Shown in pieces: positions 1-64,000 of a stretch of 64,000 nt of DNA. Below the pieces are notes generated by a model. It ran no database searches and was not told where the DNA came from. It saw nothing but the letters and a program-made list of their open reading frames with translations. Position 1 is the stretch's first letter. Every line of letters starts with the position of its first letter. Both the position numbers and the translations under genes were made by a program. The stretch comes from Haloarcula laminariae (lineage in GTDB: Archaea > Halobacteriota > Halobacteria > Halobacteriales > Haloarculaceae), in contig NZ_JAMZFY010000001.1 of assembly GCF_025457605.1 (NCBI RefSeq), forward strand, positions 124,001-188,000, in the 5' to 3' direction.

Positions 1-287
1 GACTTGCTATGGAGTGAAGCCATATTAAAAATATGCTCAGTCTTGGTAAGTGCTTTCTATAACACTGGCACATGTTGCATCAACTGTTACACTCGCAGAC
101 CTATTGAGGGAATTACTCTCTTTTGTCGGTCCTGGAATTATGTGGTCTGAGAACTAGCAGGTTACGTCCGAGTGACAATAGACTGTCGGCTATTGCCATT
201 CCAGGGGAACAAAGCTCCTCAAACTTACAATCGAGAATTAAAATCCATCATACTGGGAACAGAGCAGGTCCACCGCTGATTAGACAT

Positions 288-1094
288 CTACTGCTGATGA
301 CGGTGAATCTCATCGCGAACGATAGTCCGGATTTCCTGCTCAGGAAGACTCGTACCAGCTGGGATATTCGGTTCCTCGAGTGGCTCGAGTTCTTGGGCGG
401 CAGCTTTGAGCCGCTCGTCTTCAGCTTCGGCGTAGAAATAGAGGTCACGACGATCATCATACAGGGCCCGCAACGTTGACTCGGCAACGGGCGTTCCATC
501 AGCTGCCTCAGCGTACGTGTATCCTTGCCCGACCCTTTCGAGTGCCCGTCGAACAGTCAGGAATTCGTCGGTATTGACCTGGAGGTAGCCGTCTTCGACG
601 TCGAACCCGGCTGGAGGCCGTCCAGTCCATCGGCCGGCCTCTTTGGCTGCATCGATGCCGGACTGAATCCGGCGAAGCTTCTGTTTGTGCTCGATACGAG
701 CGAGGTCGCCCATGACCCCGGCAATGAGTTGGCTTACTGCTCTGTCGACGAGATCATCGTCGAGACTGATTTCGAGTCCGACTTCCATATCCCGAATTCC
801 GGTTTCTTGACTGAGACAGAATTCGAGAAATTCGTGGATTTCGCCGGCGCCAAGTCGGGAGAGGCGAGAGAGTTCGTGGACGATGACGATGTCCAGATTA
901 CCGTCTTCAATATCTGTCCGGAGCCGCTGGTACTCTTCACCGCGCTCGGTATCGGTTCCACTGATAATGTCCGCGTAGGTGTGAATCTCCGGCTCGTCGT
1001 ACGTGTCCTGGGCAAACTCTCGAAGTTCGCTGAGTTGACGGTGTGGGTCTTGGTCTGTTGTCGAGACACGGGCGTAGATCCCAATCACAGGCAT
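288..1094 (-). CDS. Serine recombinase / resolvase family protein
   Basis: A 268-aa protein with the N-terminal resolvase fold. The catalytic serine lies in YARVSTTDQ (about residue 11), and an arginine-rich LSRLSRLG segment follows near residue 75-85. The C-terminal part (about 185-230) looks like a helix-turn-helix (VAESTLRALYDD). Such enzymes cut and rejoin DNA through a phosphoserine intermediate, resolving plasmid multimers or moving elements. It is longer than a minimal resolvase core but lacks the very long C-terminus of large serine integrases. It stands alone, with a promoter-like AT-rich stretch upstream (1095-1160). Whether it serves this replicon or a lost element cannot be told. 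Family call is firm, role inferred. Confidence 0.9.
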   Translation of the reverse strand: MPVIGIYARVSTTDQDPHRQLSELREFAQDTYDEPEIHTYADIISGTDTERGEEYQRLRTDIEDGNLDIVIVHELSRLSRLGAGEIHEFLEFCLSQETGIRDMEVGLEISLDDDLVDRAVSQLIAGVMGDLARIEHKQKLRRIQSGIDAAKEAGRWTGRPPAGFDVEDGYLQVNTDEFLTVRRALERVGQGYTYAEAADGTPVAESTLRALYDDRRDLYFYAEAEDERLKAAAQELEPLEEPNIPAGTSLPEQEIRTIVRDEIHRHQQ

Positions 1095-1167
1095 ACTTTC
1101 TGCGGTGTCAATCCAGTGTATAAGTTATTCACCGGTGAATATACCCTAAAAGACTGCACCAGACACC

Positions 1168-1602
1168 CTACGGAGCTACTGGGGTATCACTGTCGGTGTC
1201 GAGCCCTTGAACCGGAACAGCGCCGGAGAACTCGAGCTCGTCGTACCAGACCGTCGGGCGCTTGGCTCGGCTTTCGTCTTCCAGTTCGATGAGGCCATAG
1301 TCGGCGAGTTCGTGTACGTTCTCAGTGACTTCCGGTGGATGACGATCGACGAGACGAGCGAGCTCTCGGATACTCGAAGGGTTGTGTTGGACGATGGCTT
1401 CGAGCAGTTCGAGATTTGTCGGCCCGAAGATGCGGCCGAAGGTTGTGAGACTCTCGATGCTCAGTCGGGATGGATTGGGATATACGCCGTCACCAGCGTC
1501 GATAGCCCCGAGCGTGTCTTCGAGGCTATTGCGTTCTGGACGAGTTCCAATCGTGATGCGAAGTGTTCGAGTCAGGAGTGGAAAGACCCCAGTGAATGTC
1601 AG
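1168..1602 (-). pseudogene. HVO_A0114-type DNA-binding protein lacking a start codon
   Basis: Reading the minus strand gives about 140 residues colinear with the neighbouring HVO_A0114-type protein. TLRITIGTRPE matches TLKVTVGERD at the N-terminus, and the winged-helix core reads GPTNLELLEAIVQHNPSSIR followed by ELARLVDRHPPEVTENVHEL. The frame ends at a TAG (1168-1170). Upstream it runs through the overlap with the gene ending at 1599 and meets stop codons without any ATG, GTG or TTG; only CTG codons (1573-1575, 1600-1602) are available. Either it initiates unusually, is translated by coupling, or has lost its start. It is the third copy of this family in the window. Confidence 0.6.
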
Positions 1603-2003
1603 GGCGCAGCAGCACCAATATTATCACTTGATCCAGCGAACGGGATATCGATTTCAAGCCCATCGTAGGTCAATAGCGGTTTCTTTGCCTGCCCGGAACC
1701 ACCTCCCTCGAATTCGATAACACCGATCGACTCGAGTTCAGTGAGATTCCGATGAACTTGTTTGTAGTCCCGGTCGACGAGTTCAGCGGCCTCGCGAATA
1801 CTTTCAGGACCGTGATCCGAGATCGACTCTAACAGTTCCAGATTCTTTGGGCTGAGGAGCCGACTGAGTTCGGTGTACGAGTCGAAGTTCAATACCGGTT
1901 GGACGTCTTCAAGATCCTGACCCTCCTGTGCAGCTTTGATACGACTGCGGGTACGCTGATCGAGACGGTCGCGTTCACCGACTGTGACTTTGAGCGTTGG
2001 CAT
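1599..2003 (-). CDS. HVO_A0114-family winged-helix DNA-binding protein (putative antitoxin/regulator)
   Basis: A 134-aa protein. Residues about 55-115 form a winged-helix core (LSPKNLELLESISDHGPESI, then REAAELVDRDYKQVHRNLTE), ending in a wing-like GVIEFEGGGSGQAKKPLLTY. It lies 30 bp downstream of a DUF6516 gene on the same strand, the same order as the pair at 22586-23336, so the two are probably co-transcribed and work together. In haloarchaea this pairing is usually read as toxin-antitoxin-like, with the winged-helix protein as repressor and antitoxin. The family assignment is strong by internal comparison; the antitoxin role is inference. Confidence 0.8.
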   Translation of the reverse strand: MPTLKVTVGERDRLDQRTRSRIKAAQEGQDLEDVQPVLNFDSYTELSRLLSPKNLELLESISDHGPESIREAAELVDRDYKQVHRNLTELESIGVIEFEGGGSGQAKKPLLTYDGLEIDIPFAGSSDNIGAAAP

Positions 2004-2033
2004 GTTGTGTTCCTCCTGGAGGCGTCCTACCGA

Positions 2034-2333
2034 TTACCAATTCCATGAGACCGGTGACAGTTCTTCGGCTTCTTGTTTGAACCGGTCGTACAGCGTGAGC
2101 ATCCCAGGGAACTCGATATATTCGACATCGGTCTGGGTGTGGCGCTCGTGTCCTTTCTGTCGTTCGTGAGCGTTGTCGTATCGGAGGATAGTATCGCCCC
2201 CAACTTCACCGAGATGCAGGCTGTAGTCCCAGCCACACGGGTACTTTTCATGGTCCGTTTGTCGGATGGTCACTGCAACAACGCAGCCGTCTTTCACATC
2301 CCGCCAGTCTTCGATTGTCGTGTAGGACGCCAT
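2034..2333 (-). CDS. DUF6516-type protein (putative toxin of a TA-like pair)
   Basis: A 99-aa protein clearly homologous to the one at 22586-22942. Shared blocks are VVAVTIRQTDHEKYPCGWDY versus IRVSVRRTDDNAYPSGWRY, ILRYDNAHERQKGHERH versus IRRYDNSHEDTKGHELH, and EFPGMLTLYDRF versus EFPGIEELYERF. The conserved RYDN-H-KGHE residues could be catalytic, but I know of no characterised activity. It is the first gene of a minus-strand unit with the winged-helix gene at 1599-2003. The start is the ATG at 2333; the next upstream region is AT-rich and promoter-like. Toxin function is inferred from the conserved pairing. Confidence 0.75.
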   Translation of the reverse strand: MASYTTIEDWRDVKDGCVVAVTIRQTDHEKYPCGWDYSLHLGEVGGDTILRYDNAHERQKGHERHTQTDVEYIEFPGMLTLYDRFKQEAEELSPVSWNW

Positions 2334-2700
2334 CCGCTAGCCTATGTTATCATCTCCATAGACATAAGCCTATGGAGGAAGACCCATAGGCGAGTGAGGG
2401 GGGATCTACTCCGGACTTTCTGCGGCGACAGCTCAATTGATAAACTGTCCGGGTTTTGAACGGCCCGTGAGAAGGACTACCTATCTACGGAAAACGATAC
2501 CCTTGATAGAATTGGGACACATCTGCTATCCTGATATCACGGATACATCAGGTACCCACTATTCGTTATAGCTCTGGAAAATTGCCCTATCTAATTCGAG
2601 GAATGTAGCTAAAACACGCTTAGACCGCTCACTGAGAGCGATAACAACAAAATAGTCACTATGTAAACGCTTACGTAGCCAGCTATAAGAATATGGCACA
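2334..2700. promoter_or_regulatory. Divergent intergenic region
   Basis: This 367-bp stretch separates the leftward DUF6516 unit from the rightward defence island. It is AT-rich, with several direct AT runs and a TATAAG about 15 bp before the ATG at 2701. I see no gene in it. Promoters for both directions are expected here, but I cannot place either start site. Confidence 0.4.
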
Positions 2701-3843
2701 ATGGGCGTCTTTGAGGTCGAACAAAGTTCATTCGACGACCTCGCAAGTTTCAACCACCACCTCGCAAGCAGCGCACGTGAGAACATTTCCAGCGACCTCT
2801 ATATTGTAGCCGGACTCTCACAGTTCTCCAAACAGGAATTCTTCGAGATACTCACCCAACGAGGGTACACAATCGAAGACCTCGGTGCAATTCAGAAGAT
2901 CAGTCGCACATATACGACCAGTGGCGACGCCCCGGACGACGCAATCCTGGAAGAAGAGCAAGAAGAAGCCGAAGAGGAAGACAATGGCAGCGAACGAATG
3001 GCCGAATTCTACCTCTACTACGACGAAGAGAGCGGTGTAACCCTATTCTACACTGACCAGCGAAAGACCAAGGAGATCAAATACACCGTGGCCAAGCTTC
3101 TAGATGGGGAGCGAGGTCTCCATTACCTGTACATAGGCCCTAGCCTGTTCAGGGACATAAGACGAGAAATCATCAGGAACGAGGAAATCGCTGAAATCAC
3201 AAAGTTCGTCGCTGACCGCTTAGAGGACAGTGACTACCCCTGCCGGATTCGGCCTGAAGTTGAGCGCACAATCCAGTACTACGGCGATGATGGCATCGAA
3301 GCACTCGAAGAGATGGAGGAGAACTACGGTGTCCGGCCCCGCAACATCACCTTCAACGTCCCAAACCAAGCTAAATTCCGCATCACACGCAAAGGTGTGT
3401 TCTCCCTCGGGCGTGGTGACCTGACCACACTCTTCGAATACGTCGAACTCTGCATCGAGAAAGCCCTCGAGATCAAGGAAGCATACGGCGAGTCAGAGTT
3501 CAAGATGCTCGCCACCACCGAGACGCTCAGCGTTCCGACTTCCGAGCCTGCATCGATTGAACTGAGTGGCCAGCTCGAATACAGCGAGGTTGAAAAGGTC
3601 AAATCGCGGATGAACGAGGAAGGCTACCTTCTGGTTGATTCCTTCCAACAGGAAGGGTCGCTATACTTCTCGTCGAAGGTGATGGACACCAAGAAAAAGA
3701 ACAAGTTCCGTATCAAGGCCAGTGAGGACGAGATTCGGGTGTTCCCACAGGAGACAGATGATAATCTTGGTTCCTTCCTTCGATTCCACGAATTCGTTCA
3801 GAGCAACATTGACCCAGATGCAAGTGTGGTAGTTGAGACGTAA
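2701..3843 (+). CDS. Unknown 380-aa protein, first gene of candidate defence island
   Basis: I do not recognise this protein. It has an N-terminal alpha/beta part (about 1-75), a highly acidic linker rich in E (about 80-100) and a long C-terminal part. That part holds two similar-looking segments: AKFRITRKGVFSL followed by a helix (about 225-260), and NKFRIKASEDEIRVF followed by a helix (about 335-375), so an internal duplication is likely. It has no signal peptide, membrane segment or zinc motif. The next gene starts 2 bp after its stop, so they are surely co-transcribed and probably functionally linked. Given the nucleases, helicase and methylase nearby, a role in target sensing or nuclease regulation is plausible but unproven. 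Confidence 0.75.
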   Translation: MGVFEVEQSSFDDLASFNHHLASSARENISSDLYIVAGLSQFSKQEFFEILTQRGYTIEDLGAIQKISRTYTTSGDAPDDAILEEEQEEAEEEDNGSERMAEFYLYYDEESGVTLFYTDQRKTKEIKYTVAKLLDGERGLHYLYIGPSLFRDIRREIIRNEEIAEITKFVADRLEDSDYPCRIRPEVERTIQYYGDDGIEALEEMEENYGVRPRNITFNVPNQAKFRITRKGVFSLGRGDLTTLFEYVELCIEKALEIKEAYGESEFKMLATTETLSVPTSEPASIELSGQLEYSEVEKVKSRMNEEGYLLVDSFQQEGSLYFSSKVMDTKKKNKFRIKASEDEIRVFPQETDDNLGSFLRFHEFVQSNIDPDASVVVET

Positions 3844-3845
3844 AC

Positions 3846-5009
3846 ATGTGCGACGAGGTCGCGCCTAGTGACGATGCCGCTGACATCTATTCGTATATTG
3901 AGGATCATCATCCTCGATGGCGCGACCGCAAGGAAGAAATCAAGCAAGAGAGTCTCGGTCAGACCGAAGATACCGAGAATATCATCAAAAAGCGAGTTGA
4001 GAAGGCAATCAAGACAGAGCAGAACCACGATGACCTTCTCGACTCAACCATCACGGCCTTCGGCCCCACATCGACCATCTTCGATGAGACAGGGTGGAAG
4101 CTGCTCGGAACTGAACCACTGTACGAGATTGACCCCGCGCTTCGGAACTCCGACGCTATTGTAGGGCATGATGACCGGGACACGATCGTTACTATCGAAT
4201 GCAAATCAGGCTTATCCTCCCCGAGAAACGCACTTGAACAGATTCGGGATGCCGGCGACATCATCCTAAATCACGCAGACCATCTAGAGAACAAGACCGG
4301 CGTCTCCTTCGAGAACGTTGAGCGTGTGTTGTGTGTTCCTGGTCAGAAAGCATGGCGTGCAATCGAAGCAATAGAGGCCGAAGAAAGTGAGGAAAGCCCG
4401 GATGAACCCATCTATCTGTGGAAGCTGAACCGCTTCCAAGACGAAACTCTCCAGCTCCACCAGCAGTTCGAAACTCGTTCCGAATCCGAATCAGTGCATG
4501 AGAGCCGTCTGGCGGAGATGCTTACCGGTGATGGAATCCGGATTGCAGACTGTCCATTGCTCACGCCATCGTTCTTCCCGGACTCACACCCGTTCACGGT
4601 CATGGAGCATACTTTCTCAGAGATTCTCTGGAATCGAACTGGTGAGGACAATGGGTCGATTCGAAACTTCACGCGCGCTGAAATTCACAACTTTATCAAC
4701 GACCAACAGAACGTTCCGCACTACGACACTGAGGTTGTAGCCGATATGCTAACCGAGGAATTGCTATCAAAGTTGTTGGACTTCGGTTTGATTGAGGAGG
4801 ATAACCCATCAGAGGAAGGAATGGGATCCAGTGTCGAACTCTACGGATACGATGAGGACAGCGTCTCGGGACAGAGTATGGACACGATTCTGGCCACCCT
4901 GAAGGAAGAATACCAGAGTGAGTTGATTGAGCGGAAGGCAGAGCGAGAAGCAATCAAGCAGACTGTAGAGGAGTTCCTTGACGACCAGAGTTCGTTCGAC
5001 GATTACTAA
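3846..5009 (+). CDS. PD-(D/E)XK nuclease-like protein of candidate defence island
   Basis: A 387-aa protein. The central part (about 95-135) reads NSDAIVGHDDRDTIVTIECK, matching the D...(13-14)...E-x-K arrangement of the PD-(D/E)XK nuclease fold, followed by a helix with a Q that may complete the site. The C-terminal 150 residues are helical and charged and may bind DNA or a partner. Its ATG follows the stop of the 380-aa gene by 2 bp, and the helicase gene begins 36 bp downstream. Such ECK-type domains occur in restriction proteins that cut unmodified DNA. The catalytic triad is visible; substrate and partners are inferred. Confidence 0.7.
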   Translation: MCDEVAPSDDAADIYSYIEDHHPRWRDRKEEIKQESLGQTEDTENIIKKRVEKAIKTEQNHDDLLDSTITAFGPTSTIFDETGWKLLGTEPLYEIDPALRNSDAIVGHDDRDTIVTIECKSGLSSPRNALEQIRDAGDIILNHADHLENKTGVSFENVERVLCVPGQKAWRAIEAIEAEESEESPDEPIYLWKLNRFQDETLQLHQQFETRSESESVHESRLAEMLTGDGIRIADCPLLTPSFFPDSHPFTVMEHTFSEILWNRTGEDNGSIRNFTRAEIHNFINDQQNVPHYDTEVVADMLTEELLSKLLDFGLIEEDNPSEEGMGSSVELYGYDEDSVSGQSMDTILATLKEEYQSELIERKAEREAIKQTVEEFLDDQSSFDDY

Positions 5010-5045
5010 CGAAGACGTTCAGGGGAGGCGAAGTTTTCAACACAC

Positions 5046-8000
5046 TTGGCAACCAGTGGTAACTATCTGATGTTATCACTGGATCCACTCGTCGACAATA
5101 CTGACGGCACACTCGAAGATGCATACCGAAAAGTCAGCCCCGAGTGTGAGGAGATACGCATCGCGACGGGCTACTTCTATCTCTCCGGGTTCAATCTCAT
5201 CAAGGAAGATTTAGCGAACCTACGTGACCCGGATGAGATGGCGTACGCTCCGCTACGGATTCTAATGGGTCGAAAAACAAATCGGGCTACAGCAGAGGAG
5301 ATCTCTGAAGGACAGACTCTCCGAGAACAGTTTACGGATGAATTGGAGAGTGACATCGAGAGCCTGAACAACGCCCAGCTGGAACGGCTCGACCGGTTGC
5401 GCGACTTCATTGCAAATGATTTAGTCGATATACGGGTCCGGAATCCCGAACAGGGCTATTTCCACGCCAAGGGGGTGTCTTTCCGTGGTGCCGTTGACGA
5501 CCCCGATATTCGAGAGGGCGAAACGGACCGCCGGGCAGCTGTAACCATCGTCGGTTCGTCAAACTTCTCTCAGAGTGGCCAGCGAAATAACGTCGAGCTC
5601 AATCTCACAAGTCAGGAACGCGGCGATGCCAGGGCCTTCGAAAAGTGGTACGACAACCAGTGGGCGAATGCAGAAGAATTCTCGGAGGAGATCGTACAAA
5701 TCATCGAGAATAGCAGCCGGTACAAGCAGTGGAAACAGAAGCAATCGGACGACAGCGACGACGAAGAACTCGGAACATATCTCGAGCCCTTCGAGATGTA
5801 CAAGCTGCTCGCCTATGACGAACTCAGCGGGAACGTAGGTACACGTGACAGCCCGCTCTACTACTTCCAGACGCTCGGGTATGAGAGTGCCAAGGAGAAA
5901 CTATCGCGGTACGATGGTTGTATCATTTCCGACTCAGTCGGTCTGGGGAAGTCGTTCATCGGGAGTGAGTTGCTCTACGACTACCGACAACGGGGCGACC
6001 GATGTCTCCTAGTCGTTCCGGCAAACCTGACCGAGCAGTGGGCCGATCTCTTGGAGAGCGCCACTGACGAAGACGGGGACCCGTTCTTCGGGCTCGAAGT
6101 CGATGAGACCCACCTCCGGGTAATGAGCATCAGTAAGTTCCAGAACCTCTCATACGAGGACGTTCAAGAACTCGACGACGCCTTCGACGTGGTGCTGATC
6201 GACGAGGCCCATCGATTCCGTAATTCGGGGAAGTGGAATCCGAACCCTGGGCACGACGACGCGTACCAGGGGACGCGTCGGCATGCTAATCTCCGCTTGC
6301 TCAGGGAGCAGACAATGATAATGCTGACCGCGACGCCGATTAACAACTCAGCAACGGACCTGAAGAACCTCATCAGTCTCTTTACCAGCCCAGAGGAGCT
6401 GATGAACAAGGCGTCACTCGACTTCGATGCCTTCGACCAGTATATCGAGAAATCGGAGCAGCGCAAGCGCATTGCGGCTGGGAAAGAGGAGGTGACTGAG
6501 GACGAAGAACAGGAACTGACCGAGCAGCTCCAGCGACACTCGACGGAGATTTCCGAGATTCTGAACGAGGTGATGGTCCTCCGGACTCGGAAGCACGTCA
6601 AGGAGACAATCAAGGAGGACGAGGAGTTCAAGATGGACTTCTCGCCACCGACACTCCACAAGGAGCAGTACAGTCTCCCGCCAGCGTACCAACCCATCTA
6701 TCGGATGCTCCCGGACGTGATGGATGCACTCCACCTCCCCCATATCACGATTCGCAATCCGCAGGCGGGTGGCACGCTGAAAGCGCTCTACAAACTCAAT
6801 CTACTGAAGCGGCTGGAGTCGTCAACGTATGCCTTCGTCCAGTCGATTCAAACACTCCACGAGAGCGAGCGGTCGTTGCTCGGATTTCTGGAAGGCCTAC
6901 CTGATGACGAAGATATCGAGGTACTTCGAGCCGTCCAGGATGACGAAGCCGCCACCACTATCGACGACTTTGTCGAGGGGGAGGATGCCGCCGAAGACCT
7001 GGAGCAAAATCTGGAAGAGTTCGGCTTCGATACGGGAGCTCTCCGATCTGACAGCGGTGACGACGACAGTGACCTCGAGCTGGCCGATGCGACGGTTGGT
7101 GAAGTAAAGCGGTACATCAGAGAGGACCTCACACTCATCGCATACTTTCTCTCGCGATTCATCGGACGCGTCGCCGAGGACGCTGGCGGCGTCGCGGATG
7201 CCGAGGTTGAGCTGGAGCGGTGGCTCGCAGACAATGGGGCAGCAGTCTTGCCTGAAGTCCCCGAGGAGGACCACAATCCAGTGCTCTATCGGAGTGAACT
7301 CGTTGACGCCGACACCCAAACGATGGACTTCTACGAGGCAGTCTTCGCACTCCGAGAGTTCCGGGACCCGAAGATTGACCGACTGGCGACGGTGCTCAAC
7401 GGGTACGAACAGAAGGTTCTCATCTTCACCCAGTACCGAGCGACGGCAGACTACGTCCATCGGACGCTCATCGAGGACCCAGAGTCCCCGCTCACGTCGG
7501 CTAACAGCGCTGTGGTGAAAGGCGGCGACGAAAACAAGCAGGACATCATCCGGCGCTTCGCACCCGACGCAGCGGGCTATCAACAGACGCTCGCGGAGAG
7601 TGACGAAACAGAACTCCAGTACGTTGTCGCCACCGACACACTGAGCGAGGGGGTCAACCTTCAGGACATCAGTGTCGTTGTCAACTACGACCTGCCGTGG
7701 AATCCCATGCGAATCGTCCAGCGGGTCGGGCGAATCGACCGCATCGGGTCGACGGCGGAAAAGTACGTTCACAACTTCTACCCCGACGGCGACATCGAGG
7801 CGGCGATCAAACTCTTGGAGCGTCTGCAGGCGAAGATCGACGACATCGCGCTCATCGTCGGCAAAGAGAACAATATTCTCGACCCCAACGAGGACGCCGT
7901 ACTGGAGCGGGCAGGCGTCGAGACGCAGAAAACTATCGGCGAACTCGAAGTTGAGGAGATTGAGGAGTCGCTACGGCAGTCTCGCGAGGTCGACGACTAC

Positions 8001-8870
8001 AACGAACTGGACGACACCTCGAAGAACCCCCTGCTCCGAAACGCGGGGAGCGACGAGAGTGCTGCCTTCGAGCGGTATCTGCTGAAGCAGGAGCTGAACG
8101 ACGACTTCGAACTCGACACTGATGATTTCGAGTTCGCCGAGGAGTATCTCGATGAGGCACCAGGAGAGCGTGAAATGCTATACACCAACGCTATCGGCCA
8201 CGAGTCCGGCCCACAACCAGGTGTGTTCGGACTCGCCCATCTCTGGTTCGAGGACGAAGACAGCGGTGAAGCCGAGCCCGCTCCGCTCGGTCGTGTCCGG
8301 CGGGCATTCTACTACAAACCGTTCGCTGGTGAAGTGAAAGAGCGCCCAGTTCGACATCTCGGAATCGAGCCGGGCACCAGCGGCGAACCTGTCGATGGGA
8401 ACACCGACTCCATATTATCGAACCGTGAGGACATCGAAGAGCACCTGGACAACCGGCTGGAATCAATCCGTGAAGGACAAGTCGGTGCTGCGTTCAAGCA
8501 GGGTGAAAAGTTCTCGAAGGAGCAGGAAACGATTCTGGACTTCTTGAGTGGTTATATTCTCCTGAATCACGACGACGAGACTGCTCCGGTAGACGACCAC
8601 GACACGCTGGGAGAGTGGGCTGCCGATTTACAGAAGCAGCTAAACGAGGTCAAACTCAAAAACACAGACGAGGATCGTATTCTACGGGAGACATTCCGAA
8701 ATCATCCTGAGTACGAATCTCTCCCTGAGTGGCCGCCTTCGGAGTTTCTTGCTGAGGTGGATGCGTTCCTTGAAGAGAACATCAAGACATCGTCCGAGTA
8801 TCAGGACACGCTCGTGGGAGAGAGTGCCGTTCAGGCCCGGCTACTCTGCTGGGGGATCATCGGAAAATAG
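5046..8870 (+). CDS. PLD-like/SNF2-family helicase
   Basis: A 1274-aa protein. The N-terminus carries a phospholipase-D-like nuclease fold: FHAKG near residue 138 and GSSNFSQSGQRNNVELN near 169-185. A superfamily-2 SNF2-type helicase follows: Walker A DSVGLGKSFIG (about 297-307), DEAH in LIDEAHRF (about 384), LTATPINN (about 427) and motif VI QRVGRIDRIGS (about 892). The long acidic C-terminus is unassigned. PLD-SNF2 proteins are recurrent in restriction-like defence loci, where they translocate on invader DNA. I chose the TTG at 5046 because a GGGGAGG lies 17 bp upstream; an in-frame ATG at 5070 is the alternative. It converges on the nuclease/methylase pair, ending 10 bp before it. Confidence 0.9.
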   Translation: MATSGNYLMLSLDPLVDNTDGTLEDAYRKVSPECEEIRIATGYFYLSGFNLIKEDLANLRDPDEMAYAPLRILMGRKTNRATAEEISEGQTLREQFTDELESDIESLNNAQLERLDRLRDFIANDLVDIRVRNPEQGYFHAKGVSFRGAVDDPDIREGETDRRAAVTIVGSSNFSQSGQRNNVELNLTSQERGDARAFEKWYDNQWANAEEFSEEIVQIIENSSRYKQWKQKQSDDSDDEELGTYLEPFEMYKLLAYDELSGNVGTRDSPLYYFQTLGYESAKEKLSRYDGCIISDSVGLGKSFIGSELLYDYRQRGDRCLLVVPANLTEQWADLLESATDEDGDPFFGLEVDETHLRVMSISKFQNLSYEDVQELDDAFDVVLIDEAHRFRNSGKWNPNPGHDDAYQGTRRHANLRLLREQTMIMLTATPINNSATDLKNLISLFTSPEELMNKASLDFDAFDQYIEKSEQRKRIAAGKEEVTEDEEQELTEQLQRHSTEISEILNEVMVLRTRKHVKETIKEDEEFKMDFSPPTLHKEQYSLPPAYQPIYRMLPDVMDALHLPHITIRNPQAGGTLKALYKLNLLKRLESSTYAFVQSIQTLHESERSLLGFLEGLPDDEDIEVLRAVQDDEAATTIDDFVEGEDAAEDLEQNLEEFGFDTGALRSDSGDDDSDLELADATVGEVKRYIREDLTLIAYFLSRFIGRVAEDAGGVADAEVELERWLADNGAAVLPEVPEEDHNPVLYRSELVDADTQTMDFYEAVFALREFRDPKIDRLATVLNGYEQKVLIFTQYRATADYVHRTLIEDPESPLTSANSAVVKGGDENKQDIIRRFAPDAAGYQQTLAESDETELQYVVATDTLSEGVNLQDISVVVNYDLPWNPMRIVQRVGRIDRIGSTAEKYVHNFYPDGDIEAAIKLLERLQAKIDDIALIVGKENNILDPNEDAVLERAGVETQKTIGELEVEEIEESLRQSREVDDYNELDDTSKNPLLRNAGSDESAAFERYLLKQELNDDFELDTDDFEFAEEYLDEAPGEREMLYTNAIGHESGPQPGVFGLAHLWFEDEDSGEAEPAPLGRVRRAFYYKPFAGEVKERPVRHLGIEPGTSGEPVDGNTDSILSNREDIEEHLDNRLESIREGQVGAAFKQGEKFSKEQETILDFLSGYILLNHDDETAPVDDHDTLGEWAADLQKQLNEVKLKNTDEDRILRETFRNHPEYESLPEWPPSEFLAEVDAFLEENIKTSSEYQDTLVGESAVQARLLCWGIIGK

Positions 8871-8880
8871 GTGACTTCTG

Positions 8881-9912
8881 TTACCAATCGATGTCGCCAA
8901 CCTCTGTTCGACGCAACTCAGAGAGGCTCATTCCGTGCTCTGAGTGTTTCCAGTAGGGATAGCCGTTGACGTTGAATTCTCGCCCAGTCGCTCGCTCTAA
9001 GACGGCCTGTGCAAGTGCTGTGAACGAATATTCGGTCCCGTTTTCCAGCCACTCCACGTTGTTGCTCCGGCCAGTCTTGCCCGTGATACGACCGCGCCAG
9101 AAGTCAGTGTCCGCATCGTACTCTATCTCGCTGTCGTTGGGAACTTTCCCCGGGTCAAACATGACGATATCCCCTTCCTCGACTAAGCCCGCCTCGAGGA
9201 GGACTGTAATCGCCCGCTCTGCACGGCTGGTACTCCTACTCTGTTTCCGCTCTTTCTGCCGACGCTTCGCCATGTACTCCTCTGCCTCTGGAACCGGGAG
9301 CACCCGTCGGGAACTAATAAAGACCTGATCGTTACGCTGGTGAGCCTCCAGTTCTACACAGGTGATGTCCATCCCGAACTCGCGTTCAAGCCAGACCACA
9401 GGTGTCGTGATTTCCGGACCGAAGCTGCCTGCTGCTAGTACGATTCGCGGTCTGTCGTCGAGTGCGAAGTCAGCATACCCGTCCTCAGCGGTCCCGACAT
9501 CTTCACCGAGGAACGTCCTGAAGGCTTCCCCGACGTCATCTGGCGTCAGCTGGTCCTCTTCGTCCCGGCGATCATTCCAGAAGCCGCGATAATCCTGCTG
9601 GAGCTCTTCTGCGCTAATCGTCGAGCAGTAGCTCGCGTACTTGATCGCTTGGAGGTCGGTCGTCGCATCTGCACGGTCTCGCTTCAATTCGACTACGACC
9701 AGTTTGCCGTCGGGGTCAAGTGCCAGTACATCGGGTCGTTCGGCAGTCCGGTCGAACTTGGCATACTGTGACGCAACGACCAGTAAATCCTCACCTAGAA
9801 TTTCAGGCGTCTCGATAACCCACTCTTCGATATTGGCCTCCGTGACGTCTATTGATTCGAAGCTCGCTGGTTCCAAGGCATCGAGGCCCTGTCCGTTGAC
9901 GTGATAGACCAT
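8881..9912 (-). CDS. NucS/DUF91-like endonuclease
   Basis: A 343-aa protein. Residues about 50-95 carry a PD-(D/E)XK core: RPDVLALDPDGKLVVVELKR gives the D and the ExK, with a following QAIKYA helix. This resembles the DUF91 / NucS-like fold found in restriction-associated nucleases. The C-terminus (about 290-343) has a small domain with NVNGYPYWKHSEHGMSLSEL, possibly DNA-binding. Its start codon overlaps the stop of the upstream methylase gene (TAATG), so the two are translationally coupled. The two gene pairs converge here. Most likely the cutting component paired with the methylase; the strand specificity is unknown. Confidence 0.8.
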   Translation of the reverse strand: MVYHVNGQGLDALEPASFESIDVTEANIEEWVIETPEILGEDLLVVASQYAKFDRTAERPDVLALDPDGKLVVVELKRDRADATTDLQAIKYASYCSTISAEELQQDYRGFWNDRRDEEDQLTPDDVGEAFRTFLGEDVGTAEDGYADFALDDRPRIVLAAGSFGPEITTPVVWLEREFGMDITCVELEAHQRNDQVFISSRRVLPVPEAEEYMAKRRQKERKQSRSTSRAERAITVLLEAGLVEEGDIVMFDPGKVPNDSEIEYDADTDFWRGRITGKTGRSNNVEWLENGTEYSFTALAQAVLERATGREFNVNGYPYWKHSEHGMSLSELRRTEVGDIDW

Positions 9913-12900
9913 TATTCGAAGGGCCCCTCTTCTGCGAGCAGGTCGAACTTCTCGAAGACCATATCGAAGTACTCCTCGTCCATCAGACGTGGATTCTCGA
10001 CTCTGTGGAAGTCATCCAGTATAAATTCGACCTCACGACGTTCTAACCCATACGCATGGAAGGCTGCTGCGTCAATTTCAGCCCGAAGGCGCTGACGCTC
10101 GTCTCCTGTCGTTGCAGCGTCAATACCTCCAAGACGCTCACGCATATCTGCGAATTCCTCTCCATAGCAATTCAACCGAGCAGCTCTATCAGAGATGTAG
10201 TGGAACCAGTCATCTCCGTCTGTGAGACGTGGTAGTTGGGACTCATTGAATTTGTACTGGACGATATGACTGTCTACCTTAGTCCGCATTAGGTAATCGA
10301 ACGGAACACTGTTGAGAAGTCCAGCCACCACGAAGAGTTCTTTATCGGTGAACGCCCGATTGTAGGCGCTATGCATAGGATAGTTTCCGAGGTCTTCTTC
10401 GCTGGGGTCGATAACGTACGGGCGGATTGTACAGATAGTGTGGACAGTTACGACATCTTTCGGTAGTACTGTCGCGATCAGGCTTCGTTCGTCATCCGCT
10501 CTCGCGATATTTCGAATCCCGATACGGTATTCAGTACAATCCAAAAGGACATCCTCTTTCGACAACTCTGGCCGGCCGTGCTGCTCCAACAGATCGTTGA
10601 CGAATCCCTTCTGTGAGCCCGTGCCATCGAACTTCTGATAGATGGACTTCTTCAGGCTCGTGTTTACATCTCGTGACCTGAAATTCTTCATTCGAACTCT
10701 ATGTTTGGCACTTAGCTCGGGGTCATCCTCATTAACGCCCCACAGAGAGATTGGAGTGAGATTCTCTTCGATTTCGTTGTCGTATGCGAACTGGTGGATG
10801 TTCTTCCCCTCGTAGATTGGGTAGTCTCCCTCCTCTTCTGACTCAATAAGGCGGTCAGAGTCCGTCGCTCGATCCAATTCCTTCATATAGAGGATAGCGA
10901 ACCATGTATCGTCAACCTCCTGACCGATAGGAGGATACTGAATCATTTTCCGCAGTGCGTCTATTAAGCTCTGAGACCGGAAATAGGGGAAAATTCCAGC
11001 TTCGGGCGAATAGTGTTTGAGAACCTCTACTGGGACATCTATCGAACGCTCTTCGAAATGCTCCAGTATCGAAACGTCTCCATTGCTAAATCCACCCTTC
11101 ACAGCCCCTGTACTACCGCTGTTCTTAAACGTACAAACAGAGAACCGATACCGGTCATCCAGCTCATCGAATATCTGCTTATTCTGGAACTGGACAAAAT
11201 GTTCGAGTGTGGTGTGGTCTATGAGATATTGGCGTAAGTCCTTGCCAGTAGCTCCGAGGAAGAAGCTCCCCGGCATAATTTGGGTCACGTACGTGTCTTC
11301 ACTCGCTAACTGAGTCGTTCGCTCGAAGAAAAACAGCGAGAGTTCATTTTCCGTGGCGACCGTTTTCCCTCCAACAGTCGGACTCTGAAGTTCGTACTGG
11401 GTAGTGGTATTGTAGTACTCTGCTTTGAGTTCCATCTCACGCTGGAAGTCTTCCCACGCTTCACGCACCTCCGGATCTTCCAGCAGCTTTTCTTGCATCT
11501 CGTCTTTTTCGCTTGGGGGGCGGGTGCGAAATCGCTCGTCGTACTTCGGGAAGAAATGGTCTCGATCTACCGTTAGGACGTCCCACGGTGGGTTTCCGAT
11601 AATGACGTCGAAGCCTCCATCCCGGTATACTGGTGCGAATTCCAGGACCCAGTGGAAAGGATGGAATTCTTCGAGTACATCCGCATCAACATCATCAATA
11701 CCAGCTTCCTTGAACTGGCTGAGAACCTTCTCATCCAACTCTTCACTGTGTGAGGCTATACGAGATTCAGCTAATCGCCGGGCATTGGTCGCCTCTTTCG
11801 CACTCGTAGCTTCCCGGTGTCGGTCGATCGCCTCTATAACGTCCTCATAGAGTTCTCTGACACTCGATTCTGTCCCGGCACCCCAGTTATTCAGCGAACC
11901 GTCACCCGCCTCCGTCGCAACTTCCATTGTCTCAGTAAACCCAATGAGTGAGTTCCCCTGTCGAATGTTGAAGTCAATGTTGGGGAGGGGCTCTACTTCG
12001 CTTGGTTCATCCTCGATATCCGCAACCATTGAGAGCCACAAGCGAAGCTTGCAGATTTCTACGGCACCATCGTCGATATCGACACCATAGAGATTGTTCA
12101 GGATGATTGAGCGCTTAGCGTACAACGATGCGTTACCCCGTCCGCCTTCGATGTGCTCCAGTTCCTCACGCGTCCGGTTCTCCAGTTCCCATCCTCTCCC
12201 CTCAGACTCCAACTGCTGAAAGAGGTTGATACACTGCATATAGATATCCAATAGGACCTCCTGAGATGCGAGCAAAAATGCACCACTACCGACCGCAGGG
12301 TCGAGCACTCGCATCTCAGTCAGCACGTCGTGATATAGAGTCTCGACGTGCTGAGTCTCGATATTCTGGCTAGGTGCTTGGGCTGTTACAGCCCCGCCAT
12401 CAGCAAGCGCAGTAATATCTGCTTCTGCCTCCACCGAAGGGAAACCGAATACGTCATCGATTGTATCGTATTCCGCGTCAACGGCGTCGTTGAGTTGGTC
12501 AAGGAGATAGGGATGTATCGAATGTCGAGCCATGAACCCGGTGATCTCCTCGGGGGTATAGTACGCCCCCATCTCTTTCTGGTTGACCGTCTGCTCGAAG
12601 ATGTGTCCGAGAATCGCTGGCGAGAGATTCTTCGGGTCGACGACATCGAGGCGCTCGTCGACGTTCCAGTTCCAGTCCGAGAGGAAATCCAAGATATCCC
12701 CGAAGTATTCGTTCGTCTGCTCTGACGAGTCGCCCAATCGCGCGTCTTCGAATTCCTCTTCGACCGGATTCTTCGAGAACAATCCGCCGTTCAAGTACGG
12801 CAAGCTCCCGAAGTCGGGGTCCTGCTTCCCCTCCGCAAGCATTTCGAAGAACAGTGGGTGATAGAACTCGTCGTAGACGTCGCCGCCCTCGTCAACGATC

Positions 12901-13544
12901 GCTTCGTGCTTCTCGTGTAGATACTCGATATTGCGGTCGAGAAGCCGCTTCTCCTGAATGAAGTAGAGGAAAATCATCCGGTCGAGGAGGACCTGGACGT
13001 ACCGCTGTTTTGCGTCTCCACGATTGTCGGGGATATTGGCGACTTCCTGGACCAGATTTGTCCGAAGCTCCTCGAACTGCTGGTAGAACTCCTTGACCAC
13101 CTGCTTGGTGTCGTAGAGTGTGTCCTGAATGGCGTCAGCAGAGCCGTACTCGATGCTATTGAGCTTCTGGAGAACGGTATTCTTCTCGCCGCTCTCGCTC
13201 GTCATCTGCTCTTTGGTGAACGAGAGCTTCTGGTGCTTGATGCGGCCATGCTGCTGGCCTTCCCAGCTCCGGATACGAGTCAGGAAGGTGAAATCCTCGT
13301 AGTCGTTCGTCGCGACGAGGTTCGTCCGTCGGTTTCGATTGTCCGGCTTGAAATCCGTCGCCGATTCGCCCGGCCCCGCTTCGACAACGACGATGAATTC
13401 GGTGTCGGTGAGCTGAAGGACCAATTCGTTCTCCTCGCCGAGATTTTCCCGTGGCTTCAGTCCACGCTTCTTGAAGGAATCAGCGATAGCATCGAGAGAA
13501 TTCCAGCCCGCGATATCTTCCTTGGAAATCTGCTGGAGAGCCAT
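9912..13544 (-). CDS. Eco57I/PglX-like N6-adenine DNA methyltransferase
   Basis: A 1210-aa protein. Methylase motif I is LDPAVGSGAFL (about residue 413) and motif IV is GNPPWDV (about 650), the NPPW signature of N6-adenine methylases of the Eco57I/type IIG group. The long C-terminal half (about 850-1210) should be the target-recognition region. Length and order resemble PglX of BREX, but no PglZ phosphatase, BrxC ATPase or BrxL is present in the window, so I do not call BREX. No clear nuclease motif was seen at its N-terminus, so cutting probably comes from the adjacent DUF91-like protein. It is the first gene of its leftward unit. Confidence 0.88.
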   Translation of the reverse strand: MALQQISKEDIAGWNSLDAIADSFKKRGLKPRENLGEENELVLQLTDTEFIVVVEAGPGESATDFKPDNRNRRTNLVATNDYEDFTFLTRIRSWEGQQHGRIKHQKLSFTKEQMTSESGEKNTVLQKLNSIEYGSADAIQDTLYDTKQVVKEFYQQFEELRTNLVQEVANIPDNRGDAKQRYVQVLLDRMIFLYFIQEKRLLDRNIEYLHEKHEAIVDEGGDVYDEFYHPLFFEMLAEGKQDPDFGSLPYLNGGLFSKNPVEEEFEDARLGDSSEQTNEYFGDILDFLSDWNWNVDERLDVVDPKNLSPAILGHIFEQTVNQKEMGAYYTPEEITGFMARHSIHPYLLDQLNDAVDAEYDTIDDVFGFPSVEAEADITALADGGAVTAQAPSQNIETQHVETLYHDVLTEMRVLDPAVGSGAFLLASQEVLLDIYMQCINLFQQLESEGRGWELENRTREELEHIEGGRGNASLYAKRSIILNNLYGVDIDDGAVEICKLRLWLSMVADIEDEPSEVEPLPNIDFNIRQGNSLIGFTETMEVATEAGDGSLNNWGAGTESSVRELYEDVIEAIDRHREATSAKEATNARRLAESRIASHSEELDEKVLSQFKEAGIDDVDADVLEEFHPFHWVLEFAPVYRDGGFDVIIGNPPWDVLTVDRDHFFPKYDERFRTRPPSEKDEMQEKLLEDPEVREAWEDFQREMELKAEYYNTTTQYELQSPTVGGKTVATENELSLFFFERTTQLASEDTYVTQIMPGSFFLGATGKDLRQYLIDHTTLEHFVQFQNKQIFDELDDRYRFSVCTFKNSGSTGAVKGGFSNGDVSILEHFEERSIDVPVEVLKHYSPEAGIFPYFRSQSLIDALRKMIQYPPIGQEVDDTWFAILYMKELDRATDSDRLIESEEEGDYPIYEGKNIHQFAYDNEIEENLTPISLWGVNEDDPELSAKHRVRMKNFRSRDVNTSLKKSIYQKFDGTGSQKGFVNDLLEQHGRPELSKEDVLLDCTEYRIGIRNIARADDERSLIATVLPKDVVTVHTICTIRPYVIDPSEEDLGNYPMHSAYNRAFTDKELFVVAGLLNSVPFDYLMRTKVDSHIVQYKFNESQLPRLTDGDDWFHYISDRAARLNCYGEEFADMRERLGGIDAATTGDERQRLRAEIDAAAFHAYGLERREVEFILDDFHRVENPRLMDEEYFDMVFEKFDLLAEEGPFE

Positions 13545-13556
13545 GGCTTTACGTAA

Positions 13557-13881
13557 TTAGCACGTAACATAAAACCAACCGCTGTATGCTCTTTCTTGAC
13601 TAGGCTATGGTGTGAAGACGATTGTTCTAAGTAAATAACACAACAGCACTGGTAGATTTATTCCAGTTTGTTGAAATTGTTGACACTGTGGTCAGAAATT
13701 CGGGCATCTCTGAGGAGAAGCGTTTGTGATGGAAATAGGTCTGAGGGCAGTGTGGTTCAAGTCGAGGAAGTCCAAAATCGAATGGGAGGATAGAGGGTTA
13801 AAACGGTGGGTCGCCAGTACATCAACTTCACTGAGAATCTGGAAGACCTGTACCGAGGATAGACCTCTTCCTCAATCAGGG
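13557..13881. other. AT-rich intergenic stretch
   Basis: About 325 bp between the methylase start and the next gene. It should contain the methylase promoter (AT-rich, with TTACGTAATTAGCACGTAAC just upstream of the ATG). I see no convincing gene; the open frames here are short and unlike neighbouring coding sequence. Confidence 0.4.
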
Positions 13882-14331
13882 TTACAGCATTGGTTCGTAA
13901 TCGGGGAACACCTGCTCTGCTTTCTGATTGACGGCTTGCGGTGGTTTCACCGGTTTGTTGTCGCTGGATACGTAGTACCGCTCTTGGTCGAGCTTCTGGA
14001 TGTGATAGTCTTCGCCGTCCGCTGTTTCGACCATGACACGCACTTCTTGTTCTTCGACGGTGTCCGAGGTTCCTGGGTTGAGGTGATGGTCGAAGTCTGC
14101 CCTGTCAAAGTACGGTTTCATCGTTGCCTGGACGTCGTCCGGGAAGACGTGTGCTCCGCTTACCAGTGTGTATCGTCTGCCCACGGCGTTCCGGTCGGGG
14201 AGTTCCTGGATGATGGTTGGGCTGTCGTAGTCGTCCTTGGTTTTCAGCAGCTCGTATCCAACGTTGTCGTCGTCCTCGAGTTCTGAAGGAGCGGTCTTGA
14301 CGAATACTGATTTGATGGTTGCACCAGCCAT
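13882..14331 (-). CDS. Hypothetical protein, 149 aa
   Basis: I do not recognise this protein. I start it at the ATG at 14331 (MAGATIKSVFVKTA), because the 22-residue extension beyond it is basic and unlike the acidic remainder. The body is mixed alpha/beta with segments such as RRYTLVSGAHVF and EVRVMVETADGEDYHIQKLD. No membrane segment, zinc motif or signal is visible. It is divergent from the gene at 14458, with an AT-rich region between them that should hold both promoters. Confidence 0.6.
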   Translation of the reverse strand: MAGATIKSVFVKTAPSELEDDDNVGYELLKTKDDYDSPTIIQELPDRNAVGRRYTLVSGAHVFPDDVQATMKPYFDRADFDHHLNPGTSDTVEEQEVRVMVETADGEDYHIQKLDQERYYVSSDNKPVKPPQAVNQKAEQVFPDYEPML

Positions 14332-14457
14332 GATTACTACTTGTACGTGATTTTCTGGTAAGTAGACATCAAGCTTTGCACGTCGAGTAATCCTCAATCC
14401 GGGTTTATGCTGGCTATGACGCCGGGGTATAAGTTAGGAGGGGATACATTCCTGGGT

Positions 14458-14736
14458 ATGCCCAGCGATGCCGACAGCTTTGAGGTGAATCTGGATAGCT
14501 TCAAGGAGTTCGTTGATGACGATGGCCGACACTTCTACGTAATTCAGTTCGAGGATGGTAGTGGACGTATCTTCCGGAAGCAACCGAGTGAGGATGGGAA
14601 TTCGATAGCTGAGTTTGAAATCCGAAATCGTTATGCGAAGGAAGGGATGGCGAAGATCGCGGCGGCAACTGATTTTGATGTCAATGAGGATGCGAACACG
14701 CAGCAAAACCTTCGGAACTTGATGGACGGAAAGTAG
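14458..14736 (+). CDS. Hypothetical protein, about 92 aa
   Basis: A small acidic protein (MPSDADSFEVNLDSFKEF...). I prefer the ATG at 14458 because a strong GGAGGGG lies about 13 bp before it; the frame is open back to an ATG at 14407. The sequence has a beta-rich middle (FYVIQFEDGSGRIFRK) and a helical end. It is 4 bp from the membrane-anchored coiled-coil gene downstream, so the two form an operon. Function unknown. Confidence 0.55.
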   Translation: MPSDADSFEVNLDSFKEFVDDDGRHFYVIQFEDGSGRIFRKQPSEDGNSIAEFEIRNRYAKEGMAKIAAATDFDVNEDANTQQNLRNLMDGK

Positions 14737-14740
14737 AGGG

Positions 14741-15172
14741 ATGATGGATTTGACTTCGGCTCCGGTTCTCGGTTTTCTGGGCGGGATATTCGGAGGTACT
14801 GTTGCTCAGGGATGGGCGTTTCTCCGTCGTAGGAAGCGTGACTTGGACCGGCTTCGATCTGTATTGAAGGAGACACGGGAGCTCTCAGAAGCTGATTTGA
14901 AATCGGCGGACAGCGCTCACTCAGAACTAACCGATGAGGATATCCTGTTGCTGCAGGATGAGTTGAAGCAGGTCCGTCTTCAGGCATCGTATCTTCTTGG
15001 AGAGCGTCAGAGGGAGAGAATCAACAAGGTGGAGAAGCAGTTCTCGATGATCTCGCATTCTGCAGGGAACATCAATACGAGTCTAGATAATGGCCAGCTG
15101 GCAGAGCGGTTTACGGAGACCTCAAATGAGGCGTTGGATTCGCTGAAGTGGGGAGCGGTCAGGATTCTGTAA
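14741..15172 (+). CDS. Membrane-anchored coiled-coil protein
   Basis: A 143-aa protein. Residues about 6-27 form a short glycine-rich hydrophobic segment (APVLGFLGGIFGGTVAQGWA), followed by a basic stop-transfer cluster (RRRKR). The rest is helical with heptad-like leucines (DRLRSVLKETRELSEADLK and DILLLQDELKQVRLQ), suggesting a cytoplasmic coiled coil. It follows the 92-aa gene by 4 bp. Function not recognised; a tethering or signalling role is a guess. Confidence 0.6.
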   Translation: MMDLTSAPVLGFLGGIFGGTVAQGWAFLRRRKRDLDRLRSVLKETRELSEADLKSADSAHSELTDEDILLLQDELKQVRLQASYLLGERQRERINKVEKQFSMISHSAGNINTSLDNGQLAERFTETSNEALDSLKWGAVRIL

Positions 15173-15197
15173 AAACAGTCCTTCGCAACCCTTCACT

Positions 15198-15506
15198 ATG
15201 ACAATTCGACAACAGCGGCCATCTGTCCGAAGTGTCCGATAAATGCCGAGGCATGACGGTCCTGTCGTCGACACAGTCGAGAACATCGATAGCCATCTCA
15301 CAGCCTATAAGCTCGACGAGAGCGATGCCTAAGTAGATTTTGACGCCGTCGACGAGGAAACAACAGGGTTTACCCACTTCCAGTGGCGGGTCAGCTACGA
15401 ACTGGACAGCGATTCTCTGAAGGAACCAGTAGGTGACGATCGGGAAGCGGAAACTGAGACCCCGGGATACAAGAACATCAAGATCATAGGCTACATTTCA
15501 AATTAG
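15198..15506 (+). pseudogene. Decayed hypothetical gene with in-frame stops
   Basis: One reading frame gives coherent haloarchaeal-style sequence interrupted by stops at 15240-15242 and 15330-15332. The pieces are MPRHDGPVVDTVENIDSHLT (to KLDESDA) and FDAVDEETTGFTHFQWRVSY (to IKIIGYISN, TAG at 15504). The acidic composition and continuity across the TAA argue for a gene broken by point mutation. I do not recognise the family. Confidence 0.45.
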
Positions 15507-15592
15507 CAGAGAGCGTCAGAGTTCTCTGTACTTGACCAAGTACTAGTTGAAAATTAGACAGTTGAATCTGAAACATCAGTTAGTACCTTCCA

Positions 15593-16471
15593 ATGTCGAT
15601 TCTCTGTATCAGCGATATTCTGTGGGAGACCCCTGACACGGATACTTTAGAAACGTTGGAAACCGAGATTTCTGATGAGGAACCCTCACTGGTTCTCTTT
15701 GCAGGAGATATAATCAACGACGGCATGAACAGCGAGGAGCATACCTCCGAGTTCATCGAGCTACTGGAGTACTTAGAGGAACTGGAGATCACATCTTTCA
15801 CGATAGAGGGGAACCACGATGAGTACTCGAATTATGAAGCGGTAGTCGAACAAACCGAGGAATTGGAGTACGCAAGAGAAATATCCGGGGAAACCGCTGA
15901 ATTTGACGGTCTACAGGTACTGGGGATTCCGTATTCCCATACACATTATCTCCGGGAGGCCCGGCAGTTGGGTAACGAGTTTTCAGGAAGCTACGATATC
16001 GTATTGGCGCACGCGGAGACATCCCGGAGGATCTGGCTTCTGAACCTTGATACCCAGTTTATCGTCACGGGGCATGTCTCTGAGCAGCTCTGTGAAATCC
16101 AGGATCATATTTTCGTGTCGATGGGATCATTCCCCCGCGATAGATTGGTCTTCAGATCTGGTTTGAACGAAGTATTGTACCGGCGTCATTCAGACTCATT
16201 CTTTGCCAGTCAAGATGTGTACGAGGCTGAAGTCAGGGTAGAGGATGGTGAATTGGTCTGGGTGCGTGACGAGCATGAGGAGGATAGAGTAGGTTTGAAA
16301 AAGCTGAGCGACTCCGATTACCCTGAACGGTTTGAGAAATTGATCGCGGCCAAGGAGAGGGTCCAAGAAGTGAATGAAGAGGAAGAAAGGAAGATTATCG
16401 AATCGTTGCTGGACAGCGGGATCCCGAAAACTCATATCCGAGAGTACATCAACCGCTACGATTTCCTGTAG
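15593..16471 (+). CDS. Calcineurin-like metallophosphoesterase
   Basis: A 292-aa protein with the ordered metal-binding motifs of the metallophosphoesterase fold: SDILW near residue 7 (degenerate DxH), LFAGDIIND near 38, IEGNHDEYS near 75, VLAHAET near 142 and IVTGHVSEQ near 160. The first motif lacks its usual histidine (D-I-L instead of D-x-H), so one metal site may be altered. Such enzymes hydrolyse phosphomono- or diesters, including nucleotides. The C-terminal 60 residues are charged and helical. It converges on the membrane-protein gene at 16482 with 10 bp between. Substrate unknown. Confidence 0.85.
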   Translation: MSILCISDILWETPDTDTLETLETEISDEEPSLVLFAGDIINDGMNSEEHTSEFIELLEYLEELEITSFTIEGNHDEYSNYEAVVEQTEELEYAREISGETAEFDGLQVLGIPYSHTHYLREARQLGNEFSGSYDIVLAHAETSRRIWLLNLDTQFIVTGHVSEQLCEIQDHIFVSMGSFPRDRLVFRSGLNEVLYRRHSDSFFASQDVYEAEVRVEDGELVWVRDEHEEDRVGLKKLSDSDYPERFEKLIAAKERVQEVNEEEERKIIESLLDSGIPKTHIREYINRYDFL

Positions 16472-16481
16472 GTGGAGTTCC

Positions 16482-17015
16482 TTAGATCAGGCCTGGAACT
16501 GGATGTAGTATTACCAGGGTCAGTGATGCAGCGGTCAACTTCAGGCACTGATCTAGCTTCTTCAGCTTCTCATCGTTCCTGGTCCGGTTCCCTTTGAAGA
16601 ACATCTCTGGGTCATCAGTTTCCTCGTTGCCTGTAATCACCGTTAGGTAGGATATGACGAGTTCACGTCGAACCGGTTCCGGCGGATCATCGATGTACTG
16701 CAGATAGTCTTCTTCATCCAGTCCAGGTCTGTGGTAGTCCCGGACCCAGAGAGCGGAGATCCCGTTGAACACTGAGATCAGTGCGACCGCCATCGCTGCG
16801 TAGTGCATAATGTTGAGGCTGGAGAAGATGCTGACTACGGAGACTATGATTGCATCGACGGTCAGTACGGTACCGATCTTGGATTCGACTGAGGTTCGCC
16901 GGTCTGATTCTTCCTGGTATCGGAGCCGGATTTCTTCGAGGGCCAGCTGAGAAAGATCTACATCACTATCACTGCTGCCGTCTTCTTCGTCGTCGCTGCC
17001 CTCGTTGTCGGTCAT
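16482..17015 (-). CDS. Small membrane protein with two to three transmembrane segments
   Basis: A 177-aa protein. The acidic N-terminus is followed by an amphipathic helix (LALEEIRLRYQEESDRRTSV), two hydrophobic segments (about 50-66 IGTVLTVDAIIVSVVSIF and about 72-90 HYAAMAVALISVFNG), and a third near the C-terminus (LTAASLTLVILHPVPG). This plan, with a helical RYQEE..R lead and paired membrane helices, resembles SLATT/2TM-type effectors, but I cannot confirm membership. Its ATG overlaps the stop of the zinc microprotein gene upstream (TGAATG), so it is the last gene of a minus-strand unit with three zinc ribbons. Confidence 0.7.
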   Translation of the reverse strand: MTDNEGSDDEEDGSSDSDVDLSQLALEEIRLRYQEESDRRTSVESKIGTVLTVDAIIVSVVSIFSSLNIMHYAAMAVALISVFNGISALWVRDYHRPGLDEEDYLQYIDDPPEPVRRELVISYLTVITGNEETDDPEMFFKGNRTRNDEKLKKLDQCLKLTAASLTLVILHPVPGLI

Positions 17016-17114
17016 TCAAAATTCTCTGCCGCACTCGTCGCAGACGCGGTCTCCCTTGTTCTTCTTGAGGGGACTGAAACTTGACTCGTCCTTGCACTTT
17101 GGGCATACAGGCAT
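17016..17114 (-). CDS. Zinc-ribbon microprotein (32 aa), copy 3 of a tandem set
   Basis: A 32-aa frame beginning MPVCPKCKDESSFSPL and ending VCDECGREF: two CxxC knuckles about 22 residues apart, enough to bind one zinc. Its TGA overlaps the ATG of the membrane-protein gene. It is paralogous to the two frames just upstream, which argues that it is real despite its size. Confidence 0.6.
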   Translation of the reverse strand: MPVCPKCKDESSFSPLKKNKGDRVCDECGREF

Positions 17115-17124
17115 GGCTGTGTTG

Positions 17125-17235
17125 TTAGTAGGTTTCTCCGCATTCGTCGCAGGTGTGTTTGTCTTTCTCTTCTCCGTCTCCGAGCTCGGCGCTGTGGGTC
17201 AGTGCTCCGTCCTTGCAGTCAGGGCACAGTGGCAT
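17125..17235 (-). CDS. Zinc-ribbon microprotein (36 aa), copy 2
   Basis: Begins MPLCPDCKDGALTHSAELGD and ends TCDECGETY. It has the same CPxC...CDEC layout as its neighbours, with a slightly longer spacer. Same strand, with 10 bp to the downstream copy. Confidence 0.6.
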   Translation of the reverse strand: MPLCPDCKDGALTHSAELGDGEEKDKHTCDECGETY

Positions 17236-17239
17236 GGGT

Positions 17240-17332
17240 TCAGAACGTTTCCCCGCATTCATCGCACTCTTGTTCGGCGTTCTGGATCAGACCTTTCAAT
17301 GCGTCGTCTCGACAGTCAGGGCAGAGAGGCAT
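17240..17332 (-). CDS. Zinc-ribbon microprotein (30 aa), copy 1
   Basis: Begins MPLCPDCRDDALKGLIQN and ends CDECGETF. It is the first of three tandem CPxC...CDEC microproteins. The two spacers between the copies are 10 and 4 bp, and all read toward the membrane-protein gene, so one transcript probably carries all four. Confidence 0.6.
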   Translation of the reverse strand: MPLCPDCRDDALKGLIQNAEQECDECGETF

Positions 17333-17473
17333 CGTTTGTGCCAGGTAGTAACCATTTACATTTTATAAGCGTTTGGCGGAGACTGGTAGTTACAAAAACT
17401 CTGCTATTGCATCTCTTCTGCAAGTTTCTCTCATAATCTAGGTGTACTCCAGTTTTGGTTTAACAGTATCAGT

Positions 17474-18371
17474 GGCTCTGTTGAAATCCTCAGAGTGTTA
17501 CAGGTTCGCCCGGTAGTTTGACAGAATGCAGGCCCTCCCGAAGTCGCGGTTACTCTGGTTTGTTGAGCAGGCGTATCACTTGGCTCGGCGAGCTGTCGCT
17601 CGGTACTCCTCGAAGTTCTCGAAACGCCGGTACACACTCCACCAACACATCGTTCTGCTGTGTCTCAAGGTTCGGAAGAATACGACGTACCGAACGCTTC
17701 TCGACGAACTCATCGAGATGCCCCGGATTCGGAGCGCCATCGACCTTGAGGAACTTCCGTCTCCCTCGACGCTGTGTAAGGCGTTCAATCGGCTTGATAT
17801 GGCGGTTTGGCGTGTCCTACTCAACCTTTCTGTCACACTCCTCCCGACCAACGGTGTCGTTGGTATCGACGCCTCCGGCTTCGACCGGAGTCACGCCTCA
17901 AAGCACTACACGAAGCGAACGAAGTTGACGATTCAGCAGTTGAAAGTCACGCTTCTCGTAGACACGAAAGTGAACGCAATCATCGACTTACACGTGACGA
18001 CCACGCGAAAACACGATTCGCAGATTGCGCCGTCGCTCATCAAGCGAAACACCGGAGAAGTAGCGGTTCTTCTTGGCGATAAGGGATACGACGACCAGAA
18101 GATTCGGGCGTTAGCCCGTGAAACTGGTGTTCGTCCGGTCATCAAGCATCGAGAATTTTCGTCGCTTCACAAGGCGTGGAACGCTCGACTGGACGCCGAT
18201 CTCTACGGTCAGCGCAGTCAGAACGAGACCGTAAATTCTCGCCTCAAACGCAAGTACGGGGCATTCGTCCGCTCACGGCGCTGGTGGAAGCAGTTCCGTG
18301 AACTCGTTGTCGGCTGTCTCACTCACAACATCGACAAGGCACTCTGAACGTTAGATACAGATAGCTGATTT
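17474..18371 (+). mobile_element. IS5-family insertion sequence, right end apparently lost
   Basis: The left end carries GGCTCTGTTGAAATCCTC (17474-17491), a terminal repeat typical of haloarchaeal IS5-type elements, and the transposase gene follows. After the gene the sequence reads GATAGCTGATTT and then departs; I do not find the reverse complement of the left repeat, so the right terminus seems truncated. A solo copy of the left-end motif sits at 56214-56228. The family call rests on the transposase; the truncation is my inference. Confidence 0.7.
17526..18347 (+). CDS. IS5-family DDE transposase
   Basis: A 273-aa transposase. The DDE triad is visible: D in GVVGIDASGFDRSH (about residue 118), D in VLLGDKGYDDQK (about 186), and E in NETVNSRLKRKYG (about 237), with the usual R/K residues after it. 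The N-terminal 100 residues contain the predicted DNA-binding helices (RYTLHQHIVLLCLKVRKNTT). It looks full length and intact. The start is the ATG at 17526, 35 bp inside the left terminal repeat. Confidence 0.92.
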   Translation: MQALPKSRLLWFVEQAYHLARRAVARYSSKFSKRRYTLHQHIVLLCLKVRKNTTYRTLLDELIEMPRIRSAIDLEELPSPSTLCKAFNRLDMAVWRVLLNLSVTLLPTNGVVGIDASGFDRSHASKHYTKRTKLTIQQLKVTLLVDTKVNAIIDLHVTTTRKHDSQIAPSLIKRNTGEVAVLLGDKGYDDQKIRALARETGVRPVIKHREFSSLHKAWNARLDADLYGQRSQNETVNSRLKRKYGAFVRSRRWWKQFRELVVGCLTHNIDKAL

Positions 18372-18376
18372 ATCGG

Positions 18377-18583
18377 TTACTTTTCGGCATACAGGAGAGT
18401 TCGTCGGCAATTGGGACAAACGTATGGAACTGGCGTGAGTATTTCGTCCGCTCGCATACTGCTAAGAAATCCGTCGTCTGACGCTTCTGAAACGATAGAG
18501 AGCGTTCCCATGACGTCTGTCCCCTGTAATTCCATCTGCTCTAATGATTCCTCACAGTCCGGACAGACCTTCTCAGAGGGCAT
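18377..18583 (-). CDS. Small zinc-ribbon protein
   Basis: A 68-aa protein starting MPSEKVCPDCEESLEQMELQ. It has two CxxC knuckles, CPDC (about 8-11) and CPNC (about 57-60), bracketing an acidic middle. I prefer the ATG at 18583 because the preceding in-frame extension is basic and unrelated. It lies immediately after the IS5-type element, so its 3' flank may have been altered by the insertion. Function unknown. Confidence 0.6.
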   Translation of the reverse strand: MPSEKVCPDCEESLEQMELQGTDVMGTLSIVSEASDDGFLSSMRADEILTPVPYVCPNCRRTLLYAEK

Positions 18584-18678
18584 GTGTATAGTACGTCCAC
18601 TGCTCTCAAAAACTATTTTCGTTCGTGCTCTCAGTCGGGGTTGGCTCCATGTGTTCTCACGCCGGTCAATATACACAC

Positions 18679-18951
18679 CTACCTAACGGCTATTCCAGCG
18701 AGACAAATGTTGGAACGATAGGACTTCAACAGAGCCGTATCAGTGTATCTCAGGTGACGGCTCATAGAATACGGATTGGAGTGTTGTAGATTCACTGCTG
18801 GAGGAAAGCCGACGCCGTCAGGAAAATCGGCCGAAGCCTTGTACAGTTCCATTTCAGTGGCTTCCTGGTGGAAGTGAATTACAGAACTGAAGAGATTTGT
18901 CTTCAGCCCGATAGTGAGGTAACAGGTTCCTCGTAGTCTGTTTCTCCGCAT
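18679..18951 (-). CDS. Doubtful hypothetical protein
   Basis: A 90-aa frame whose ATG overlaps the stop of the 81-aa gene upstream (TGATG). Its composition is not acidic and it shows no motif, so it may be a chance frame. I keep it only because of the start-stop overlap. Confidence 0.25.
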   Translation of the reverse strand: MRRNRLRGTCYLTIGLKTNLFSSVIHFHQEATEMELYKASADFPDGVGFPPAVNLQHSNPYSMSRHLRYTDTALLKSYRSNICLAGIAVR

Positions 18952-19196
18952 CAGCGACAGTTATCGAGTCTGCAGTCCTCCATTATCAGGGCTTCACAGT
19001 TCTGGCACTGATACAAATCTTCTCTCAGTTCTAAATCTGTGTCTGGGATAACCGTAGAAATCGAGTCACATGTCACGAGAAGAATTGCACCGTGTTCTTG
19101 CTTCCAGAAACCTCGAGAGTATCCATCAGCCAAGTTGACTCTGACAGCGTTGTTTCCATACTTTGTCTTCAGATCTGTGGAAGAGTTGGTTCGCAT
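18951..19196 (-). CDS. Small protein with C-terminal cysteine cluster
   Basis: An 81-aa protein ending YQCQNCEALIMEDCRLDNCR, whose four cysteines could bind zinc. The N-terminal part reads as a beta-rich domain (AVRVNLADGYSRGFWKQEHG and ILLVTCDSIST). It is not recognised. No neighbour on the same strand clearly defines its role. Confidence 0.5.
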   Translation of the reverse strand: MRTNSSTDLKTKYGNNAVRVNLADGYSRGFWKQEHGAILLVTCDSISTVIPDTDLELREDLYQCQNCEALIMEDCRLDNCR

Positions 19197-19379
19197 GGTC
19201 CACCGTAGCCTTGCGTGTTCCGTGATTTCGTATTCGATGCCGTTGTGTTTTACATAGTTGATTGGTTATAGTCCTCAGATTCGTTCTGTAGTATAAGAGA
19301 CGAGAATGGTTTTTGAAGCCCAGAGACCGTTGATTTACAAATCGATACAGGGGTATTCAACCCAAGATATAACTCTGCG

Positions 19380-21071
19380 CTACGAGTCCCCATCGTCCTT
19401 GCTGATCTTAGATGCAAACATTCCTTCGCCCTTTGCCCGATCCAGATATACTCCTTTCTGTAGCTCCAGCCAGTCCTTGAACGAGCGTTTTGGGTCAGAG
19501 ATCGGTGGCACACGGTGGCCTGTCCGAGGGTACTCAACAGGGTCAATCTGCCCCGGCAGATAATCGATATGTTTCTGCGGTTCAGAGTGACCGTCCAGAA
19601 TATTGTCTATAGCCTTCTCCACCACATCCGGTGAAACATCGTATCGGGCAGCGGAACGGAAGTCAGACATCACCCGGTTATCTGCCTCGAACTCTATGTA
19701 CTCCAAATATAGGATCGTACCCAACCAGTACTGAAGTAATGAGTCAAAATCGGAATCGGCCAATGTTGAAAGACATTTTGTCCATCCACCTCCCGCACTG
19801 CTCCAGTCGACAATGTCTTCGCCATGTCGGAGCTCGTATCGAATGAAGGCAGAAGTGACCTCAGTCATCGAAGCATAGCAACTCCACAAGGCCCACTCTA
19901 CAGGAGAGGTATCATTGTCGTCCCTACGAGTAGTATTGAAGATACGGTTTTCATCGACATCGTCTGAAGCACCGTCCACGACCTCTGCAAACACGTCTGG
20001 AATGTATTTCAGTGATAACGAACTGTACGGAAATCTTTGTCTTTCTGTAGGGCCTCGACGTACGACTGACCCAGCAGCCTGCCAACCAAGCACCCGAATA
20101 CCTGTCCCGGCAGCATCCCAAAGATCTGCATCAGCCGCTTCCTTTAACATTTCACCGGAATCATCTACTGCCTTTTTCCGGATCTTCTCACCGGTGGTAT
20201 CGAAATCGACCGTGCCAACCAGTTCGGCCAAACCTTGAGAGCTGAATACTGTGACTGATCCGTGTCCTTGATCGACGGCATTGCATCCGATCGAGGAGAT
20301 TGTGCCGACAGTTTCTGTTCCGAGTTCATACAGATCTTCCTCGACCGTTTTTTCTCCGGCGCTGGGAAGCCTGTTTGTACAAAGCTCCTCAACGGAGTCG
20401 CCTACCGGGGTTTCGTCTTCCAGTTGATCTGTAAAAGCGTATTCTAGCAGTTTTTCAACTTGGTTGTCGATTACGTTGAGGCCTCGTGTTGCAGCTGGTA
20501 CGTCTCTATCAATGATTGCTGCCCGGATGATGGATACAGGTACGAGAAACGGGTCTGTCTCAGATGGATCATTGTCCGCGGCCTCTGCGTCAGCTACAAT
20601 CTGGGATGGCGTGAGCTCTTGCTTGACCCGTTTGATGATTCCATCGGGCGTGGTCTGCTGCAGTGTTCTATCGACGAAAAAGTACAGCAAAAAGAACGAG
20701 GTGGCTGCTAATCCAACAGCGTAAGAAAGTGAGAACCTGAGAAGATAGATTGAGATATGATTGAAAGCGATGAGAACAGCGACATCCACAGCGAGGGAGA
20801 CTGCGAAGATGCCTACTGTCTTCTTGTATACTCCGTCAGTTCTGAATAAGTCGGCTAACCTGGTGGAGTACCGGGACGTGGAGAGCTGTATTCCCAGGAT
20901 GATGACGGAGAATACGATTGCGAAGACTGCGGCTTGTATCGATGCCAGTGTGCTTAGTACTTGCTGCCCGTTCCCCGATGGATCCAATGTAGACAGTTCT
21001 GCTATTAGTAGAGAGATTCCGGTTACAACAGCGAATATTGTTGTTGTCGGCCAGCGAAGATAGTCATCCAT
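19380..21071 (-). CDS. DUF2254-type membrane protein
   Basis: A 563-aa protein. The N-terminal 150 residues contain four transmembrane segments (ATTFAVV-type helix near 10-28, AAVFAIVFSVIILGIQ near 48-65, TVGIFAVSLAVDVAVLIAF near 85-105, SYAVGLAATSFFLLYFF near 115-135). A motif IQLSTSRYSTRL follows the second helix. This pattern is that of DUF2254 predicted membrane proteins. The remaining 400 residues are soluble and helical. It is unusual in being on an accessory replicon among small genes. Function unknown in the family. Confidence 0.75.
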   Translation of the reverse strand: MDDYLRWPTTTIFAVVTGISLLIAELSTLDPSGNGQQVLSTLASIQAAVFAIVFSVIILGIQLSTSRYSTRLADLFRTDGVYKKTVGIFAVSLAVDVAVLIAFNHISIYLLRFSLSYAVGLAATSFFLLYFFVDRTLQQTTPDGIIKRVKQELTPSQIVADAEAADNDPSETDPFLVPVSIIRAAIIDRDVPAATRGLNVIDNQVEKLLEYAFTDQLEDETPVGDSVEELCTNRLPSAGEKTVEEDLYELGTETVGTISSIGCNAVDQGHGSVTVFSSQGLAELVGTVDFDTTGEKIRKKAVDDSGEMLKEAADADLWDAAGTGIRVLGWQAAGSVVRRGPTERQRFPYSSLSLKYIPDVFAEVVDGASDDVDENRIFNTTRRDDNDTSPVEWALWSCYASMTEVTSAFIRYELRHGEDIVDWSSAGGGWTKCLSTLADSDFDSLLQYWLGTILYLEYIEFEADNRVMSDFRSAARYDVSPDVVEKAIDNILDGHSEPQKHIDYLPGQIDPVEYPRTGHRVPPISDPKRSFKDWLELQKGVYLDRAKGEGMFASKISKDDGDS

Positions 21072-21185
21072 TCGTTAGGGACGATGGCCCCGCCCTGTCT
21101 TATCTACTGGGGATGCTAGATAAGGTCTGAAAACTGTCTTTTTACAGGCAAGTTACTTTCCATCGGAGACCGGAGAATACAGTGA

Positions 21186-21830
21186 ATGAGTGAGAATCCT
21201 GCTGTCTCTGCGTTGAACAAGGCCTATCAGGAATATACTGAGGGTGATTCTACGCTCACGTATCTGCTGGGTATAATCGTTGCAGCAGTATTTCTCTTAG
21301 AAGTCGCCTTTACGGCTATCACATCTCTGGACAGCATCCAGATTCTTGCTACAGGAATATTTGGAGTTCATCCTGTAATTGCATGGCCGTTCTCGCCTGT
21401 TTTGCACCGTGGATTCCCGCATTTTGCTGCCAATCTGGTCGGATTGCTAGCGGTAGGGATTCCAATGGAAAAGCACTGGAATCGGAAACGGTACTCTCTG
21501 TTTCTGGTGGTGACAGGATACCTGACCATCATGGCTGGTACAGGGTTCATGTGGATTTTCTCCGAATCCCCGTTGGCCTTCTACGGAACAAGCGGGGTCG
21601 TTTACGCCTTAGCCGGTTACTCGCTTATCCACTTATTCAGGAGTCATCAACAGTTCAATTGGAGTGAGAAGGTAGCTGCACTCATAGGTTTTCTAGCACT
21701 GGTATCGGTGGTAGTTGACCCGTTCACTGGACCGTATTTCGAGCCGTCATGGATTAATGCCGGTCACGCATCTGGATTTGTGATTGGCGCTGTATCTGGA
21801 TGGTTCGGATGGGGTGGAAAGTGTGCTTAG
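21186..21830 (+). CDS. Rhomboid-family intramembrane serine protease
   Basis: A 214-aa protein with six hydrophobic segments. Catalytic motifs are in place: N83 in HFAANL, the serine in GTSG (residues 134-137, S136) and H194 in NAGHASGF. Rhomboids cut substrates inside the membrane, using the Ser-His dyad. The start is the ATG at 21186. It stands alone, divergent from the DUF2254 gene, with about 115 bp between them holding both promoters. Catalysis is likely; substrate unknown. Confidence 0.88.
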   Translation: MSENPAVSALNKAYQEYTEGDSTLTYLLGIIVAAVFLLEVAFTAITSLDSIQILATGIFGVHPVIAWPFSPVLHRGFPHFAANLVGLLAVGIPMEKHWNRKRYSLFLVVTGYLTIMAGTGFMWIFSESPLAFYGTSGVVYALAGYSLIHLFRSHQQFNWSEKVAALIGFLALVSVVVDPFTGPYFEPSWINAGHASGFVIGAVSGWFGWGGKCA

Positions 21831-21936
21831 AAAATCAGTCTATAGATCTTCTTGAAAGTCAGAATATCGAGACTGCAAAGAGGAATAGGATGAAAGAGTG
21901 TCAAGATTTGAATCACCTCATGGCCACAGAATTTTT

Positions 21937-21950
21937 GGTCGTGATTATCC
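21937..21950 (+). repeat. Dispersed motif GGTCGTGATTATC, copy 1
   Basis: GGTCGTGATTATCC here matches the three longer copies (22489, 23477, 34043) except at the last positions. It lies between the rhomboid gene and a small membrane-protein gene. Confidence 0.45.
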
Positions 21951-22043
21951 CAGCATGCTCGACCGACCAGACAGACAGTCAATACAGCAGAGAGATTGAC
22001 CGACTCGGTTCGACAGACCAGATTCAGTCGCTCGATGTGGTTT

Positions 22044-22259
22044 CTATGTAACCGAGGGACGCTGATACCGAAGATACGCCCCGCTAGTGATACAGATTGT
22101 GGCAACGAGCAACAGCCCACCGCTGATAATATCTCTGAGTGTGCCTGTAACTCCGGCATTTTCGACTAAACTGAAAGCTTGCTGGAACACGATTAATTGA
22201 AATACCAATAGAAGGCTTCCGCTAGACACTAACAGCCGACTTCTTGAAATGCCGCTCAT
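22044..22259 (-). CDS. Small two-helix membrane protein
   Basis: A 71-aa protein with two hydrophobic segments (LLVSSGSLLLVFQLIVFQQA and IISGGLLLVATICITSGAYL) joined by a short polar loop. It has a basic C-terminus (RYQRPSVT). Function unknown. The membrane pattern and in-frame start at 22259 support it as a real gene. Confidence 0.5.
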   Translation of the reverse strand: MSGISRSRLLVSSGSLLLVFQLIVFQQAFSLVENAGVTGTLRDIISGGLLLVATICITSGAYLRYQRPSVT

Positions 22260-22488
22260 GTTTTAGCCAGCATCCAGAAGTTGTAAAAGTTTTATCCAGA
22301 GTCGCTATTTCGGAAGCTGGGGAAAGAGGTACGCTGTTCTCACCAAGCAGACCCACTTATCACCTGATTCGTCCCAACCGTTCTGAACTCAACTCTGTGA
22401 GAACAGCCCTCCGCCACCGACCACGCGGCTTTGATTTCCACTCGTACCTCTCACGCTAAGCAGAGATAGCAGTTCTCTCGAAGAAAAC

Positions 22489-22503
22489 GGTCGTGATTAT
22501 CGC
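22489..22503 (+). repeat. Dispersed motif GGTCGTGATTATCGC, copy 2
   Basis: This copy is preceded by TAAGCAGAGATAGCAGTTCT, closely matching the sequence before copy 4 at 34043, so the repeat unit extends at least 45 bp. It lies about 85 bp upstream of the DUF6516 gene. Confidence 0.5.
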
Positions 22504-22585
22504 AATGTGCTGGACCCTGAACTACTGCGTTGTTTGAGGAACCAACACCCCTTTATCGTTGGCCACGAAACCAACATAGTACCGG

Positions 22586-22942
22586 ATGGAACCAACGGCC
22601 GACGACCTCGATGGATACGACAACGCCACAGTGTACGAGGATGGGACCGTCATTCGCGTGTCTGTCCGGCGGACGGACGACAATGCCTATCCATCGGGAT
22701 GGCGGTACACGCTTCACTACGGAGCGCTGACCGCCGGTCCCGAGACACTCGACGACGGAACGATCCGTCGCTACGATAACTCACACGAGGATACGAAAGG
22801 CCACGAATTACACGTCGCTCCCGACCCGGAGCCCGAGTTCGTCGAGTTCCCCGGCATCGAGGAACTCTACGAACGGTTCTGGGACGAGATTCCGAAGACA
22901 CGATTCGGTCCATCCGACGACAACGGTGATACCCATGACTGA
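22586..22942 (+). CDS. DUF6516-type protein (second TA-like pair)
   Basis: A 118-aa protein homologous along its length to 2034-2333, with the same RYDN-H...KGHEL core (about 70-85) and EFPGIEELYERFW C-terminus. It has a 15-residue acidic tail that the other copy lacks. Its stop codon lies inside the next gene (8-bp overlap), so the two are translationally coupled. Toxin function is inferred only from the paired organisation. Confidence 0.78.
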   Translation: MEPTADDLDGYDNATVYEDGTVIRVSVRRTDDNAYPSGWRYTLHYGALTAGPETLDDGTIRRYDNSHEDTKGHELHVAPDPEPEFVEFPGIEELYERFWDEIPKTRFGPSDDNGDTHD

Positions 22943-23336
22943 ACAGAACGTACTCGTGGTCACGGTCGACGACGAGACCAATCCGTACGAAGAAGGCCTC
23001 GAAGCGATTCAGACACTCAAAGAGGGAGAATACCTTGACCGGCCGGCTACTGTTCGATTCCCGAACGAGAGCCAGCTGACCGACGTGTTCAACGAGCGGA
23101 CTTACACGCTCTTGCGCGTGATTAGAGACGAAGAACCCGAGAGCATTCGTGAGACAGCACGACTGGTCGGCCGTGACAAAAAGAACGTCCACGAAGAATT
23201 GACCACACTGGAAGCGCTTGGCGTCATCAGCTTCGAGGCAGTCGGACGGGCAAAGAAACCAGTGTTCCCCTACGACGATCTCGTCGTCTCGCCGCTTGCT
23301 CACGACCCTAGAGACGGGGCCACTGCTGCTCCCTGA
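22935..23336 (+). CDS. HVO_A0114-family winged-helix DNA-binding protein (second pair)
   Basis: A 133-aa protein starting MTEQNVLVVTVDDE; a GTG at 22926 is an alternative start. The winged-helix core (about 70-125) reads TLLRVIRDEEPESIRETARL, then VGRDKKNVHEELTTLEALGV, with a wing SFEAVGRAKKPVF. It is paralogous to 1599-2003 but clearly diverged, so the two pairs are probably not a recent duplication. It overlaps the DUF6516 gene. Probably the autoregulator and antitoxin of the pair (inference). Confidence 0.8.
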   Translation: MTEQNVLVVTVDDETNPYEEGLEAIQTLKEGEYLDRPATVRFPNESQLTDVFNERTYTLLRVIRDEEPESIRETARLVGRDKKNVHEELTTLEALGVISFEAVGRAKKPVFPYDDLVVSPLAHDPRDGATAAP

Positions 23337-23754
23337 TATTTGTGTTCTCCCGGGCATCTCATATACACCCGTTTACCCCATTCGAGCCAACAAATGAGCC
23401 GCCGGATAGGAACCAGAGGCTATCCGAAACTGTGTCTTTCCCAGTACTGTGGAACAGAATATGCCAAGAAAAGTCTGGTCGTGATTATCGCCGCGATCTC
23501 CACTACCAAAATGGAGTTCATCGTCAAGAACTCCTTATCAGCACACTACAGTACGTCCCTGACTCGACTTCACTGACGACGGTGTGTGCCATCGTACACC
23601 TTGGTCTCGATTGGATGCAGACGGGCTACCAGACCGTCACTCCGGGTTTCACTCCAAACTGTTTAGGAGGGTGTGGGAATACATATTGAAGCATCTCTAA
23701 TCGCTACATGGAGTCCAGCGCCAAGCAGTCCACACGGATACGTAGTGTAATCAG
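23337..23754. other. Intergenic region upstream of the Bat-type regulator
   Basis: About 420 bp with no convincing gene. It contains copy 3 of the GGTCGTGATTATCGC motif (23477-23491) and should hold the promoter of the 959-aa regulator. The short open frames here lack haloarchaeal codon character. Confidence 0.4.
23477..23491 (+). repeat. Dispersed motif GGTCGTGATTATCGC, copy 3
   Basis: Exact 15-bp match to copies 2 and 4. Its left flank (GCCAAGAAAAGTCT) is only partly similar to theirs. Confidence 0.5.
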
Positions 23755-26634
23755 ATGACAGTGACTGCCCCCACCCTTGACACGGCCCAAATCCTCGTTG
23801 TTGGCTCGACTGAATGGCTCGAAGCCTTTACAGATGCGGTACGCAGCCAAACTGGAGCGTCTGTTAGGGCGGTTTCTAACGCGTCTGAGGCACTAGATAC
23901 CGTCGGTCAGATCTCCATTGATTGTGTCGTTACCGAGTATACGCTCAGGGAGAAAACCGGGGTCGAACTAGTGAATTGTCTCAAAGAAACGACACCGTCA
24001 ACTCCGATAATTCTCGGCACCACAGCCGGTAGCGAGGCTGTCGCGAGCGAGGCTATCCGGGCTGGCGTCACCGATTATATTGCAGTAACCGAGTCCGCTG
24101 ACCAGACAATGGACGACCTGATCGAACGGACAGCGGACGCGGTTCGTATAGCAGAGGAGACGACCACTCGTGACGAGCGAGCACAGCAGTTCGAGGCGGT
24201 CTTCCAGGACACCCAGACGGCGACGTGGGTACTCGACCGACAGGGCTCACTCAAGCGCGTCAATCAACCGGCACGGGAGATGATCGATCAGGACTGTGAC
24301 GCTCTCATCGGGGAGACGTTCTGGACACTCCCGTGGTGGGACGAAACAGAGACGGCCAGACAAGATGTTCGACAGCTCGTAGCGGAGGCACGCGAGGGAC
24401 AGTTTAGCAACGTCGTCGTCTTCCAGGCGCCAGCAAACCCCCACCGCGTCTTAGACCTCTCGGTCCGCCCTGTCAAGAACGACCGTGGCGATCTCGTCTC
24501 AATCGTGGTTGAGGGGATCGATGTTAGCGAACAGGTCAGACTGCAACGCGACCTCCAGGAGTCCGAAGAGCTCCACCGGGTCACACTCAAAAACATGACC
24601 GATACCGTCCTCATCACGAACGACGACGGGGAATACACCTACGTCTGTCCGAACGTCCACTTTATATTTGGGTACACCGCCGAAGAGATCTACGAGCAAG
24701 AAACCATAGACGAGTTAATTGGTGAGAATCTCTTCGACCGTGACGACCTCGCTGAAAACAGAGTTCTCAAGAACATCGAGTGCACGGCGACCGATAAGGC
24801 TGGTCGCGAACACACACTCCTGGTCAACGTCAGGGAAGTCGACATCCAGGGAGGGTCTGTCCTCTATAGCTGTCGTGACATTACGAAACGAAAACAGCGT
24901 GAAGAGGCCCTGGCTACCCTCCAGGAACTCGCGCGATCCTTCCTGTATGCGGGGACCCACGATGAGATCGCACAGCACATCGTCGAGGATTCGTCGAACG
25001 TGATCGGTGTTGAGGCGAGTGCTGTCTATCTGTTTGACGCGGACGCGAACGAACTCCGGCCGGCGGCGCACTCACAGACCATGCGGGACCTGCACGGGCC
25101 CTTACCGAGAGTCCACGCCGATGGCGACACACTCCCAGGCCACGGGTTCATCACCGGCTCCACGCAGGTGTTCGAGAATATCCACAACTCAGACCGTCTG
25201 GAGAACCGAGCGACGGATCTGCGAAGTGCCTGCTATATTCCGCTGGGTGACCATGGCGTCTTCGTAGCGGGATCGGACGCCGTAGGCGCCTTCGACGACG
25301 TGACACGGGAACTCGCCGACTTGCTCGCTGCGGCCGCCGAGGCAGCCCTGGACCGTGTGACCCGCGAATCGACGCTCCGGACCCAGGAGCGACAACTCCA
25401 GCAGCAAAACGACCAACTCACGACGCTGAACCAGATCAACGAGACGATTCGGGCTATTGACCGGGCGGTTGTCGAAGCTGAAAGCCGCGAGGAAATCGAC
25501 CATGCCGTCTGTGACCTGCTGACCAGCGATGACCGGTTTCGGTTCGCCTGGATCGGGACCGTGGACCCGACAACAGAGACGCTGGAGGCTCGCACCTGGG
25601 CCGGCAATGAACAGGGATATCTGGACGGCCACCAATTTGCCGTCGGAGCGTCCGGGACCGAGCCGGCCGGGCAAACGGCGGCGACTGATGAGGTGACGAT
25701 GGTTCCCAACGTTGCAGCCGACTTGCGGGAAGATTCGTGGCGAACTGACGCGCTGCGACGCGATTTCATGTCGGTACTGAGTATTCCGCTGGTGTACAAT
25801 GACCTGACCTACGGCGTTCTCACCGTCTACGCGAGCACCAGAGACGCGTTCGACGAGATGGCACAGACGGTGCTGACAGAACTCGGTGAGACTATCGCTG
25901 CCGCACTCAGCGCCATCGAACGGAAGAACGCGCTTCTCACGACGTCGATAACTCGCCTGGTGTTCGGTATCGAGGATTCGACGTTTATTCTCTCGCGTTT
26001 GGCGCGGGAAGCCGACTGCACTCTGACGTACAAGGGTGGCGTCCAGCAGACGACCGATAGGAGCTACGTCTTCGTGACTGTCGACGGCGCTGCTATCGAG
26101 ACGCTTCAGGACTCCGCATCGGGACTAGCCGGTATCGATGATGTACAGCCCATCAGTGCCGATACAGACGGTGGCGTCCTGCGATTGGGGCTAACAGAGC
26201 CCTTCCTCGCGCTGGAACTCGCCGACCACGGGGCTGTCTTTCGCGAAGCGGTCGCGTCGCCCACGGAGACCACACTCACCATCGATGCTCCGGAACGTGT
26301 CGATGGCCAGACTGCCAGGCAACTGGTGACCGACACATTCGCTGATGTTACCCTCCAGAGCAAACAGACGCTCGACCAGGCTTTCGAACGAGATATCCAC
26401 GCCCAGTTTCTCGGGGCACTGACAGATCGCCAGCTGGAAGTCACCCAGACGGCCTACTACAGCGGGTTCTTCGAATCACCACGCGAGTCCACGGGTGAAG
26501 AGGTGGCGGCGTTACTCGGCATTTCTCCTCCAGCGTTCTATCAGCATATCCGGACGGTACAGCGGAAATTGTTCACGGCGGTGTTCGAGGAAGCGAACCA
26601 CCCTGTAGCCGGTCAGACAGAGCAGGTTGAATAA
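23755..26634 (+). CDS. Bat-type regulator: receiver-like, PAS, GAF and HTH_10 domains
   Basis: A 959-aa protein. Order: a receiver-like domain (about 10-125), two PAS domains (about 145-260 and 270-380), two GAF domains (about 390-520 and 575-725), a Bat-associated domain (about 735-885) and a C-terminal HTH_10 (about 890-945, LTDRQLEVTQTAYYSGFFES and EEVAALLGISPPAFYQH). This is the plan of haloarchaeal bacterioopsin-activator-like regulators that sense small molecules, light or redox and bind DNA. The receiver has E in CVVTEYTL where the phosphorylated aspartate is expected, so it is probably not a phosphoacceptor. It is a single gene; targets are unknown. Confidence 0.88.
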   Translation: MTVTAPTLDTAQILVVGSTEWLEAFTDAVRSQTGASVRAVSNASEALDTVGQISIDCVVTEYTLREKTGVELVNCLKETTPSTPIILGTTAGSEAVASEAIRAGVTDYIAVTESADQTMDDLIERTADAVRIAEETTTRDERAQQFEAVFQDTQTATWVLDRQGSLKRVNQPAREMIDQDCDALIGETFWTLPWWDETETARQDVRQLVAEAREGQFSNVVVFQAPANPHRVLDLSVRPVKNDRGDLVSIVVEGIDVSEQVRLQRDLQESEELHRVTLKNMTDTVLITNDDGEYTYVCPNVHFIFGYTAEEIYEQETIDELIGENLFDRDDLAENRVLKNIECTATDKAGREHTLLVNVREVDIQGGSVLYSCRDITKRKQREEALATLQELARSFLYAGTHDEIAQHIVEDSSNVIGVEASAVYLFDADANELRPAAHSQTMRDLHGPLPRVHADGDTLPGHGFITGSTQVFENIHNSDRLENRATDLRSACYIPLGDHGVFVAGSDAVGAFDDVTRELADLLAAAAEAALDRVTRESTLRTQERQLQQQNDQLTTLNQINETIRAIDRAVVEAESREEIDHAVCDLLTSDDRFRFAWIGTVDPTTETLEARTWAGNEQGYLDGHQFAVGASGTEPAGQTAATDEVTMVPNVAADLREDSWRTDALRRDFMSVLSIPLVYNDLTYGVLTVYASTRDAFDEMAQTVLTELGETIAAALSAIERKNALLTTSITRLVFGIEDSTFILSRLAREADCTLTYKGGVQQTTDRSYVFVTVDGAAIETLQDSASGLAGIDDVQPISADTDGGVLRLGLTEPFLALELADHGAVFREAVASPTETTLTIDAPERVDGQTARQLVTDTFADVTLQSKQTLDQAFERDIHAQFLGALTDRQLEVTQTAYYSGFFESPRESTGEEVAALLGISPPAFYQHIRTVQRKLFTAVFEEANHPVAGQTEQVE

Positions 26635-26746
26635 CGAACCCCCCGTAGCCTGAATACCTTGATAGTAAACTTCTGACTATTGGGTTCTGTACTGCGTATG
26701 TATTCGTGAGTGTCGCGCGTCGATAGCGGGCACTCGTGAATACTCA

Positions 26747-26890
26747 ATGCGAGATGTCACGCAAACGCCCGACGAGGAAACGCCGTACGAGTGTTTCGAG
26801 TGTGGAACTGTCGTCACTGCGGAGGACAATCCCGACCCTTGCCCTGACTGTGGTGGCGAGATGCGGAACCGACAGACACCGGTCGAGTGA
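26747..26890 (+). CDS. Rubrerythrin-like zinc-ribbon protein (47 aa)
   Basis: A 47-aa protein beginning MRDVTQTPDEETPYECFECG and ending in a second knuckle, CPDCGGEMRNR. The pair CFEC / CPDC with DPCPDCGGEMRN matches the small rubrerythrin-like zinc-ribbon proteins common in haloarchaea. The start is the ATG at 26747. It follows the Bat-type gene by 112 bp and could be its own unit. Confidence 0.75.
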   Translation: MRDVTQTPDEETPYECFECGTVVTAEDNPDPCPDCGGEMRNRQTPVE

Positions 26891-27538
26891 CGATGGTACG
26901 GGTCTGGACCGCACTCTCAGGAACCCGAACCGATTCTCGACTGCACTGGGATAGCTCTCCGTCTGTCGATCACGAGCAATTCCGTCGAGACAGCCTCCTC
27001 GGTGTCGCTGCTGGCCCCGATATCGGGCCAAGTCGTCGGTCAGGGCAACCGGCGCGTTCCAGCGACGGGTGCGAAACGCCACGAATGTACGACGCGCAAT
27101 TCGCGTGGTCCAATGCTGCCTGAACAAAACCAATCTAGCGGAGACGCCGAGTTGCGACACATCAGAGATCCGGCTACTGCGGCGTGTTTCAGCGCCGTCA
27201 CCCGAATCTGGCACTTCCCGTCCGGCCACGCACTGCTGGAACGGGAGCGACACCGCGATTGTCTGCTTCCAGGGGTCGACAGGATAGATGTCCCGACCAG
27301 TGGGTGCGAACGTGTGGGAGACGCGGTTGCCATCGATACTCAGACGACGGTCGAAGTGGTCGCCGACGGGGACGAACGAGTACTCAAGAAATTTGATATA
27401 AAAATGGAAATCGGATAGAAATTAATTCATAATATCATTTCTGCTCGCCTGTCGATTAGTGACTACTAAACTCAGAAAACGGACAAAATCACGTCTAAGA
27501 TAGTCATCTTTTGGTATCTCGATTCTCCTGAGAGAGAT
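26891..27538. other. Long intergenic stretch before glutamate dehydrogenase
   Basis: About 650 bp without a clear gene. The frame 27002-27418 ends in haloarchaeal-looking sequence (VEVVADGDERVLKKFDIKME) but its first two thirds are basic and proline-rich. It may be the 3' end of a decayed gene. The last 110 bp are very AT-rich and should carry the gdh promoter. Confidence 0.4.
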
Positions 27539-28792
27539 ATGTCGGAGCTAAATCCGTACCAGAGTTTGCGGACACAGATCGATGAAGCAGCTAACTATGT
27601 TGATGTGTCAGATGGTGAACTAGAGCGTCTCAAGACACCCGAGCGAGTGGTGGAGATGAATTTGTCCGTCGAGATGGACAACGGCTCGACCGAGGTGTTC
27701 CGTGCCTATCGGTCACAGTTCAACGGTGACCGTGGCCCCTACAAAGGCGGTATCCGCTACCACCCGCGAGTGACTCGTGATGAGGTCAAGGCGCTGTCGG
27801 GGTGGATGGTGTACAAAACTGCCACCAGTGATATTCCACTCGGTGGCGGCAAAGGTGGGATTATCATCGACCCGCGTGAGTACTCCGAGTCGGAACTCGA
27901 GCGAGTCACCCGCGCATTCGCAGCGGAGCTGAGGCCGTTCATCGGGTCTGACCGTGACATCCCAGCTCCCGACGTGAATACGGGGCAGCGTGAGATGAAC
28001 TGGATCAGGGATACGTACGAGACGCTGGAGAATACGACGGAACCGGGTGTCATCACCGGGAAAGATACATCGAATGGCGGGAGCGAGGGTCGCGTCGAAG
28101 CGACCGGCCGGTCGACGGTCATCGCCGCACGCGAGGCGTTTGAATATCTCGGCAAGGACCTCAGTGGGGCCTCCGTCGCTGTACAGGGATATGGAAATGC
28201 CGGCTGGATCGCGGCCAAACTCGTCTACGAGATGGGTGCCGATGTGGTCGCCGTGTCCGATTCGAGCGGCGGTATTTATGCTACAGGTTCACTCGACCCC
28301 TACTCTGTCAGAGAACACAAACAGGAAACCGGCAGCGTTGTCGGGTACCCGGGTGCAGAACAGACTCTGACCAACGAGGAACTGCTCACCCTTGATGTAG
28401 ACCTATTGATTCCTGCAGCACTGGAGAACGCCATCGACGAGTCGCTTGCGGGTGATATCAATGCCGATGTGATCTCCGAGGCTGCGAACGGACCGGTCAC
28501 ACCGACTGCCGACGATATCCTCCGTGAACGGGACGTGCTCGTGATTCCGGATATCCTCGCGAACGCGGGTGGTGTTATCGTCTCCTACTTCGAGTGGGTG
28601 CAAAACCGCCAGCGGTTCTACTGGCCCGAGGAACGTGTGAATACAGAGCTAGACACCAAAATCGTCGACCAGTTCCAGAATCTGGTTCACACATACGAAA
28701 GTCGCTCTCTGCCGTCTCTTCGGACTGCCGCGTACGTCCTTGCGCTCGAGCGCGTTCTCGACGCTGGTGAGTCGACCGGGACCTGGCCCTGA
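27539..28792 (+). CDS. gdh: Glutamate dehydrogenase (Glu/Leu/Phe/Val family)
   Basis: A 417-aa enzyme of usual length. The substrate-binding part has [13 protein letters not shown] (about 62-75) with the catalytic lysine region at PLGGGKGGI (about 98-107) and APDVNTG (about 140). The nucleotide-binding Rossmann domain begins at [14 protein letters not shown] (about 205-220). It interconverts glutamate and 2-oxoglutarate plus ammonia in the cytoplasm. It ends with [14 protein letters not shown], a conserved family feature. No nitrogen-metabolism neighbour is present, so this looks like an extra, replicon-borne copy. NAD versus NADP preference cannot be read. Confidence 0.95.
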
Positions 28793-29117
28793 CAGCTCTC
28801 GACAGTCACACGCCGCTGTTTCCTTTTAATACATAGGTTCGGCCCCTGATCATATCCTAGGCAGTTCAACATTATCAGATACGCCACCTGTAGTCCGTCT
28901 CTCTCGGCGTATCTGCCTCCGATGTTGCCCACCTCCGCACGAACATCACGAGAGTCCCCAGACCGGACTGCTCCCGATAATTAACAGAGGTTACCCTCCA
29001 CAGCGAGTATCCAACAGATACCAGATCGTGCTTCTCGACACAATCGGGGACGTCCTCCAACCTGCACCCGTCCACGAAGTCATTTAATAAGCTCTCCGAG
29101 AATTGTCCGATAGCAAG
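28793..29117. other. Intergenic region
   Basis: About 325 bp between gdh and the Fic/Doc-like gene. I see no supported gene. The stretch just before 29118 should hold a promoter. Confidence 0.35.
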
Positions 29118-29993
29118 ATGGGGCACGTCTACTACCACCACCCTGCAGACAAGCAGTTCTCTCTCGATTTCGTCAATCCAGACCCGGAGAATCTTGTGTC
29201 GCAAATAGTTGACTACGACGGGGATGTGGCTGTGAAAGTCATGGAATACGAGCTGGATACGGAGTTCTACGGTGTCTACACATCTCGCGTGGGCGGCGGT
29301 GCAGTAAGCGATATCGAACTCACCATCAGTGACGCTCTTGCGGACATGACTGAGGACAACGGGACGATTGTCGCACGTCTCCTAGAGATATATCGGGCAC
29401 TTCTCTCGAAGAATGAGGAAGAAGAGGGAACACCTGTGGAGGCCTACAAGAACATCGACGTTGACGCCCTCCCCGAAGCGTTTGACGAGACATCGTGGGA
29501 GGGGACGGCAACAGATGTCGCTGGGCGCCTCGCGTCGAATCTGATTCTCAAGCACGCTCTTCCCAACGCCAACCATCGGACGGCTGTGGCGTTGATACAG
29601 TTCTACCTGCGCCGTATCAATGCCGACTTTTCGATGCCCGAAACAAAGACCGAAATCGAGCCCGAGACCTACGACTGGCGAGAGTGGGTCAACGAGTATA
29701 TTAACGAATCAAAGCGCCTTCTGACTGTTCGTCGGAAGAACGTCTTATTCAAACATTTGCGTGGGTTCGGAGCCACGACACTTGAGCGGAAACACGAGGT
29801 CATGATCGATTTGTCAGAGTATGAGCTTGATATGTATCCGCATGAAGCGAAGGTATTCTACGCCGAAAAGCACGAAGACCTCTGGATAGAATTTGTCGAG
29901 CAAGCAGTCGAACGAGCTGGCTTTCCAGAATTGACCGACACTACGGGGATCTCTAAAGCGGAGTTCGCAGAGAAAATCCGGCAACTCGACTAG
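29118..29993 (+). CDS. Fic/Doc-like protein
   Basis: A 291-aa protein (ATG at 29118; a TTG at 29103 is possible). Around residue 150-165 it has HALPNANHRTAVALIQFYL, close to the Doc/Fic signature H-x-[FL]-x-[DN]-x-N-x-R-T. The leading His, central Asn-Ala-Asn and Arg-Thr are kept, while the usual F and G/K change. Fic/Doc proteins transfer AMP or phosphate to target proteins and are often toxins. The C-terminal 120 residues are acidic and unassigned. There is no evident antitoxin upstream; a 34-aa frame converges from 30107. Activity is inferred from the motif alone. Confidence 0.6.
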   Translation: MGHVYYHHPADKQFSLDFVNPDPENLVSQIVDYDGDVAVKVMEYELDTEFYGVYTSRVGGGAVSDIELTISDALADMTEDNGTIVARLLEIYRALLSKNEEEEGTPVEAYKNIDVDALPEAFDETSWEGTATDVAGRLASNLILKHALPNANHRTAVALIQFYLRRINADFSMPETKTEIEPETYDWREWVNEYINESKRLLTVRRKNVLFKHLRGFGATTLERKHEVMIDLSEYELDMYPHEAKVFYAEKHEDLWIEFVEQAVERAGFPELTDTTGISKAEFAEKIRQLD

Positions 29994-30002
29994 TGGACTG
30001 CG

Positions 30003-30107
30003 TTAGTCTTGAAGGGTAGCGACTAATCGGCCCGTTTCCTCGGCCTCCTCACTACGCGACATCCCATATGTCGCAAGCGCTTCGTCAACCGCCTCATCAA
30101 GACTCAT
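30003..30107 (-). CDS. Possible 34-aa acidic microprotein convergent to the Fic/Doc-like gene
   Basis: Reads MSLDEAVDEALATYGMSRSE then EAEETGRLVATLQD. It is helical and acidic, haloarchaeal in composition, with its stop 10 bp from the convergent gene. It could be a small antitoxin-like helix, but only its position suggests that. Confidence 0.3.
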   Translation of the reverse strand: MSLDEAVDEALATYGMSRSEEAEETGRLVATLQD

Positions 30108-30321
30108 AGCTCACTTCAATCTTAGCTGTGTGATTGTATAAACTCTTGCATCACCCTTCACGCGTGCAATAGAGAGACGGAAAATCCTGTTTATCTCGTG
30201 AATGAATACTGATTGCCACAATTTCGTATATAACAGTAGCTGGCTGACCGCAGTGCCGTGATTATCAACTGTCGTAATACGGGCATAGGACTCAAATCAG
30301 TCAGTCAAATAAATCTGATAG

Positions 30322-31977
30322 ATGACCGTCCTCGGCGTTTCTCCAGCGTTTTTGGCATATGTTTTCGCCTACGGACTGGCCGCGCTCGGCTGTATAGCCG
30401 CACTCGGCCGTGCCAGGCAGGTCACAGACACCGATACCCGTCGAGGGTTGGTCGCGTTGCTGGTCGGGAGTGGCGGCTGGGCCGCGCTACAATTGGCCTT
30501 TCTGGTCGCTCCAACACCTACGGTAGGCTACGGAGCCTACACCCTCAGCCTGGTCATCGGACTCACTACCGTCGGGGCCTGGCTCTATTTTACCTCAGCC
30601 TATACCGGACGCTCTTTTCACCGAAATAAGATGTATAGACGTCTAGCAGTGGCACTGTATCTCGCTATCGTCGCTGTGAAACTGACGAACCCGCTCCACG
30701 GCTGGTACTTCCAGACAACCTTCGTCACCGAGCCCTTCCCCCATCAGACAATCATGCATGGTACTTTTCACTGGGTCGTCACCGGGCTCTCCTACGCGCT
30801 TGTCGCGGTGGGCTTCTTTATGTTGTACGAACTATTTCTGGATGCCGACTACGATACACGGCCACTGGCCGCTCTCGTCGGGATTACTGGCCTCCCTGTG
30901 ATGTTCGATATCGTCGGCTTCGCCAGCGATGCTCTCATTGACATCAACTACGAGCCGCTTGGCGTTGCCGTCTTCGCAATCGGCGTCTTGTACGTGTTCG
31001 AAGAGGAGTTTCTCGCCGTCCAGCTCACCGACGGCGTTGACGCACCGGTCATCTATCTGGACCACGATGACCGAATCAGCCACTACAATGGACGCGCTGA
31101 GCAGTTGTTCCCGGACCTCAATGGGGCGACGGGGGAACCGCTGGACACCATTATCCCACCCGCGAGCACGGAACTCGGTGACCGAAACTGGATCCTCGAT
31201 CGGACCAGCGCCGGTGAGACCAAACACTATCTGGTCAGCGACACGCGCTTTTCTCTGGGCCAGACTGGCATCGGCCGGATGGTGTTGTTTACCGATGTGA
31301 CTCGGACCGAACGGCAGCGTCGGGAGCTAGAACGGCAGAATGAACAACTGGAAGGGTTCGCCGCCGCTATCCGGCATGAACTGCTCAACACGCTGCAGAT
31401 TGTCAGCGCCAGAATCGACATCGCTGGCGACGCGGTCGAAGACGGTGAGGTGGATCTGGCTCGGGATAGCTTGCAGACCGCCTCGGACACCTCAGAACGG
31501 ATGGCAGATATCGTCGATGACCTGGCAAAACTCGCTCGATACGGCCAAAGCGTCGAAGACAGCCAGACCGAGACGGTTGACCTCGGAACTATCGCGAAGG
31601 CGGCATGGGCGACTGCTGACGTTGACAATGGTTCCCTCTCCATTGAATCCAGTGTAGAAGTCACAGCTGACCCCGAGCGTCTCGAAAGACTGTTTATCAA
31701 CGCGTTCACGTTCGGTGCGCACAACGGTGCGACCGAGACTACCGTTACCGTCACCGACACTGGCTTTGCGATAACCGATGACGGTGCGCCGACTGGCAAC
31801 ACCGACCCGGTATCGTATTTCGAGTATGGGAGCGCGATTCCCGACGCTGAGGCCGGATTGACACTTCCGAACCTCCGGATGCTCGCCGAGACCCACGGTT
31901 GGGAGGCAACGCTCGATACGTCGTATCAAGACGGAATCCGTATCGTCATCTCAGGTGTCGGTACGCGCAAACAGTAG
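30322..31977 (+). CDS. 7TM sensor histidine kinase with degenerate ATPase domain
   Basis: A 551-aa protein. Residues about 1-225 hold seven hydrophobic segments (7TM sensor region), then a PAS-like domain (about 235-340), a HisKA helix with IRHELLNTLQIV (H near residue 352) and a C-terminal region in ATPase position. Compared with its paralogue at 43317-44960, the ATPase boxes are eroded: RLFINAFTFGAHNG replaces the N box, and no DNGxGI or GxGLGL is visible. It may be a non-kinase sensor or act through a partner. It is a single gene, divergent from the kinase at 32168. Confidence 0.8.
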   Translation: MTVLGVSPAFLAYVFAYGLAALGCIAALGRARQVTDTDTRRGLVALLVGSGGWAALQLAFLVAPTPTVGYGAYTLSLVIGLTTVGAWLYFTSAYTGRSFHRNKMYRRLAVALYLAIVAVKLTNPLHGWYFQTTFVTEPFPHQTIMHGTFHWVVTGLSYALVAVGFFMLYELFLDADYDTRPLAALVGITGLPVMFDIVGFASDALIDINYEPLGVAVFAIGVLYVFEEEFLAVQLTDGVDAPVIYLDHDDRISHYNGRAEQLFPDLNGATGEPLDTIIPPASTELGDRNWILDRTSAGETKHYLVSDTRFSLGQTGIGRMVLFTDVTRTERQRRELERQNEQLEGFAAAIRHELLNTLQIVSARIDIAGDAVEDGEVDLARDSLQTASDTSERMADIVDDLAKLARYGQSVEDSQTETVDLGTIAKAAWATADVDNGSLSIESSVEVTADPERLERLFINAFTFGAHNGATETTVTVTDTGFAITDDGAPTGNTDPVSYFEYGSAIPDAEAGLTLPNLRMLAETHGWEATLDTSYQDGIRIVISGVGTRKQ

Positions 31978-32167
31978 CTTCAGCCATCCTCTCCGGCGAG
32001 ACCAGCTCAAATTCCGGCGCCGACAATCATCTTCATTCCGTCGGCAGCCACGGACAGCTCGTCGACGGACTGTCAGACGACCCGTCGGATGAATCGATAT
32101 CGAAAGTAGACGTACACCGACAGTGGGATTTTGGAATACAGACGGAGTATCGGCTACGACAGTCGAC
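31978..32167. other. Convergent intergenic spacer
   Basis: About 190 bp between the two convergent kinase genes. No gene is supported here. Transcription terminators for both genes are expected, but I do not see a clear hairpin. Confidence 0.3.
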
Positions 32168-33925
32168 TTACGCAGTAACGAACTCACTTCTGATGATTTC
32201 GAAGCGCGCACCGCCTTTGGAGCCGTCTGTGACGCGTATCTCCCAGTCGTGGGCCTCGACAATCTGTTCGACGATACTCAGCCCGAAGCCCGTTCCCTCG
32301 TCGCTCGTCGAGTATCCCGCAGTGAATATATCATCGTATTCGTCCTCGGGGATCCCCGAGCCATCGTCTTCGATATAGACCCCCTCCTCAAACTCACCGA
32401 CAGTTACGGTCACGTCGTCGCCACCGTGTTCGATAGCGTTACGAACGAGATTTTCACACACTTGCTTCAGTCGACTTTCGTCGGCGTCGATTGTACAATC
32501 AACGTCGGTGACGAGCGTGGCGTCCTCTGTCTCGACGTTCGACCAACACTCCTCAACGAACTGCGCGACATCGACTGATTCGCGATCAGTTATCCTCTCG
32601 CCTCCACGAGCCAGCGTCAGGAGGTCGTCGATCAAAGCCTCCATTCGATTCAGACCACGTTCGGCGCGCTCCAAGTGTTCGCTGTCATACTCCGCCTGTG
32701 CGAGATCTATCCCACCGATGGCCACGTTCAGCGGGTTCCGGAGATCGTGAGAGACGACGCTGGCGAACTCATCAAGACGCTGGTTCCGCCGTTTCAATTC
32801 CTGTTCGCGCTCTTTGCGCTCGGAGATGTCACGCAACATCCCGACTGAGCCCTCGAAGTACTCCCCTTCGTAGGGTAAGACACCCATGTGGTCCTCGCAG
32901 GGAATCGGCTCCCCGTCCTTGGGCTGGATCTCGATTTCGAACTGCACGCTGTCGGGACCGTCTGATGAGAGAATGCGACCGAGATTGGTTTCGGCCCGTT
33001 CGACCACTTCTGGTGATTTGATCAGTGCTGGTGTCGCCCCAAGAACTGTCTCGCGGTCGTACCCGACCATCTCAACGAACGCATCGTTTACGTATTCGAA
33101 CCGTCCCGTCTCGTCAAGTACGTAGACGGGGTCACTGAGCGTCTCTACGAGCGTCGAGAATCGCGTCAGTTCGATTTGCAATTCTTGTTCTGCAGAGAGG
33201 TCCCGAACCGAACAAATCAATTCTCCAGAATCCGTTTGGACGACTCGGTGGTCTTCGGGAAAGGTAGTACCATCAGCTCGGAGACCGGTCGTTTCGCCGC
33301 TCCAGGAGCCCTCATCAGCGACCGTCGGCAAAATCTCGGTCCGTGCGACTGCTACTTCGTCGTCGGGATACACCAATTCCCAGTGTTGGCCGAGTATGTC
33401 TTCGGGGTTGTAGCCGTAGAGATCCGCGTACGCCTGGTTGACGTAGATGAATTCGCCGTCCTCGTTGAGGATGCCGATGCCCTCGCGCACGGTTTCGCTG
33501 GCTTTACGCTGACGCTCCCGGGCGTGCTCGGCACGGTATCGTTCGACGGCATTTCGGACCCGATTTGCTAACACGGTGTACTGGTCAGTTCCCCGCTCTT
33601 TTTGCAGGTAATCAGTAACACCAGCCGAAATGGCATCGCCAGCAACTTCTTCCGACCCCTTGCCGGTGAACAGGATGAACGGCAGGTCAGGAGCCATCTC
33701 ACGAACTGTTTCAAGGAATTCGATTCCGTTCTGCTCGGGCATATCGTAGTCAGAAATAATACAGTCGAAGTCCTCGTCAGCAAGTCTGTCTAATCCCTCG
33801 CTGGCGCTCGTTGCGGTTTCGACTACGAGTCTATTGTCCTCGTGTTCGAGAAAGTCAGCTACGACGTCAGCAAAATCCGGCTCGTCATCAACGTGTAGAA
33901 CATGAACGTCTGGCAGATGACCCAT
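32168..33925 (-). CDS. Hybrid receiver-PAS-PAS histidine kinase
   Basis: A protein of 585 aa from the ATG at 33925 (MGHLPDVHVLHVDDEPDFAD); upstream in-frame codons are possible but unsupported. It has an N-terminal receiver with DDE and CIISDYDMP (phosphoacceptor Asp present), two PAS domains, then a HisKA with VVSHDLRNPLNVA. A complete ATPase follows: N box LVRNAIEHGG, G1 YIEDDGSGIP, G2 DEGTGFGLSIVEQI. This is a typical soluble haloarchaeal kinase that takes part in phosphorelay. No dedicated output regulator lies beside it. Confidence 0.9.
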   Translation of the reverse strand: MGHLPDVHVLHVDDEPDFADVVADFLEHEDNRLVVETATSASEGLDRLADEDFDCIISDYDMPEQNGIEFLETVREMAPDLPFILFTGKGSEEVAGDAISAGVTDYLQKERGTDQYTVLANRVRNAVERYRAEHARERQRKASETVREGIGILNEDGEFIYVNQAYADLYGYNPEDILGQHWELVYPDDEVAVARTEILPTVADEGSWSGETTGLRADGTTFPEDHRVVQTDSGELICSVRDLSAEQELQIELTRFSTLVETLSDPVYVLDETGRFEYVNDAFVEMVGYDRETVLGATPALIKSPEVVERAETNLGRILSSDGPDSVQFEIEIQPKDGEPIPCEDHMGVLPYEGEYFEGSVGMLRDISERKEREQELKRRNQRLDEFASVVSHDLRNPLNVAIGGIDLAQAEYDSEHLERAERGLNRMEALIDDLLTLARGGERITDRESVDVAQFVEECWSNVETEDATLVTDVDCTIDADESRLKQVCENLVRNAIEHGGDDVTVTVGEFEEGVYIEDDGSGIPEDEYDDIFTAGYSTSDEGTGFGLSIVEQIVEAHDWEIRVTDGSKGGARFEIIRSEFVTA

Positions 33926-34042
33926 ATATAAATCTCTCTTAGCAGATATCATAAGAGTGTGCTGCCAATTCTCAGACGGAATATTTGCCACCAGCATTGC
34001 TACGATTAGGGCTAAGCAGAGGTGCTAGCTCTCTGCAAAAGT

Positions 34043-34057
34043 GGTCGTGATTATCGC
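34043..34057 (+). repeat. Dispersed motif GGTCGTGATTATCGC, copy 4
   Basis: Exact 15-bp match, preceded by TAAGCAGAGGTGCTAGCTCT as in copy 2. The flank can form a CAGAG...CTCTG hairpin. It lies 115 bp outside the origin repeats. Confidence 0.5.
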
Positions 34058-34172
34058 GGGAAGCACGAGCTGTGTGAGAGCAGTTATAGAACCAATCACG
34101 GACATGACTCAATATGTAGTGCCATATTCCATCTGTATTTTATCTGACTCAATATACTATGATATGAAAACC

Positions 34173-34329
34173 ACACCCCTTATTGCCGCTGTAAGGAGTT
34201 GTTGTCCCGATCGAGACACCCCTCACTGCCGCTGTAAAAAGACATATTATTAACATTAAGCTGTTGGTTGTCAATATTGGTGTGGACAATATATTCCACT
34301 GACATAGACACCCCGTGTTGCCGTTGTAA
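34173..34329 (+). repeat. Origin repeat cluster 1 (three direct copies)
   Basis: Three copies of a 22-bp repeat, consensus CACACCCC-N2-ATTGCCGCTGTAA, at 34173-34194, 34216-34237 and 34308-34329. They lie just beyond the 3' end of orc1/cdc6. The third copy reads GTTGCCGTTGTAA. These are candidate initiator-binding (ORB-like) sites; their concentration around the initiator gene is the main evidence. Confidence 0.75.
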
Positions 34330-34336
34330 ACGGCTA

Positions 34337-35533
34337 TTATGCGGACTTACAGGCTTTGATGACGAGTTCTGGGTCATCAACTAACTGATTTACCGTATGG
34401 GCGCCGCGTCCTCGACCCCGGCCCTTGTGCTGTTGCCGGATTACAGATAAAAACTCTAACTCCGAGAGCAGATCACGGACACGACGGTTTTTGAGCGGCT
34501 CCGAACCTTCCTGTTCACACATGAGTTCGTATAATGAATACACGTCTTCGGTCGGAATCTCTGGTTCGTCCTCGTCGTGCTGTTGAGCCTGTAGTGCGAG
34601 GGCATGCAGAAGGTGTTTTGAGTGGGTCGGTAGTTTCGAGATGAGTTCCGACAGGCGATTTCGTTCCTCCCGTTCGTGGGCTTCGTCGACGTGCTCCTCA
34701 GAGACGATTTCGCTACCGCGTTCGTATGCAGATTCACCAGCGTATCGCAGAATATCGATTGCCTTCCGTGCATCTCCATGCTCACGTGCAGCGAGGGCCG
34801 CGATTTTCGGAATGACCTCATCGCCCAAGACGCCATCATGGAAGGCATCACTTCGAGATAAAAGAATGTCGCGTAGCTGGTTGGCATCGTACGGAGCGAA
34901 GACGAGATCACGTTCCGATAGGCTTGATCGGACCCTCTCGTTAAGATTCTCTTTGTACCGAATCTTGTTGCTGATGCCGATGATTCCTAAGGTGCTCTCG
35001 GTGAGTTTGCCCGACTCGGCAGCTCGTGAGAGTTGCATCAAGATATTATCGTTGTCAAGTTTGTCGATCTCATCAAGGATGACGAGGCCGACGTCGTACT
35101 GGGCATCAAGAATATCCCACAGCTTTCGATAATAATTCGATGTACTCAGTCCAGACATAGGAACTGAAATATTAGTCTCGTCAGGCATATTGAGTGCACT
35201 GGCAACTGACCGGACAGCCTGCGTTTCGGTGGAGTCCTGAAAACAATCAACGTAGGCAACACCGACCTCAACATCGTTTTGTTTGGCTGACTCGGTCAAA
35301 TCATTGGTAATATACTTCGTACACAGCGATTTCCCGGTGCCGGTCTTTCCATAGATTAACACGTTGTTCGGTGTCCGACCTTGGGTAGCGTCTTTAATCG
35401 CATTGGCAAGCTGTGTGAGTTCCTCATCGCGCCCAATGATTCGATCCTTATCAGGGAGATGTTGGACGCGAAGCAAATCCTTGTTGGCAAAGATGGGGTC
35501 ATCTTCGTCAAAAAAGGAACCCAAATCGGACAT
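34337..35533 (-). CDS. orc1/cdc6: Orc1/Cdc6-family replication initiator
   Basis: A 398-aa AAA+ protein. Walker A is IYGKTGTGKS (residues 60-69) and Walker B GLVILDEIDKL (149-159). The Orc1-type sensor and C-terminal winged helix (about 300-385, EDVYSLYELMCEQEGSEPLK then NRRVRDLLSELEFL) follow. It should bind origin repeats and load the MCM helicase. The 22-bp repeats flank it on both sides, three downstream and three in its promoter, as expected for an initiator with its own cognate origin and perhaps autoregulation. Full length and intact. Confidence 0.95.
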   Translation of the reverse strand: MSDLGSFFDEDDPIFANKDLLRVQHLPDKDRIIGRDEELTQLANAIKDATQGRTPNNVLIYGKTGTGKSLCTKYITNDLTESAKQNDVEVGVAYVDCFQDSTETQAVRSVASALNMPDETNISVPMSGLSTSNYYRKLWDILDAQYDVGLVILDEIDKLDNDNILMQLSRAAESGKLTESTLGIIGISNKIRYKENLNERVRSSLSERDLVFAPYDANQLRDILLSRSDAFHDGVLGDEVIPKIAALAAREHGDARKAIDILRYAGESAYERGSEIVSEEHVDEAHEREERNRLSELISKLPTHSKHLLHALALQAQQHDEDEPEIPTEDVYSLYELMCEQEGSEPLKNRRVRDLLSELEFLSVIRQQHKGRGRGRGAHTVNQLVDDPELVIKACKSA

Positions 35534-35566
35534 ACTGCTTCATTATCACAGATGGTTAAGTATCTA

Positions 35567-35737
35567 TCCCACCTGATTGCCGCTGTAAAACAGCCTCGCA
35601 TGTAAACATCCCCTCGTGAATAGAGGAAAGAAGCGCCGTGCGACAGAGTTTCAATTCATTGGTGTCTGGATACCTCCCGACATTGCCGCTGTAACATGGA
35701 TGTAAAGTTCCCCCCACACCCCATATTGCCGCTGTAA
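35567..35737 (+). repeat. Origin repeat cluster 2 (three direct copies in the orc1 promoter)
   Basis: Copies at 35567-35588, 35672-35694 and 35715-35737, all in the same orientation as cluster 1. The last is the best match to the consensus (CACACCCC then ATATTGCCGCTGTAA). The first sits only 34 bp from the orc1/cdc6 start codon, so initiator binding could also repress the gene. Confidence 0.75.
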
Positions 35738-36018
35738 ACAAGATTGAGTGTACGGCCCAGTAGAACAAGAGGTTGATTAGCCTAAATACCATACTGAGGT
35801 TCGCTACTACTGAATTTAGTGGATATTATACCAAAGTTAGCAACCATAGATTCGCCTTATCACTGCCAAAACGAGTATGGCAGTTCTAGACGCCAAAATT
35901 GCAGTACGGTAGCAAACGACATGGAAATATAAAAAACCACTAGATTAGAACTGTTGAGATAAGCTACCACAACTGCTAGGAAGCAATCGTTGTGAGATAC
36001 AGTGGTAGGCGCTATTAC
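35738..36018. other. AT-rich unwinding region of the origin
   Basis: About 280 bp, strongly AT-rich compared with the surroundings (for example ATGGAAATATAAAAAACC near 35930), with no gene. It lies between clusters of oppositely oriented origin repeats. By analogy with other haloarchaeal origins it is the likely duplex-unwinding element. Confidence 0.55.
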
Positions 36019-36706
36019 TTACAGCGGCAACATGGGGTGTGACTGTCGATAGCTCTGGTATTTATACGCTGAACAGGCGCAATACCACGGTGTTCACGCC
36101 GTGGATACGCGCCGTCACTTGGGAGAGAGCCCACGTTCGACAGCACTCTGAGTTTCAGAATACTGGCGTTTAAGTGACAGGCAACCATGTCTATGGGTAG
36201 GAATCGGTCGGAACGGAGCGGATTCCGAACCGTCCTTCGGAGGTGGCCTGTCCACCCATCTAATGAGACAGTATCCGAAAGAGCAGGCGGTGAACGTCAC
36301 ATCCTCGAAGGGTGTGTCTGTGCCGACTGTTCAAAGCGAGTCAGACGATACCCCCGAGCCTGCTGACGCCTGCTGGGGTCCCCGTGGCAAAAACAACACG
36401 TTGGGACGCCATACACGGTTGAGGATAGGGGTAACGGCGTCTTGGCACCACCAGCAGTCCACCAGTCCGATACCGTGGGACTACCCGTGCCCAAAAGGTC
36501 TGGTAGTCCGGTGATTGGACTGCGAACCTGAAACTCCCACCGCTCGGGATTCCTCCGAGTTTACGCGGAGGAGGATGTCAATCTTAATTTCTCTGGCAGA
36601 TACAGAAATCAGCCATCGTTACAGCGGCAACACGGGGCGTCTGACGCACACAAGACCAGACAGTAACCGGTCGAAATGTCTTTTTACAACGGCAATACGG
36701 AGTGGG
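36019..36706 (-). repeat. Origin repeat cluster 3 (three inverted copies)
   Basis: Inverted copies at 36019-36041, 36619-36640 and 36684-36706 (TTACAGCGGCAA, then a G-rich end). They face clusters 1 and 2. The first is separated from the others by the 0.5-kb IS200/IS605-derived sequence; without it all three would lie within about 170 bp. Confidence 0.75.
36066..36583 (+). mobile_element. MITE-like derivative of an IS200/IS605-family element
   Basis: The left part has a subterminal hairpin CCACGG...CCGTGG (36085-36104). The right end has the hairpin CCTCCG...CGGAGG (36552-36571), preceded by CTGAAACTCCCACCGCTCGG, sequence I associate with the 3' ends of haloarchaeal tnpB elements. No tnpA or tnpB frame survives, only a scrambled remnant. 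The element sits inside the origin between inverted repeats. It may retain an omega-RNA-like right end; that is speculation. Confidence 0.55.
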
Positions 36707-36788
36707 AACGTTCAGAATACAGCTATGTGTCGTCCTATAGAGCAACGCATCTGTTTGTGCTAATCGAGACAAGTATCGTACTCTGCTG

Positions 36789-36822
36789 TGTTTTGTGCAC
36801 TCCGATAGAGTGCGGAGCAACC
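36789..36822 (+). promoter_or_regulatory. T-box/hairpin leader element 1 (short form)
   Basis: TTTTGTG (36791-36797), then CTCC (36800-36803) pairing with GGAG (36814-36817) around a loop GATAGAGTGC. An alternative 6-bp pairing, GCACTC with GAGTGC, is also possible. The ATG follows at 36823. It is the first of about fifteen copies of this element in the block. Confidence 0.6.
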
Positions 36823-37083
36823 ATGGACAAAACACGACCAGACTACGAACGGTTCGAGCGCCGCCAGATAGCACAAGACCGGGACAACCGACGAGTGGAA
36901 ACACTCAACCTCGAGGAATCTAGGGCTCGGGAGATTGTGCAGGACCTCAAAGACGCTGGCATCGTCGTGGCAGTGCCCGAGGACCAGTGCCTCGTACACC
37001 GGCCTTCCGGTGAAAAGTTCAATTCCAACATCGCGCTTGCCCATTTCCACCGGGGCTGGGAAGCGGCCACCGACGAACCATAA
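36823..37083 (+). CDS. Hypothetical 86-aa protein
   Basis: Starts MDKTRPDYERFERRQIAQDR and contains a helical N-half and a small domain with DAGIVVAVPEDQCLVHRPSG. I choose the ATG at 36823 because it directly follows leader element 1; the longer open frame upstream crosses the origin repeats. Not recognised; probably a small cytosolic protein of the accessory block. Confidence 0.65.
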   Translation: MDKTRPDYERFERRQIAQDRDNRRVETLNLEESRAREIVQDLKDAGIVVAVPEDQCLVHRPSGEKFNSNIALAHFHRGWEAATDEP

Positions 37084-37094
37084 TCAACAGTAGA

Positions 37095-37415
37095 TTAGTC
37101 GTCGGGATTAGCCGGACCGATATACTTCGATTTGATTTTGTCGCCGTCACGCCACTGCCAGTAACGGTAGCGATTGTCGTTGATTTCCTTGATTGTGACT
37201 GATGCCCCGGCCGGGACCCCATCGGGTCTGTCATTGGCTTCCTCATCCGACGACTCGTCTTCGGCCTCGAGTCGCGACTCCTGCTCGCGATACTCGGCCA
37301 GGGACTCGGCGTACTTCGCGAGGTCTCGAAGTTGGTCCGCTGACAGAGATGTACACTTACCGGCAATCCCCGACGGAAGTGCCGCCGGCGGCGTGGGTTC
37401 CTCTGCCATGGCCAT
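37095..37415 (-). CDS. DUF6788-like protein
   Basis: A 106-aa protein. The C-terminal third reads ASVTIKEINDNRYRYWQWRD then GDKIKSKYIG, a compact beta domain seen in small haloarchaeal proteins that I recall as DUF6788. The N-terminal part is a charged helix (LRDLAKYAESLAEYREQESR). It is divergent from the ArdC-like gene, with the TTAACCAACA element between the two starts, so that element may control both. Function unknown. Confidence 0.6.
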   Translation of the reverse strand: MAMAEEPTPPAALPSGIAGKCTSLSADQLRDLAKYAESLAEYREQESRLEAEDESSDEEANDRPDGVPAGASVTIKEINDNRYRYWQWRDGDKIKSKYIGPANPDD

Positions 37416-37416
37416 T

Positions 37417-37456
37417 AACCAACATTCGGAGCCAGAATCTTCACTCTGTTGGTTAA
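37417..37456. promoter_or_regulatory. TTAACCAACA / TGTTGGTTAA element, copy a
   Basis: Perfect 10-bp inverted arms (37417-37426 and 37447-37456) with centres about 30 bp apart. The right arm is 5 bp before leader element 2. It sits between divergent genes. Five copies with nearly constant spacing occur in the block (37.4, 39.8, 40.8, 55.2, 60.5 kb). Confidence 0.65.
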
Positions 37457-37460
37457 CAGC

Positions 37461-37522
37461 AATTTTCTGACCCCCAACGAGGGTGCGGGGGCGTGCCCGA
37501 GAGTGCGTCCCAACACAGATTC
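37461..37522 (+). promoter_or_regulatory. T-box/two-hairpin leader element 2 (long form)
   Basis: AATTTTCTG, then P1: CCCCC (37471-37475) with GGGGG (37487-37491), loop AACGAGGGTGC. P2 is mutually exclusive: GGGGCGT (37488-37494) with GCGTCCC (37505-37511), including two G-U pairs. The ATG is 11 nt after P2. Confidence 0.7.
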
Positions 37523-38479
37523 ATGTCGACTATGAACTCCGATACTCCTAACCAGGAGCCCAGTGCGGCAACCACCCACTCGTTCGACAACTCGGACACG
37601 CGAGCAGACGAGATGCGAGAGCAGCTGGAAGCGTGGGTCGAGGACCTCGCCAACCTCACTGACGAGGCACAGGCCAGCGAGCAGTTTCAGCAATGGCTGG
37701 ACGTCCAGTCGAAGTTCCACGACTACTCGGCCCGGAACACGTTGCTCATCAAGATGCAGTGTCCCGAGGCAACGAAAGTCGCCGGGTATCAGACCTGGAA
37801 AGACGAGTTCGACCGGCAGGTCCAGGCAGGTGAGGAGGCAATCTGGATCTGGGCACCTATCATCACCGACAAATGCCCGGAGTGCGGGAACTCGCCATCG
37901 TACCACGACCGTGCCGACTGCGAATACGACGAGACCGAGCCCGAGGAGTGGTCGCGAGGACTCGTCGGCTTCCGGCCGACCTCGGTGTTCGACATTTCCC
38001 AGACAGAGGGTGAGCCGCTCCCAGAACTCGAGACAGAGGCATACGGTGACTCGGATGGCTTGGTCGAAGCACTGCTGTCGGCAAGCGAGGAACTCGGTGT
38101 CGACGCCCGCATCGTCGATCCGGCGGACTGGGAGCATGGAGACGCACGAGGCGTGTGTAAGCGACGGAGTCCGGCAACGGTGAATCCGGTAGTCGAGGTG
38201 GTTGACCGGGAGAATCGGGCTGACCTCGCGAGTACACTCATCCACGAGTACACGCATGCACTGCTGCACTTCGGGTGTGATGACGAGCCAGAGCGGGCCA
38301 GTCGGGAGGTCGAAGCGGAGGCGGTGGCCTATATCGTCAGTCGGCACTTCGGACTGGACGCGGACAACGCGGCGTTCTATCTCGCGGCCTGGGATGGGGA
38401 AGCATCGGAGACTGTTCGGGACCGACTGGATCGGATCTCACGGACGGCGAGCGATATTATCGTCCAGATTGAAGCGTAG
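37523..38479 (+). CDS. ArdC-like anti-restriction protein with HExxH metallopeptidase domain
   Basis: A 318-aa protein. The N-terminal half (about 25-160) matches the ArdC single-stranded-DNA-binding fold, with FHDYSARNTLLIKMQCPEAT and VAGYQTWKDEF, and carries a haloarchaeal cysteine insertion (CPEC...C, about 118-133). The C-terminal half is an ImmA/IrrE-like metallopeptidase: HEYTH at 241-245, with an EAEAVAYIV helix after it. ArdC proteins protect incoming plasmid DNA from restriction during transfer. The start at 37523 fits leader element 2. It suggests the replicon or element is transferred between cells. Confidence 0.82.
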   Translation: MSTMNSDTPNQEPSAATTHSFDNSDTRADEMREQLEAWVEDLANLTDEAQASEQFQQWLDVQSKFHDYSARNTLLIKMQCPEATKVAGYQTWKDEFDRQVQAGEEAIWIWAPIITDKCPECGNSPSYHDRADCEYDETEPEEWSRGLVGFRPTSVFDISQTEGEPLPELETEAYGDSDGLVEALLSASEELGVDARIVDPADWEHGDARGVCKRRSPATVNPVVEVVDRENRADLASTLIHEYTHALLHFGCDDEPERASREVEAEAVAYIVSRHFGLDADNAAFYLAAWDGEASETVRDRLDRISRTASDIIVQIEA

Positions 38480-38485
38480 CTAGCG

Positions 38486-38638
38486 TCACTCCGGGGCGAC
38501 AACGTCGTCGCAGTCTGGACACTCAGCCCAGATACCGGTGTCGCCGTCGTTTGTCTCGTATTCGACGAGCAGCCAGGCACGAGAGATGGACTCACCACAG
38601 TCCGGACACCGACCGAGTATCTCTGCGTCGTTGGGCAT
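38486..38638 (-). CDS. Small zinc-ribbon protein (50 aa)
   Basis: Starts MPNDAEILGRCPDCGESISR and ends with WAECPDCDDVVAPE: two CPDC knuckles around a beta core. It resembles the haloarchaeal DUF7837-type zinc proteins. It lies tail to tail with ardC (6 bp). Upstream of its ATG is an inverted repeat at 38651-38677. Confidence 0.65.
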   Translation of the reverse strand: MPNDAEILGRCPDCGESISRAWLLVEYETNDGDTGIWAECPDCDDVVAPE

Positions 38639-38650
38639 ACGAAAGGGAAT

Positions 38651-38677
38651 GGAAGGAGCGTGTGACAGGTTCCTTCC
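38651..38677 (-). promoter_or_regulatory. Inverted repeat upstream of the zinc-ribbon gene
   Basis: GGAAGGA (38651-38657) and TCCTTCC (38671-38677) with a 13-bp spacer, 12 bp before the minus-strand ATG. It resembles the leader hairpins in position, but it lacks their GGGTG loop. Confidence 0.4.
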
Positions 38678-38748
38678 AATCAAAAACAATTCGTCGACGG
38701 CAGTAAGTCTTCGGTGGTTTTCGGTTCCTGTGGGCAGCACCAGGGTAG

Positions 38749-38800
38749 TTTTGTGGCGCGCTGATCAGCTGGGCGCGCCGATGGGCGGGCTCGGTGTTCC
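38749..38800 (+). promoter_or_regulatory. T-box/two-hairpin leader element 3 (long form)
   Basis: TTTTGTG (38749-38755) overlaps P1: GGCGCGC (38755-38761) with GCGCGCC (38773-38779), a completely different arm sequence from other copies. A weak second pairing (GCGCC with GGTGT) is possible just before the ATG. Confidence 0.6.
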
Positions 38801-39745
38801 ATGTCTTCAGAGGCAATCCACTCCTGGTCAGCAACGGCCATCGACAATGCACAGCGGGCCGAATACGTGGGATTCCTCCATCGTGAGCCGTTCGTCGTCG
38901 ACGCGTATCGACTCGGATTCACCATCGGTGTTCGCGAGGACTACACGTTCCAGTCGTCGCTGCGCAACGTCGATGTCCCCATCGAGATGCTGGACAACGA
39001 CTTCCGGAATCCCGATCTGGACCGGTATATCCAGCGGTTTGAGCAATACGAACCGTCGGTCGGGATACTCGGGGATGCCTACGACATCGATGAAGCCCGC
39101 GAGTATAACCGCGCCGCACGGGAACTCAAGTCGAAGTTTCCCGGAACGGAACTGATTGTCGTCCCAAAGTGCCGGGACGCAATCGACGTGATTGACGACG
39201 ACATCATCCTCGGCTATCCGATGGGATACTCAGACAAGATAGCTGAGGAGTACACGAACATCGTTGACTGGCGGGGCCGGCGGGTGCATCTGTTGGGTGC
39301 GAGTCCCCCGAAGCAGTACGAGGTAATCGACGAGCTCACACAACCCCGTGTCACCGGAGAAGAGCCAGCAGACATCATCGGCGTGGACTGGAATGGCATC
39401 CACCTCGCGGCACTCAAAGGGGAGTCGTTTTCGCCTCACGGCTATCGGGACGCCGACGATCTCTCGATTCGGGAGACGGTTCGAGAGAGCCTCAGAGGAA
39501 TCAAGCGATACTGGCAGTCGGTCGGCGTGTGGCCCGCGAGCGAAAAAGGGCGGAACCCGCTAACAGCGGAACCGATGGACCCCGTCTGGACTGTCGATGG
39601 GAGGCACGCGAACGGTCGGGACCTCGAGGATGCGATTGTCGTCGAGTACGAAAATGGCCAGACACTGGCCTATCGGTCCAAGCACGAACGAGACCGAATC
39701 GAGTACCGCGAGGGATTGATGCCAGTCGGCGAGGAGCGGCCGTGA
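38801..39745 (+). CDS. DUF6610-like protein
   Basis: A 314-aa protein. It has an alternating alpha/beta layout: GFLHREPFVVDAYRLGFTIG near 25, VGILGDAYDIDEAREY near 85, ELIVVPKCRDAIDVI near 118, VDWRGRRVHLLGASPPKQYE near 155 and ADIIGVDWNGIHLAALKG near 190. This TIM-barrel-like order resembles tRNA-guanine-transglycosylase-fold proteins and the haloarchaeal family I recall as DUF6610. I do not see a catalytic signature I can vouch for. Preceded by leader element 3. Confidence 0.65.
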   Translation: MSSEAIHSWSATAIDNAQRAEYVGFLHREPFVVDAYRLGFTIGVREDYTFQSSLRNVDVPIEMLDNDFRNPDLDRYIQRFEQYEPSVGILGDAYDIDEAREYNRAARELKSKFPGTELIVVPKCRDAIDVIDDDIILGYPMGYSDKIAEEYTNIVDWRGRRVHLLGASPPKQYEVIDELTQPRVTGEEPADIIGVDWNGIHLAALKGESFSPHGYRDADDLSIRETVRESLRGIKRYWQSVGVWPASEKGRNPLTAEPMDPVWTVDGRHANGRDLEDAIVVEYENGQTLAYRSKHERDRIEYREGLMPVGEERP

Positions 39746-39753
39746 AACCTGTA

Positions 39754-39794
39754 TTAACCAACAGTTGCGGGCTCAGTGGTCTAGTGTTGGTTAA
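39754..39794. promoter_or_regulatory. TTAACCAACA / TGTTGGTTAA element, copy b
   Basis: Perfect 10-bp arms at 39754-39763 and 39785-39794. It is placed 8 bp after the stop of the DUF6610-like gene and 8 bp before the T-box of element 4, so it could be a terminator, an operator, or both. Confidence 0.65.
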
Positions 39795-39801
39795 GAGTTG
39801 G

Positions 39802-39837
39802 ATTTTGTGACTCCCATGCGAGTGAGGGAGAATCAAT
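39802..39837 (+). promoter_or_regulatory. T-box/hairpin leader element 4 (short form)
   Basis: ATTTTGTG then CTCCC (39811-39815) with GGGAG (39826-39830), loop ATGCGAGTGA. ATG 7 nt after. GGGAG could also serve as a Shine-Dalgarno sequence. Confidence 0.65.
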
Positions 39838-39969
39838 ATGAGCACAGACTCGACCGATGCAGCGGACGACCCAGCGGTACAGACCGAGCCCGAGGATATC
39901 GAGGCCGAGCATCGCCGGGCCCAGGAATCCGGCGAGGTGTTTGAGGGAGAACACCCAGACAGCCGGTGA
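39838..39969 (+). CDS. Acidic 43-aa microprotein
   Basis: Reads MSTDSTDAADDPAVQTEPED and continues with a charged helix (IEAEHRRAQESGEVFE). It is directly downstream of leader element 4, and its TGA is 2 bp from the ATG of the DUF6884 gene. Probably a real leading ORF of that operon; function unknown. Confidence 0.55.
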   Translation: MSTDSTDAADDPAVQTEPEDIEAEHRRAQESGEVFEGEHPDSR

Positions 39970-39971
39970 GC

Positions 39972-40793
39972 ATGACGGTTGAGCGAACCCGTGGCCGCTT
40001 CGTCCTGATCGGATGCGGCGCCGCGAAAGCTTCGGAACCAGTGGAGGCCCGCGATCTGTACACGTCGTCGTACTTTGCGGTCAAGCGCCAGTACGCCGAA
40101 GCCGCCGTCCAGTGGGCCGGGACGGCCGACCGGCGGGCGAACGCGTGGGCCATCCTGTCGGCGGAACACGCGGTCCTGCCGCCCCGGCTGGAGGTCGACC
40201 CGTACGACACGACCATTGAGGACCTTCGGGGTGTTCCGATTGCGGGGGAGCCAACGTACGAACTGCCCTCGGGTGAGCGGGTCGAAACTGAATTGGACCG
40301 GTGGGCGATGCTGGTCCACTCGGCGCTGAGCAGCTGGCTTCGGCGGCCGTTTGCCGCCGATCAGGAGGAATCGCCGTGTCGAGAACTGGTCGTCCTGGCA
40401 GGGAGCGACTACATCGACGCGTTGCGCGAACGCGAAATCTTCAGTGGCCGTCCGACCGCGATCCGAACTGGTCGCCAGACGCACCGGGCGCTCCCGCCAA
40501 AGGCGACCGTACGATTCCCCTTCCAGGAGCGTGACTTCGATGGGATGTTCGACCAGATGGCGTGGCTCTCGGAGCGGACCGACGAGCTCTCAGCCGAGGC
40601 GGCCCCTGCCCGGCGTGCAGAACTCTCGGCTTTCGACGGTGGCTACGTACGGCAATCTGCTTCGTGGCAGACAGGCCATCAGGGAGTGGATATCGACGGC
40701 ACCGAACAGGCCAGCCTCGAGGCGTTCGAGGACGTCGACGACCGGTTCCGTGCCACGAGGCAAATTCGACTCGAGAACCAGCAGGACGGCTGA
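39972..40793 (+). CDS. DUF6884-like protein
   Basis: A 273-aa protein (ATG 39972; a GTG at 39966 is possible). The N-terminus has the family-like pattern FVLIGCGAAKASEPVEARDL, then YTSSYFAVKRQYAEA, WAILSAEHAVLPP and PYDTTIEDL, a layout I recall as DUF6884. The C-terminal third is acidic and helical. It follows the 43-aa frame and is the second gene of that operon. Activity unknown; members are common on haloarchaeal mobile replicons. Confidence 0.7.
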   Translation: MTVERTRGRFVLIGCGAAKASEPVEARDLYTSSYFAVKRQYAEAAVQWAGTADRRANAWAILSAEHAVLPPRLEVDPYDTTIEDLRGVPIAGEPTYELPSGERVETELDRWAMLVHSALSSWLRRPFAADQEESPCRELVVLAGSDYIDALREREIFSGRPTAIRTGRQTHRALPPKATVRFPFQERDFDGMFDQMAWLSERTDELSAEAAPARRAELSAFDGGYVRQSASWQTGHQGVDIDGTEQASLEAFEDVDDRFRATRQIRLENQQDG

Positions 40794-40810
40794 TTGTCGG
40801 GTTCCAGAGT

Positions 40811-40852
40811 TTAACCAACACTGACTGGTTTCGGTGGTTCAGTGTTGGTTAA
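40811..40852. promoter_or_regulatory. TTAACCAACA / TGTTGGTTAA element, copy c
   Basis: The arms extend to 14 bp here (TTAACCAACACTGA and TCAGTGTTGGTTAA), the longest pairing of the five. It lies 17 bp after the DUF6884 gene and 9 bp before leader element 5. Confidence 0.65.
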
Positions 40853-40860
40853 GCGCGTCA

Positions 40861-40889
40861 AATTTTGTGTTCCTCTGGCGGGTGAGAGG
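40861..40889 (+). promoter_or_regulatory. T-box/hairpin leader element 5 (short form)
   Basis: AATTTTGTG then CCTCT (40872-40876) with AGAGG (40885-40889), loop GGCGGGTG. The ATG at 40890 is immediately adjacent to the 3' arm. Confidence 0.7.
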
Positions 40890-41567
40890 ATGGCAACCAT
40901 CGATCCAACTCCAGAGAAGGACGCACAGACCGACGAACCCGCTGGCTTCGAGTTCGACACGGCGACCGACAGCCACGAAGTCGAGGCCGCCTACTCGTGG
41001 CAGTACGCCGACCGGATCTACGTCACCGATGACGGGGAGATAGTCCGCTCGCAGGATACCGACGGGTACTACGGGAACGACGAGACGTTCGAGTGTTCGT
41101 GCGGAGAGAGCTTCAGCTGCGAAGCAGACGCGAAAGCCCATCTCCGAGACAAGCGGGTTCGGGGCCCGCCTGTACCCACCGTTGAGCAACCGGGAGAGAT
41201 GACCTGGCAAGAGAAGTCAGATACCGCATTTGACGGGCGTGTCGAATATGTCCCGAGTACAGCGCGAGGTGCCGGACGGATCGTCGATGGAGCCGACTAT
41301 CTCATCGCGACGGCTCGGTCAACGTACACGCCGCCGGCGAACTACGGTTTCGAGGGCTGGGAATCGCTGCAGTCAGGGCAGCTGTCGAACCACCGGAACG
41401 AGCCGCTGTTCTCGGCTCGGCTGCTGTCTCGAGCTCTTGCGACGTTGTCCAGTGGGTATCAGTACACTCCGGAGCGATACACGCTGTACTTCCGTGGGCA
41501 CGAGCCGCTGTATATAGAGGGACCAGAGGATGGTATCGTCATCGCCGAGCGGACACCACAAATGTAG
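40890..41567 (+). CDS. Hypothetical protein with small cysteine motif
   Basis: A 225-aa protein starting MATIDPTPEKDAQTDE. Near residue 68-85 it has ECSCGESFSCEADAKAHLRD, a single zinc-finger-like C-x-C...C...H pattern. The C-terminal 90 residues are alpha/beta with LFSARLLSRALATLSSGYQY. I do not recognise the family. The start is fixed by leader element 5. Confidence 0.65.
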   Translation: MATIDPTPEKDAQTDEPAGFEFDTATDSHEVEAAYSWQYADRIYVTDDGEIVRSQDTDGYYGNDETFECSCGESFSCEADAKAHLRDKRVRGPPVPTVEQPGEMTWQEKSDTAFDGRVEYVPSTARGAGRIVDGADYLIATARSTYTPPANYGFEGWESLQSGQLSNHRNEPLFSARLLSRALATLSSGYQYTPERYTLYFRGHEPLYIEGPEDGIVIAERTPQM

Positions 41568-41655
41568 GCGCGAGATAAACACTCTTGTTAGCCGAGTATA
41601 TGGATTCGTTCGATACAGACAAAGCACTTACCGGCGGGTTTTGAAGATTGACAAA

Positions 41656-42234
41656 ATGAAACGACGCGCTGCCCTCCTCGCTGGCAGTAGTATTATGCCT
41701 ACGATACTGAGTGGCTGTATGAGTGGGACTTCCGAGTCACCGACGGGAACACAGTCGCAGACACGGACAGTAGTAGAAACCCCGGTGTATGACTGCGAAG
41801 ACGCTAACCGGCCGCCCAAACCACCCACCAGCGAAGAGCCAGTGGACGGACGTTACACCTATCCACAGCGCCCGGAGTCCTTGTCGGACGAGTCGGTGGT
41901 TCTCCCCTACATAGAGGCATACGAGCGGGCATTCCGACTAAACGACCTATACTCTCAGTACAGTGCTAATCTTATCCATGCGAGCATTATTATCTACGAC
42001 ACATGGACATACGAGGCCCCGAAAGGAGCAGCAATTGCACGCCTCAAGTACACATACGGTTATGGATATGCGCAAGGAGACAGGCAAGTTGAGGCGGATT
42101 CACCGACCATCTATGCCTCCTACTACATTGACGAAGCAGTAGTACACCGGAGAGTCATAAGGGGGCACCAGGAAGACGAGTCAAAACTGGTTCCAGACCC
42201 GACAGAAGGGGGACTACCCGTGGAGTGCTTCTGA
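41656..42234 (+). CDS. Tat-type lipoprotein
   Basis: A 192-aa protein starting MKRRAALLAGSSIMPTILSG and then C: a twin-arginine-like signal followed by a lipobox (LSGC), so it should be exported and anchored to the membrane. A threonine/serine-rich spacer follows, then a globular domain with many tyrosines (SQYSANLIHASIIIYDTWTY). It is one of several lipoproteins in the block, including one broken by an IS at 56.4 kb. Ligand unknown. It has no leader element upstream. Confidence 0.75.
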   Translation: MKRRAALLAGSSIMPTILSGCMSGTSESPTGTQSQTRTVVETPVYDCEDANRPPKPPTSEEPVDGRYTYPQRPESLSDESVVLPYIEAYERAFRLNDLYSQYSANLIHASIIIYDTWTYEAPKGAAIARLKYTYGYGYAQGDRQVEADSPTIYASYYIDEAVVHRRVIRGHQEDESKLVPDPTEGGLPVECF

Positions 42235-42302
42235 ACGCCGGTTAGATAGCAGATGGACCGAGAGGATATTCCACTATCTTCACCCTGAAAAGAGGAGTTG
42301 CG

Positions 42303-42337
42303 GCTTGTTAATATAGTCGTGAATCGCTCAGTACAGT
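42303..42337 (+). repeat. Shared 35-bp sequence, copy 1
   Basis: CTTGTTAATATAGTCGTGAA then TCGCTCAGTACAGT. It is nearly identical to 52207-52241 (one G/C difference). Both copies lie in the non-coding DNA next to a lipoprotein gene. Confidence 0.6.
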
Positions 42338-42408
42338 GAATTCAGTTACCGATATGTGAGACCGATCTCGGTTACCGCTCAATATTGGATTAATTAGTGG
42401 CGGACCTG

Positions 42409-42963
42409 CTATCCGAGGATGTACCGCATCCATGGATACCGCTCGATGAGTGTTTCGCCGCCCACGTCGTACTGCTCGATGTAGGCATCCAGTCCGATGA
42501 TGCGGCCTGCACCGAACGCTGCTACGGACAAGAACACCAGTAGGTATGCGAAGTCACCATTAATGTATCCGTGACTGACGTCCCAGTTTCCGAAATAGAA
42601 CATGAGCATCATGAACGCGCCCCAGAATGCCGCCAAGCGGGTGAGACAACCAACAATGAGACCGAGACCGATTAACAGTTGGCCCCACGGAACGGCAACG
42701 TTCACGAAGTCCATGAACCATCCCGTCTGGGACATCGAAATGAACAGATCGGCCAGCGGACTCCCATTTGCGGCTGGCGCATTCGCCAGGTAGCCTGCCG
42801 CACTGAACCCGCCGCCGAGCAGTTTGCCAAGGCCCGCGGTAAGGAACGCCAGACCCATCATCAATCGCAATGCGAGGATGAACCAGACGCTTAGTGTATG
42901 GAGTTTTCCCTCCGCAGTTACCCCTCCAATTGTACTTTCCAGAGAAACTTCTTGTGTGCCCAT
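42409..42963 (-). CDS. DoxX-family membrane protein
   Basis: A 184-aa protein starting MGTQEVSLESTIGG. It has four membrane helices: ILALRLMMGLAFLTAGLGKL, VPWGQLLIGLGLIVGCLTRL, AFWGAFMMLMFYFGNW and AYLLVFLSVAAFGAGRIIGL. The LRxxxGLxFLxAGxxKL opening and the DAY near the end fit DoxX / thiosulfate-quinone-oxidoreductase-small-subunit-like proteins. A partner subunit is not present. It reads against the rest of the block, so it may be a separate insertion. Confidence 0.82.
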   Translation of the reverse strand: MGTQEVSLESTIGGVTAEGKLHTLSVWFILALRLMMGLAFLTAGLGKLLGGGFSAAGYLANAPAANGSPLADLFISMSQTGWFMDFVNVAVPWGQLLIGLGLIVGCLTRLAAFWGAFMMLMFYFGNWDVSHGYINGDFAYLLVFLSVAAFGAGRIIGLDAYIEQYDVGGETLIERYPWMRYILG

Positions 42964-43316
42964 GCTGGACCACAATCAGGCATTTAATATAAAGGTGAGT
43001 TTTTGAATATTTCTCTTTCTAAAACATTCGCATGATCACTATAGCGATGTCATCAATGACTCCCGAACGAAACAGACTGTCCGGACTTGTCTGTCGAAGA
43101 TGGCTCAGTACAACCTCCTCGAAGCCGAGAGAACAAGTCGTGACCGACAGTACTCGTTACCACCAAGTCGGTTTGTTCACTAACGGGCTGAGCTTCGAAT
43201 AGCGATTCAACATGAGAAATGGTGTCAGTGAACTAGACCATAACAGTTCCAGCCGAGCTGTATCAACTTAGCCAATAACAGATCTGAGTATTGATCGCTG
43301 TGGAGAGTGAACTGTG
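42964..43316. other. Intergenic region
   Basis: About 350 bp between the DoxX-like gene and the end of the kinase gene. I see no convincing gene or repeat here; the DoxX promoter should lie in the AT-rich first 40 bp. Confidence 0.35.
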
Positions 43317-44960
43317 TTACTTAACGAGTTCTACGTCCACGATTTCGAACTGAGCGCCACCGGCGGAGCTATCGGTAATGCGAATCGTCCATCCATGCGC
43401 AGTAGCAATCTCAGAGACAATGGCAAGCCCGAATCCAGTGCTAGTGTCACTAGTTGTATAGCCCGGGTCAAAGACGTTGATACGCTCAGATTCGGGAATA
43501 CCGGGGCCGTCATCAGCGACGTAAAACCCGGCTGGGCCATCGAGCGCACCCACGGTTATAGCGACATCCGAGCCCCCGTGGTCGATCGCATTTCGGAAGA
43601 GATTCTCGAATAGTCGCTTCACCCGGTCGGGATTCGCCTTGAAAGTGAGATCAGATGTAATAATTATCTCGGCATCGCCAGTGTCAACCATCTCCCAACA
43701 GTCCGTAGCGATTGTCGAGAGCCGTACCGCATCCCACTGTTCGACCTGTTGGCCATCTCGTGCTAGTGTGAGAATCTCATCGATCAGCGTCTCCATTCGC
43801 GTGTGTGCCCGTTCAATTGCCGCTACGTTGTCGTCATCCGACTCCAAGTCTTCACGGACGAGTTCAAACCGACCCTGAGCGACGTTGAGTGGATTCCGCA
43901 TATCGTGGCTTATGAGGTTGGCAAACCTATTGAGACGGTCATTCTGGCGCTCTAATTCCTTCTGATACTGCTCGCGTTCGGTCACATCCGTCAACGTCAG
44001 GGTGCTACCAAGTCCCCGTTTCACCGTTCCATATTGTGTTTCCGTGAGTCGGAAATACCGAATCTCCCCATCGTGGTAAATCTCCAAGAGCTCATTTTCG
44101 CTTTCTAAGCACTCCGCCACGGACGGAAGCGTCGACTCAAGCGGTTCACCGCCTGCAGTGGTGATCTCTGGAAAGAAACGCCGAGCAGCCCGATTCGTGT
44201 CCCGAATGTGATTGTCCGCATCAAGAGAGATAATAGGGGAATCCTGTTCTGTAGCGAGTTGAACGGCCTCGAATCGGTCGAGATAGACGAACATGACACC
44301 TACCGCAAAAACCGCCACACCGAGGGGTTCATATGTGATATCGATGAGGGCGGGAGTTGTATAGCCTATGAGATTCATTGTGACTGGGAGACCAGTAATC
44401 CCGACAAGCAGCATGAGCGGCCGCGTATTGAGGTCGATCACGGTGAACAACTCTAAGAGCATAAAATAGCCCACAAAGGCTAGCGCGTAGGACAATCCCA
44501 TTGCGGTCCAATGAAGCGGACCCGTAGAGACAGACAGATGAGAAAACGGCGTAGCAAGAGTAGTCGCTGTGAAGTACCCGTGATGGAGTGGGTTCGTGAC
44601 TTTCACAGCGACGAGTACGACGAAAACACCGACAGCGAGGCGACGATACCGTGGGTTGCGATGATACGTTCGGTTCGTATAGGCCGAACAGAAGTACAGC
44701 CATGCACCAACAGCTGCAAGGCCGAAAATCAGGCCGAGCACATACCAGCCGAGTTTAAGCTGTTTCGTTGGCGAAACGAGAAACCCGACATGTGTAGTTG
44801 CCCACCCACCGCTCGTCAGAAGAAGTGCTAACATTCCGTGACGCGTGTCTACATCACTAATTCGCTGGAGGCGAGTGAGACTGCCGAAACAGCCGAGTGC
44901 CGCCAAAACGAAAACCACAACGTATAGAGAAAATAGTAGAGATGACGACAAGAGGCCCAC
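43317..44960 (-). CDS. 7TM sensor histidine kinase
   Basis: A 547-aa paralogue of the protein at 30322-31977 with the same 7TM N-terminus (about 1-225) and a PAS-like region. Here HisKA is intact (LISHDMRNPLNVA, H near 355), and the ATPase has N box LFRNAIDHGG, G1 YVADDGPGIP and G2 TSTGFGLAIVSEI. It should autophosphorylate and pass phosphate to an unlinked regulator. Like the DoxX-like gene it is on the minus strand, interrupting the rightward block. Confidence 0.9.
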   Translation of the reverse strand: MGLLSSSLLFSLYVVVFVLAALGCFGSLTRLQRISDVDTRHGMLALLLTSGGWATTHVGFLVSPTKQLKLGWYVLGLIFGLAAVGAWLYFCSAYTNRTYHRNPRYRRLAVGVFVVLVAVKVTNPLHHGYFTATTLATPFSHLSVSTGPLHWTAMGLSYALAFVGYFMLLELFTVIDLNTRPLMLLVGITGLPVTMNLIGYTTPALIDITYEPLGVAVFAVGVMFVYLDRFEAVQLATEQDSPIISLDADNHIRDTNRAARRFFPEITTAGGEPLESTLPSVAECLESENELLEIYHDGEIRYFRLTETQYGTVKRGLGSTLTLTDVTEREQYQKELERQNDRLNRFANLISHDMRNPLNVAQGRFELVREDLESDDDNVAAIERAHTRMETLIDEILTLARDGQQVEQWDAVRLSTIATDCWEMVDTGDAEIIITSDLTFKANPDRVKRLFENLFRNAIDHGGSDVAITVGALDGPAGFYVADDGPGIPESERINVFDPGYTTSDTSTGFGLAIVSEIATAHGWTIRITDSSAGGAQFEIVDVELVK

Positions 44961-45180
44961 TATCTAATTAAAACATAGTTGGTGACTAAACTCTATTGAT
45001 ATTCTGGAATTGTGGACAAACATAAGGAAATAAAATCACGGCTTGTCTGCAATTTCATATAATCTCGGTGAGATTTCTACTCAATATGCACGCTCACGCT
45101 GGCAGTTGATTCGGTATGGCACCAATCCAATCTCGAAGGTTTAGTTCTCGAACCGTTTCACTACCGGTCTAGAGCCCAGA
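44961..45180. other. Intergenic region
   Basis: About 220 AT-rich bp between the kinase start and leader element 6. It should hold the kinase promoter. No gene or repeat recognised. Confidence 0.35.
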
Positions 45181-45182
45181 AC

Positions 45183-45211
45183 AATTTTGTGCTCCTCTGG
45201 CGGGCGAGAGG
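45183..45211 (+). promoter_or_regulatory. T-box/hairpin leader element 6 (short form)
   Basis: AATTTTGTG then CCTCT (45194-45198) with AGAGG (45207-45211), loop GGCGGGCG. The ATG is directly adjacent at 45212. It differs from element 5 in the loop (GGGCG for GGGTG). Confidence 0.7.
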
Positions 45212-45973
45212 ATGGCAAAATCAACCTCATATCCCGACCCACAGTCGTTCCAGCACCTTCCAAACGCATCGTGCTCGTGCCCCATCCACGCAAACGGACA
45301 GCCGTTCACGGCGCCGTTGGGCATCCAGTTTGCCGACCATGTCGAGGTTGACCCAATAGACCACGAAACAGCAGCGGCGGTCTATGACGCACACCACTCC
45401 TACATGGATTCGCTGCCGTCGGTGAACCTCACTCACCACGGCGTGTACTTCCAGGGAGCGCTGGTCGGTGCCATCACGTGGCGGTATCCGCTGATCTCGC
45501 AGAAGCGTATTCACTACGGCGTCGGCGGGCAGCTCCGGCCGGAACCGCTGGACATCGAGACCCTCCCCGCGAGCCTTCGACCAACGGCCCGGCGGGTACT
45601 CCCGTCGACGGACGAGCCTATTGTCGACAGCGAGGTGATCTCCGGCGACACCATCGTTGAGGCTGCTCGGATTTGCCTCGGCGTCCGGATGCCCAACCTC
45701 GCTTCGGCGGCGCTTGCACGGGCCCAAGAGCGGTTCGTTCGCGAACACGATGATGGGGACGTCCGCTTTCTCCTGACGTGGGTGCGAGCGGATTTCGACG
45801 GTGCGATGGTCCGGGCATTGCGGGACAAGGGCTGGACCTGTACCGGGTATCGGGAGCCAGGGCAGGCGAGCAATCGCGAGGACAAGCCGATTCGCGAGCG
45901 ATACAAGTGGCGGTTCCTCTGTCCCGTCAAACGCATTTGCGGACAGTCGACGCTGGATCGGTGGTCAGCATGA
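45212..45973 (+). CDS. Mom-like GNAT-fold protein (candidate DNA-base modification enzyme)
   Basis: A 253-aa protein. The order of motifs is that of Mom-type acetyltransferase-fold proteins: an N-terminal DAHHSYMDSLPSVNLTHHGV, a core strand YFQGALVGAITWRYPL, IVEAARICLGVRMPNLASAA (acceptor helix), then a Trp/Tyr-rich end LRDKGWTCTGYREPG and RERYKWRF. Phage Mu Mom modifies adenine in DNA and protects it from restriction. That would fit next to ArdC. I cannot verify catalytic residues; a generic GNAT acetyltransferase is the alternative. It overlaps the next gene by 4 bp. Confidence 0.5.
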   Translation: MAKSTSYPDPQSFQHLPNASCSCPIHANGQPFTAPLGIQFADHVEVDPIDHETAAAVYDAHHSYMDSLPSVNLTHHGVYFQGALVGAITWRYPLISQKRIHYGVGGQLRPEPLDIETLPASLRPTARRVLPSTDEPIVDSEVISGDTIVEAARICLGVRMPNLASAALARAQERFVREHDDGDVRFLLTWVRADFDGAMVRALRDKGWTCTGYREPGQASNREDKPIRERYKWRFLCPVKRICGQSTLDRWSA

Positions 45974-46503
45974 GCAACATCTCCAACTCTGCAGAGGCCG
46001 AGTACTGCCGGTTTTGCGGGAGCCGAAACTGGGAGTACCTCGGGCAGACGCGAACGTATCTCCGGTGGCCTGCCGACGTTGACAGGGAAGAAGGTGTGTA
46101 CCACTTCACAATCTGTGGCGAGTGTGCCTTCGCCGACCGGGACAACACGGAGGAGGCGGCCCACCTATTCCACGAGGCAGACCAGGAGTATCTGCGGACC
46201 TGCGACTGCTGTGGGGCTGTCGGATGCCAGTCGGCAGGTACACGCCGGCCAGCAGAAGACACACATCGAATCCAGAGTGTCATCGGTTGGTCAGTCGAGA
46301 TTGCTGGATTTGACGGGGGAGTCTGTACCTGTGTCGACTGCAGTCCTGTTCTCCCCATCGACTGTGTGAAGCGGAGTCAGTGGTCGTACAATGACGATGC
46401 TGTCCGGCTGGCCAAGCCACCGTTCAATACAGAAAGTTCCGAGACGACTAGCGGGACTCCTGTTGAGAGCGAACAGGCTGTTCTTGGCCTGTGGAGCGCG
46501 TAG
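45970..46503 (+). CDS. Cysteine-rich zinc-binding protein
   Basis: A 177-aa protein with several CxxC sets: YCRFCGSRNWEYLG at the start, CGEC near 44, CDCC-GAVGC near 78 and CTCVDC near 120. It probably binds two or three zinc ions. Its ATG overlaps the stop of the Mom-like gene (ATGA), so the two are coupled, and it may assist that protein. It is not recognised beyond this. Confidence 0.65.
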   Translation: MSNISNSAEAEYCRFCGSRNWEYLGQTRTYLRWPADVDREEGVYHFTICGECAFADRDNTEEAAHLFHEADQEYLRTCDCCGAVGCQSAGTRRPAEDTHRIQSVIGWSVEIAGFDGGVCTCVDCSPVLPIDCVKRSQWSYNDDAVRLAKPPFNTESSETTSGTPVESEQAVLGLWSA

Positions 46504-46505
46504 CC

Positions 46506-46535
46506 AGATTTTGTGTTCCTCTGGCGGGTGAGAGG
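46506..46535 (+). promoter_or_regulatory. T-box/hairpin leader element 7 (short form)
   Basis: GATTTTGTG then CCTCT (46518-46522) with AGAGG (46531-46535), loop GGCGGGTG. ATG directly adjacent. Almost identical to elements 5 and 6. Confidence 0.7.
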
Positions 46536-46844
46536 ATGTCTCAGAAGCACCTGCGACACGAACAGAGTCGGACTGGTGGCACGCTCCCCGAACGGTGGGA
46601 CCTCGTTGTTCCTGTCACGGCGGCTGTTCGCGAGCAGCAACCGCTTGACGCCGACCTTGCGGCTGTCGTCCTGGACCGCGTGGTCGACCGGGTTCCGTGG
46701 CTGTCGATACCGGATATCCTTGAGCTCCGAGCACAGGTGACCGTAGACGTCAATGATCAGGTCCCGTTGGTCGATCGGGTCGCACTCATCGTCGATGCAA
46801 TTCTTGCCGAACTGGAACACTGGAAATGGGGGGCGTTGCGATGA
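46536..46844 (+). CDS. Hypothetical 102-aa protein
   Basis: Starts MSQKHLRHEQSRTGGTLPER. It is helical and acidic (VVLDRVVDRVPWLSIPDILE) with a hydrophobic end (ALIVDAILAELEHWKWG). The start is set by leader element 7, and it overlaps the next gene by 4 bp. First gene of a tightly packed four-gene unit of small proteins. Function unknown. Confidence 0.6.
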   Translation: MSQKHLRHEQSRTGGTLPERWDLVVPVTAAVREQQPLDADLAAVVLDRVVDRVPWLSIPDILELRAQVTVDVNDQVPLVDRVALIVDAILAELEHWKWGALR

Positions 46845-47152
46845 CCGGCGAGGTAGCCACGCTTGGCGATTTCGGCGCCGGCGGGCCCCGTTCGGATAGC
46901 CAGATCGACAGGCAAGTCGCGGCCCGGGAGGCTGTCGCTGGGGAGTGGGAGTATCTCGCCGCTGGGAACGATACGATCGGCTGGCACATCCCCGACACCG
47001 GGGCGACGGTCCTGCTCAAACGGGACGACAACAGGTGGCGACTTGAACGAGCGACCAAGCCTGTCGGGACACGGGAGACGCTCGACGCAGGCCTGTCGTT
47101 GGCGAACTCGTATATGCAGGATCGGCCGGAGGGTGCGGCTGCATGGCGCTGA
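46841..47152 (+). CDS. Hypothetical 103-aa protein
   Basis: Starts MTGEVATLGDFGAGGPRSDS; a start at 46826 is also open. The middle is a beta-hairpin-like segment (IGWHIPDTGATVLLKRDDNR WRLER in outline). It overlaps its neighbours on both sides by 4 to 10 bp, so translation is coupled. Function unknown. Confidence 0.55.
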   Translation: MTGEVATLGDFGAGGPRSDSQIDRQVAAREAVAGEWEYLAAGNDTIGWHIPDTGATVLLKRDDNRWRLERATKPVGTRETLDAGLSLANSYMQDRPEGAAAWR

Positions 47153-47355
47153 TTGAGCGCGAGTGCTGGCCGCAGGTCGAAGCCCGACGGGTCGAAGAGG
47201 GATTGCATCACGCTCGGTTCTGGCAGCGGACCGCCCCTCACAAGATGGTGTTCTGGGAGGTCTTTGACGAGACTATCCTCGCCCAGTACCCAGAGTGTCG
47301 ATTTAAAGTAGACGACCAGCTGACCCTCGGGAAGTTTTCTGCTGCTGCAGAGTGA
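47143..47355 (+). CDS. Hypothetical 70-aa protein
   Basis: Starts MALIERECWPQVEARRVEEG, with an aromatic-rich core (ARFWQRTAPHKMVFWEVFDE). Overlaps the previous gene by 10 bp. Function unknown. Confidence 0.55.
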   Translation: MALIERECWPQVEARRVEEGLHHARFWQRTAPHKMVFWEVFDETILAQYPECRFKVDDQLTLGKFSAAAE

Positions 47356-47360
47356 GTGCA

Positions 47361-47606
47361 ATGCCCGAACGAGATTCAGACCCGATTCTTGAGCGGCTTC
47401 CCCCAGAGACACTGCTTGACTCTGACCATCTCCGGCCGATTCGGGCCGGCATACGGTGTATGGATTCAATCGAGACGATCCAGAAGTACGTCGCCTACGA
47501 GACACAGCACCGCGACCGCACGCAGGTCCAGGCCGCGTTGCGGATGCGGGCGAGAGAACTTCGCGAGGAGGGAGACGACGAAGCTGGGGCGGCTCCCGTT
47601 TTGTGA
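47361..47606 (+). CDS. Hypothetical 81-aa protein
   Basis: Starts MPERDSDPILERLPPETLLD (a GTG at 47352 is possible). The C-terminal half is a long charged helix (VAYETQHRDRTQVQAALRMR). Its last codons coincide with the T-box of leader element 8. Function unknown. Confidence 0.55.
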   Translation: MPERDSDPILERLPPETLLDSDHLRPIRAGIRCMDSIETIQKYVAYETQHRDRTQVQAALRMRARELREEGDDEAGAAPVL

Positions 47607-47650
47607 GCCCCGAGTGGGTGCGGGGCTATTCCAGCACCGCGTGGTTGTTC
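47599..47650 (+). promoter_or_regulatory. T-box/two-hairpin leader element 8 (long form)
   Basis: TTTTGTG overlaps the stop of the upstream gene. P1: AGCCCC (47606-47611) with GGGGCT (47622-47627). P2: GGCTAT (47624-47629) with GTGGTT (47641-47646), mostly G-U pairs, so weak. The ATG is 4 nt after. Confidence 0.6.
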
Positions 47651-47881
47651 ATGTCGAAAGAGCAAGTCTCAGAGCCAGCGACAGCAGCGGACGACGAGTA
47701 TGCAGCTGTTCCCGACCCGGATGCAGTAATCGAGTTCGGTGACGACGTTGAGGAGGGGTTTGTCGGGCTCGTTGAACACACGCTCGCAACGTCAGATTTC
47801 GTCCGGACGCACCGGGTCTCGATGACGGCACAGGGCAGTGAAACGACCCTTCTGGTCAGTGAGGTTGAGCCCGATGCCTGA
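47651..47881 (+). CDS. Hypothetical 76-aa acidic protein
   Basis: Starts MSKEQVSEPATAADDEYAAV. The second half is a compact alpha/beta unit (EEGFVGLVEHTLATSDFVRT then HRVSMTAQGSETTLLVSEVE). It overlaps the next gene by 8 bp. Start defined by element 8. Function unknown. Confidence 0.6.
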   Translation: MSKEQVSEPATAADDEYAAVPDPDAVIEFGDDVEEGFVGLVEHTLATSDFVRTHRVSMTAQGSETTLLVSEVEPDA

Positions 47882-48089
47882 GGACGACCCACGGTTCTTC
47901 ATCGAAGTCCGGGGCGTTAGCCCGTCGGATTTCTCGGCCAACGCGGAGGTCCCTGAGAAGCGGGACGAAGCGGTCTCTCTCGCGAACGATATCCACGATC
48001 TCCTGCGCGAAGAGTACAGGAAAACCGAGGTGACCGGCGTTGTCCCGGTGGTCAACCCCGATATCCACGAACGGTTGGTGGACCGATGA
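47874..48089 (+). CDS. Hypothetical 71-aa protein
   Basis: Starts MPEDDPRFFIEVRGVSPSDF and continues with a helix rich in E and R (KRDEAVSLANDIHDLLREEY). Overlaps both neighbours by 4 to 8 bp. Function unknown. Confidence 0.55.
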   Translation: MPEDDPRFFIEVRGVSPSDFSANAEVPEKRDEAVSLANDIHDLLREEYRKTEVTGVVPVVNPDIHERLVDR

Positions 48090-48298
48090 TAATCGAACAT
48101 CCCGATGCAACCTGCCCCAGATGCAGTTCATCGCTGCTGTATCGCTTCAGTGTGGTCCCGGGTGGCTGGGAGGTGGTGTTTCTCTGTGCCCGAGCCTGCG
48201 GATTCGTTGCACGTCCGGGGACGATATACCGAGAGGATATCGACCACCTTGACGAGCGTCACGAACGCGCCCTCGAACTCGGCAGGCGGTACTCGTAG
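48086..48298 (+). CDS. Small zinc-ribbon protein (70 aa)
   Basis: Starts MIIEHPDATCPRCSSSLLYR and has a second cysteine pair in LCARACGFV. The fold is probably a zinc ribbon with a C-terminal helix. It overlaps the previous gene (ATGATAA) and is the last gene of its packed unit. Function unknown. Confidence 0.6.
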   Translation: MIIEHPDATCPRCSSSLLYRFSVVPGGWEVVFLCARACGFVARPGTIYREDIDHLDERHERALELGRRYS

Positions 48299-48300
48299 CG

Positions 48301-48362
48301 AGATTTTCTGGGCCTCTAGGGGGTGAGAGGCGTACCAGAGAGTGCGTTTCGACCTCATACTG
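48301..48362 (+). promoter_or_regulatory. T-box/two-hairpin leader element 9 (long form)
   Basis: GATTTTCTG, P1: CCTCT (48313-48317) with AGAGG (48326-48330), loop AGGGGGTG. P2: GAGGCGT (48327-48333) with GCGTTTC (48344-48350). Relative to element 2 the P2 arms have changed together (GGGGCGT/GCGTCCC versus GAGGCGT/GCGTTTC). Confidence 0.7.
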
Positions 48363-49049
48363 ATGGCGACACAGAATCTCGCAGCGACGACCGACGAGCC
48401 AGAGAGTAGCAACCTTCCCGACCGTACCGAGGACGCCCTGACGGAGGTGATGAGCGTCCTCGACGATATCGGGCTAGCTCGCGGTGCGCCAGACCTGTAT
48501 CTGGTCGTGTCGAGCTCCGGATCCGAGTATCTCGTCGACACTCGCGAGGAGACCTGCGAGTGTCCGGATGACGAGTACCGCGAGGTCACCTGCAAGCACC
48601 GCCGGCGGGTCGCCTTTGCAACCGGGGAGCGGCCGATTCCCGGCTGGGTGCGGCGAGAGCGCCTGGACGACAACTTGGGCGAGCACGTCGCTGGGGAGCC
48701 TCGCTTTTCGGCGACTGACGGCGGAGTCGCTCAGGCACGGTTCGACGATGGCGATTTAATTGACCCCGAAGACGACCCCTTCGCAGTCCATAGCGACGAC
48801 GAGGACCGGACCAAGCGGGCCAAACGCGAGGACATGGACATATCCTTCCTCGCAAAGCCCGGCCGCTACGAGGTCCACTCGGCGTCCGGCAGTGTCTACG
48901 AGGCTGACGTGCTGGCCGAATCGTGCAGCTGTCCGGACATCGCAGAGCGGTGTAAGCACCTGCGTCGGGTCGATATCGAGATTCGGGCGGGGCTCGTTCC
49001 GCGGCCCGATGGACGGCTTCCAGACAAAGCACGGCCAAACACTCAATAA
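48363..49049 (+). CDS. Protein with two SWIM-type zinc fingers
   Basis: A 228-aa protein. Two SWIM motifs (CxCx(n)CxH) are visible: TCECPDDEYREVTCKHRRRV near residue 62-80 and SCSCPDIAERCKHLRRVDI near 185-205, each after a beta strand (YLVDTREE, YEADVLAE). SWIM domains bind DNA or proteins. The linker is very acidic. Start from leader element 9. Role in the block unknown; a related single-SWIM protein lies at 52522. Confidence 0.75.
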   Translation: MATQNLAATTDEPESSNLPDRTEDALTEVMSVLDDIGLARGAPDLYLVVSSSGSEYLVDTREETCECPDDEYREVTCKHRRRVAFATGERPIPGWVRRERLDDNLGEHVAGEPRFSATDGGVAQARFDDGDLIDPEDDPFAVHSDDEDRTKRAKREDMDISFLAKPGRYEVHSASGSVYEADVLAESCSCPDIAERCKHLRRVDIEIRAGLVPRPDGRLPDKARPNTQ

Positions 49050-49071
49050 TCGGGTTATCCTACAGGCAACT

Positions 49072-49317
49072 ATGGCTACGATTGAAATCGACGAGGAGGT
49101 GTATGAGGCACTCCGTATTCCTGAAGCCGAGCGGCCGCAGGCGATGAAGGAAGAATTAGCTGTTTCACTGTACGCACGCGATGTCCTTTCGTTCGGCAAG
49201 GCGCGAGCCTTAGCCGAATTATCCCCTCGAGAGTTTCAGGCACTCCTCGGTGACCGAGAGATACCCCGTCACTATACGGAAGCAGAACTCGCCGAAGACC
49301 TCGAATATGCCGAATGA
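49072..49317 (+). CDS. UPF0175-family protein (putative antitoxin)
   Basis: An 81-aa protein with the UPF0175 pattern: IPEAERPQAMKEELAVSLYA then FGKARALAELSPREFQALLG. UPF0175 proteins commonly precede DUF3368/PIN toxin genes and are thought to be the antitoxins. The next gene starts inside its 3' end (11-bp overlap). The start is the ATG at 49072, 22 bp after the SWIM gene. Confidence 0.82.
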   Translation: MATIEIDEEVYEALRIPEAERPQAMKEELAVSLYARDVLSFGKARALAELSPREFQALLGDREIPRHYTEAELAEDLEYAE

Positions 49318-49801
49318 CGAACTCGTTGTTTCGGACACATCCCCACTTCTGAACCTGGCTCTTATTGAGCAACTGGACCTTCTCGAATCCCAGTTTTCGA
49401 GTATTACTGTTCCAGAGCAGGTGTGGGACGAACTCGCTGCTGGTGAGGGAGTTCTGGATGCGCTCAGAGAGCTACGAGAGAGTGAGTTTCTCAGTGTGGT
49501 AGAGGTTGAACAATCAAACCTGTTCACTGAGATACTTCATGAACTGGATCGGGGAGAAACAGCCGCTATCTGCTACGCTATTGACCACGATGCCGATCTA
49601 ATTCTATTGGATGAGAAGGACGGTCGCCAAGTCGCTCGCAGACACGATCTGACCATGACCGGGGTCATTGGCATCCTACTTCGCGGCGCTACAACTGGAC
49701 AGATTGAGTTAGAAGACGAACTTGATTCGCTTCGAGAGGCCGGATTCTGGATTTCTGACGACCTGTATTCGAAAGTTCTCTCCCAAGCAGAGAATCTCTA
49801 A
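49307..49801 (+). CDS. DUF3368/PIN-like toxin
   Basis: A 164-aa protein. PIN-like acidic residues are visible: LVVSDTSPLLNLALIEQL at the start, GETAAICYAIDHDADLILLD near 95-115 (with DEKDGRQVA) and a C-terminal helix. This is the DUF3368 layout. Such proteins are probable RNases, toxic when free of their partner. It overlaps the UPF0175 gene by 11 bp, so the two form a toxin-antitoxin operon (inference from family pairing). Confidence 0.85.
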   Translation: MPNDELVVSDTSPLLNLALIEQLDLLESQFSSITVPEQVWDELAAGEGVLDALRELRESEFLSVVEVEQSNLFTEILHELDRGETAAICYAIDHDADLILLDEKDGRQVARRHDLTMTGVIGILLRGATTGQIELEDELDSLREAGFWISDDLYSKVLSQAENL

Positions 49802-49849
49802 CGGGGATAGCGCTCGCCTTCCGCTCTGTCGCTGTCGCACGAGACTACG

Positions 49850-49885
49850 AATTTTCTGCCTCCCATTGTGAGTGGAGGAGATTCA
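49850..49885 (+). promoter_or_regulatory. T-box/hairpin leader element 10 (short form)
   Basis: AATTTTCTG then CCTCC (49859-49863) with GGAGG (49874-49878), loop CATTGTGAGT. GGAGG is also a perfect Shine-Dalgarno sequence 7 nt before the ATG, so the hairpin would hide it. Confidence 0.65.
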
Positions 49886-50797
49886 ATGTCATCGCAACCT
49901 GTAGCCACAGCTGAGCCCAGTCCTGTATCATCGTGTCCCGAGTGTAGCGGTCATTTTGATCGAGCTGGCGGGGAGACACACTGTTCCGACTGCGGGCTTG
50001 TTGTCGACGAACAGCAGATCGACCACGGGCCCGAGTGGCGGGCGTTCGATGCGGACGAGTGTCGCCGAACTGGCGCTCCTCGAACGGTAACCCGGCACGA
50101 TAAGGGGCTCTCGACGGAGATTGGTCGCGACCAATCGGATGCGAACGGGACGGCGCTGTCGGCGCGGAAAAAGCGGAGACTCAGTCGGCAGCGCAGGCTG
50201 CACAGTCGGGCAAAGTTCGAGTCCAAGCGCCAGCGGAATCTCGCACACGGCCTCGGTGAGATCCGACGCCTGACCAGTGCGCTCGAGTTGAGCGATAGTC
50301 TCCGAACCCAGGCGTGCTCGCTATTCAAATCCGCCCAGGATTCGGACCTGCTAATGGGGCGGTCGATAGAGGGTGGCGCTGCAGCAGCGGTGTATATCGC
50401 CTGTCGATGCAGCACTGGTATCGAAATGCATCGGCTCGCCGACGTGGCACGTTGCTCGGAGTCCCATGTCTGGACCGTCTACCGTGCGTTTCAGTTCGAA
50501 CTCGAACTCCCGGTTCCCATCGAGCGTCCGGTTGACCGCGTTCCCCGGGTTCTGGCAGCGCTTCCTGTACCGGTTACCGACGAGACTCGTCGTCGGGCTC
50601 GGGAGTTAGCACGGCAAGTCGACGGTGACCCGGCGTTCACCGGAAGCCGCCGGGGTATCGCAGCGGGATGTGTCTATCTCGCCGGTGAGGAGACGGGTCA
50701 GGAATGGACGCAGACGACTGTCGCAGAAGCCGCCGGGGTAGTTCCACCGACGTTGCGGATGTGGCATCAGCGGCTCCTTGAGCACGTCGACGAGTAG
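49886..50797 (+). CDS. tfb: Transcription initiation factor B (TFB) paralogue
   Basis: A 303-aa TFIIB-type protein. It has an N-terminal zinc ribbon (CPEC then CSDCGLVVDE, about 17-42), a B-reader-like region (ARKKRRLSRQRRLHSRAKFE) and two cyclin-like repeats (about 115-205 and 215-300) with EGGAAAAVYIACR and RRGIAAGCVYLAGEETGQEW. It should bind TBP-DNA and RNA polymerase. Haloarchaea carry several TFBs; this one lies in the accessory block behind leader element 10, so it could serve a promoter set on this replicon. That specificity is inference. Confidence 0.9.
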   Translation: MSSQPVATAEPSPVSSCPECSGHFDRAGGETHCSDCGLVVDEQQIDHGPEWRAFDADECRRTGAPRTVTRHDKGLSTEIGRDQSDANGTALSARKKRRLSRQRRLHSRAKFESKRQRNLAHGLGEIRRLTSALELSDSLRTQACSLFKSAQDSDLLMGRSIEGGAAAAVYIACRCSTGIEMHRLADVARCSESHVWTVYRAFQFELELPVPIERPVDRVPRVLAALPVPVTDETRRRARELARQVDGDPAFTGSRRGIAAGCVYLAGEETGQEWTQTTVAEAAGVVPPTLRMWHQRLLEHVDE

Positions 50798-50809
50798 TCA
50801 CGACCAGCA

Positions 50810-50867
50810 GATTTTCTGGGCCCCAGGCGGGTGCAGGGCGTCCGAGAATGGGCGCCCACACACCGTT
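50810..50867 (+). promoter_or_regulatory. T-box/two-hairpin leader element 11 (long form)
   Basis: GATTTTCTG, P1: GCCC (50820-50823) with GGGC (50836-50839). P2: GGGCGT (50836-50841) with GCGCCC (50852-50857). The ATG is 10 nt after P2. Confidence 0.65.
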
Positions 50868-51308
50868 ATGTCCCGAAACAACGAGTCACTCACAGTCGCC
50901 GAAGCGGCAGCGTCGAACAACCAAATCATTTCGCAGACGGTGGGTGTGCCCGACACTCCCGCAGCGTGGCAGGACCTGGAAGCGGATGTCCCGATGCTAC
51001 GCTCGCGAACGGAGGCCGTGGCGTTCGCCGAGTGTGTGGTGGTCGAACTGCGTCACGAGCCGGTCGCTGCACGGTTCCAGTCAGCACCAGACTTCCGCAC
51101 GGAGTGGATTCTCTCTCGGACGGAACATCTCAGCGTCACGACCTCGGAGCCGTTTGTCAGGGTGCGAATCGACCGGCGCCAGGGGATGGATATCGAGCCC
51201 TGTTCTCGGGCCGAAGCCAGAAACGGGCTGTGTACCGTGCTAACCCAGTCAGAGCTCGGCCGAGTGGACGTCCAGCCACTCGCAGTTCTCTCTATAGTTG
51301 ATAACTGA
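50868..51308 (+). CDS. Hypothetical 146-aa protein
   Basis: Starts MSRNNESLTVAEAAASNNQI. The middle has SRTEAVAFAECVVVELRHEP and a beta-rich end (FVRVRIDRRQGMDIEP). Its stop overlaps a degraded membrane-protein gene (ATG at 51308). Not recognised. Start set by leader element 11. Confidence 0.6.
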   Translation: MSRNNESLTVAEAAASNNQIISQTVGVPDTPAAWQDLEADVPMLRSRTEAVAFAECVVVELRHEPVAARFQSAPDFRTEWILSRTEHLSVTTSEPFVRVRIDRRQGMDIEPCSRAEARNGLCTVLTQSELGRVDVQPLAVLSIVDN

Positions 51309-51604
51309 TGTTGCGATTCACGCTGGGTGCAGTTGGTCGCGGCATCGTGCTGCTGGGGCCGCCATCGCCTTGGAGGATTCCCTCCGTCGGCTTCCATGGC
51401 GTGTGGGTGGTGGGCTGGTCCAGTTCTGTATCGCCGCCGGCGTCGGACTCGTAATGTCACCTATCGTGCTTGTTGCGGCTCGCGCTGACCTACCACATCA
51501 CCGGTGGCTGTGATCCCTGTCGGTCGTACTGTACGGCTGGACACTCTTTCGGGCCGTTCACGACGTTCGGTACGGACTGCTGGCGCCGCCAGATCATCGG
51601 TAAC
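51308..51604 (+). pseudogene. Frameshifted small membrane protein
   Basis: The ATG at 51308 gives MLRFTLGAVGRGIVLLG, then the plausible continuation lies in another frame (GGGLVQFCIAAGVGLVMSPI, VLVAARADL, and after a TGA, LYGWTLFRAVHDVRYGLLAP). Hydrophobic segments in different frames suggest a small membrane protein broken by a frameshift and a stop. Confidence 0.4.
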
Positions 51605-51693
51605 AGCTGCTAATCCTCGGTGGGGCAATCCGTACTGGTGGTGGTAACTTAGGAGATGCCCGAATCGGTCAGTACAGGCGAGACTGGTGGTCG

Positions 51694-52089
51694 CTAATCC
51701 GGCGGTTCAACAGTAAATACAATGTTGTCTTGGTGAATGATGACATGAAGCGGTTCACTAACTTGCTCCCACTCTAATTCACCGGAGGGCTGGTTGTCAA
51801 TATCTACAGATACGGTAACTATATGACCGTCCTGTTGTGGGATGTCATCACTCACGACTATTTGATCTCCACCAGATACAGTCACAACCTCTGAATTGAG
51901 GATTGGTTCGTCCCGATCGGCGTTCGTTACAGTTACCATCACCTGTGTCTCGACATTAAGGGCGCTGTGGAGAACGAGTCCAGTGGAACCCGATTTTGAA
52001 AAGGAGTTACAGCCAGCTGTTGCCGTTGTAATGACGACCCCACCAATGCGGAGTGCGTCACGGCGAGATGGAGTGGAGGGAACGTCCAT
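51694..52089 (-). CDS. Tat lipoprotein (131 aa)
   Basis: Starts MDVPSTPSRRDALRIGGVVI, with a twin-arginine signal (SRRDALRIGG) and a lipobox (TAGC near 27), so it is exported by Tat and lipid-anchored. The rest is beta-rich (VMVTVTNADRDEPILNSEVV then GHIVTVSVDI), like a small Ig-like domain. It reads leftward in the block, next to one copy of the shared 35-bp sequence. Confidence 0.75.
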   Translation of the reverse strand: MDVPSTPSRRDALRIGGVVITTATAGCNSFSKSGSTGLVLHSALNVETQVMVTVTNADRDEPILNSEVVTVSGGDQIVVSDDIPQQDGHIVTVSVDIDNQPSGELEWEQVSEPLHVIIHQDNIVFTVEPPD

Positions 52090-52265
52090 TCAGATAAGGT
52101 GTTAATGTAGTACGGATATAATTGTTCTTCTTATCAACATTTGGTCAACACGCAGATGTATGGAGCATCGATTCCACTGAATTCTTTCTGAAACTATCAG
52201 TTACGACTTGTTAATATAGTCGTGAATCGGTCAGTACAGTTTGAACATGGCACACCATAGACAGG
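52090..52265. other. Intergenic region
   Basis: AT-rich upstream region of the lipoprotein gene, containing the shared 35-bp sequence (52207-52241). No other feature recognised. Confidence 0.35.
52207..52241 (+). repeat. Shared 35-bp sequence, copy 2
   Basis: CTTGTTAATATAGTCGTGAA then TCGGTCAGTACAGT. Match to 42303-42337, with divergent flanks on both sides. It may be the end of a decayed insertion element. Confidence 0.6.
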
Positions 52266-52448
52266 GGATATGACTGTGGACGCCCAATATTCAGTATCAC
52301 TTATAGACTCACCTGTTCAGAATGTGACTTGGACCAGACCTTTAGCGGGTTAGACGAAGGGTTTGCCCGCTTCAGACAACATCGGTCTACATACCCAACT
52401 CACCATCTCGACCTACGGAATCAAAAGTGGCGACGATTGTTAAATTAG
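52266..52448 (+). pseudogene. Possible start-less zinc-protein remnant
   Basis: One frame reads ITYRLTCSECDLDQTFSGLD then EGFARFRQHRSTYPTHHLDL, with a CxxC and two later His. There is no ATG, GTG or TTG in frame before it. It looks like a small zinc-finger protein that has lost its start. Confidence 0.35.
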
Positions 52449-52521
52449 CCTGCTCAATAACCACTCACACTAACTAGCCCTTTCAGCCACTTCTGTAGCT
52501 ACAGAAACTGTCTTCGAACAG

Positions 52522-52890
52522 TTACTCCCTCTCTCGGAGTGGGATGGTCAGCCTATCGAGCGTGGCTCGCTGTCGGAGCACACAGAGATGTTGACAGATA
52601 CCGTCGACGTCGAAGCTCTGGCAGCTGCACCAGCCGGCGTGGCCACCGTCCGGAAGTTGGGCCAGACTGCAGTTCTGGGGGACCTCGTCGATGGCGTTAA
52701 CGAGGAATAGGTCGGGCCGGCCGCCCTGCGTGACGGTCGTATTGGCGTCGAGAGCGGCCTCCCAGGTGGCCGGATGGTTCTTGTGAATCGCGCGAAAATC
52801 GAGTGGTTCTGTGCCAGCAGGTTGCGCAGGGACGGTCGCCGCTGGCGTGGTCCGGTCGCTTGTCGGGGCGGGGGACTCGGTTGTGTTCAT
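52522..52890 (-). CDS. SWIM zinc-finger protein (122 aa)
   Basis: From the ATG at 52890 (MNTTESPAPTSDRTTPAATV; a longer start at 52920 is possible). The SWIM motif is WCSCQSFDVDGICQHLCVLR near 90-110, preceded by strands PDLFLVNAIDE and NCSLAQLPDGG. The N-terminus is low-complexity and Thr/Pro-rich. It is related in kind to the double-SWIM protein at 48363. It has no leader element. Function unknown. Confidence 0.7.
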   Translation of the reverse strand: MNTTESPAPTSDRTTPAATVPAQPAGTEPLDFRAIHKNHPATWEAALDANTTVTQGGRPDLFLVNAIDEVPQNCSLAQLPDGGHAGWCSCQSFDVDGICQHLCVLRQRATLDRLTIPLRERE

Positions 52891-52960
52891 CGGGTGAGTC
52901 CTCGTGTTACTTGCTAACATCTAAAACCGGAAAAAGGTTGCGATGGGTGCTCTCTGGGCA

Positions 52961-52990
52961 ATTTTGTGGACTCTCTGGTGACTGAGAGAG
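52961..52990 (+). promoter_or_regulatory. T-box/hairpin leader element 12 (short form)
   Basis: ATTTTGTG then CTCTCT (52971-52976) with AGAGAG (52985-52990), loop GGTGACTG. The ATG is directly adjacent at 52991. This arm sequence is unique among the copies yet fully paired. Confidence 0.7.
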
Positions 52991-53431
52991 ATGAGCAGGA
53001 GTTCCCAGCGGAACGGCGGTTCAGGGACCGAGTATGAATGGCGCTGGAAGGACGAAAGCGAGAACCGAGGACTGCCCGACTCTTGGGCAGCACACGGTCG
53101 CCACGAACCCATAGAGAGTGGTGAGGAGGCCTTCTATGCCATTCAGTACCGATGGGGCCTCCACCTCGAGTTCGAGGTGGACCCTCGGACGGGGGAACCG
53201 ACCGGTCTGCCGAACCGCGAACGGCCCGCGTGTCGAGTATTGTACATCGTCGAGGACAGCAGCCGAGCTGTCGTCCAGGAATGGGACGCCGAGCGGGAGG
53301 ACGACGGGTGGAAACCGACTGCGGACTTCGCGAGCATCATCGCGAAGCCAGTGGGGAGTGGCGACTCGGTGGCCGAGAAACACCAAGCCCAGTATCGACA
53401 CGCCGTGGAGAACCGCTACGACCTGGAGTAA
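52991..53431 (+). CDS. Hypothetical 146-aa protein
   Basis: Starts MSRSSQRNGGSGTEYEWRWK. It has alternating strands (HLEFEVDPRTGEPTGLPNRE then RVLYIVEDSSRAVVQEWDAE) suggesting a small beta-rich domain. Not recognised. Start set by leader element 12. Confidence 0.6.
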   Translation: MSRSSQRNGGSGTEYEWRWKDESENRGLPDSWAAHGRHEPIESGEEAFYAIQYRWGLHLEFEVDPRTGEPTGLPNRERPACRVLYIVEDSSRAVVQEWDAEREDDGWKPTADFASIIAKPVGSGDSVAEKHQAQYRHAVENRYDLE

Positions 53432-53440
53432 TGAATGCCG

Positions 53441-53491
53441 GATTTCTGTACCCATGCGGGTGCGGGGCACGACGTTGTGACCCTACATACC
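53441..53491 (+). promoter_or_regulatory. T-box/two-hairpin leader element 13 (long form)
   Basis: GATTTCTG (a T shorter than usual), P1: GTACCC (53448-53453) with GGGCAC (53465-53470), one A-C mismatch. P2: GGGGCAC (53464-53470) with GTGACCC (53477-53483), one mismatch. The ATG is 8 nt after P2. Confidence 0.6.
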
Positions 53492-53743
53492 ATGACTGAG
53501 GACACTGCAAACCCAGAGCGAATCGAGAGAACTGATGTTGGCGCCAGTATCGAAGCCCGGTTCAAACGGGGGACTGGTACCAGAGACGAGGACCAGTTCA
53601 CGATCAAGGCCAAGGGCGAGACTGCCGAAGAAGCGGCCGCAGAGTTCGAGTTCCTGCTGGAGAAGTATGAAGCCGAGTACAGCGACCGGTGCCGGAACAT
53701 CCAGCCCTCGAAACAGGACGACGGGAAGAGCGACGATGGATAG
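53492..53743 (+). CDS. DUF7389-like protein (83 aa)
   Basis: Starts MTEDTANPERIERTDVGASI. A beta strand pair (IEARFKRGTGTRDEDQFTIK) is followed by a helix (AEEAAAEFEFLLEKYEAEYS). I recall this layout as a small haloarchaeal family, DUF7389. It overlaps the next gene (ATGGATAG). Function unknown. Confidence 0.6.
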   Translation: MTEDTANPERIERTDVGASIEARFKRGTGTRDEDQFTIKAKGETAEEAAAEFEFLLEKYEAEYSDRCRNIQPSKQDDGKSDDG

Positions 53744-54122
53744 CGACCGTTCAGACTCGTCCGTCGATCGGCAATCGAGCTTCGCCGAGCGGATGGCGAG
53801 CGACTTCGACACGACACTGCTTCGAAACCTGGCCTGGCTGTGCATCGAAAACGACGGGCAGCTTAGTCGCATCTGCGATGGTCGGGCCGTCATCAGCGAG
53901 GCCGCCAACCTTCGGCAACACAACCAGGGCGAGGACATCGAGTATCTTGCCCAGCTCGAGGAGATCGAAGCGACGCTAGACTGGCTGGCACGCCAGCGAG
54001 CGCTCGAACTGGTCGCACAGGCCTGTGCCGACTGTCTCACCGATGGCGAGGCGTGGGAGTCCAACACGGATCCTGACGAGGAACGTATCGACGCAGCCCA
54101 GGCTGAGGCTCGCCGCTGGTGA
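53736..54122 (+). CDS. Hypothetical helical 128-aa protein
   Basis: Starts MDSDRSDSSVDRQSSFAERM. It is all-helical, with EDIEYLAQLEEIEATLDWLA and a cysteine-containing segment (LVAQACADCLTDGEAWE). It overlaps the previous gene by 8 bp and is probably co-expressed with it. Not recognised. Confidence 0.6.
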   Translation: MDSDRSDSSVDRQSSFAERMASDFDTTLLRNLAWLCIENDGQLSRICDGRAVISEAANLRQHNQGEDIEYLAQLEEIEATLDWLARQRALELVAQACADCLTDGEAWESNTDPDEERIDAAQAEARRW

Positions 54123-54184
54123 AGCATCACACGAACGAGGCCGCTCGTGTCGGCGCACTCAAGGCCCTAGAGTGACACGCCTTC

Positions 54185-54224
54185 TTTTTCTGTAAACCTG
54201 GGCCGTCCTGGAAGTTTAAAAACG
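54185..54224 (+). promoter_or_regulatory. Divergent leader element 14
   Basis: TTTTTCTG then TAAAC (54193-54197) with GTTTA (54214-54218), and a longer loop (16 nt) with TGGGCCGTC. The ATG is 6 nt after. It keeps the layout with an A/T-rich stem. Confidence 0.45.
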
Positions 54225-55172
54225 ATGACGAGATATGCACTGTGTGTGACCGACCGGAATCCCGAGTATGACCCGGCCGATATCCGTGGAGCAGCCCGGT
54301 CTGACCCCGGTGCGGAAGATGCGGCGGATGATGGGGATACACTCCCAGGGAACTACCCAACCCATCGCGATGGCCAGGACCGGGCCAACACCTGTGCCAG
54401 CTGCTGGCAGGCAATTCCCGAGGGCGAAATCAAGTGCCCTCACTGTGCGAGTAACCAAATCAGTGAGTCGTCGACCGACGAGGACAGCACAGCCCTTCAG
54501 GAGTGGACCTTCGGTCGTATCGTCGTTGCTATCGTTCCTGGCAACAGTACTTATCATGCCCGGGCGCTGGGGGCCTCGGCATTCGATGTCAGCGACCACG
54601 TCGCGACCGGACCGGAGGTCTCCCATGGCGAGGTGAAACTCCGGGCTGCCTTCGAGACGGCGCCGGCGTCACATCTTACAGCGGGCTGGCCCGATCTTCC
54701 GACTGAGGCACCCATCGACGAGCCCGACGGGACGACACTGTTCGAGACTGCTGTCGACAAGACACACTGGGACGGTGACGGTGACCCACGGGTCTATCGC
54801 GAGGATGGCAGCCCGGTGACCACCAACGGTGAGCTCGATACACTCGAGGCAGAAATCGATGCCGCCGACCAACAGTACTGGGTCGTACCTGGCATCGTAC
54901 AGCAGTACGAGAGTACACCAGACCTCGACAATATTGACGAGCCGCTATACTGTGTCGGCTGTGGGGAGATCATCGGCCACGAGGCAGTCGGTCGCGACAG
55001 TATCGCCCCGTATCCCCACCGTGGCCGGCCGATCTGGGTGTGTAAAACCTGTGGGCAGCCCCGACACGAACCTGCGGACAGTGAGTCCGCGAGCGAATCG
55101 TACACACAGTTCGACCTGCCTTTCGAGGGGCCGCCAGCATCCCGTCTCATAGAGCCGGCCATTCGGGATTGA
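54225..55172 (+). CDS. Hypothetical protein with two zinc ribbons
   Basis: A 315-aa protein. Zinc-ribbon knuckles occur in the N-half (CASC...CPHC, about 57-75) and near the C-terminus (CVGCGE...CKTCGQ, about 245-285). The middle is acidic alpha/beta. It resembles large haloarchaeal zinc-ribbon proteins of unknown function. A weak leader element precedes it. Confidence 0.65.
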   Translation: MTRYALCVTDRNPEYDPADIRGAARSDPGAEDAADDGDTLPGNYPTHRDGQDRANTCASCWQAIPEGEIKCPHCASNQISESSTDEDSTALQEWTFGRIVVAIVPGNSTYHARALGASAFDVSDHVATGPEVSHGEVKLRAAFETAPASHLTAGWPDLPTEAPIDEPDGTTLFETAVDKTHWDGDGDPRVYREDGSPVTTNGELDTLEAEIDAADQQYWVVPGIVQQYESTPDLDNIDEPLYCVGCGEIIGHEAVGRDSIAPYPHRGRPIWVCKTCGQPRHEPADSESASESYTQFDLPFEGPPASRLIEPAIRD

Positions 55173-55219
55173 ACGGGACCCTCTTGCTGAACTGGTCTGT
55201 GGTGTATCGTTCGGAACCT

Positions 55220-55261
55220 TTAACCAACAGATTGGGCCGATACGGTCTGACCGTTGGTTAA
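55220..55261. promoter_or_regulatory. TTAACCAACA / TGTTGGTTAA element, copy d
   Basis: TTAACCAACA (55220-55229) and CGTTGGTTAA (55252-55261), one mismatch. The right arm runs straight into ATTTCTG, a T-box-like start of a degenerate leader before the gene at 55297. Confidence 0.6.
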
Positions 55262-55296
55262 TTTCTGTCGCCGCTGACGGCTGGAGGCACCAATTG

Positions 55297-55521
55297 ATGC
55301 CAACGTTCGACGACTACGAGTTCGACCGCGGTGACCACGTCGAGGTGGACTGGCGCGACAGGCAGGGTCCGCTCGATACCGTGGTCGGGACCGCGACCGA
55401 TATTTTCGAAAGCGGCGGGGAGGTTATCGTCAGCGTCGAGGCCGACGACGACCAGTATCCAGAGGGGTCGATCTACGGCGGGACCCACGATTATGCGCCG
55501 GCGTGGATCAGTCGTTGTTGA
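55297..55521 (+). CDS. Hypothetical 74-aa protein
   Basis: Starts MPTFDDYEFDRGDHVEVDWR. Its beta-strand pattern (VVGTATDIFESGGEVIVSVE) suggests a small barrel (SH3- or KOW-like). Not recognised. Preceded by element copy d and a degenerate leader. Confidence 0.6.
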   Translation: MPTFDDYEFDRGDHVEVDWRDRQGPLDTVVGTATDIFESGGEVIVSVEADDDQYPEGSIYGGTHDYAPAWISRC

Positions 55522-55537
55522 GAGGAACATAGAGACG

Positions 55538-55589
55538 ATTTTCTGTGCCCCAGCGGGGTGCGGGGCAGCAGGCGCTGTCCCAGGCAATC
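55538..55589 (+). promoter_or_regulatory. T-box/two-hairpin leader element 15 (long form)
   Basis: ATTTTCTG, P1: TGCCCC (55546-55551) with GGGGCA (55562-55567), loop AGCGGGGTGC. P2: GGGGCAGC (55562-55569) with GCTGTCCC (55574-55581), 8 bp with one G-U pair. The ATG is 8 nt after P2. The clearest case of competing hairpins. Confidence 0.72.
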
Positions 55590-56186
55590 ATGAGCACAGA
55601 GACATCTCCCGCCGACGGCGAGCATCGCGAGGCAACCGAGTCCGAGCAGTCGAGTCCCGACTTCCCAACGCTAACAGTGACGGCTGAGGGCGTCGCAGAG
55701 CGGCGCCAGCAGGTTGGGACCAGTATGTCCTGTATCGAAACGACGCCTGTCCAGCTGTTGTTCACGACGACGCTAGCGTCGGAAAGCGAGTGGGAGGGGC
55801 TGGTAAACCCAACATTCCGGACGCACTATCCCACAATCGAACGCGGCGCTTTCGTCGACCGGCTCTTAGGTGACCTCGACAGCTCGGCGGTGTACGAGCG
55901 ACAGTCGTCCTGTCCGACGGAAGCCCCCAAGTGGGACCTCGCTATCGAAGCGCCTGCGCCGGAGTGGAAGCGACTGATGATGGTCTTCCTCGTCCGTGAC
56001 GACCGGGACGACAAGGACCGAGCGTACCAGGCCGCGTCAAATCTCCAGCAGTTGCTGGCATCCGGATTCGCCAACGCCGGCGCCGCACTCGCTGCGCTCG
56101 ATCTCGTCGACGAGTACGACCTGGACCATCCCACCGAGTCTTTCCGGGAGCACATCGAGAACGATATCGGGGGTGAAGAGGACTGA
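55590..56186 (+). CDS. Hypothetical 198-aa protein
   Basis: Starts MSTETSPADGEHREATESEQ. The C-terminal half is helical (MMVFLVRDDRDDKDRAYQAA then LQQLLASGFANAGAALAALD). Acidic at both ends. Not recognised. Start set by element 15; it is followed by IS debris. Confidence 0.6.
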   Translation: MSTETSPADGEHREATESEQSSPDFPTLTVTAEGVAERRQQVGTSMSCIETTPVQLLFTTTLASESEWEGLVNPTFRTHYPTIERGAFVDRLLGDLDSSAVYERQSSCPTEAPKWDLAIEAPAPEWKRLMMVFLVRDDRDDKDRAYQAASNLQQLLASGFANAGAALAALDLVDEYDLDHPTESFREHIENDIGGEED

Positions 56187-56213
56187 GTCCAAGCGGACTT
56201 GGGGACTCTCAGT

Positions 56214-56228
56214 CCTGTTGAAATCCTC
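56214..56228 (+). repeat. Solo IS5-type left-end remnant
   Basis: CCTGTTGAAATCCTC matches the left terminal repeat of the IS5-type element at 17474 (CTGTTGAAATCCTC). No transposase follows. Confidence 0.45.
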
Positions 56229-56448
56229 AATCGTTGATACAAATTGCCTGCTGAATATAGAGCGTGACCTCAGCACGACGACTCTGTTTCTTTCGGCTAT
56301 TCACTGCTGGATCAACTGTTCAGTGTGCGTGCGTATGCAACAGAAAGTATTCATGCTGATTACTATATGCTCAAGTCATGCGTGACCGCTGGCTGAAGGC
56401 GTTCTGTGCTTTCACAGCGATATTATTCGCAACTGGATGTATGGGGAC

Positions 56449-57837
56449 CATCCATCTTCGGTTAAGGAGTGGAACCGCAAGCCGACGGCTATCTGAACAT
56501 GCAGCGATGAGGAGGAAGTGGAATGGAACCCTCCTCAGATGCAGTACGATCTCTGCTGACTTCGCTGTTTCCATCGGGACTGATCGAAGACCTCGCGCAC
56601 GAGCGCGAGGTCGTCCAACGTGACCGGAAGATCGACGTTCGGATGCTCATCTGGACGCTCGTCTTGGGCTTCGCCGCCGACGGCGAAGCCCGCTCTATCG
56701 CCGGATATCGTCGATCCTACGAGTTAGCGACGAATCAATCAGTCGCGGCATCGAGCTTCTACGACCGCTTCAGCGACCAGTTGGCTGACCTCCTCCGCGA
56801 CCTCCTCGACCACGCCGTCGAGGAGGTCGCTGTGCCCCATCACGTCGCCCCTGCCTTCCAGCGGTTTCGAGACGTGATGGTCGCCGATGCTACCGTCTTC
56901 CGGTTGCATCGGCTTCTCTCGGAGTTCGAAGCCACTCACGACGACCAGTCCGGCGCGATGCTCTACCTCGTTCACAACATCACGGATCAGTCGGTGATCT
57001 CGACCGAGATCACCGACGAGCGTGTCCACGAAAGCACGTTGTTCAAGACCGGGTCGTGGCTCCGAGGGCGGCTGTTTCTGTTCGATCAGGGCTTCTTCAA
57101 GTATCGACGGTTCGCTCTGATCGACGAGAACGACGGCTTCTTCGTGAGTCGGCTCAAGCCTGACGCAAACCCGGTCATAACGGCGGAACTACGGGAATGG
57201 CGCGGCCGCGCCATTCCCTTGGAAGGCAAGCAGATCCACGATGTGGTTGGGGACCTCTCTCGGCAGTATATCGACGTTGAGGTGGAAGCAGAGTTCAAAC
57301 GCGGGCCGTACAACGGAACGCAGTCACTGGATACAAAGACGTTCCGCGTCGTCGGCGTCTGCAACGAGGACGCCGACGACTACCATCTGTACATCACGAA
57401 TCTCCCGCGAGAGGAGTTCCGTCCCGACGAGATCGGCTTACTGTACCGTGCCCGGTGGGAAGTTGAGCTGCTGTTCAGGGAACTCAAGTCGCAGTACGAG
57501 TTGACGAGTTTCGAGACAGGGAAGGCTCACATCGTACGGATTCAGATCCTTGCGGCTCTGCTGACGCTGGTGGTCAGCAGAGCCATCCTTCGAACGGTCT
57601 GTGATCACACCGATCAGCCCGTGGCAGGTGTACCGAAGGAACGCTGGGCGGCGACCTTTCGGTCGGCCGCCCAGCTCATCCTCCACGAACTGGCTGCGGT
57701 CTACAGCTATCCACCGCCTGACCTAGAGGCGTTTCTCACTCAGGAAGCACTCAATCAACCGGCATCACGCCAGACACTGATCAGAGAGGTGAGTAACGGG
57801 CTGTCTGGCGGTTTGACCGCTTAACCGAAGATGGATG
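56449..57837 (+). mobile_element. IS4-family insertion sequence, ISH8-like, complete
   Basis: Perfect terminal inverted repeats CATCCATCTTCGGTTAAG at 56449-56466 and its complement at 57820-57837, flanked by a 10-bp target duplication GTATGGGGAC (56439-56448 and 57838-57847). Length 1389 bp, one transposase gene. The intact ends and identical duplication indicate a recent insertion. Confidence 0.93.
56523..57824 (+). CDS. IS4-family (ISH8-like) transposase
   Basis: A 433-aa DDE transposase. D in VMVADATVFRLH (about 122), D in LFLFDQGFFKYRR (about 188) with the Y/R residues typical of IS4, and E in LYRARWEVELLFRELK (about 312, Y-(2)-R-(3)-E-(6)-K signature). It fills the element between its inverted repeats and appears intact and active. 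Confidence 0.95.
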   Translation: MEPSSDAVRSLLTSLFPSGLIEDLAHEREVVQRDRKIDVRMLIWTLVLGFAADGEARSIAGYRRSYELATNQSVAASSFYDRFSDQLADLLRDLLDHAVEEVAVPHHVAPAFQRFRDVMVADATVFRLHRLLSEFEATHDDQSGAMLYLVHNITDQSVISTEITDERVHESTLFKTGSWLRGRLFLFDQGFFKYRRFALIDENDGFFVSRLKPDANPVITAELREWRGRAIPLEGKQIHDVVGDLSRQYIDVEVEAEFKRGPYNGTQSLDTKTFRVVGVCNEDADDYHLYITNLPREEFRPDEIGLLYRARWEVELLFRELKSQYELTSFETGKAHIVRIQILAALLTLVVSRAILRTVCDHTDQPVAGVPKERWAATFRSAAQLILHELAAVYSYPPPDLEAFLTQEALNQPASRQTLIREVSNGLSGGLTA

Positions 57838-58172
57838 GTATGGGGACTCCCGCTTCGGAACAACCGGCCTCAGATCATCCAGTGTATCTCGAAAACTATG
57901 GCAATGAGAGCGCATCGTTCGACATTACTGTTGTACGAAATGCGACGGGGGAGACCGTTCACAATCAGAGTTATGTACTTGACCCCGACGAAGACCGAGA
58001 GGTCTACAACACCGATAGAGCGTCTCCTGAAGGTATCGAGACGTTTCAGATCTATTGGACTGCGCGTAATGAAACCGGGCAGGTAACTATCAAGACGAAT
58101 CAGTGTTATGGAGGCGCATATGTGATGATTCAGGAAGACGGTACTCCCTCATCGACGTACACGATTTGCTGA

Positions 58173-58407
58173 GCAATCTCCCTATCTTAACCGATACGTG
58201 CGCCTCCTAAGTCTTGCACGGCTTTTCTAATAGACTTCTGAGAAGTAGCCGTTGGGCGCGGTAAGTGTGTGACCTGTTTCTGGTTCGACGTGGCTGAAAC
58301 AGTTCGAAAAAGAGGAGGTTCGTCATCCGCCTCACTTTTCACGCTTAACTAAACACCGCCCTCCAGAGGGCAGAAAGCACTTTACAGTGGTGTGACGAGT
58401 GCGGACA
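58173..58407. other. Intergenic region
   Basis: About 235 bp after the broken lipoprotein gene. CCGCCCTCCAGAGGGC near 58360 can form a short hairpin. No gene supported. Confidence 0.3.
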
Positions 58408-58863
58408 ATGGACTCAAGGTCCCTGATCCTCCTCGCTTTCGGCGTGCTGGCCCTCGTCGGCGGCCTGTGGCTGTACACGGCAGTGCCGGGCGAGGCCTAC
58501 CGACTGCACGTCATGGCGAGCGATGCCGACACCGCCGCGAACGCGAGTGAGCGCGATACGGCGGTGTACGCGTACGACGAACTCGACCCGGAGGCACAGA
58601 GCGTGTTCCGGAAAGGGCGAGCGGCGGCCGGCGAGGACATAACGATCCGCACGAACCGATGGCCCGAGGAGTTCGAGTACGGCACCGATACAGCCGGTGT
58701 CACGGTCGTCAGCGACGGCGACACCCACTACCTCGTCCGCGCCTCACAGAGACGGTGTCTGGCGGGGCTCTGTGCTGTCCTGCGGATCTTCCTCCTAGGT
58801 GTCGCCGGTGTCGGGGTAGTTGCGCTCGGTATCGGGGCGAAGCGGGCCACTGCGCAATCGTAA
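58408..58863 (+). CDS. Two-helix membrane protein with extracytoplasmic domain
   Basis: A 151-aa protein starting MDSRSLILLAFGVLALVGGL. An N-terminal hydrophobic helix (about 5-27), an acidic domain (YELDPEA-type stretch near 50-70; FEYGTDTAGVTVVSDGDTHY near 90) and a C-terminal hydrophobic helix (FLLGVAGVGVVALGIG). I recall similar haloarchaeal proteins as DUF7979. Function unknown. Confidence 0.65.
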   Translation: MDSRSLILLAFGVLALVGGLWLYTAVPGEAYRLHVMASDADTAANASERDTAVYAYDELDPEAQSVFRKGRAAAGEDITIRTNRWPEEFEYGTDTAGVTVVSDGDTHYLVRASQRRCLAGLCAVLRIFLLGVAGVGVVALGIGAKRATAQS

Positions 58864-59131
58864 TTGCGGGAAGCAGGGGCACGAAGGCAACGCCCACGCG
58901 GCCGACTACCCCCAGAGGAGAACTCAGTCGATTGGCTGCTTGCTGAATATATGCTCTGAACTGAGCGATTAGGCTGAACTCGTACTTCGCAATCTCCGTG
59001 CTGACCATGCGCTGTGTATGCAGCACGGCTGCTAAAACATATCACTCGCTGAAGGTTTCAACAAGGCCGGCAGTGTGTATGTGTTCTCCTGCCCTAACTG
59101 GATTAATTAAGTTACCCTGTATTGTCATGAT
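58864..59131. other. Intergenic stretch with inverted end-like repeats
   Basis: Holds TGCTGAATATA near 58944 and GTATGCAGCACGGCT near 59013. A related TGTATTCAGCACGGCT lies at about 59487, and TGCTGAATATAGAGC at about 56250. These could be ends of small decayed elements. No gene. Confidence 0.3.
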
Positions 59132-59392
59132 ATGGACTGGGAGAGATGGCGAGTCAATGCAGAGATTTACGGACTGAAAGCGAGGGCGAAACTGAAGATA
59201 TTGTTCATGGCCGCGGGAATCGTCTTGGTGTTTGTAGGTGCGTACAACATGCTCGCAGAACCGTATCTGAACACCCCGCGGGTCGCAGCTGTACCGGCAC
59301 TTGGGTATGTTGGTTCGGAGGGTAGCGGCATTTTCCTTCTGGGTGACGTGGTCGCAATTGCCGCTGGAGCGGTGATTGTTTGGCTGTCCTAA
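59132..59392 (+). CDS. Small membrane protein (86 aa)
   Basis: Starts MDWERWRVNAEIYGLKARAK. It has two hydrophobic segments (ILFMAAGIVLVFVGAYNMLA and IFLLGDVVAIAAGAVIVWLS). The basic region before the first helix suggests its N-terminus is cytoplasmic. Function unknown. Confidence 0.55.
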   Translation: MDWERWRVNAEIYGLKARAKLKILFMAAGIVLVFVGAYNMLAEPYLNTPRVAAVPALGYVGSEGSGIFLLGDVVAIAAGAVIVWLS

Positions 59393-59532
59393 CCCACTTT
59401 TATTGACCTACAGGAATCCGCACGATTACGTTAGATTCTGTTGACGAAAGAAGAACCCCGTATGGTAGATGTGCGGCTTGTATTCAGCACGGCTATAGAG
59501 ACCTATCACGGTCTGAGTAGTTCATTGGAGCC

Positions 59533-59594
59533 CGATTTTTTGCTCCCCCGGCAGGTGCGGGGACGTGCCAGAGAGTACGTCCCGACAGACACCC
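59533..59594 (+). promoter_or_regulatory. T-box/two-hairpin leader element 16 (long form)
   Basis: GATTTTTTG, P1: TCCCC (59544-59548) with GGGGA (59559-59563), loop with GGCAGGTGC. P2: GGGACGT (59560-59566) with ACGTCCC (59577-59583), perfect 7 bp. The ATG is 11 nt after P2, as in element 2. Confidence 0.7.
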
Positions 59595-60071
59595 ATGTCG
59601 AGTGACCCACATCCCGAGGAGTCGAATCGCACCATCCGCGCAGTGGACCTCTTCTGTGGCGCTGGTGGCCTCTCGTGGGGGCTGGTTGAGGCGTTGAAAG
59701 ACGTCGCGATGACTATCCCACAGCCGACCCGAGCTGTTCTGGAGGAGACCATCGACCTCGTCGGGGTCAACCACTGGGAGCGAGCTATCGAGACCCACGC
59801 AGCGAATCACCCGTGGGCCCGGCACTTCCACGACGATATCCAGAACGTGAATCCGCGAGCAGTCTTCGACGAGCGCGACCCTACAGTCACTATTCTCTCC
59901 GGCGGTATCGAGTGTACCCACTGGTCGACGGCCCGGGGTGGCAAGCCCGTCGACGAACAGAAACGGATGCCCGCGTGGGACTTCCTCACCTGGGTTCAGA
60001 AGCTCCGTCCTGAGCATGTTCTGGTCGAAAACGTGCCAGAGTTCCGCTCTTGGGGGCCGAGTATAGAATAA
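59595..60071 (+). pseudogene. Truncated C5-cytosine DNA methyltransferase
   Basis: A 158-aa frame with motif I VDLFCGAGGLSWGL (about 18-30), the catalytic cysteine in GGIECTHWSTARGG (C107) and ENVPEF (motif VI, about 145). It stops after FRSWGPSIE, before motifs VIII to X and the target-recognition domain that a full enzyme of over 300 aa requires. Sequence immediately after it belongs to an Orc1/Cdc6 remnant, so a deletion or recombination has joined two unrelated genes. Probably inactive alone. The leader element in front of it is intact. Confidence 0.85.
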
Positions 60072-60434
60072 ACCGGGCTATACTGCTCGCGACGACGTTC
60101 CTCAACCTCGACGATGAATCCTCCCCGCGAGCGAAGAACACTCTACCAGGTGTATGAGAACATCTGCGAGGTCTGTGGCTACGAACCCCGGTCGAAACGC
60201 CGTGTGAACGACTTCCTCGACTCCATCCGTCTGTACGGCCTGCTCGAACGAGACGAGCGGAACCTCCGTCGTGCCAGGGGCCGCTCTTACATTCACACGC
60301 TCGAGGTCTCACCGGAACTCGTCTTTGAGGGCCTGAAATACGACCAAGAAGGCGCCGAGTCGATGCTCGAGCGTTATGACCTGGTTCCAGACCCCGAGGA
60401 CGCAGACCAAGCGCGATTGACTGCGTTTGTCTAA
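60072..60434 (+). pseudogene. Orc1/Cdc6 C-terminal remnant, frameshifted
   Basis: One frame gives ILLATTFLNLDDESSPRAKN, and after a frameshift a second (from 60138) gives LYQVYENICEVCGYEPRSKR then RVNDFLDSIRLYGLLERDER. These match the end of the AAA+ lid and the winged helix of Orc1/Cdc6 (compare VYSLYELMCEQEGSEPLKNR in the intact gene at 34337). Most of a second initiator has been lost. Confidence 0.65.
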
Positions 60435-60470
60435 CTACTGGGGTTGTCCGGTCATCGCTACGTACCCGAG

Positions 60471-60511
60471 CTAACCAACATTCTCGGGATATCGACTGGT
60501 TTGTTGGTTAA
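60471..60511. promoter_or_regulatory. TTAACCAACA / TGTTGGTTAA element, copy e
   Basis: CTAACCAACA (60471-60480) and TGTTGGTTAA (60502-60511). It follows the Orc1 remnant, with no intact leader element after it. Confidence 0.6.
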
Positions 60512-60548
60512 TCTATCGAGGAGTTCACTGTGGGAGAGAGATCTCACG

Positions 60549-60660
60549 TCACTCGAGTTCTTGCGGGCAATCGGTTCGATTGCCGGTTTGGTATGAGGCA
60601 ATCGATATCGATCTCCCACTCGTGACTCCGGATATCGGGTCGGACGAAGCGACGGCGTAA
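60549..60660 (+). repeat. Gene-tail repeat, left copy
   Basis: One frame ends RLPVWYEAIDIDLPLVTPDI then GSDEATA and stop (TAA at 60658-60660). It is homologous to 61391-61494 (about 80 per cent by eye). It is a fragment without a start; the parent gene is not recognised. Confidence 0.6.
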
Positions 60661-60722
60661 GCCGTTTTTATAGTAGGTTCTGTGAATGTGTACCACGCCA
60701 GGGAACAGCGCTTTGTATCTCT

Positions 60723-60738
60723 GCATACAACTGTATGC
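60723..60738. promoter_or_regulatory. Palindrome overlapping the vapB start
   Basis: GCATACA-AC-TGTATGC: a 16-bp inverted repeat. The ATG at 60735 lies within it, so the next ATG (60741) is a better start. The position suggests an autorepression operator. Confidence 0.6.
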
Positions 60739-60740
60739 AC

Positions 60741-60977
60741 ATGTCGAAGAGCATCCGTCTCTCCGAGGACGCCTACGAGCGCCTCGCCGCTCACAAAGGG
60801 GAGGACGAAACCTTCTCCGAGGTGGTTCTCCGCCTCGCCGGCGAGCGATCACTCCTCGAACTTGCGGGGATTCTCAGCGACGAGGAGGCAGCGTCACTGC
60901 GTGACGCCGTCGACGAACGCCGCGAACAGCGCGGCCGCGAGCTCGAACAGATTGCCGGCGAGCTAGAGGACGCGTAG
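60741..60977 (+). CDS. vapB: VapB-type antitoxin
   Basis: A 78-aa protein starting MSKSIRLSEDAYERLAAHKG. The first 45 residues fit a ribbon-helix-helix or AbrB-like DNA-binding antitoxin (TFSEVVLRLAGERS), and the acidic C-terminal helix would wrap the toxin. It is followed after 1 bp by the PIN toxin gene. A 16-bp palindrome at the start codon fits autorepression; a TATA-like TTTTTATAG lies at about 60663. Confidence 0.8.
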   Translation: MSKSIRLSEDAYERLAAHKGEDETFSEVVLRLAGERSLLELAGILSDEEAASLRDAVDERREQRGRELEQIAGELEDA

Positions 60978-60978
60978 C

Positions 60979-61368
60979 GTGCTGCTGGACACTTCGTTTC
61001 TCATCGACCTGATGAACGGCGACGAGGATGCCGTGGAGAAAGCGCGTGAGCTGGAAACCGATCTCGTCCAGCAACGCCTCTCCTCAATGACGCTCTTTGA
61101 ATTGTACTATGGCGTCGCTCGAGCGACGGACTCGGAGGCCGAACGCGAAAAAATCGAACAGGTCCTCGAATCCAAGCCAGTCCACCCAGCTGACTCCGCG
61201 ATAATGCGGAAGGCTGGGCGTCGCTCTGGCGAGTTGATGAACGACGGAAACGCCGTCGCCGACGGTGATATGATCATCGGCATGACTGCCGAGGTCGTCG
61301 ATGAACCGGTTCTCACACGGAACGTCGATGACTTCGAGCGTCTCGGTGTCGATGTCGAGACGTACTGA
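60979..61368 (+). CDS. vapC: VapC-type PIN-domain toxin
   Basis: A 129-aa protein (GTG start at 60979). It carries the PIN acidic residues: D in MLLDTSFLIDLMNG (residue 4), E in SSMTLFELYYGVAR (about 41), D in NAVADGDMIIGMTA (about 96-98) and the closing NVDDFERLGVDV. PIN toxins cleave RNA. The gene follows its antitoxin by 1 bp, so expression is coupled. The pair is flanked by two copies of the gene-tail repeat. Confidence 0.9.
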   Translation: MLLDTSFLIDLMNGDEDAVEKARELETDLVQQRLSSMTLFELYYGVARATDSEAEREKIEQVLESKPVHPADSAIMRKAGRRSGELMNDGNAVADGDMIIGMTAEVVDEPVLTRNVDDFERLGVDVETY

Positions 61369-61390
61369 GACTATCCACTAATCGAGTTCG

Positions 61391-61494
61391 TCGACGACGA
61401 CCAACCGGAGCGATTGTCGGTTTGGTACCAGGCACTCGATATCGACCTCCCGCTCGTGACACCGGACGCCGGGTCGGACGAGGAAACGGCATAA
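61391..61494 (+). repeat. Gene-tail repeat, right copy
   Basis: Reads LIEFVDDDQPERLSVWYQAL then DIDLPLVTPDAGSDEETA and stop. Homologous to the tail at 60549-60660. The two copies bracket vapBC as about 105-bp direct repeats. Confidence 0.6.
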
Positions 61495-61605
61495 TTGCCG
61501 TCGCTCTCAGGGGGTGTTATAGAACCGTTCTTATACCGTTGCTACATTTCCGCTGAATCGGTTAATACAGATGAGCAACTACCGAGTAAGGAGAATCTCT
61601 CTCTT

Positions 61606-62010
61606 TTATTTTTCTTTCCTCGTCTCCCTTTGTTGCTCAACGCACCACCGATAGAGGTCTTCTTTCAGGTCGGTTGGTGTGTCGTCGAACACCATCCCTA
61701 GCCGCCATCCGAGGTTATGCCACGAGAGTCCTTCAAGTGCTCTCGGACCAAATTCCTCGCCGTTTTCTGCTTTTGTCCAACCAGCCTTGAAAGACCCAAC
61801 TCGGTCATTCCCGGGTTCAGGGAACACTCGCTGGTCCTTTTCCCAATCGTGCTTCAGTCCATCCAACCGATCTTCGTTTGCGTCAGAACCTTCTAATTCT
61901 CTAACGCCTGCAATGAACAAGCCTGCCCAGGTCCTACCCTGTTCGTCTTTTATTTCCTTCATTTTTTCATACTGGTCGTCGTCGAGTTCGAACCGTATCT
62001 CTCGCGCCAT
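61606..62010 (-). CDS. Hypothetical 134-aa protein
   Basis: Starts MAREIRFELDDDQYEKMKEI at 62010. The N-terminus looks like a ribbon-helix-helix region (QGRTWAGLFIAGVRELEG), so it may bind DNA. The C-terminal half is Trp-rich and acidic (LGWRLGMVFDDTPTDLKEDL). Codon usage is more AT-rich than its neighbours. Not recognised. Confidence 0.6.
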   Translation of the reverse strand: MAREIRFELDDDQYEKMKEIKDEQGRTWAGLFIAGVRELEGSDANEDRLDGLKHDWEKDQRVFPEPGNDRVGSFKAGWTKAENGEEFGPRALEGLSWHNLGWRLGMVFDDTPTDLKEDLYRWCVEQQRETRKEK

Positions 62011-62258
62011 ACTCACATATATATTTCACATCTATTTATGGGTTTTGACTCACTTTGAGTTTCGACACAGAATGGGCAAAAGGGCTGAAAGCAACTAAAT
62101 TGGCAACTCAGACCGAAATTACACGAACATAATACTCGGGTACCTACTATCCTTAGGATGTACGACCGATTGTAGATTGATTCTTCCCGCTGGCCTTCAC
62201 ACACGCGCGTGCTTCAAATAAGAGTCAAGGGGTCCCGGGGGGCACTCCGAAAATAGCG

Positions 62259-62516
62259 CTACCGCGTCCCGCCAGCCGAGCCGGCCGAAACGCCCGTATC
62301 AGGCGTCCCGTCTCCCTCGTACCAGGACGAATCGACGGCGTCCTCGTCGAGAACTTTGATGTGCCACTCGCCGAGTTCCTGCATCTGCACGAGCAGCTGG
62401 ATGTCAGTGTCGGGCTTGCCGTCCTCGTCGACGAGGCCGCACATCTCGAGTTCGTCTTTCGGCAGCGAGACGAAGCCCGTGTTGTTCGATTTCTGCAGGC
62501 TGTTGATTCGGACCAT
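62259..62516 (-). CDS. AbrB/SpoVT-like DNA-binding protein
   Basis: An 85-aa protein from the ATG at 62516 (MVRINSLQKSNNTGFVSLPK); the longer frame to 62594 seems less likely. The N-terminal 45 residues match the swapped-hairpin AbrB type (FVSLPKDELEMCGLVDEDGK), and the C-terminus is acidic and Gly-rich. I recall this in haloarchaea as DUF8053. A regulator, with no obvious partner. Confidence 0.7.
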   Translation of the reverse strand: MVRINSLQKSNNTGFVSLPKDELEMCGLVDEDGKPDTDIQLLVQMQELGEWHIKVLDEDAVDSSWYEGDGTPDTGVSAGSAGGTR

Positions 62517-62671
62517 ATGTTGTGTGTGTGCCCACTGTCGTGCGATGAGCACATCGCTGTCTGGGGTCGAAGCACTAGTAAAAGGGTATTCCATTTTGAC
62601 ATCGGTGGAGTCCGTGTCAAAATGGGTGTGGGGTTTACTAGCACTCCCGAGTGAGGGGTTTGCGTTCAGCG

Positions 62672-63013
62672 ATGGTCACCACCGTCACCTGCCAGAACTG
62701 CGGCGAACGAGTCACGTCAGAATATGCTCGTGTGTTCGGGAACGACACTAACGAGCTCCATGCCTGTTCGAGTTGTTCGACACAACGTGCGGTCGCTCGT
62801 GGCGCCGGTGTCGACGCCGATCGCGACGGCACGCCCTTGGTCCACCGGCCCGACACCGACGAACCGGTTCGAACGGTCACCACTGTCGACGATGACCCCA
62901 CCGAACAGCCCGAGCGCTACCGACTCGAGACACTTCGCGATGGGACCTGGGACGGGCCGACTGCCACCTCAAGTACTGGCGATTCTCAATTTGAAGCGCT
63001 GGTCAACCGGTGA
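62672..63013 (+). CDS. Zinc-finger protein (113 aa)
   Basis: Starts MVTTVTCQNCGERVTSEYAR with a second CSSC knuckle near residue 33, a small N-terminal zinc ribbon of the type I recall as DUF7563. The remainder is acidic and probably disordered. It is divergent from the AbrB-like gene. Function unknown. Confidence 0.65.
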   Translation: MVTTVTCQNCGERVTSEYARVFGNDTNELHACSSCSTQRAVARGAGVDADRDGTPLVHRPDTDEPVRTVTTVDDDPTEQPERYRLETLRDGTWDGPTATSSTGDSQFEALVNR

Positions 63014-63768
63014 GAACCGGGGGGTCCGGTCTGGAATCGGTCCTCTGCAACTCTGTCAGCTGACTGACTGACTGAGGCTGCGTACGCGCGCGCTATTAAA
63101 CGCGGGGGAGGGGGTTATCCGGCGTATTTCTCGGCAAAATCGGCTTTTTGTCTCCCCTGTGATTTCGTTCCCGACTGACTCCTGGACTACCGCCCCTGCA
63201 GCGCCGCTTGACGTCGTTCCACACTGCAGCGAGGTCGCCTTCGCTGAGTGTGTTCTAATTCAATACGAAGACAGTGACCGCTGTCGACGAAGCGCGTAGC
63301 TCACGATTTCCTCGCGGCGGTGCCGTCCGACTCGCCGTCCGCGAACGGGTCGTCGGGCGGCCGCTGGTGCTGCTCTAACGCGCGCGTGTATCTGTTGGGG
63401 CACAGGGGTCCCCCGGGCGTGCGGGCTATTCGTCTGTCAGTGAATACTTTCAGTAGTTCTCTATAGCTGTGTTCTCTGCGCTCCGATTAATCACAACTGG
63501 CTGCCCACAGTCAGAGCAACGCCAATCAAACAGGTGTCTGATTCAGAGAATGGAATTGTCTCAATCTGCTCCGTGCAGTGTGAAAATTCAGTCGTAGGAA
63601 TCGCTATGCTCTCACACTGCTATTGATTCAGGTATTCGTGAAGACCCAGTCGTAGTGATTAGAGATTGTATTAATGACGTGGGCATCCGTCTTTAGCTAA
63701 GCCAGAAACCGCGTGACAGCAGCGGCTTATCGAGGCTACTTTTTGAGAGGAATGAGGAGGCGACGAGT
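63014..63768. other. Long non-coding stretch before the terminal transposase
   Basis: About 750 bp with no supported gene. The first 430 bp are GC-rich with low-complexity runs (CGCGCGCG near 63088); the remainder is AT-richer. It should contain the left end of the IS4-type element, whose inverted repeat I cannot define without the other end. Confidence 0.4.
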
Positions 63769-64000
63769 GTGCACAACGAAGCCTCCTCATCGAGAATTAT
63801 GCGTCGGCTCACTACTCTCTTTCCCTCTGAGTTCCTCGAAGAGCACGCCGAGGAACTCGGCGTGGTCGAGCGAGACGGCAAACTTCAGATTCCAGTCCTC
63901 GTGTGGGCGCTCGTGTTCGGCTTCGCCGCAGGCGAAAGCCGAACACTCGCCGGGTTCAGACGCAGCTACAACTCCACAGCCGATGAGACGATCTCTCCCG
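63769..64000 (+). CDS. IS4-family (ISH8-like) transposase, 5' part cut by window end
   Basis: The frame opens with GTG at 63769 (MHNEASSSRIMRRLTTLFPS; ATG at 63799 is an alternative) and continues VVERDGKLQIPVLVWALVFG then FAAGESRTLAGFRRSYNSTA. This matches the N-terminus of ISH8-type transposases (compare IDVRMLIWTLVLGFAADGEA at 56640). It runs off the window, so completeness is unknown. Confidence 0.85.
   Translation, partial: MHNEASSSRIMRRLTTLFPSEFLEEHAEELGVVERDGKLQIPVLVWALVFGFAAGESRTLAGFRRSYNSTADETISP

Follow-up and report, generated by a model that had tools for sequence, protein, structure and literature searches.

Gene content of the locus

Five consecutive genes in the window (the whole stretch of 64,000 nucleotides of Haloarcula laminariae DNA analysed here) raise the question of whether they form one defence system or several, and what the individual parts might do. 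A sequence-only reading had described them as a five-gene defence island, belonging to neither BREX nor DISARM and most novel in its first two genes. All five open reading frames were found at the claimed positions, lengths and orientations (Table 1), and the defence-type content was borne out by Pfam and PADLOC matches of genes 3 to 5. The genes and their places stand, while the implied unity gave way to two adjacent modules, here called A and B. Translation of gene 3 more likely begins at the ATG at 5070, in line with the RefSeq homologue, which gives a gene from 5070 to 8870.

Table 1. Positions of genes, modules and the module boundary in the window, and of the related viral cassette.
Feature	Position	Strand	Remarks
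Gene 1	2701-3843	+	380 aa
Gene 2	3846-5009	+	387 aa; start 2 nt past gene 1 stop
Gene 3	5046-8870	+	1274 aa counted from TTG
Gene 4	8881-9912	-	343 aa
Gene 5	9912-13544	-	1210 aa
Module B	2701-5009		genes 1 and 2
Module A	5070-13544		genes 3 to 5
Module boundary	4996-5085	no strand	start of blastn DNA homology with helicase-methylase loci that have no genes 1 and 2
TM partner and genes 1-2 of Harhisp1	L156 2017-4933

The earlier assignments of genes 2 to 5 were supported as well. Gene 3, read as a PLD-SNF2 helicase, carries PLD and SNF2/helicase domains (Pfam, E 3e-8 to 9e-18) and matches PADLOC C3a139 'HKD+Snf2' (E 3.2e-77). Gene 4, read as a DUF91-like nuclease, gave a NucS_C-like match (Pfam, E 8.5e-5) with a weak RAMA match beside it (Pfam, E 0.004) and a match to PADLOC PDC-S11 (E 1.9e-53). 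The Eco57I methylase assignment of gene 5 (Pfam, E 1.9e-26) was accompanied by a match to PADLOC REase_MTase_IIG (E 4.1e-71), and PglX models matched this protein weakly and below the cut-off. The PD-(D/E)XK assignment of gene 2 agrees with an intact motif in the window (D103 and E118-x-K120 in the alignment) and with the core fold predicted in its model. Genes 3 to 5 fall into listed candidate families, and the novel part is indeed genes 1 and 2: gene 1 matched no Pfam, NCBIfam or PADLOC family (41 members searched against Pfam and PADLOC), and gene 2 gave no significant family in the same three collections and nothing convincing across 41 members.

Two neighbouring modules

In blastn comparisons with loci L039, L041, L101-L104, L126, L127 and L129, DNA homology to the window starts just past gene 2 and continues to the end of gene 5. 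The expected co-occurrence of gene 1 with the helicase for the most part did not hold elsewhere, as gene 3 was close to gene 1 in only two of the 40 gene 1 loci (L039 and L041) and, additionally, within a few kb of it on a Halomicrobium plasmid (L126). Vice versa, the strongest gene 3/4/5 loci (L101-L104 and L127-L130) carry neither gene 1 nor gene 2. Because of the homology boundary and the separate recurrence of each part, the five genes are two neighbouring modules, and a single five-gene system was rejected on the same grounds. That all five genes nevertheless act together in defence would agree with their adjacency, with gene 3 following gene 2 on the same strand, and with the proximity of gene 3 to gene 1, a few kb at most, in the three loci named above. 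However, the order or strands of the two genes in these three loci are unlike those in the window, the boundary separates gene 2 from gene 3, and each module is found without the other, so that we regard joint action as highly improbable.

A block of approximately 780 bp in the window (1603-2377), holding an HVO_A0114-type winged-helix gene (1599-2003, minus strand), is 80% identical to DNA just past the methylase in L102 and L127. In the window, this block sits at the opposite end, upstream of gene 1. The changed position suggests that the HVO_A0114-type regulator and the R-M-like module may have moved together, or that genes 1 and 2 may have been inserted between them.

Module A, a helicase-methylase pair

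Relatives of gene 3 were found on 22 plasmid records, every one of the matches listed bearing a haloarchaeal name, and the helicase-methylase pair is present on named plasmids of Haloarcula, Halobacterium salinarum and Haloquadratum walsbyi (PL47), among others. Genes 3 and 5 converge on each other in L101-L104 as well as in L126-L130. Relatives of gene 4 with at least 80% identity lie in L101-L104, where gene 3 is convergent to genes 4 and 5; gene 4 occupies the same place in L127 and is absent in L126, L128 and L130. It is an optional accessory of module A.

With regards to known systems, no match to PglZ, BrxC, BrxL, DrmB or DrmC was found among the window proteins scanned with Pfam, PADLOC and NCBIfam, in agreement with the earlier exclusion of BREX and DISARM. 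BREX membership was rejected with neither PglZ nor BrxC matched. DISARM membership was rejected with DrmB and DrmC unmatched and with the DrmA and DrmD matches partial, well short of the NCBIfam thresholds and confined to the helicase part of gene 3, which reached 141 bits against DISARM_DrmD (NCBIfam cut-off 610 bits). Type-2 BR systems combine an N6-methylase with a fusion of HKD nuclease and Swi2/Snf2 helicase and are regarded as R-M-like (PMC12839542). Genes 3 and 5 share both features with this DUF499-centred BR/Hma Type 2, whereas module A has an Eco57I/IIG methylase and a convergent two-gene core, and no DUF3780 was seen in it. Membership in the DUF499-centred group was rejected, as the DUF499 AAA+ ATPase gave no match in the genome of the window while the control genome was positive. 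Gene 5 also matches the models of Type IIG/MmeI-like R-M enzymes but, unlike these, always comes with a PLD-SNF2 helicase-nuclease as a second protein. Module A is a new member or variant of the R-M-like helicase-methylase systems, built from listed candidate families.

Judged by its gene content, module A is probably a restriction-type system, common on haloarchaeal plasmids. In a working model drawn from the domains, the Eco57I-type methylase of gene 5 would mark self DNA, and the PLD-SNF2 helicase-nuclease encoded convergently to it would translocate along unmarked DNA, driven by ATP, and cleave it, with the NucS-like/RAMA protein of gene 4 possibly serving as an optional reader or second nuclease. 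Even though its components belong to listed candidate families, the pair is a coherent R-M-like module that is common in haloarchaea.

Module B, an inseparable two-gene cassette

A search of the order located gene 1 in 50 of 392 genomes (approximately 13% of haloarchaeal genomes), and genes 1 and 2 also occur in other families of the phylum. Gene 2 came next after gene 1 on the same strand in 40 of 40 loci, with gaps of -4 to +6 nt, and in 51 of 51 once 11 more loci were included (four of the 51 being duplicates). It also came directly after gene 1 in another 11 non-redundant loci from the phylum-wide search. Across the 59 non-redundant loci, no intact one departs from this linkage, and the gap extends to about 175 nt in L143 and L144 by the ORF starts called here. 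Two weak matches of the phylum search had no recognisable gene 2, namely a decayed fragment (L150) and a very divergent protein (L151). The latter is gene-1-like (E 1.7e-7) and is followed by a 331-aa gene not recognisable as gene 2 (L151 7635-9867), which might possibly be a further version of the cassette. Genes 1 and 2 are an inseparable, self-contained cassette, and their neighbours vary by locus.

The cassette occurs on haloarchaeal plasmids, in some cases beside Orc1/Cdc6 genes. Inspected locus by locus, its defence neighbours were the PLD-SNF2/methylase module in the window, L039, L041 and L126, a DUF1156 methylase with McrBC in L117-L119 (with an HmaC-like ATPase in L117), and a DrmMI/IIG-like methylase in L048. 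In L123 (4719-12915), genes 1 and 2 are immediately convergent with two BrxC-like genes that differ from each other (1279 and 1248 aa) and are separated by a few kb. An operon resembling type I R-M lies beside the cassette in L143 and L144, where ORFs were read by eye rather than by family scan.

The cassette was also found in a virus. In the pleolipovirus provirus Harhisp1 of Haloarcula, HarHp1_105 is gene 1 and HarHp1_100 is gene 2, the latter with a degenerate motif, while HarHp1_110 is a TM protein that recurs as a partner of the cassette (see below). Scans of viral contigs gave no relative, and Harhisp1 was obtained from the annotated phage set. The provirus is reported to have been induced and to have come from a cell-free stock (PMC7911831). 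Viral carriage fits a role in inter-element conflict, e.g., superinfection exclusion, but also a role in recombination. At a separate place (L156 6242-7558), Harhisp1 additionally encodes a pentapeptide-repeat protein for which a TM domain is predicted at the C-terminus.

Predicted folds of the cassette proteins

No solved relative of gene 1 was found by sequence, and the sequence search of gene 2 against the PDB gave nothing meaningful. The AlphaFold2 model of gene 1 (pLDDT 69, pTM 0.59, nine-sequence alignment) had RdgC as its best Foldseek match in the PDB (2owl, E 1.6e-4, probability 1.00), followed by RnlA and then archaeal TBP; among viral models, it matched phage proteins resembling RdgC as well as viral homologues of TBP. 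The RdgC match extends over most of the length, with a TM-score of about 0.3 (0.28) and 7-12% identity, on a model of pLDDT 69. Because the global TM-scores are low, these matches are a fold-level lead rather than an assignment of membership. Read by eye, the DSSP string shows the beta-alpha-beta4-alpha order of TBP lobes in two stretches and comes close to it in a third. Since comparing profiles of the three proposed lobes revealed no internal repeats, the lobe reading draws only on the secondary-structure order and the Foldseek results. With moderate confidence, the predicted fold of gene 1 lies near the RdgC/RnlA/TBP-type nucleic-acid-binding folds, and the protein is a probable nucleic-acid-binding sensor.

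The differences from these relatives are substantial. Gene 1 is approximately 12% identical to RdgC, is archaeal, is always accompanied by gene 2 and sometimes by a membrane partner, and none of its 41 members gave an RdgC match in Pfam. RnlA is an anti-T4 RNase (RNase LS), and RnlAB is an anti-T4 TA system (PMC3710099); the predicted fold of gene 1 matches both RnlA and TBP-lobe proteins, but gene 1 gave no Pfam match to the HEPN RNase domain, and its partner is a PD-(D/E)XK protein. TBP lobes are regarded as binders of double-stranded nucleic acids (PMC7221094), and TALON joins a TBP-type domain to effectors including a PD-(D/E)XK nuclease (PMC12458937). Genes 1 and 2 are comparable to TOTE/TALON in combining a predicted TBP-type domain with putative effectors, yet they come without a recognised TPR-cold-shock or OB partner and without a YprA helicase; no TPR or OB gene common to the loci was found among the de novo clustered neighbours.

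For gene 2, the AlphaFold2 model (pLDDT 80, pTM 0.78) shows a PD-(D/E)XK core, and its C-terminus was read as a winged helix followed by a long helix or coiled coil. Foldseek returned mostly PD-(D/E)XK nucleases, among them PaqCI, XisH, R.BspD6I and the Shedu nuclease domain, all with E >1e-3.

Motif loss and membrane partners

De novo clustering of the genes neighbouring genes 1 and 2 revealed two dedicated partners. The TM partner (163-207 aa) has an N-terminal hydrophobic helix, sub-threshold in some members, and lies upstream on the same strand in 15 loci. The pentapeptide-repeat partner (about 490-510 aa) is divergently oriented, ends in a tail with two predicted TM helices, and was found in 10 non-redundant loci. 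The 15 best matches to the TM partner in 384 genomes were exactly the 15 linked to gene 1. In comparison, the pentapeptide-repeat/two-TM family is widespread, occurring in 123 of 384 genomes and mostly away from gene 1, as expected of a recruited protein.

The presence of a partner followed the state of the gene 2 motif. In the first set, none of 19 loci with the D-E-K motif had either partner, and all 25 loci with a partner had a degenerate motif. The phylum-wide second set added 10 partnerless loci with D-E-K, and a single exception in L145, which has S in place of E in the motif and likewise no partner. Overall, an upstream dedicated partner was present in 0 of 29 D-E-K loci and in 25 of 27 loci with degenerate motif. 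Three loci with a D-E-E motif (L051, L058 and L060) had no partner, and TM genes of unrelated kinds lie close by in L031 and L038. The gene 1 tree shows three changes of the motif and three of the partner, and these share their branches. The raw Fisher p of 8e-15 for motif versus partner ignores relatedness and is not independent evidence, and the independent-pairs (sign) test gave p 0.5, significance being out of reach with two to three events. As only these two to three evolutionary events underlie it, the association, though striking, falls short of statistical proof.

Locus L035 is cut by a contig end. On another contig of the same genome, a pentapeptide-repeat gene lies at the very start (L157 1-1491). 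Since both contigs terminate in similar AT-rich sequence and a G/C run, they may be the sides of one gap; no contig-end overlap joining L035 with its missing partner was found, and L157 as the source of that partner is suggestive only.

Type III CRISPR systems offer a parallel, as their ancillary effectors include nucleases as well as membrane proteins, the latter comparable to the partners described here. Cam1 and Csx23 are such membrane effectors (PMC10808066, PMC11014256). In contrast to these systems, no CRISPR array, Cas10 or CARF domain was identified with genes 1 and 2.

Proposed mechanism and alternatives

Taken together, we lean slightly towards two adjacent, functionally separate anti-element cassettes, with module A acting in an R-M-like manner and module B sensing nucleic acid and relying on either a nuclease site or a membrane effector. 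In module B, gene 1 would bind, through its RdgC/TBP-type lobes, a nucleic-acid state produced by an invading replicon, and this sensing would activate gene 2, to which gene 1 is proposed to bind. The ancestral-looking form of gene 2 in the window would cut DNA via its PD-(D/E)XK site. In two derived lineages, the site was lost and gene 2 presumably retained only as an adaptor, and the co-acquired membrane protein, either with its N-terminal TM helix or with pentapeptide repeats and a two-TM tail, would become the effector, probably acting on the membrane.

Three other explanations deserve consideration. Genes 1 and 2 could be a module through which mobile elements recombine or replicate, of use to the element itself instead of against competitors, in which the RdgC-like gene 1 coats DNA and gene 2 processes ends. 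The best fold match to RdgC, including phage RdgC-like proteins, speaks for such a role, as does the carriage of the cassette by plasmids and by a provirus, in some cases beside Orc1/Cdc6 genes. Still, gene 2 stays linked even though its nuclease motif is lost in about half of the loci, dedicated membrane partners accompany the cassette, and it is recurrently sited beside R-M, BREX-type and McrBC genes, which makes this role unlikely. A toxin-antitoxin pair, with an RnlA-like gene 1 and one member holding the other in check, appears distinctly unlikely: RnlA is the second structural match of gene 1 and belongs to an anti-T4 TA system, and the two genes are coupled and sit on mobile elements, but Pfam detected neither HEPN nor another toxin catalytic domain in gene 1, the product of gene 2 has a nuclease fold and is no small antitoxin, and additional membrane partners would be atypical. 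The motif-partner pattern itself might reflect lineage hitchhiking, with partner gain and motif loss each occurring once or twice and being unrelated to each other. The small number of events and the powerless sign test leave room for this. On the other hand, motif and partner change along shared branches, two unrelated membrane families are involved, and the 11 loci added later were 10 with an intact motif and no partner plus the single exception L145; hitchhiking is considered somewhat doubtful.

The families of module B are absent from Pfam, NCBIfam and PADLOC, and its composition was not found in the openly licensed literature searched, although each of its parts has a known fold and effector exchange has precedents. 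As a tentative proposal that may well fail, module B could be a new class of archaeal immune system, in which an RdgC/TBP-lobe sensor is combined with a PD-(D/E)XK protein that became a pseudonuclease adaptor with a recruited membrane effector in two lineages, the cassette also being used by a temperate pleolipovirus against competitors. If true, a compact immune cassette outside these three collections would be present in roughly one in eight haloarchaeal genomes and would exchange its effector, nuclease versus membrane protein, as known for CRISPR ancillary proteins. It would also provide a natural experiment in which catalytic-site loss predicts partner gain, and would assign a first function to three 'hypothetical' genes of Harhisp1 and to genes of a Halorubrum lacusprofundi plasmid.

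Setting of the locus in the window

Further features were noted in the surrounding DNA. An Orc1/Cdc6-like ORF (34337-35533, minus strand, start as read here) and a resolvase (288-1094, minus strand, Pfam E 7e-23) are present in the window, pointing to a possible integrated plasmid-like region. A transposase-like ORF (17526-18347) lies in a segment (17472-18360) that is approximately 89% identical, in two pieces, to sequence in the vicinity of the plasmid-borne helicase of Halobacterium salinarum (L128). Towards the far end of the window, a short ORF (59565-60071) begins like a C5-cytosine methylase and was read as a possible fragment, and it is followed by an ORF pair (60735-61368) that reads as antitoxin-like and PIN-like.
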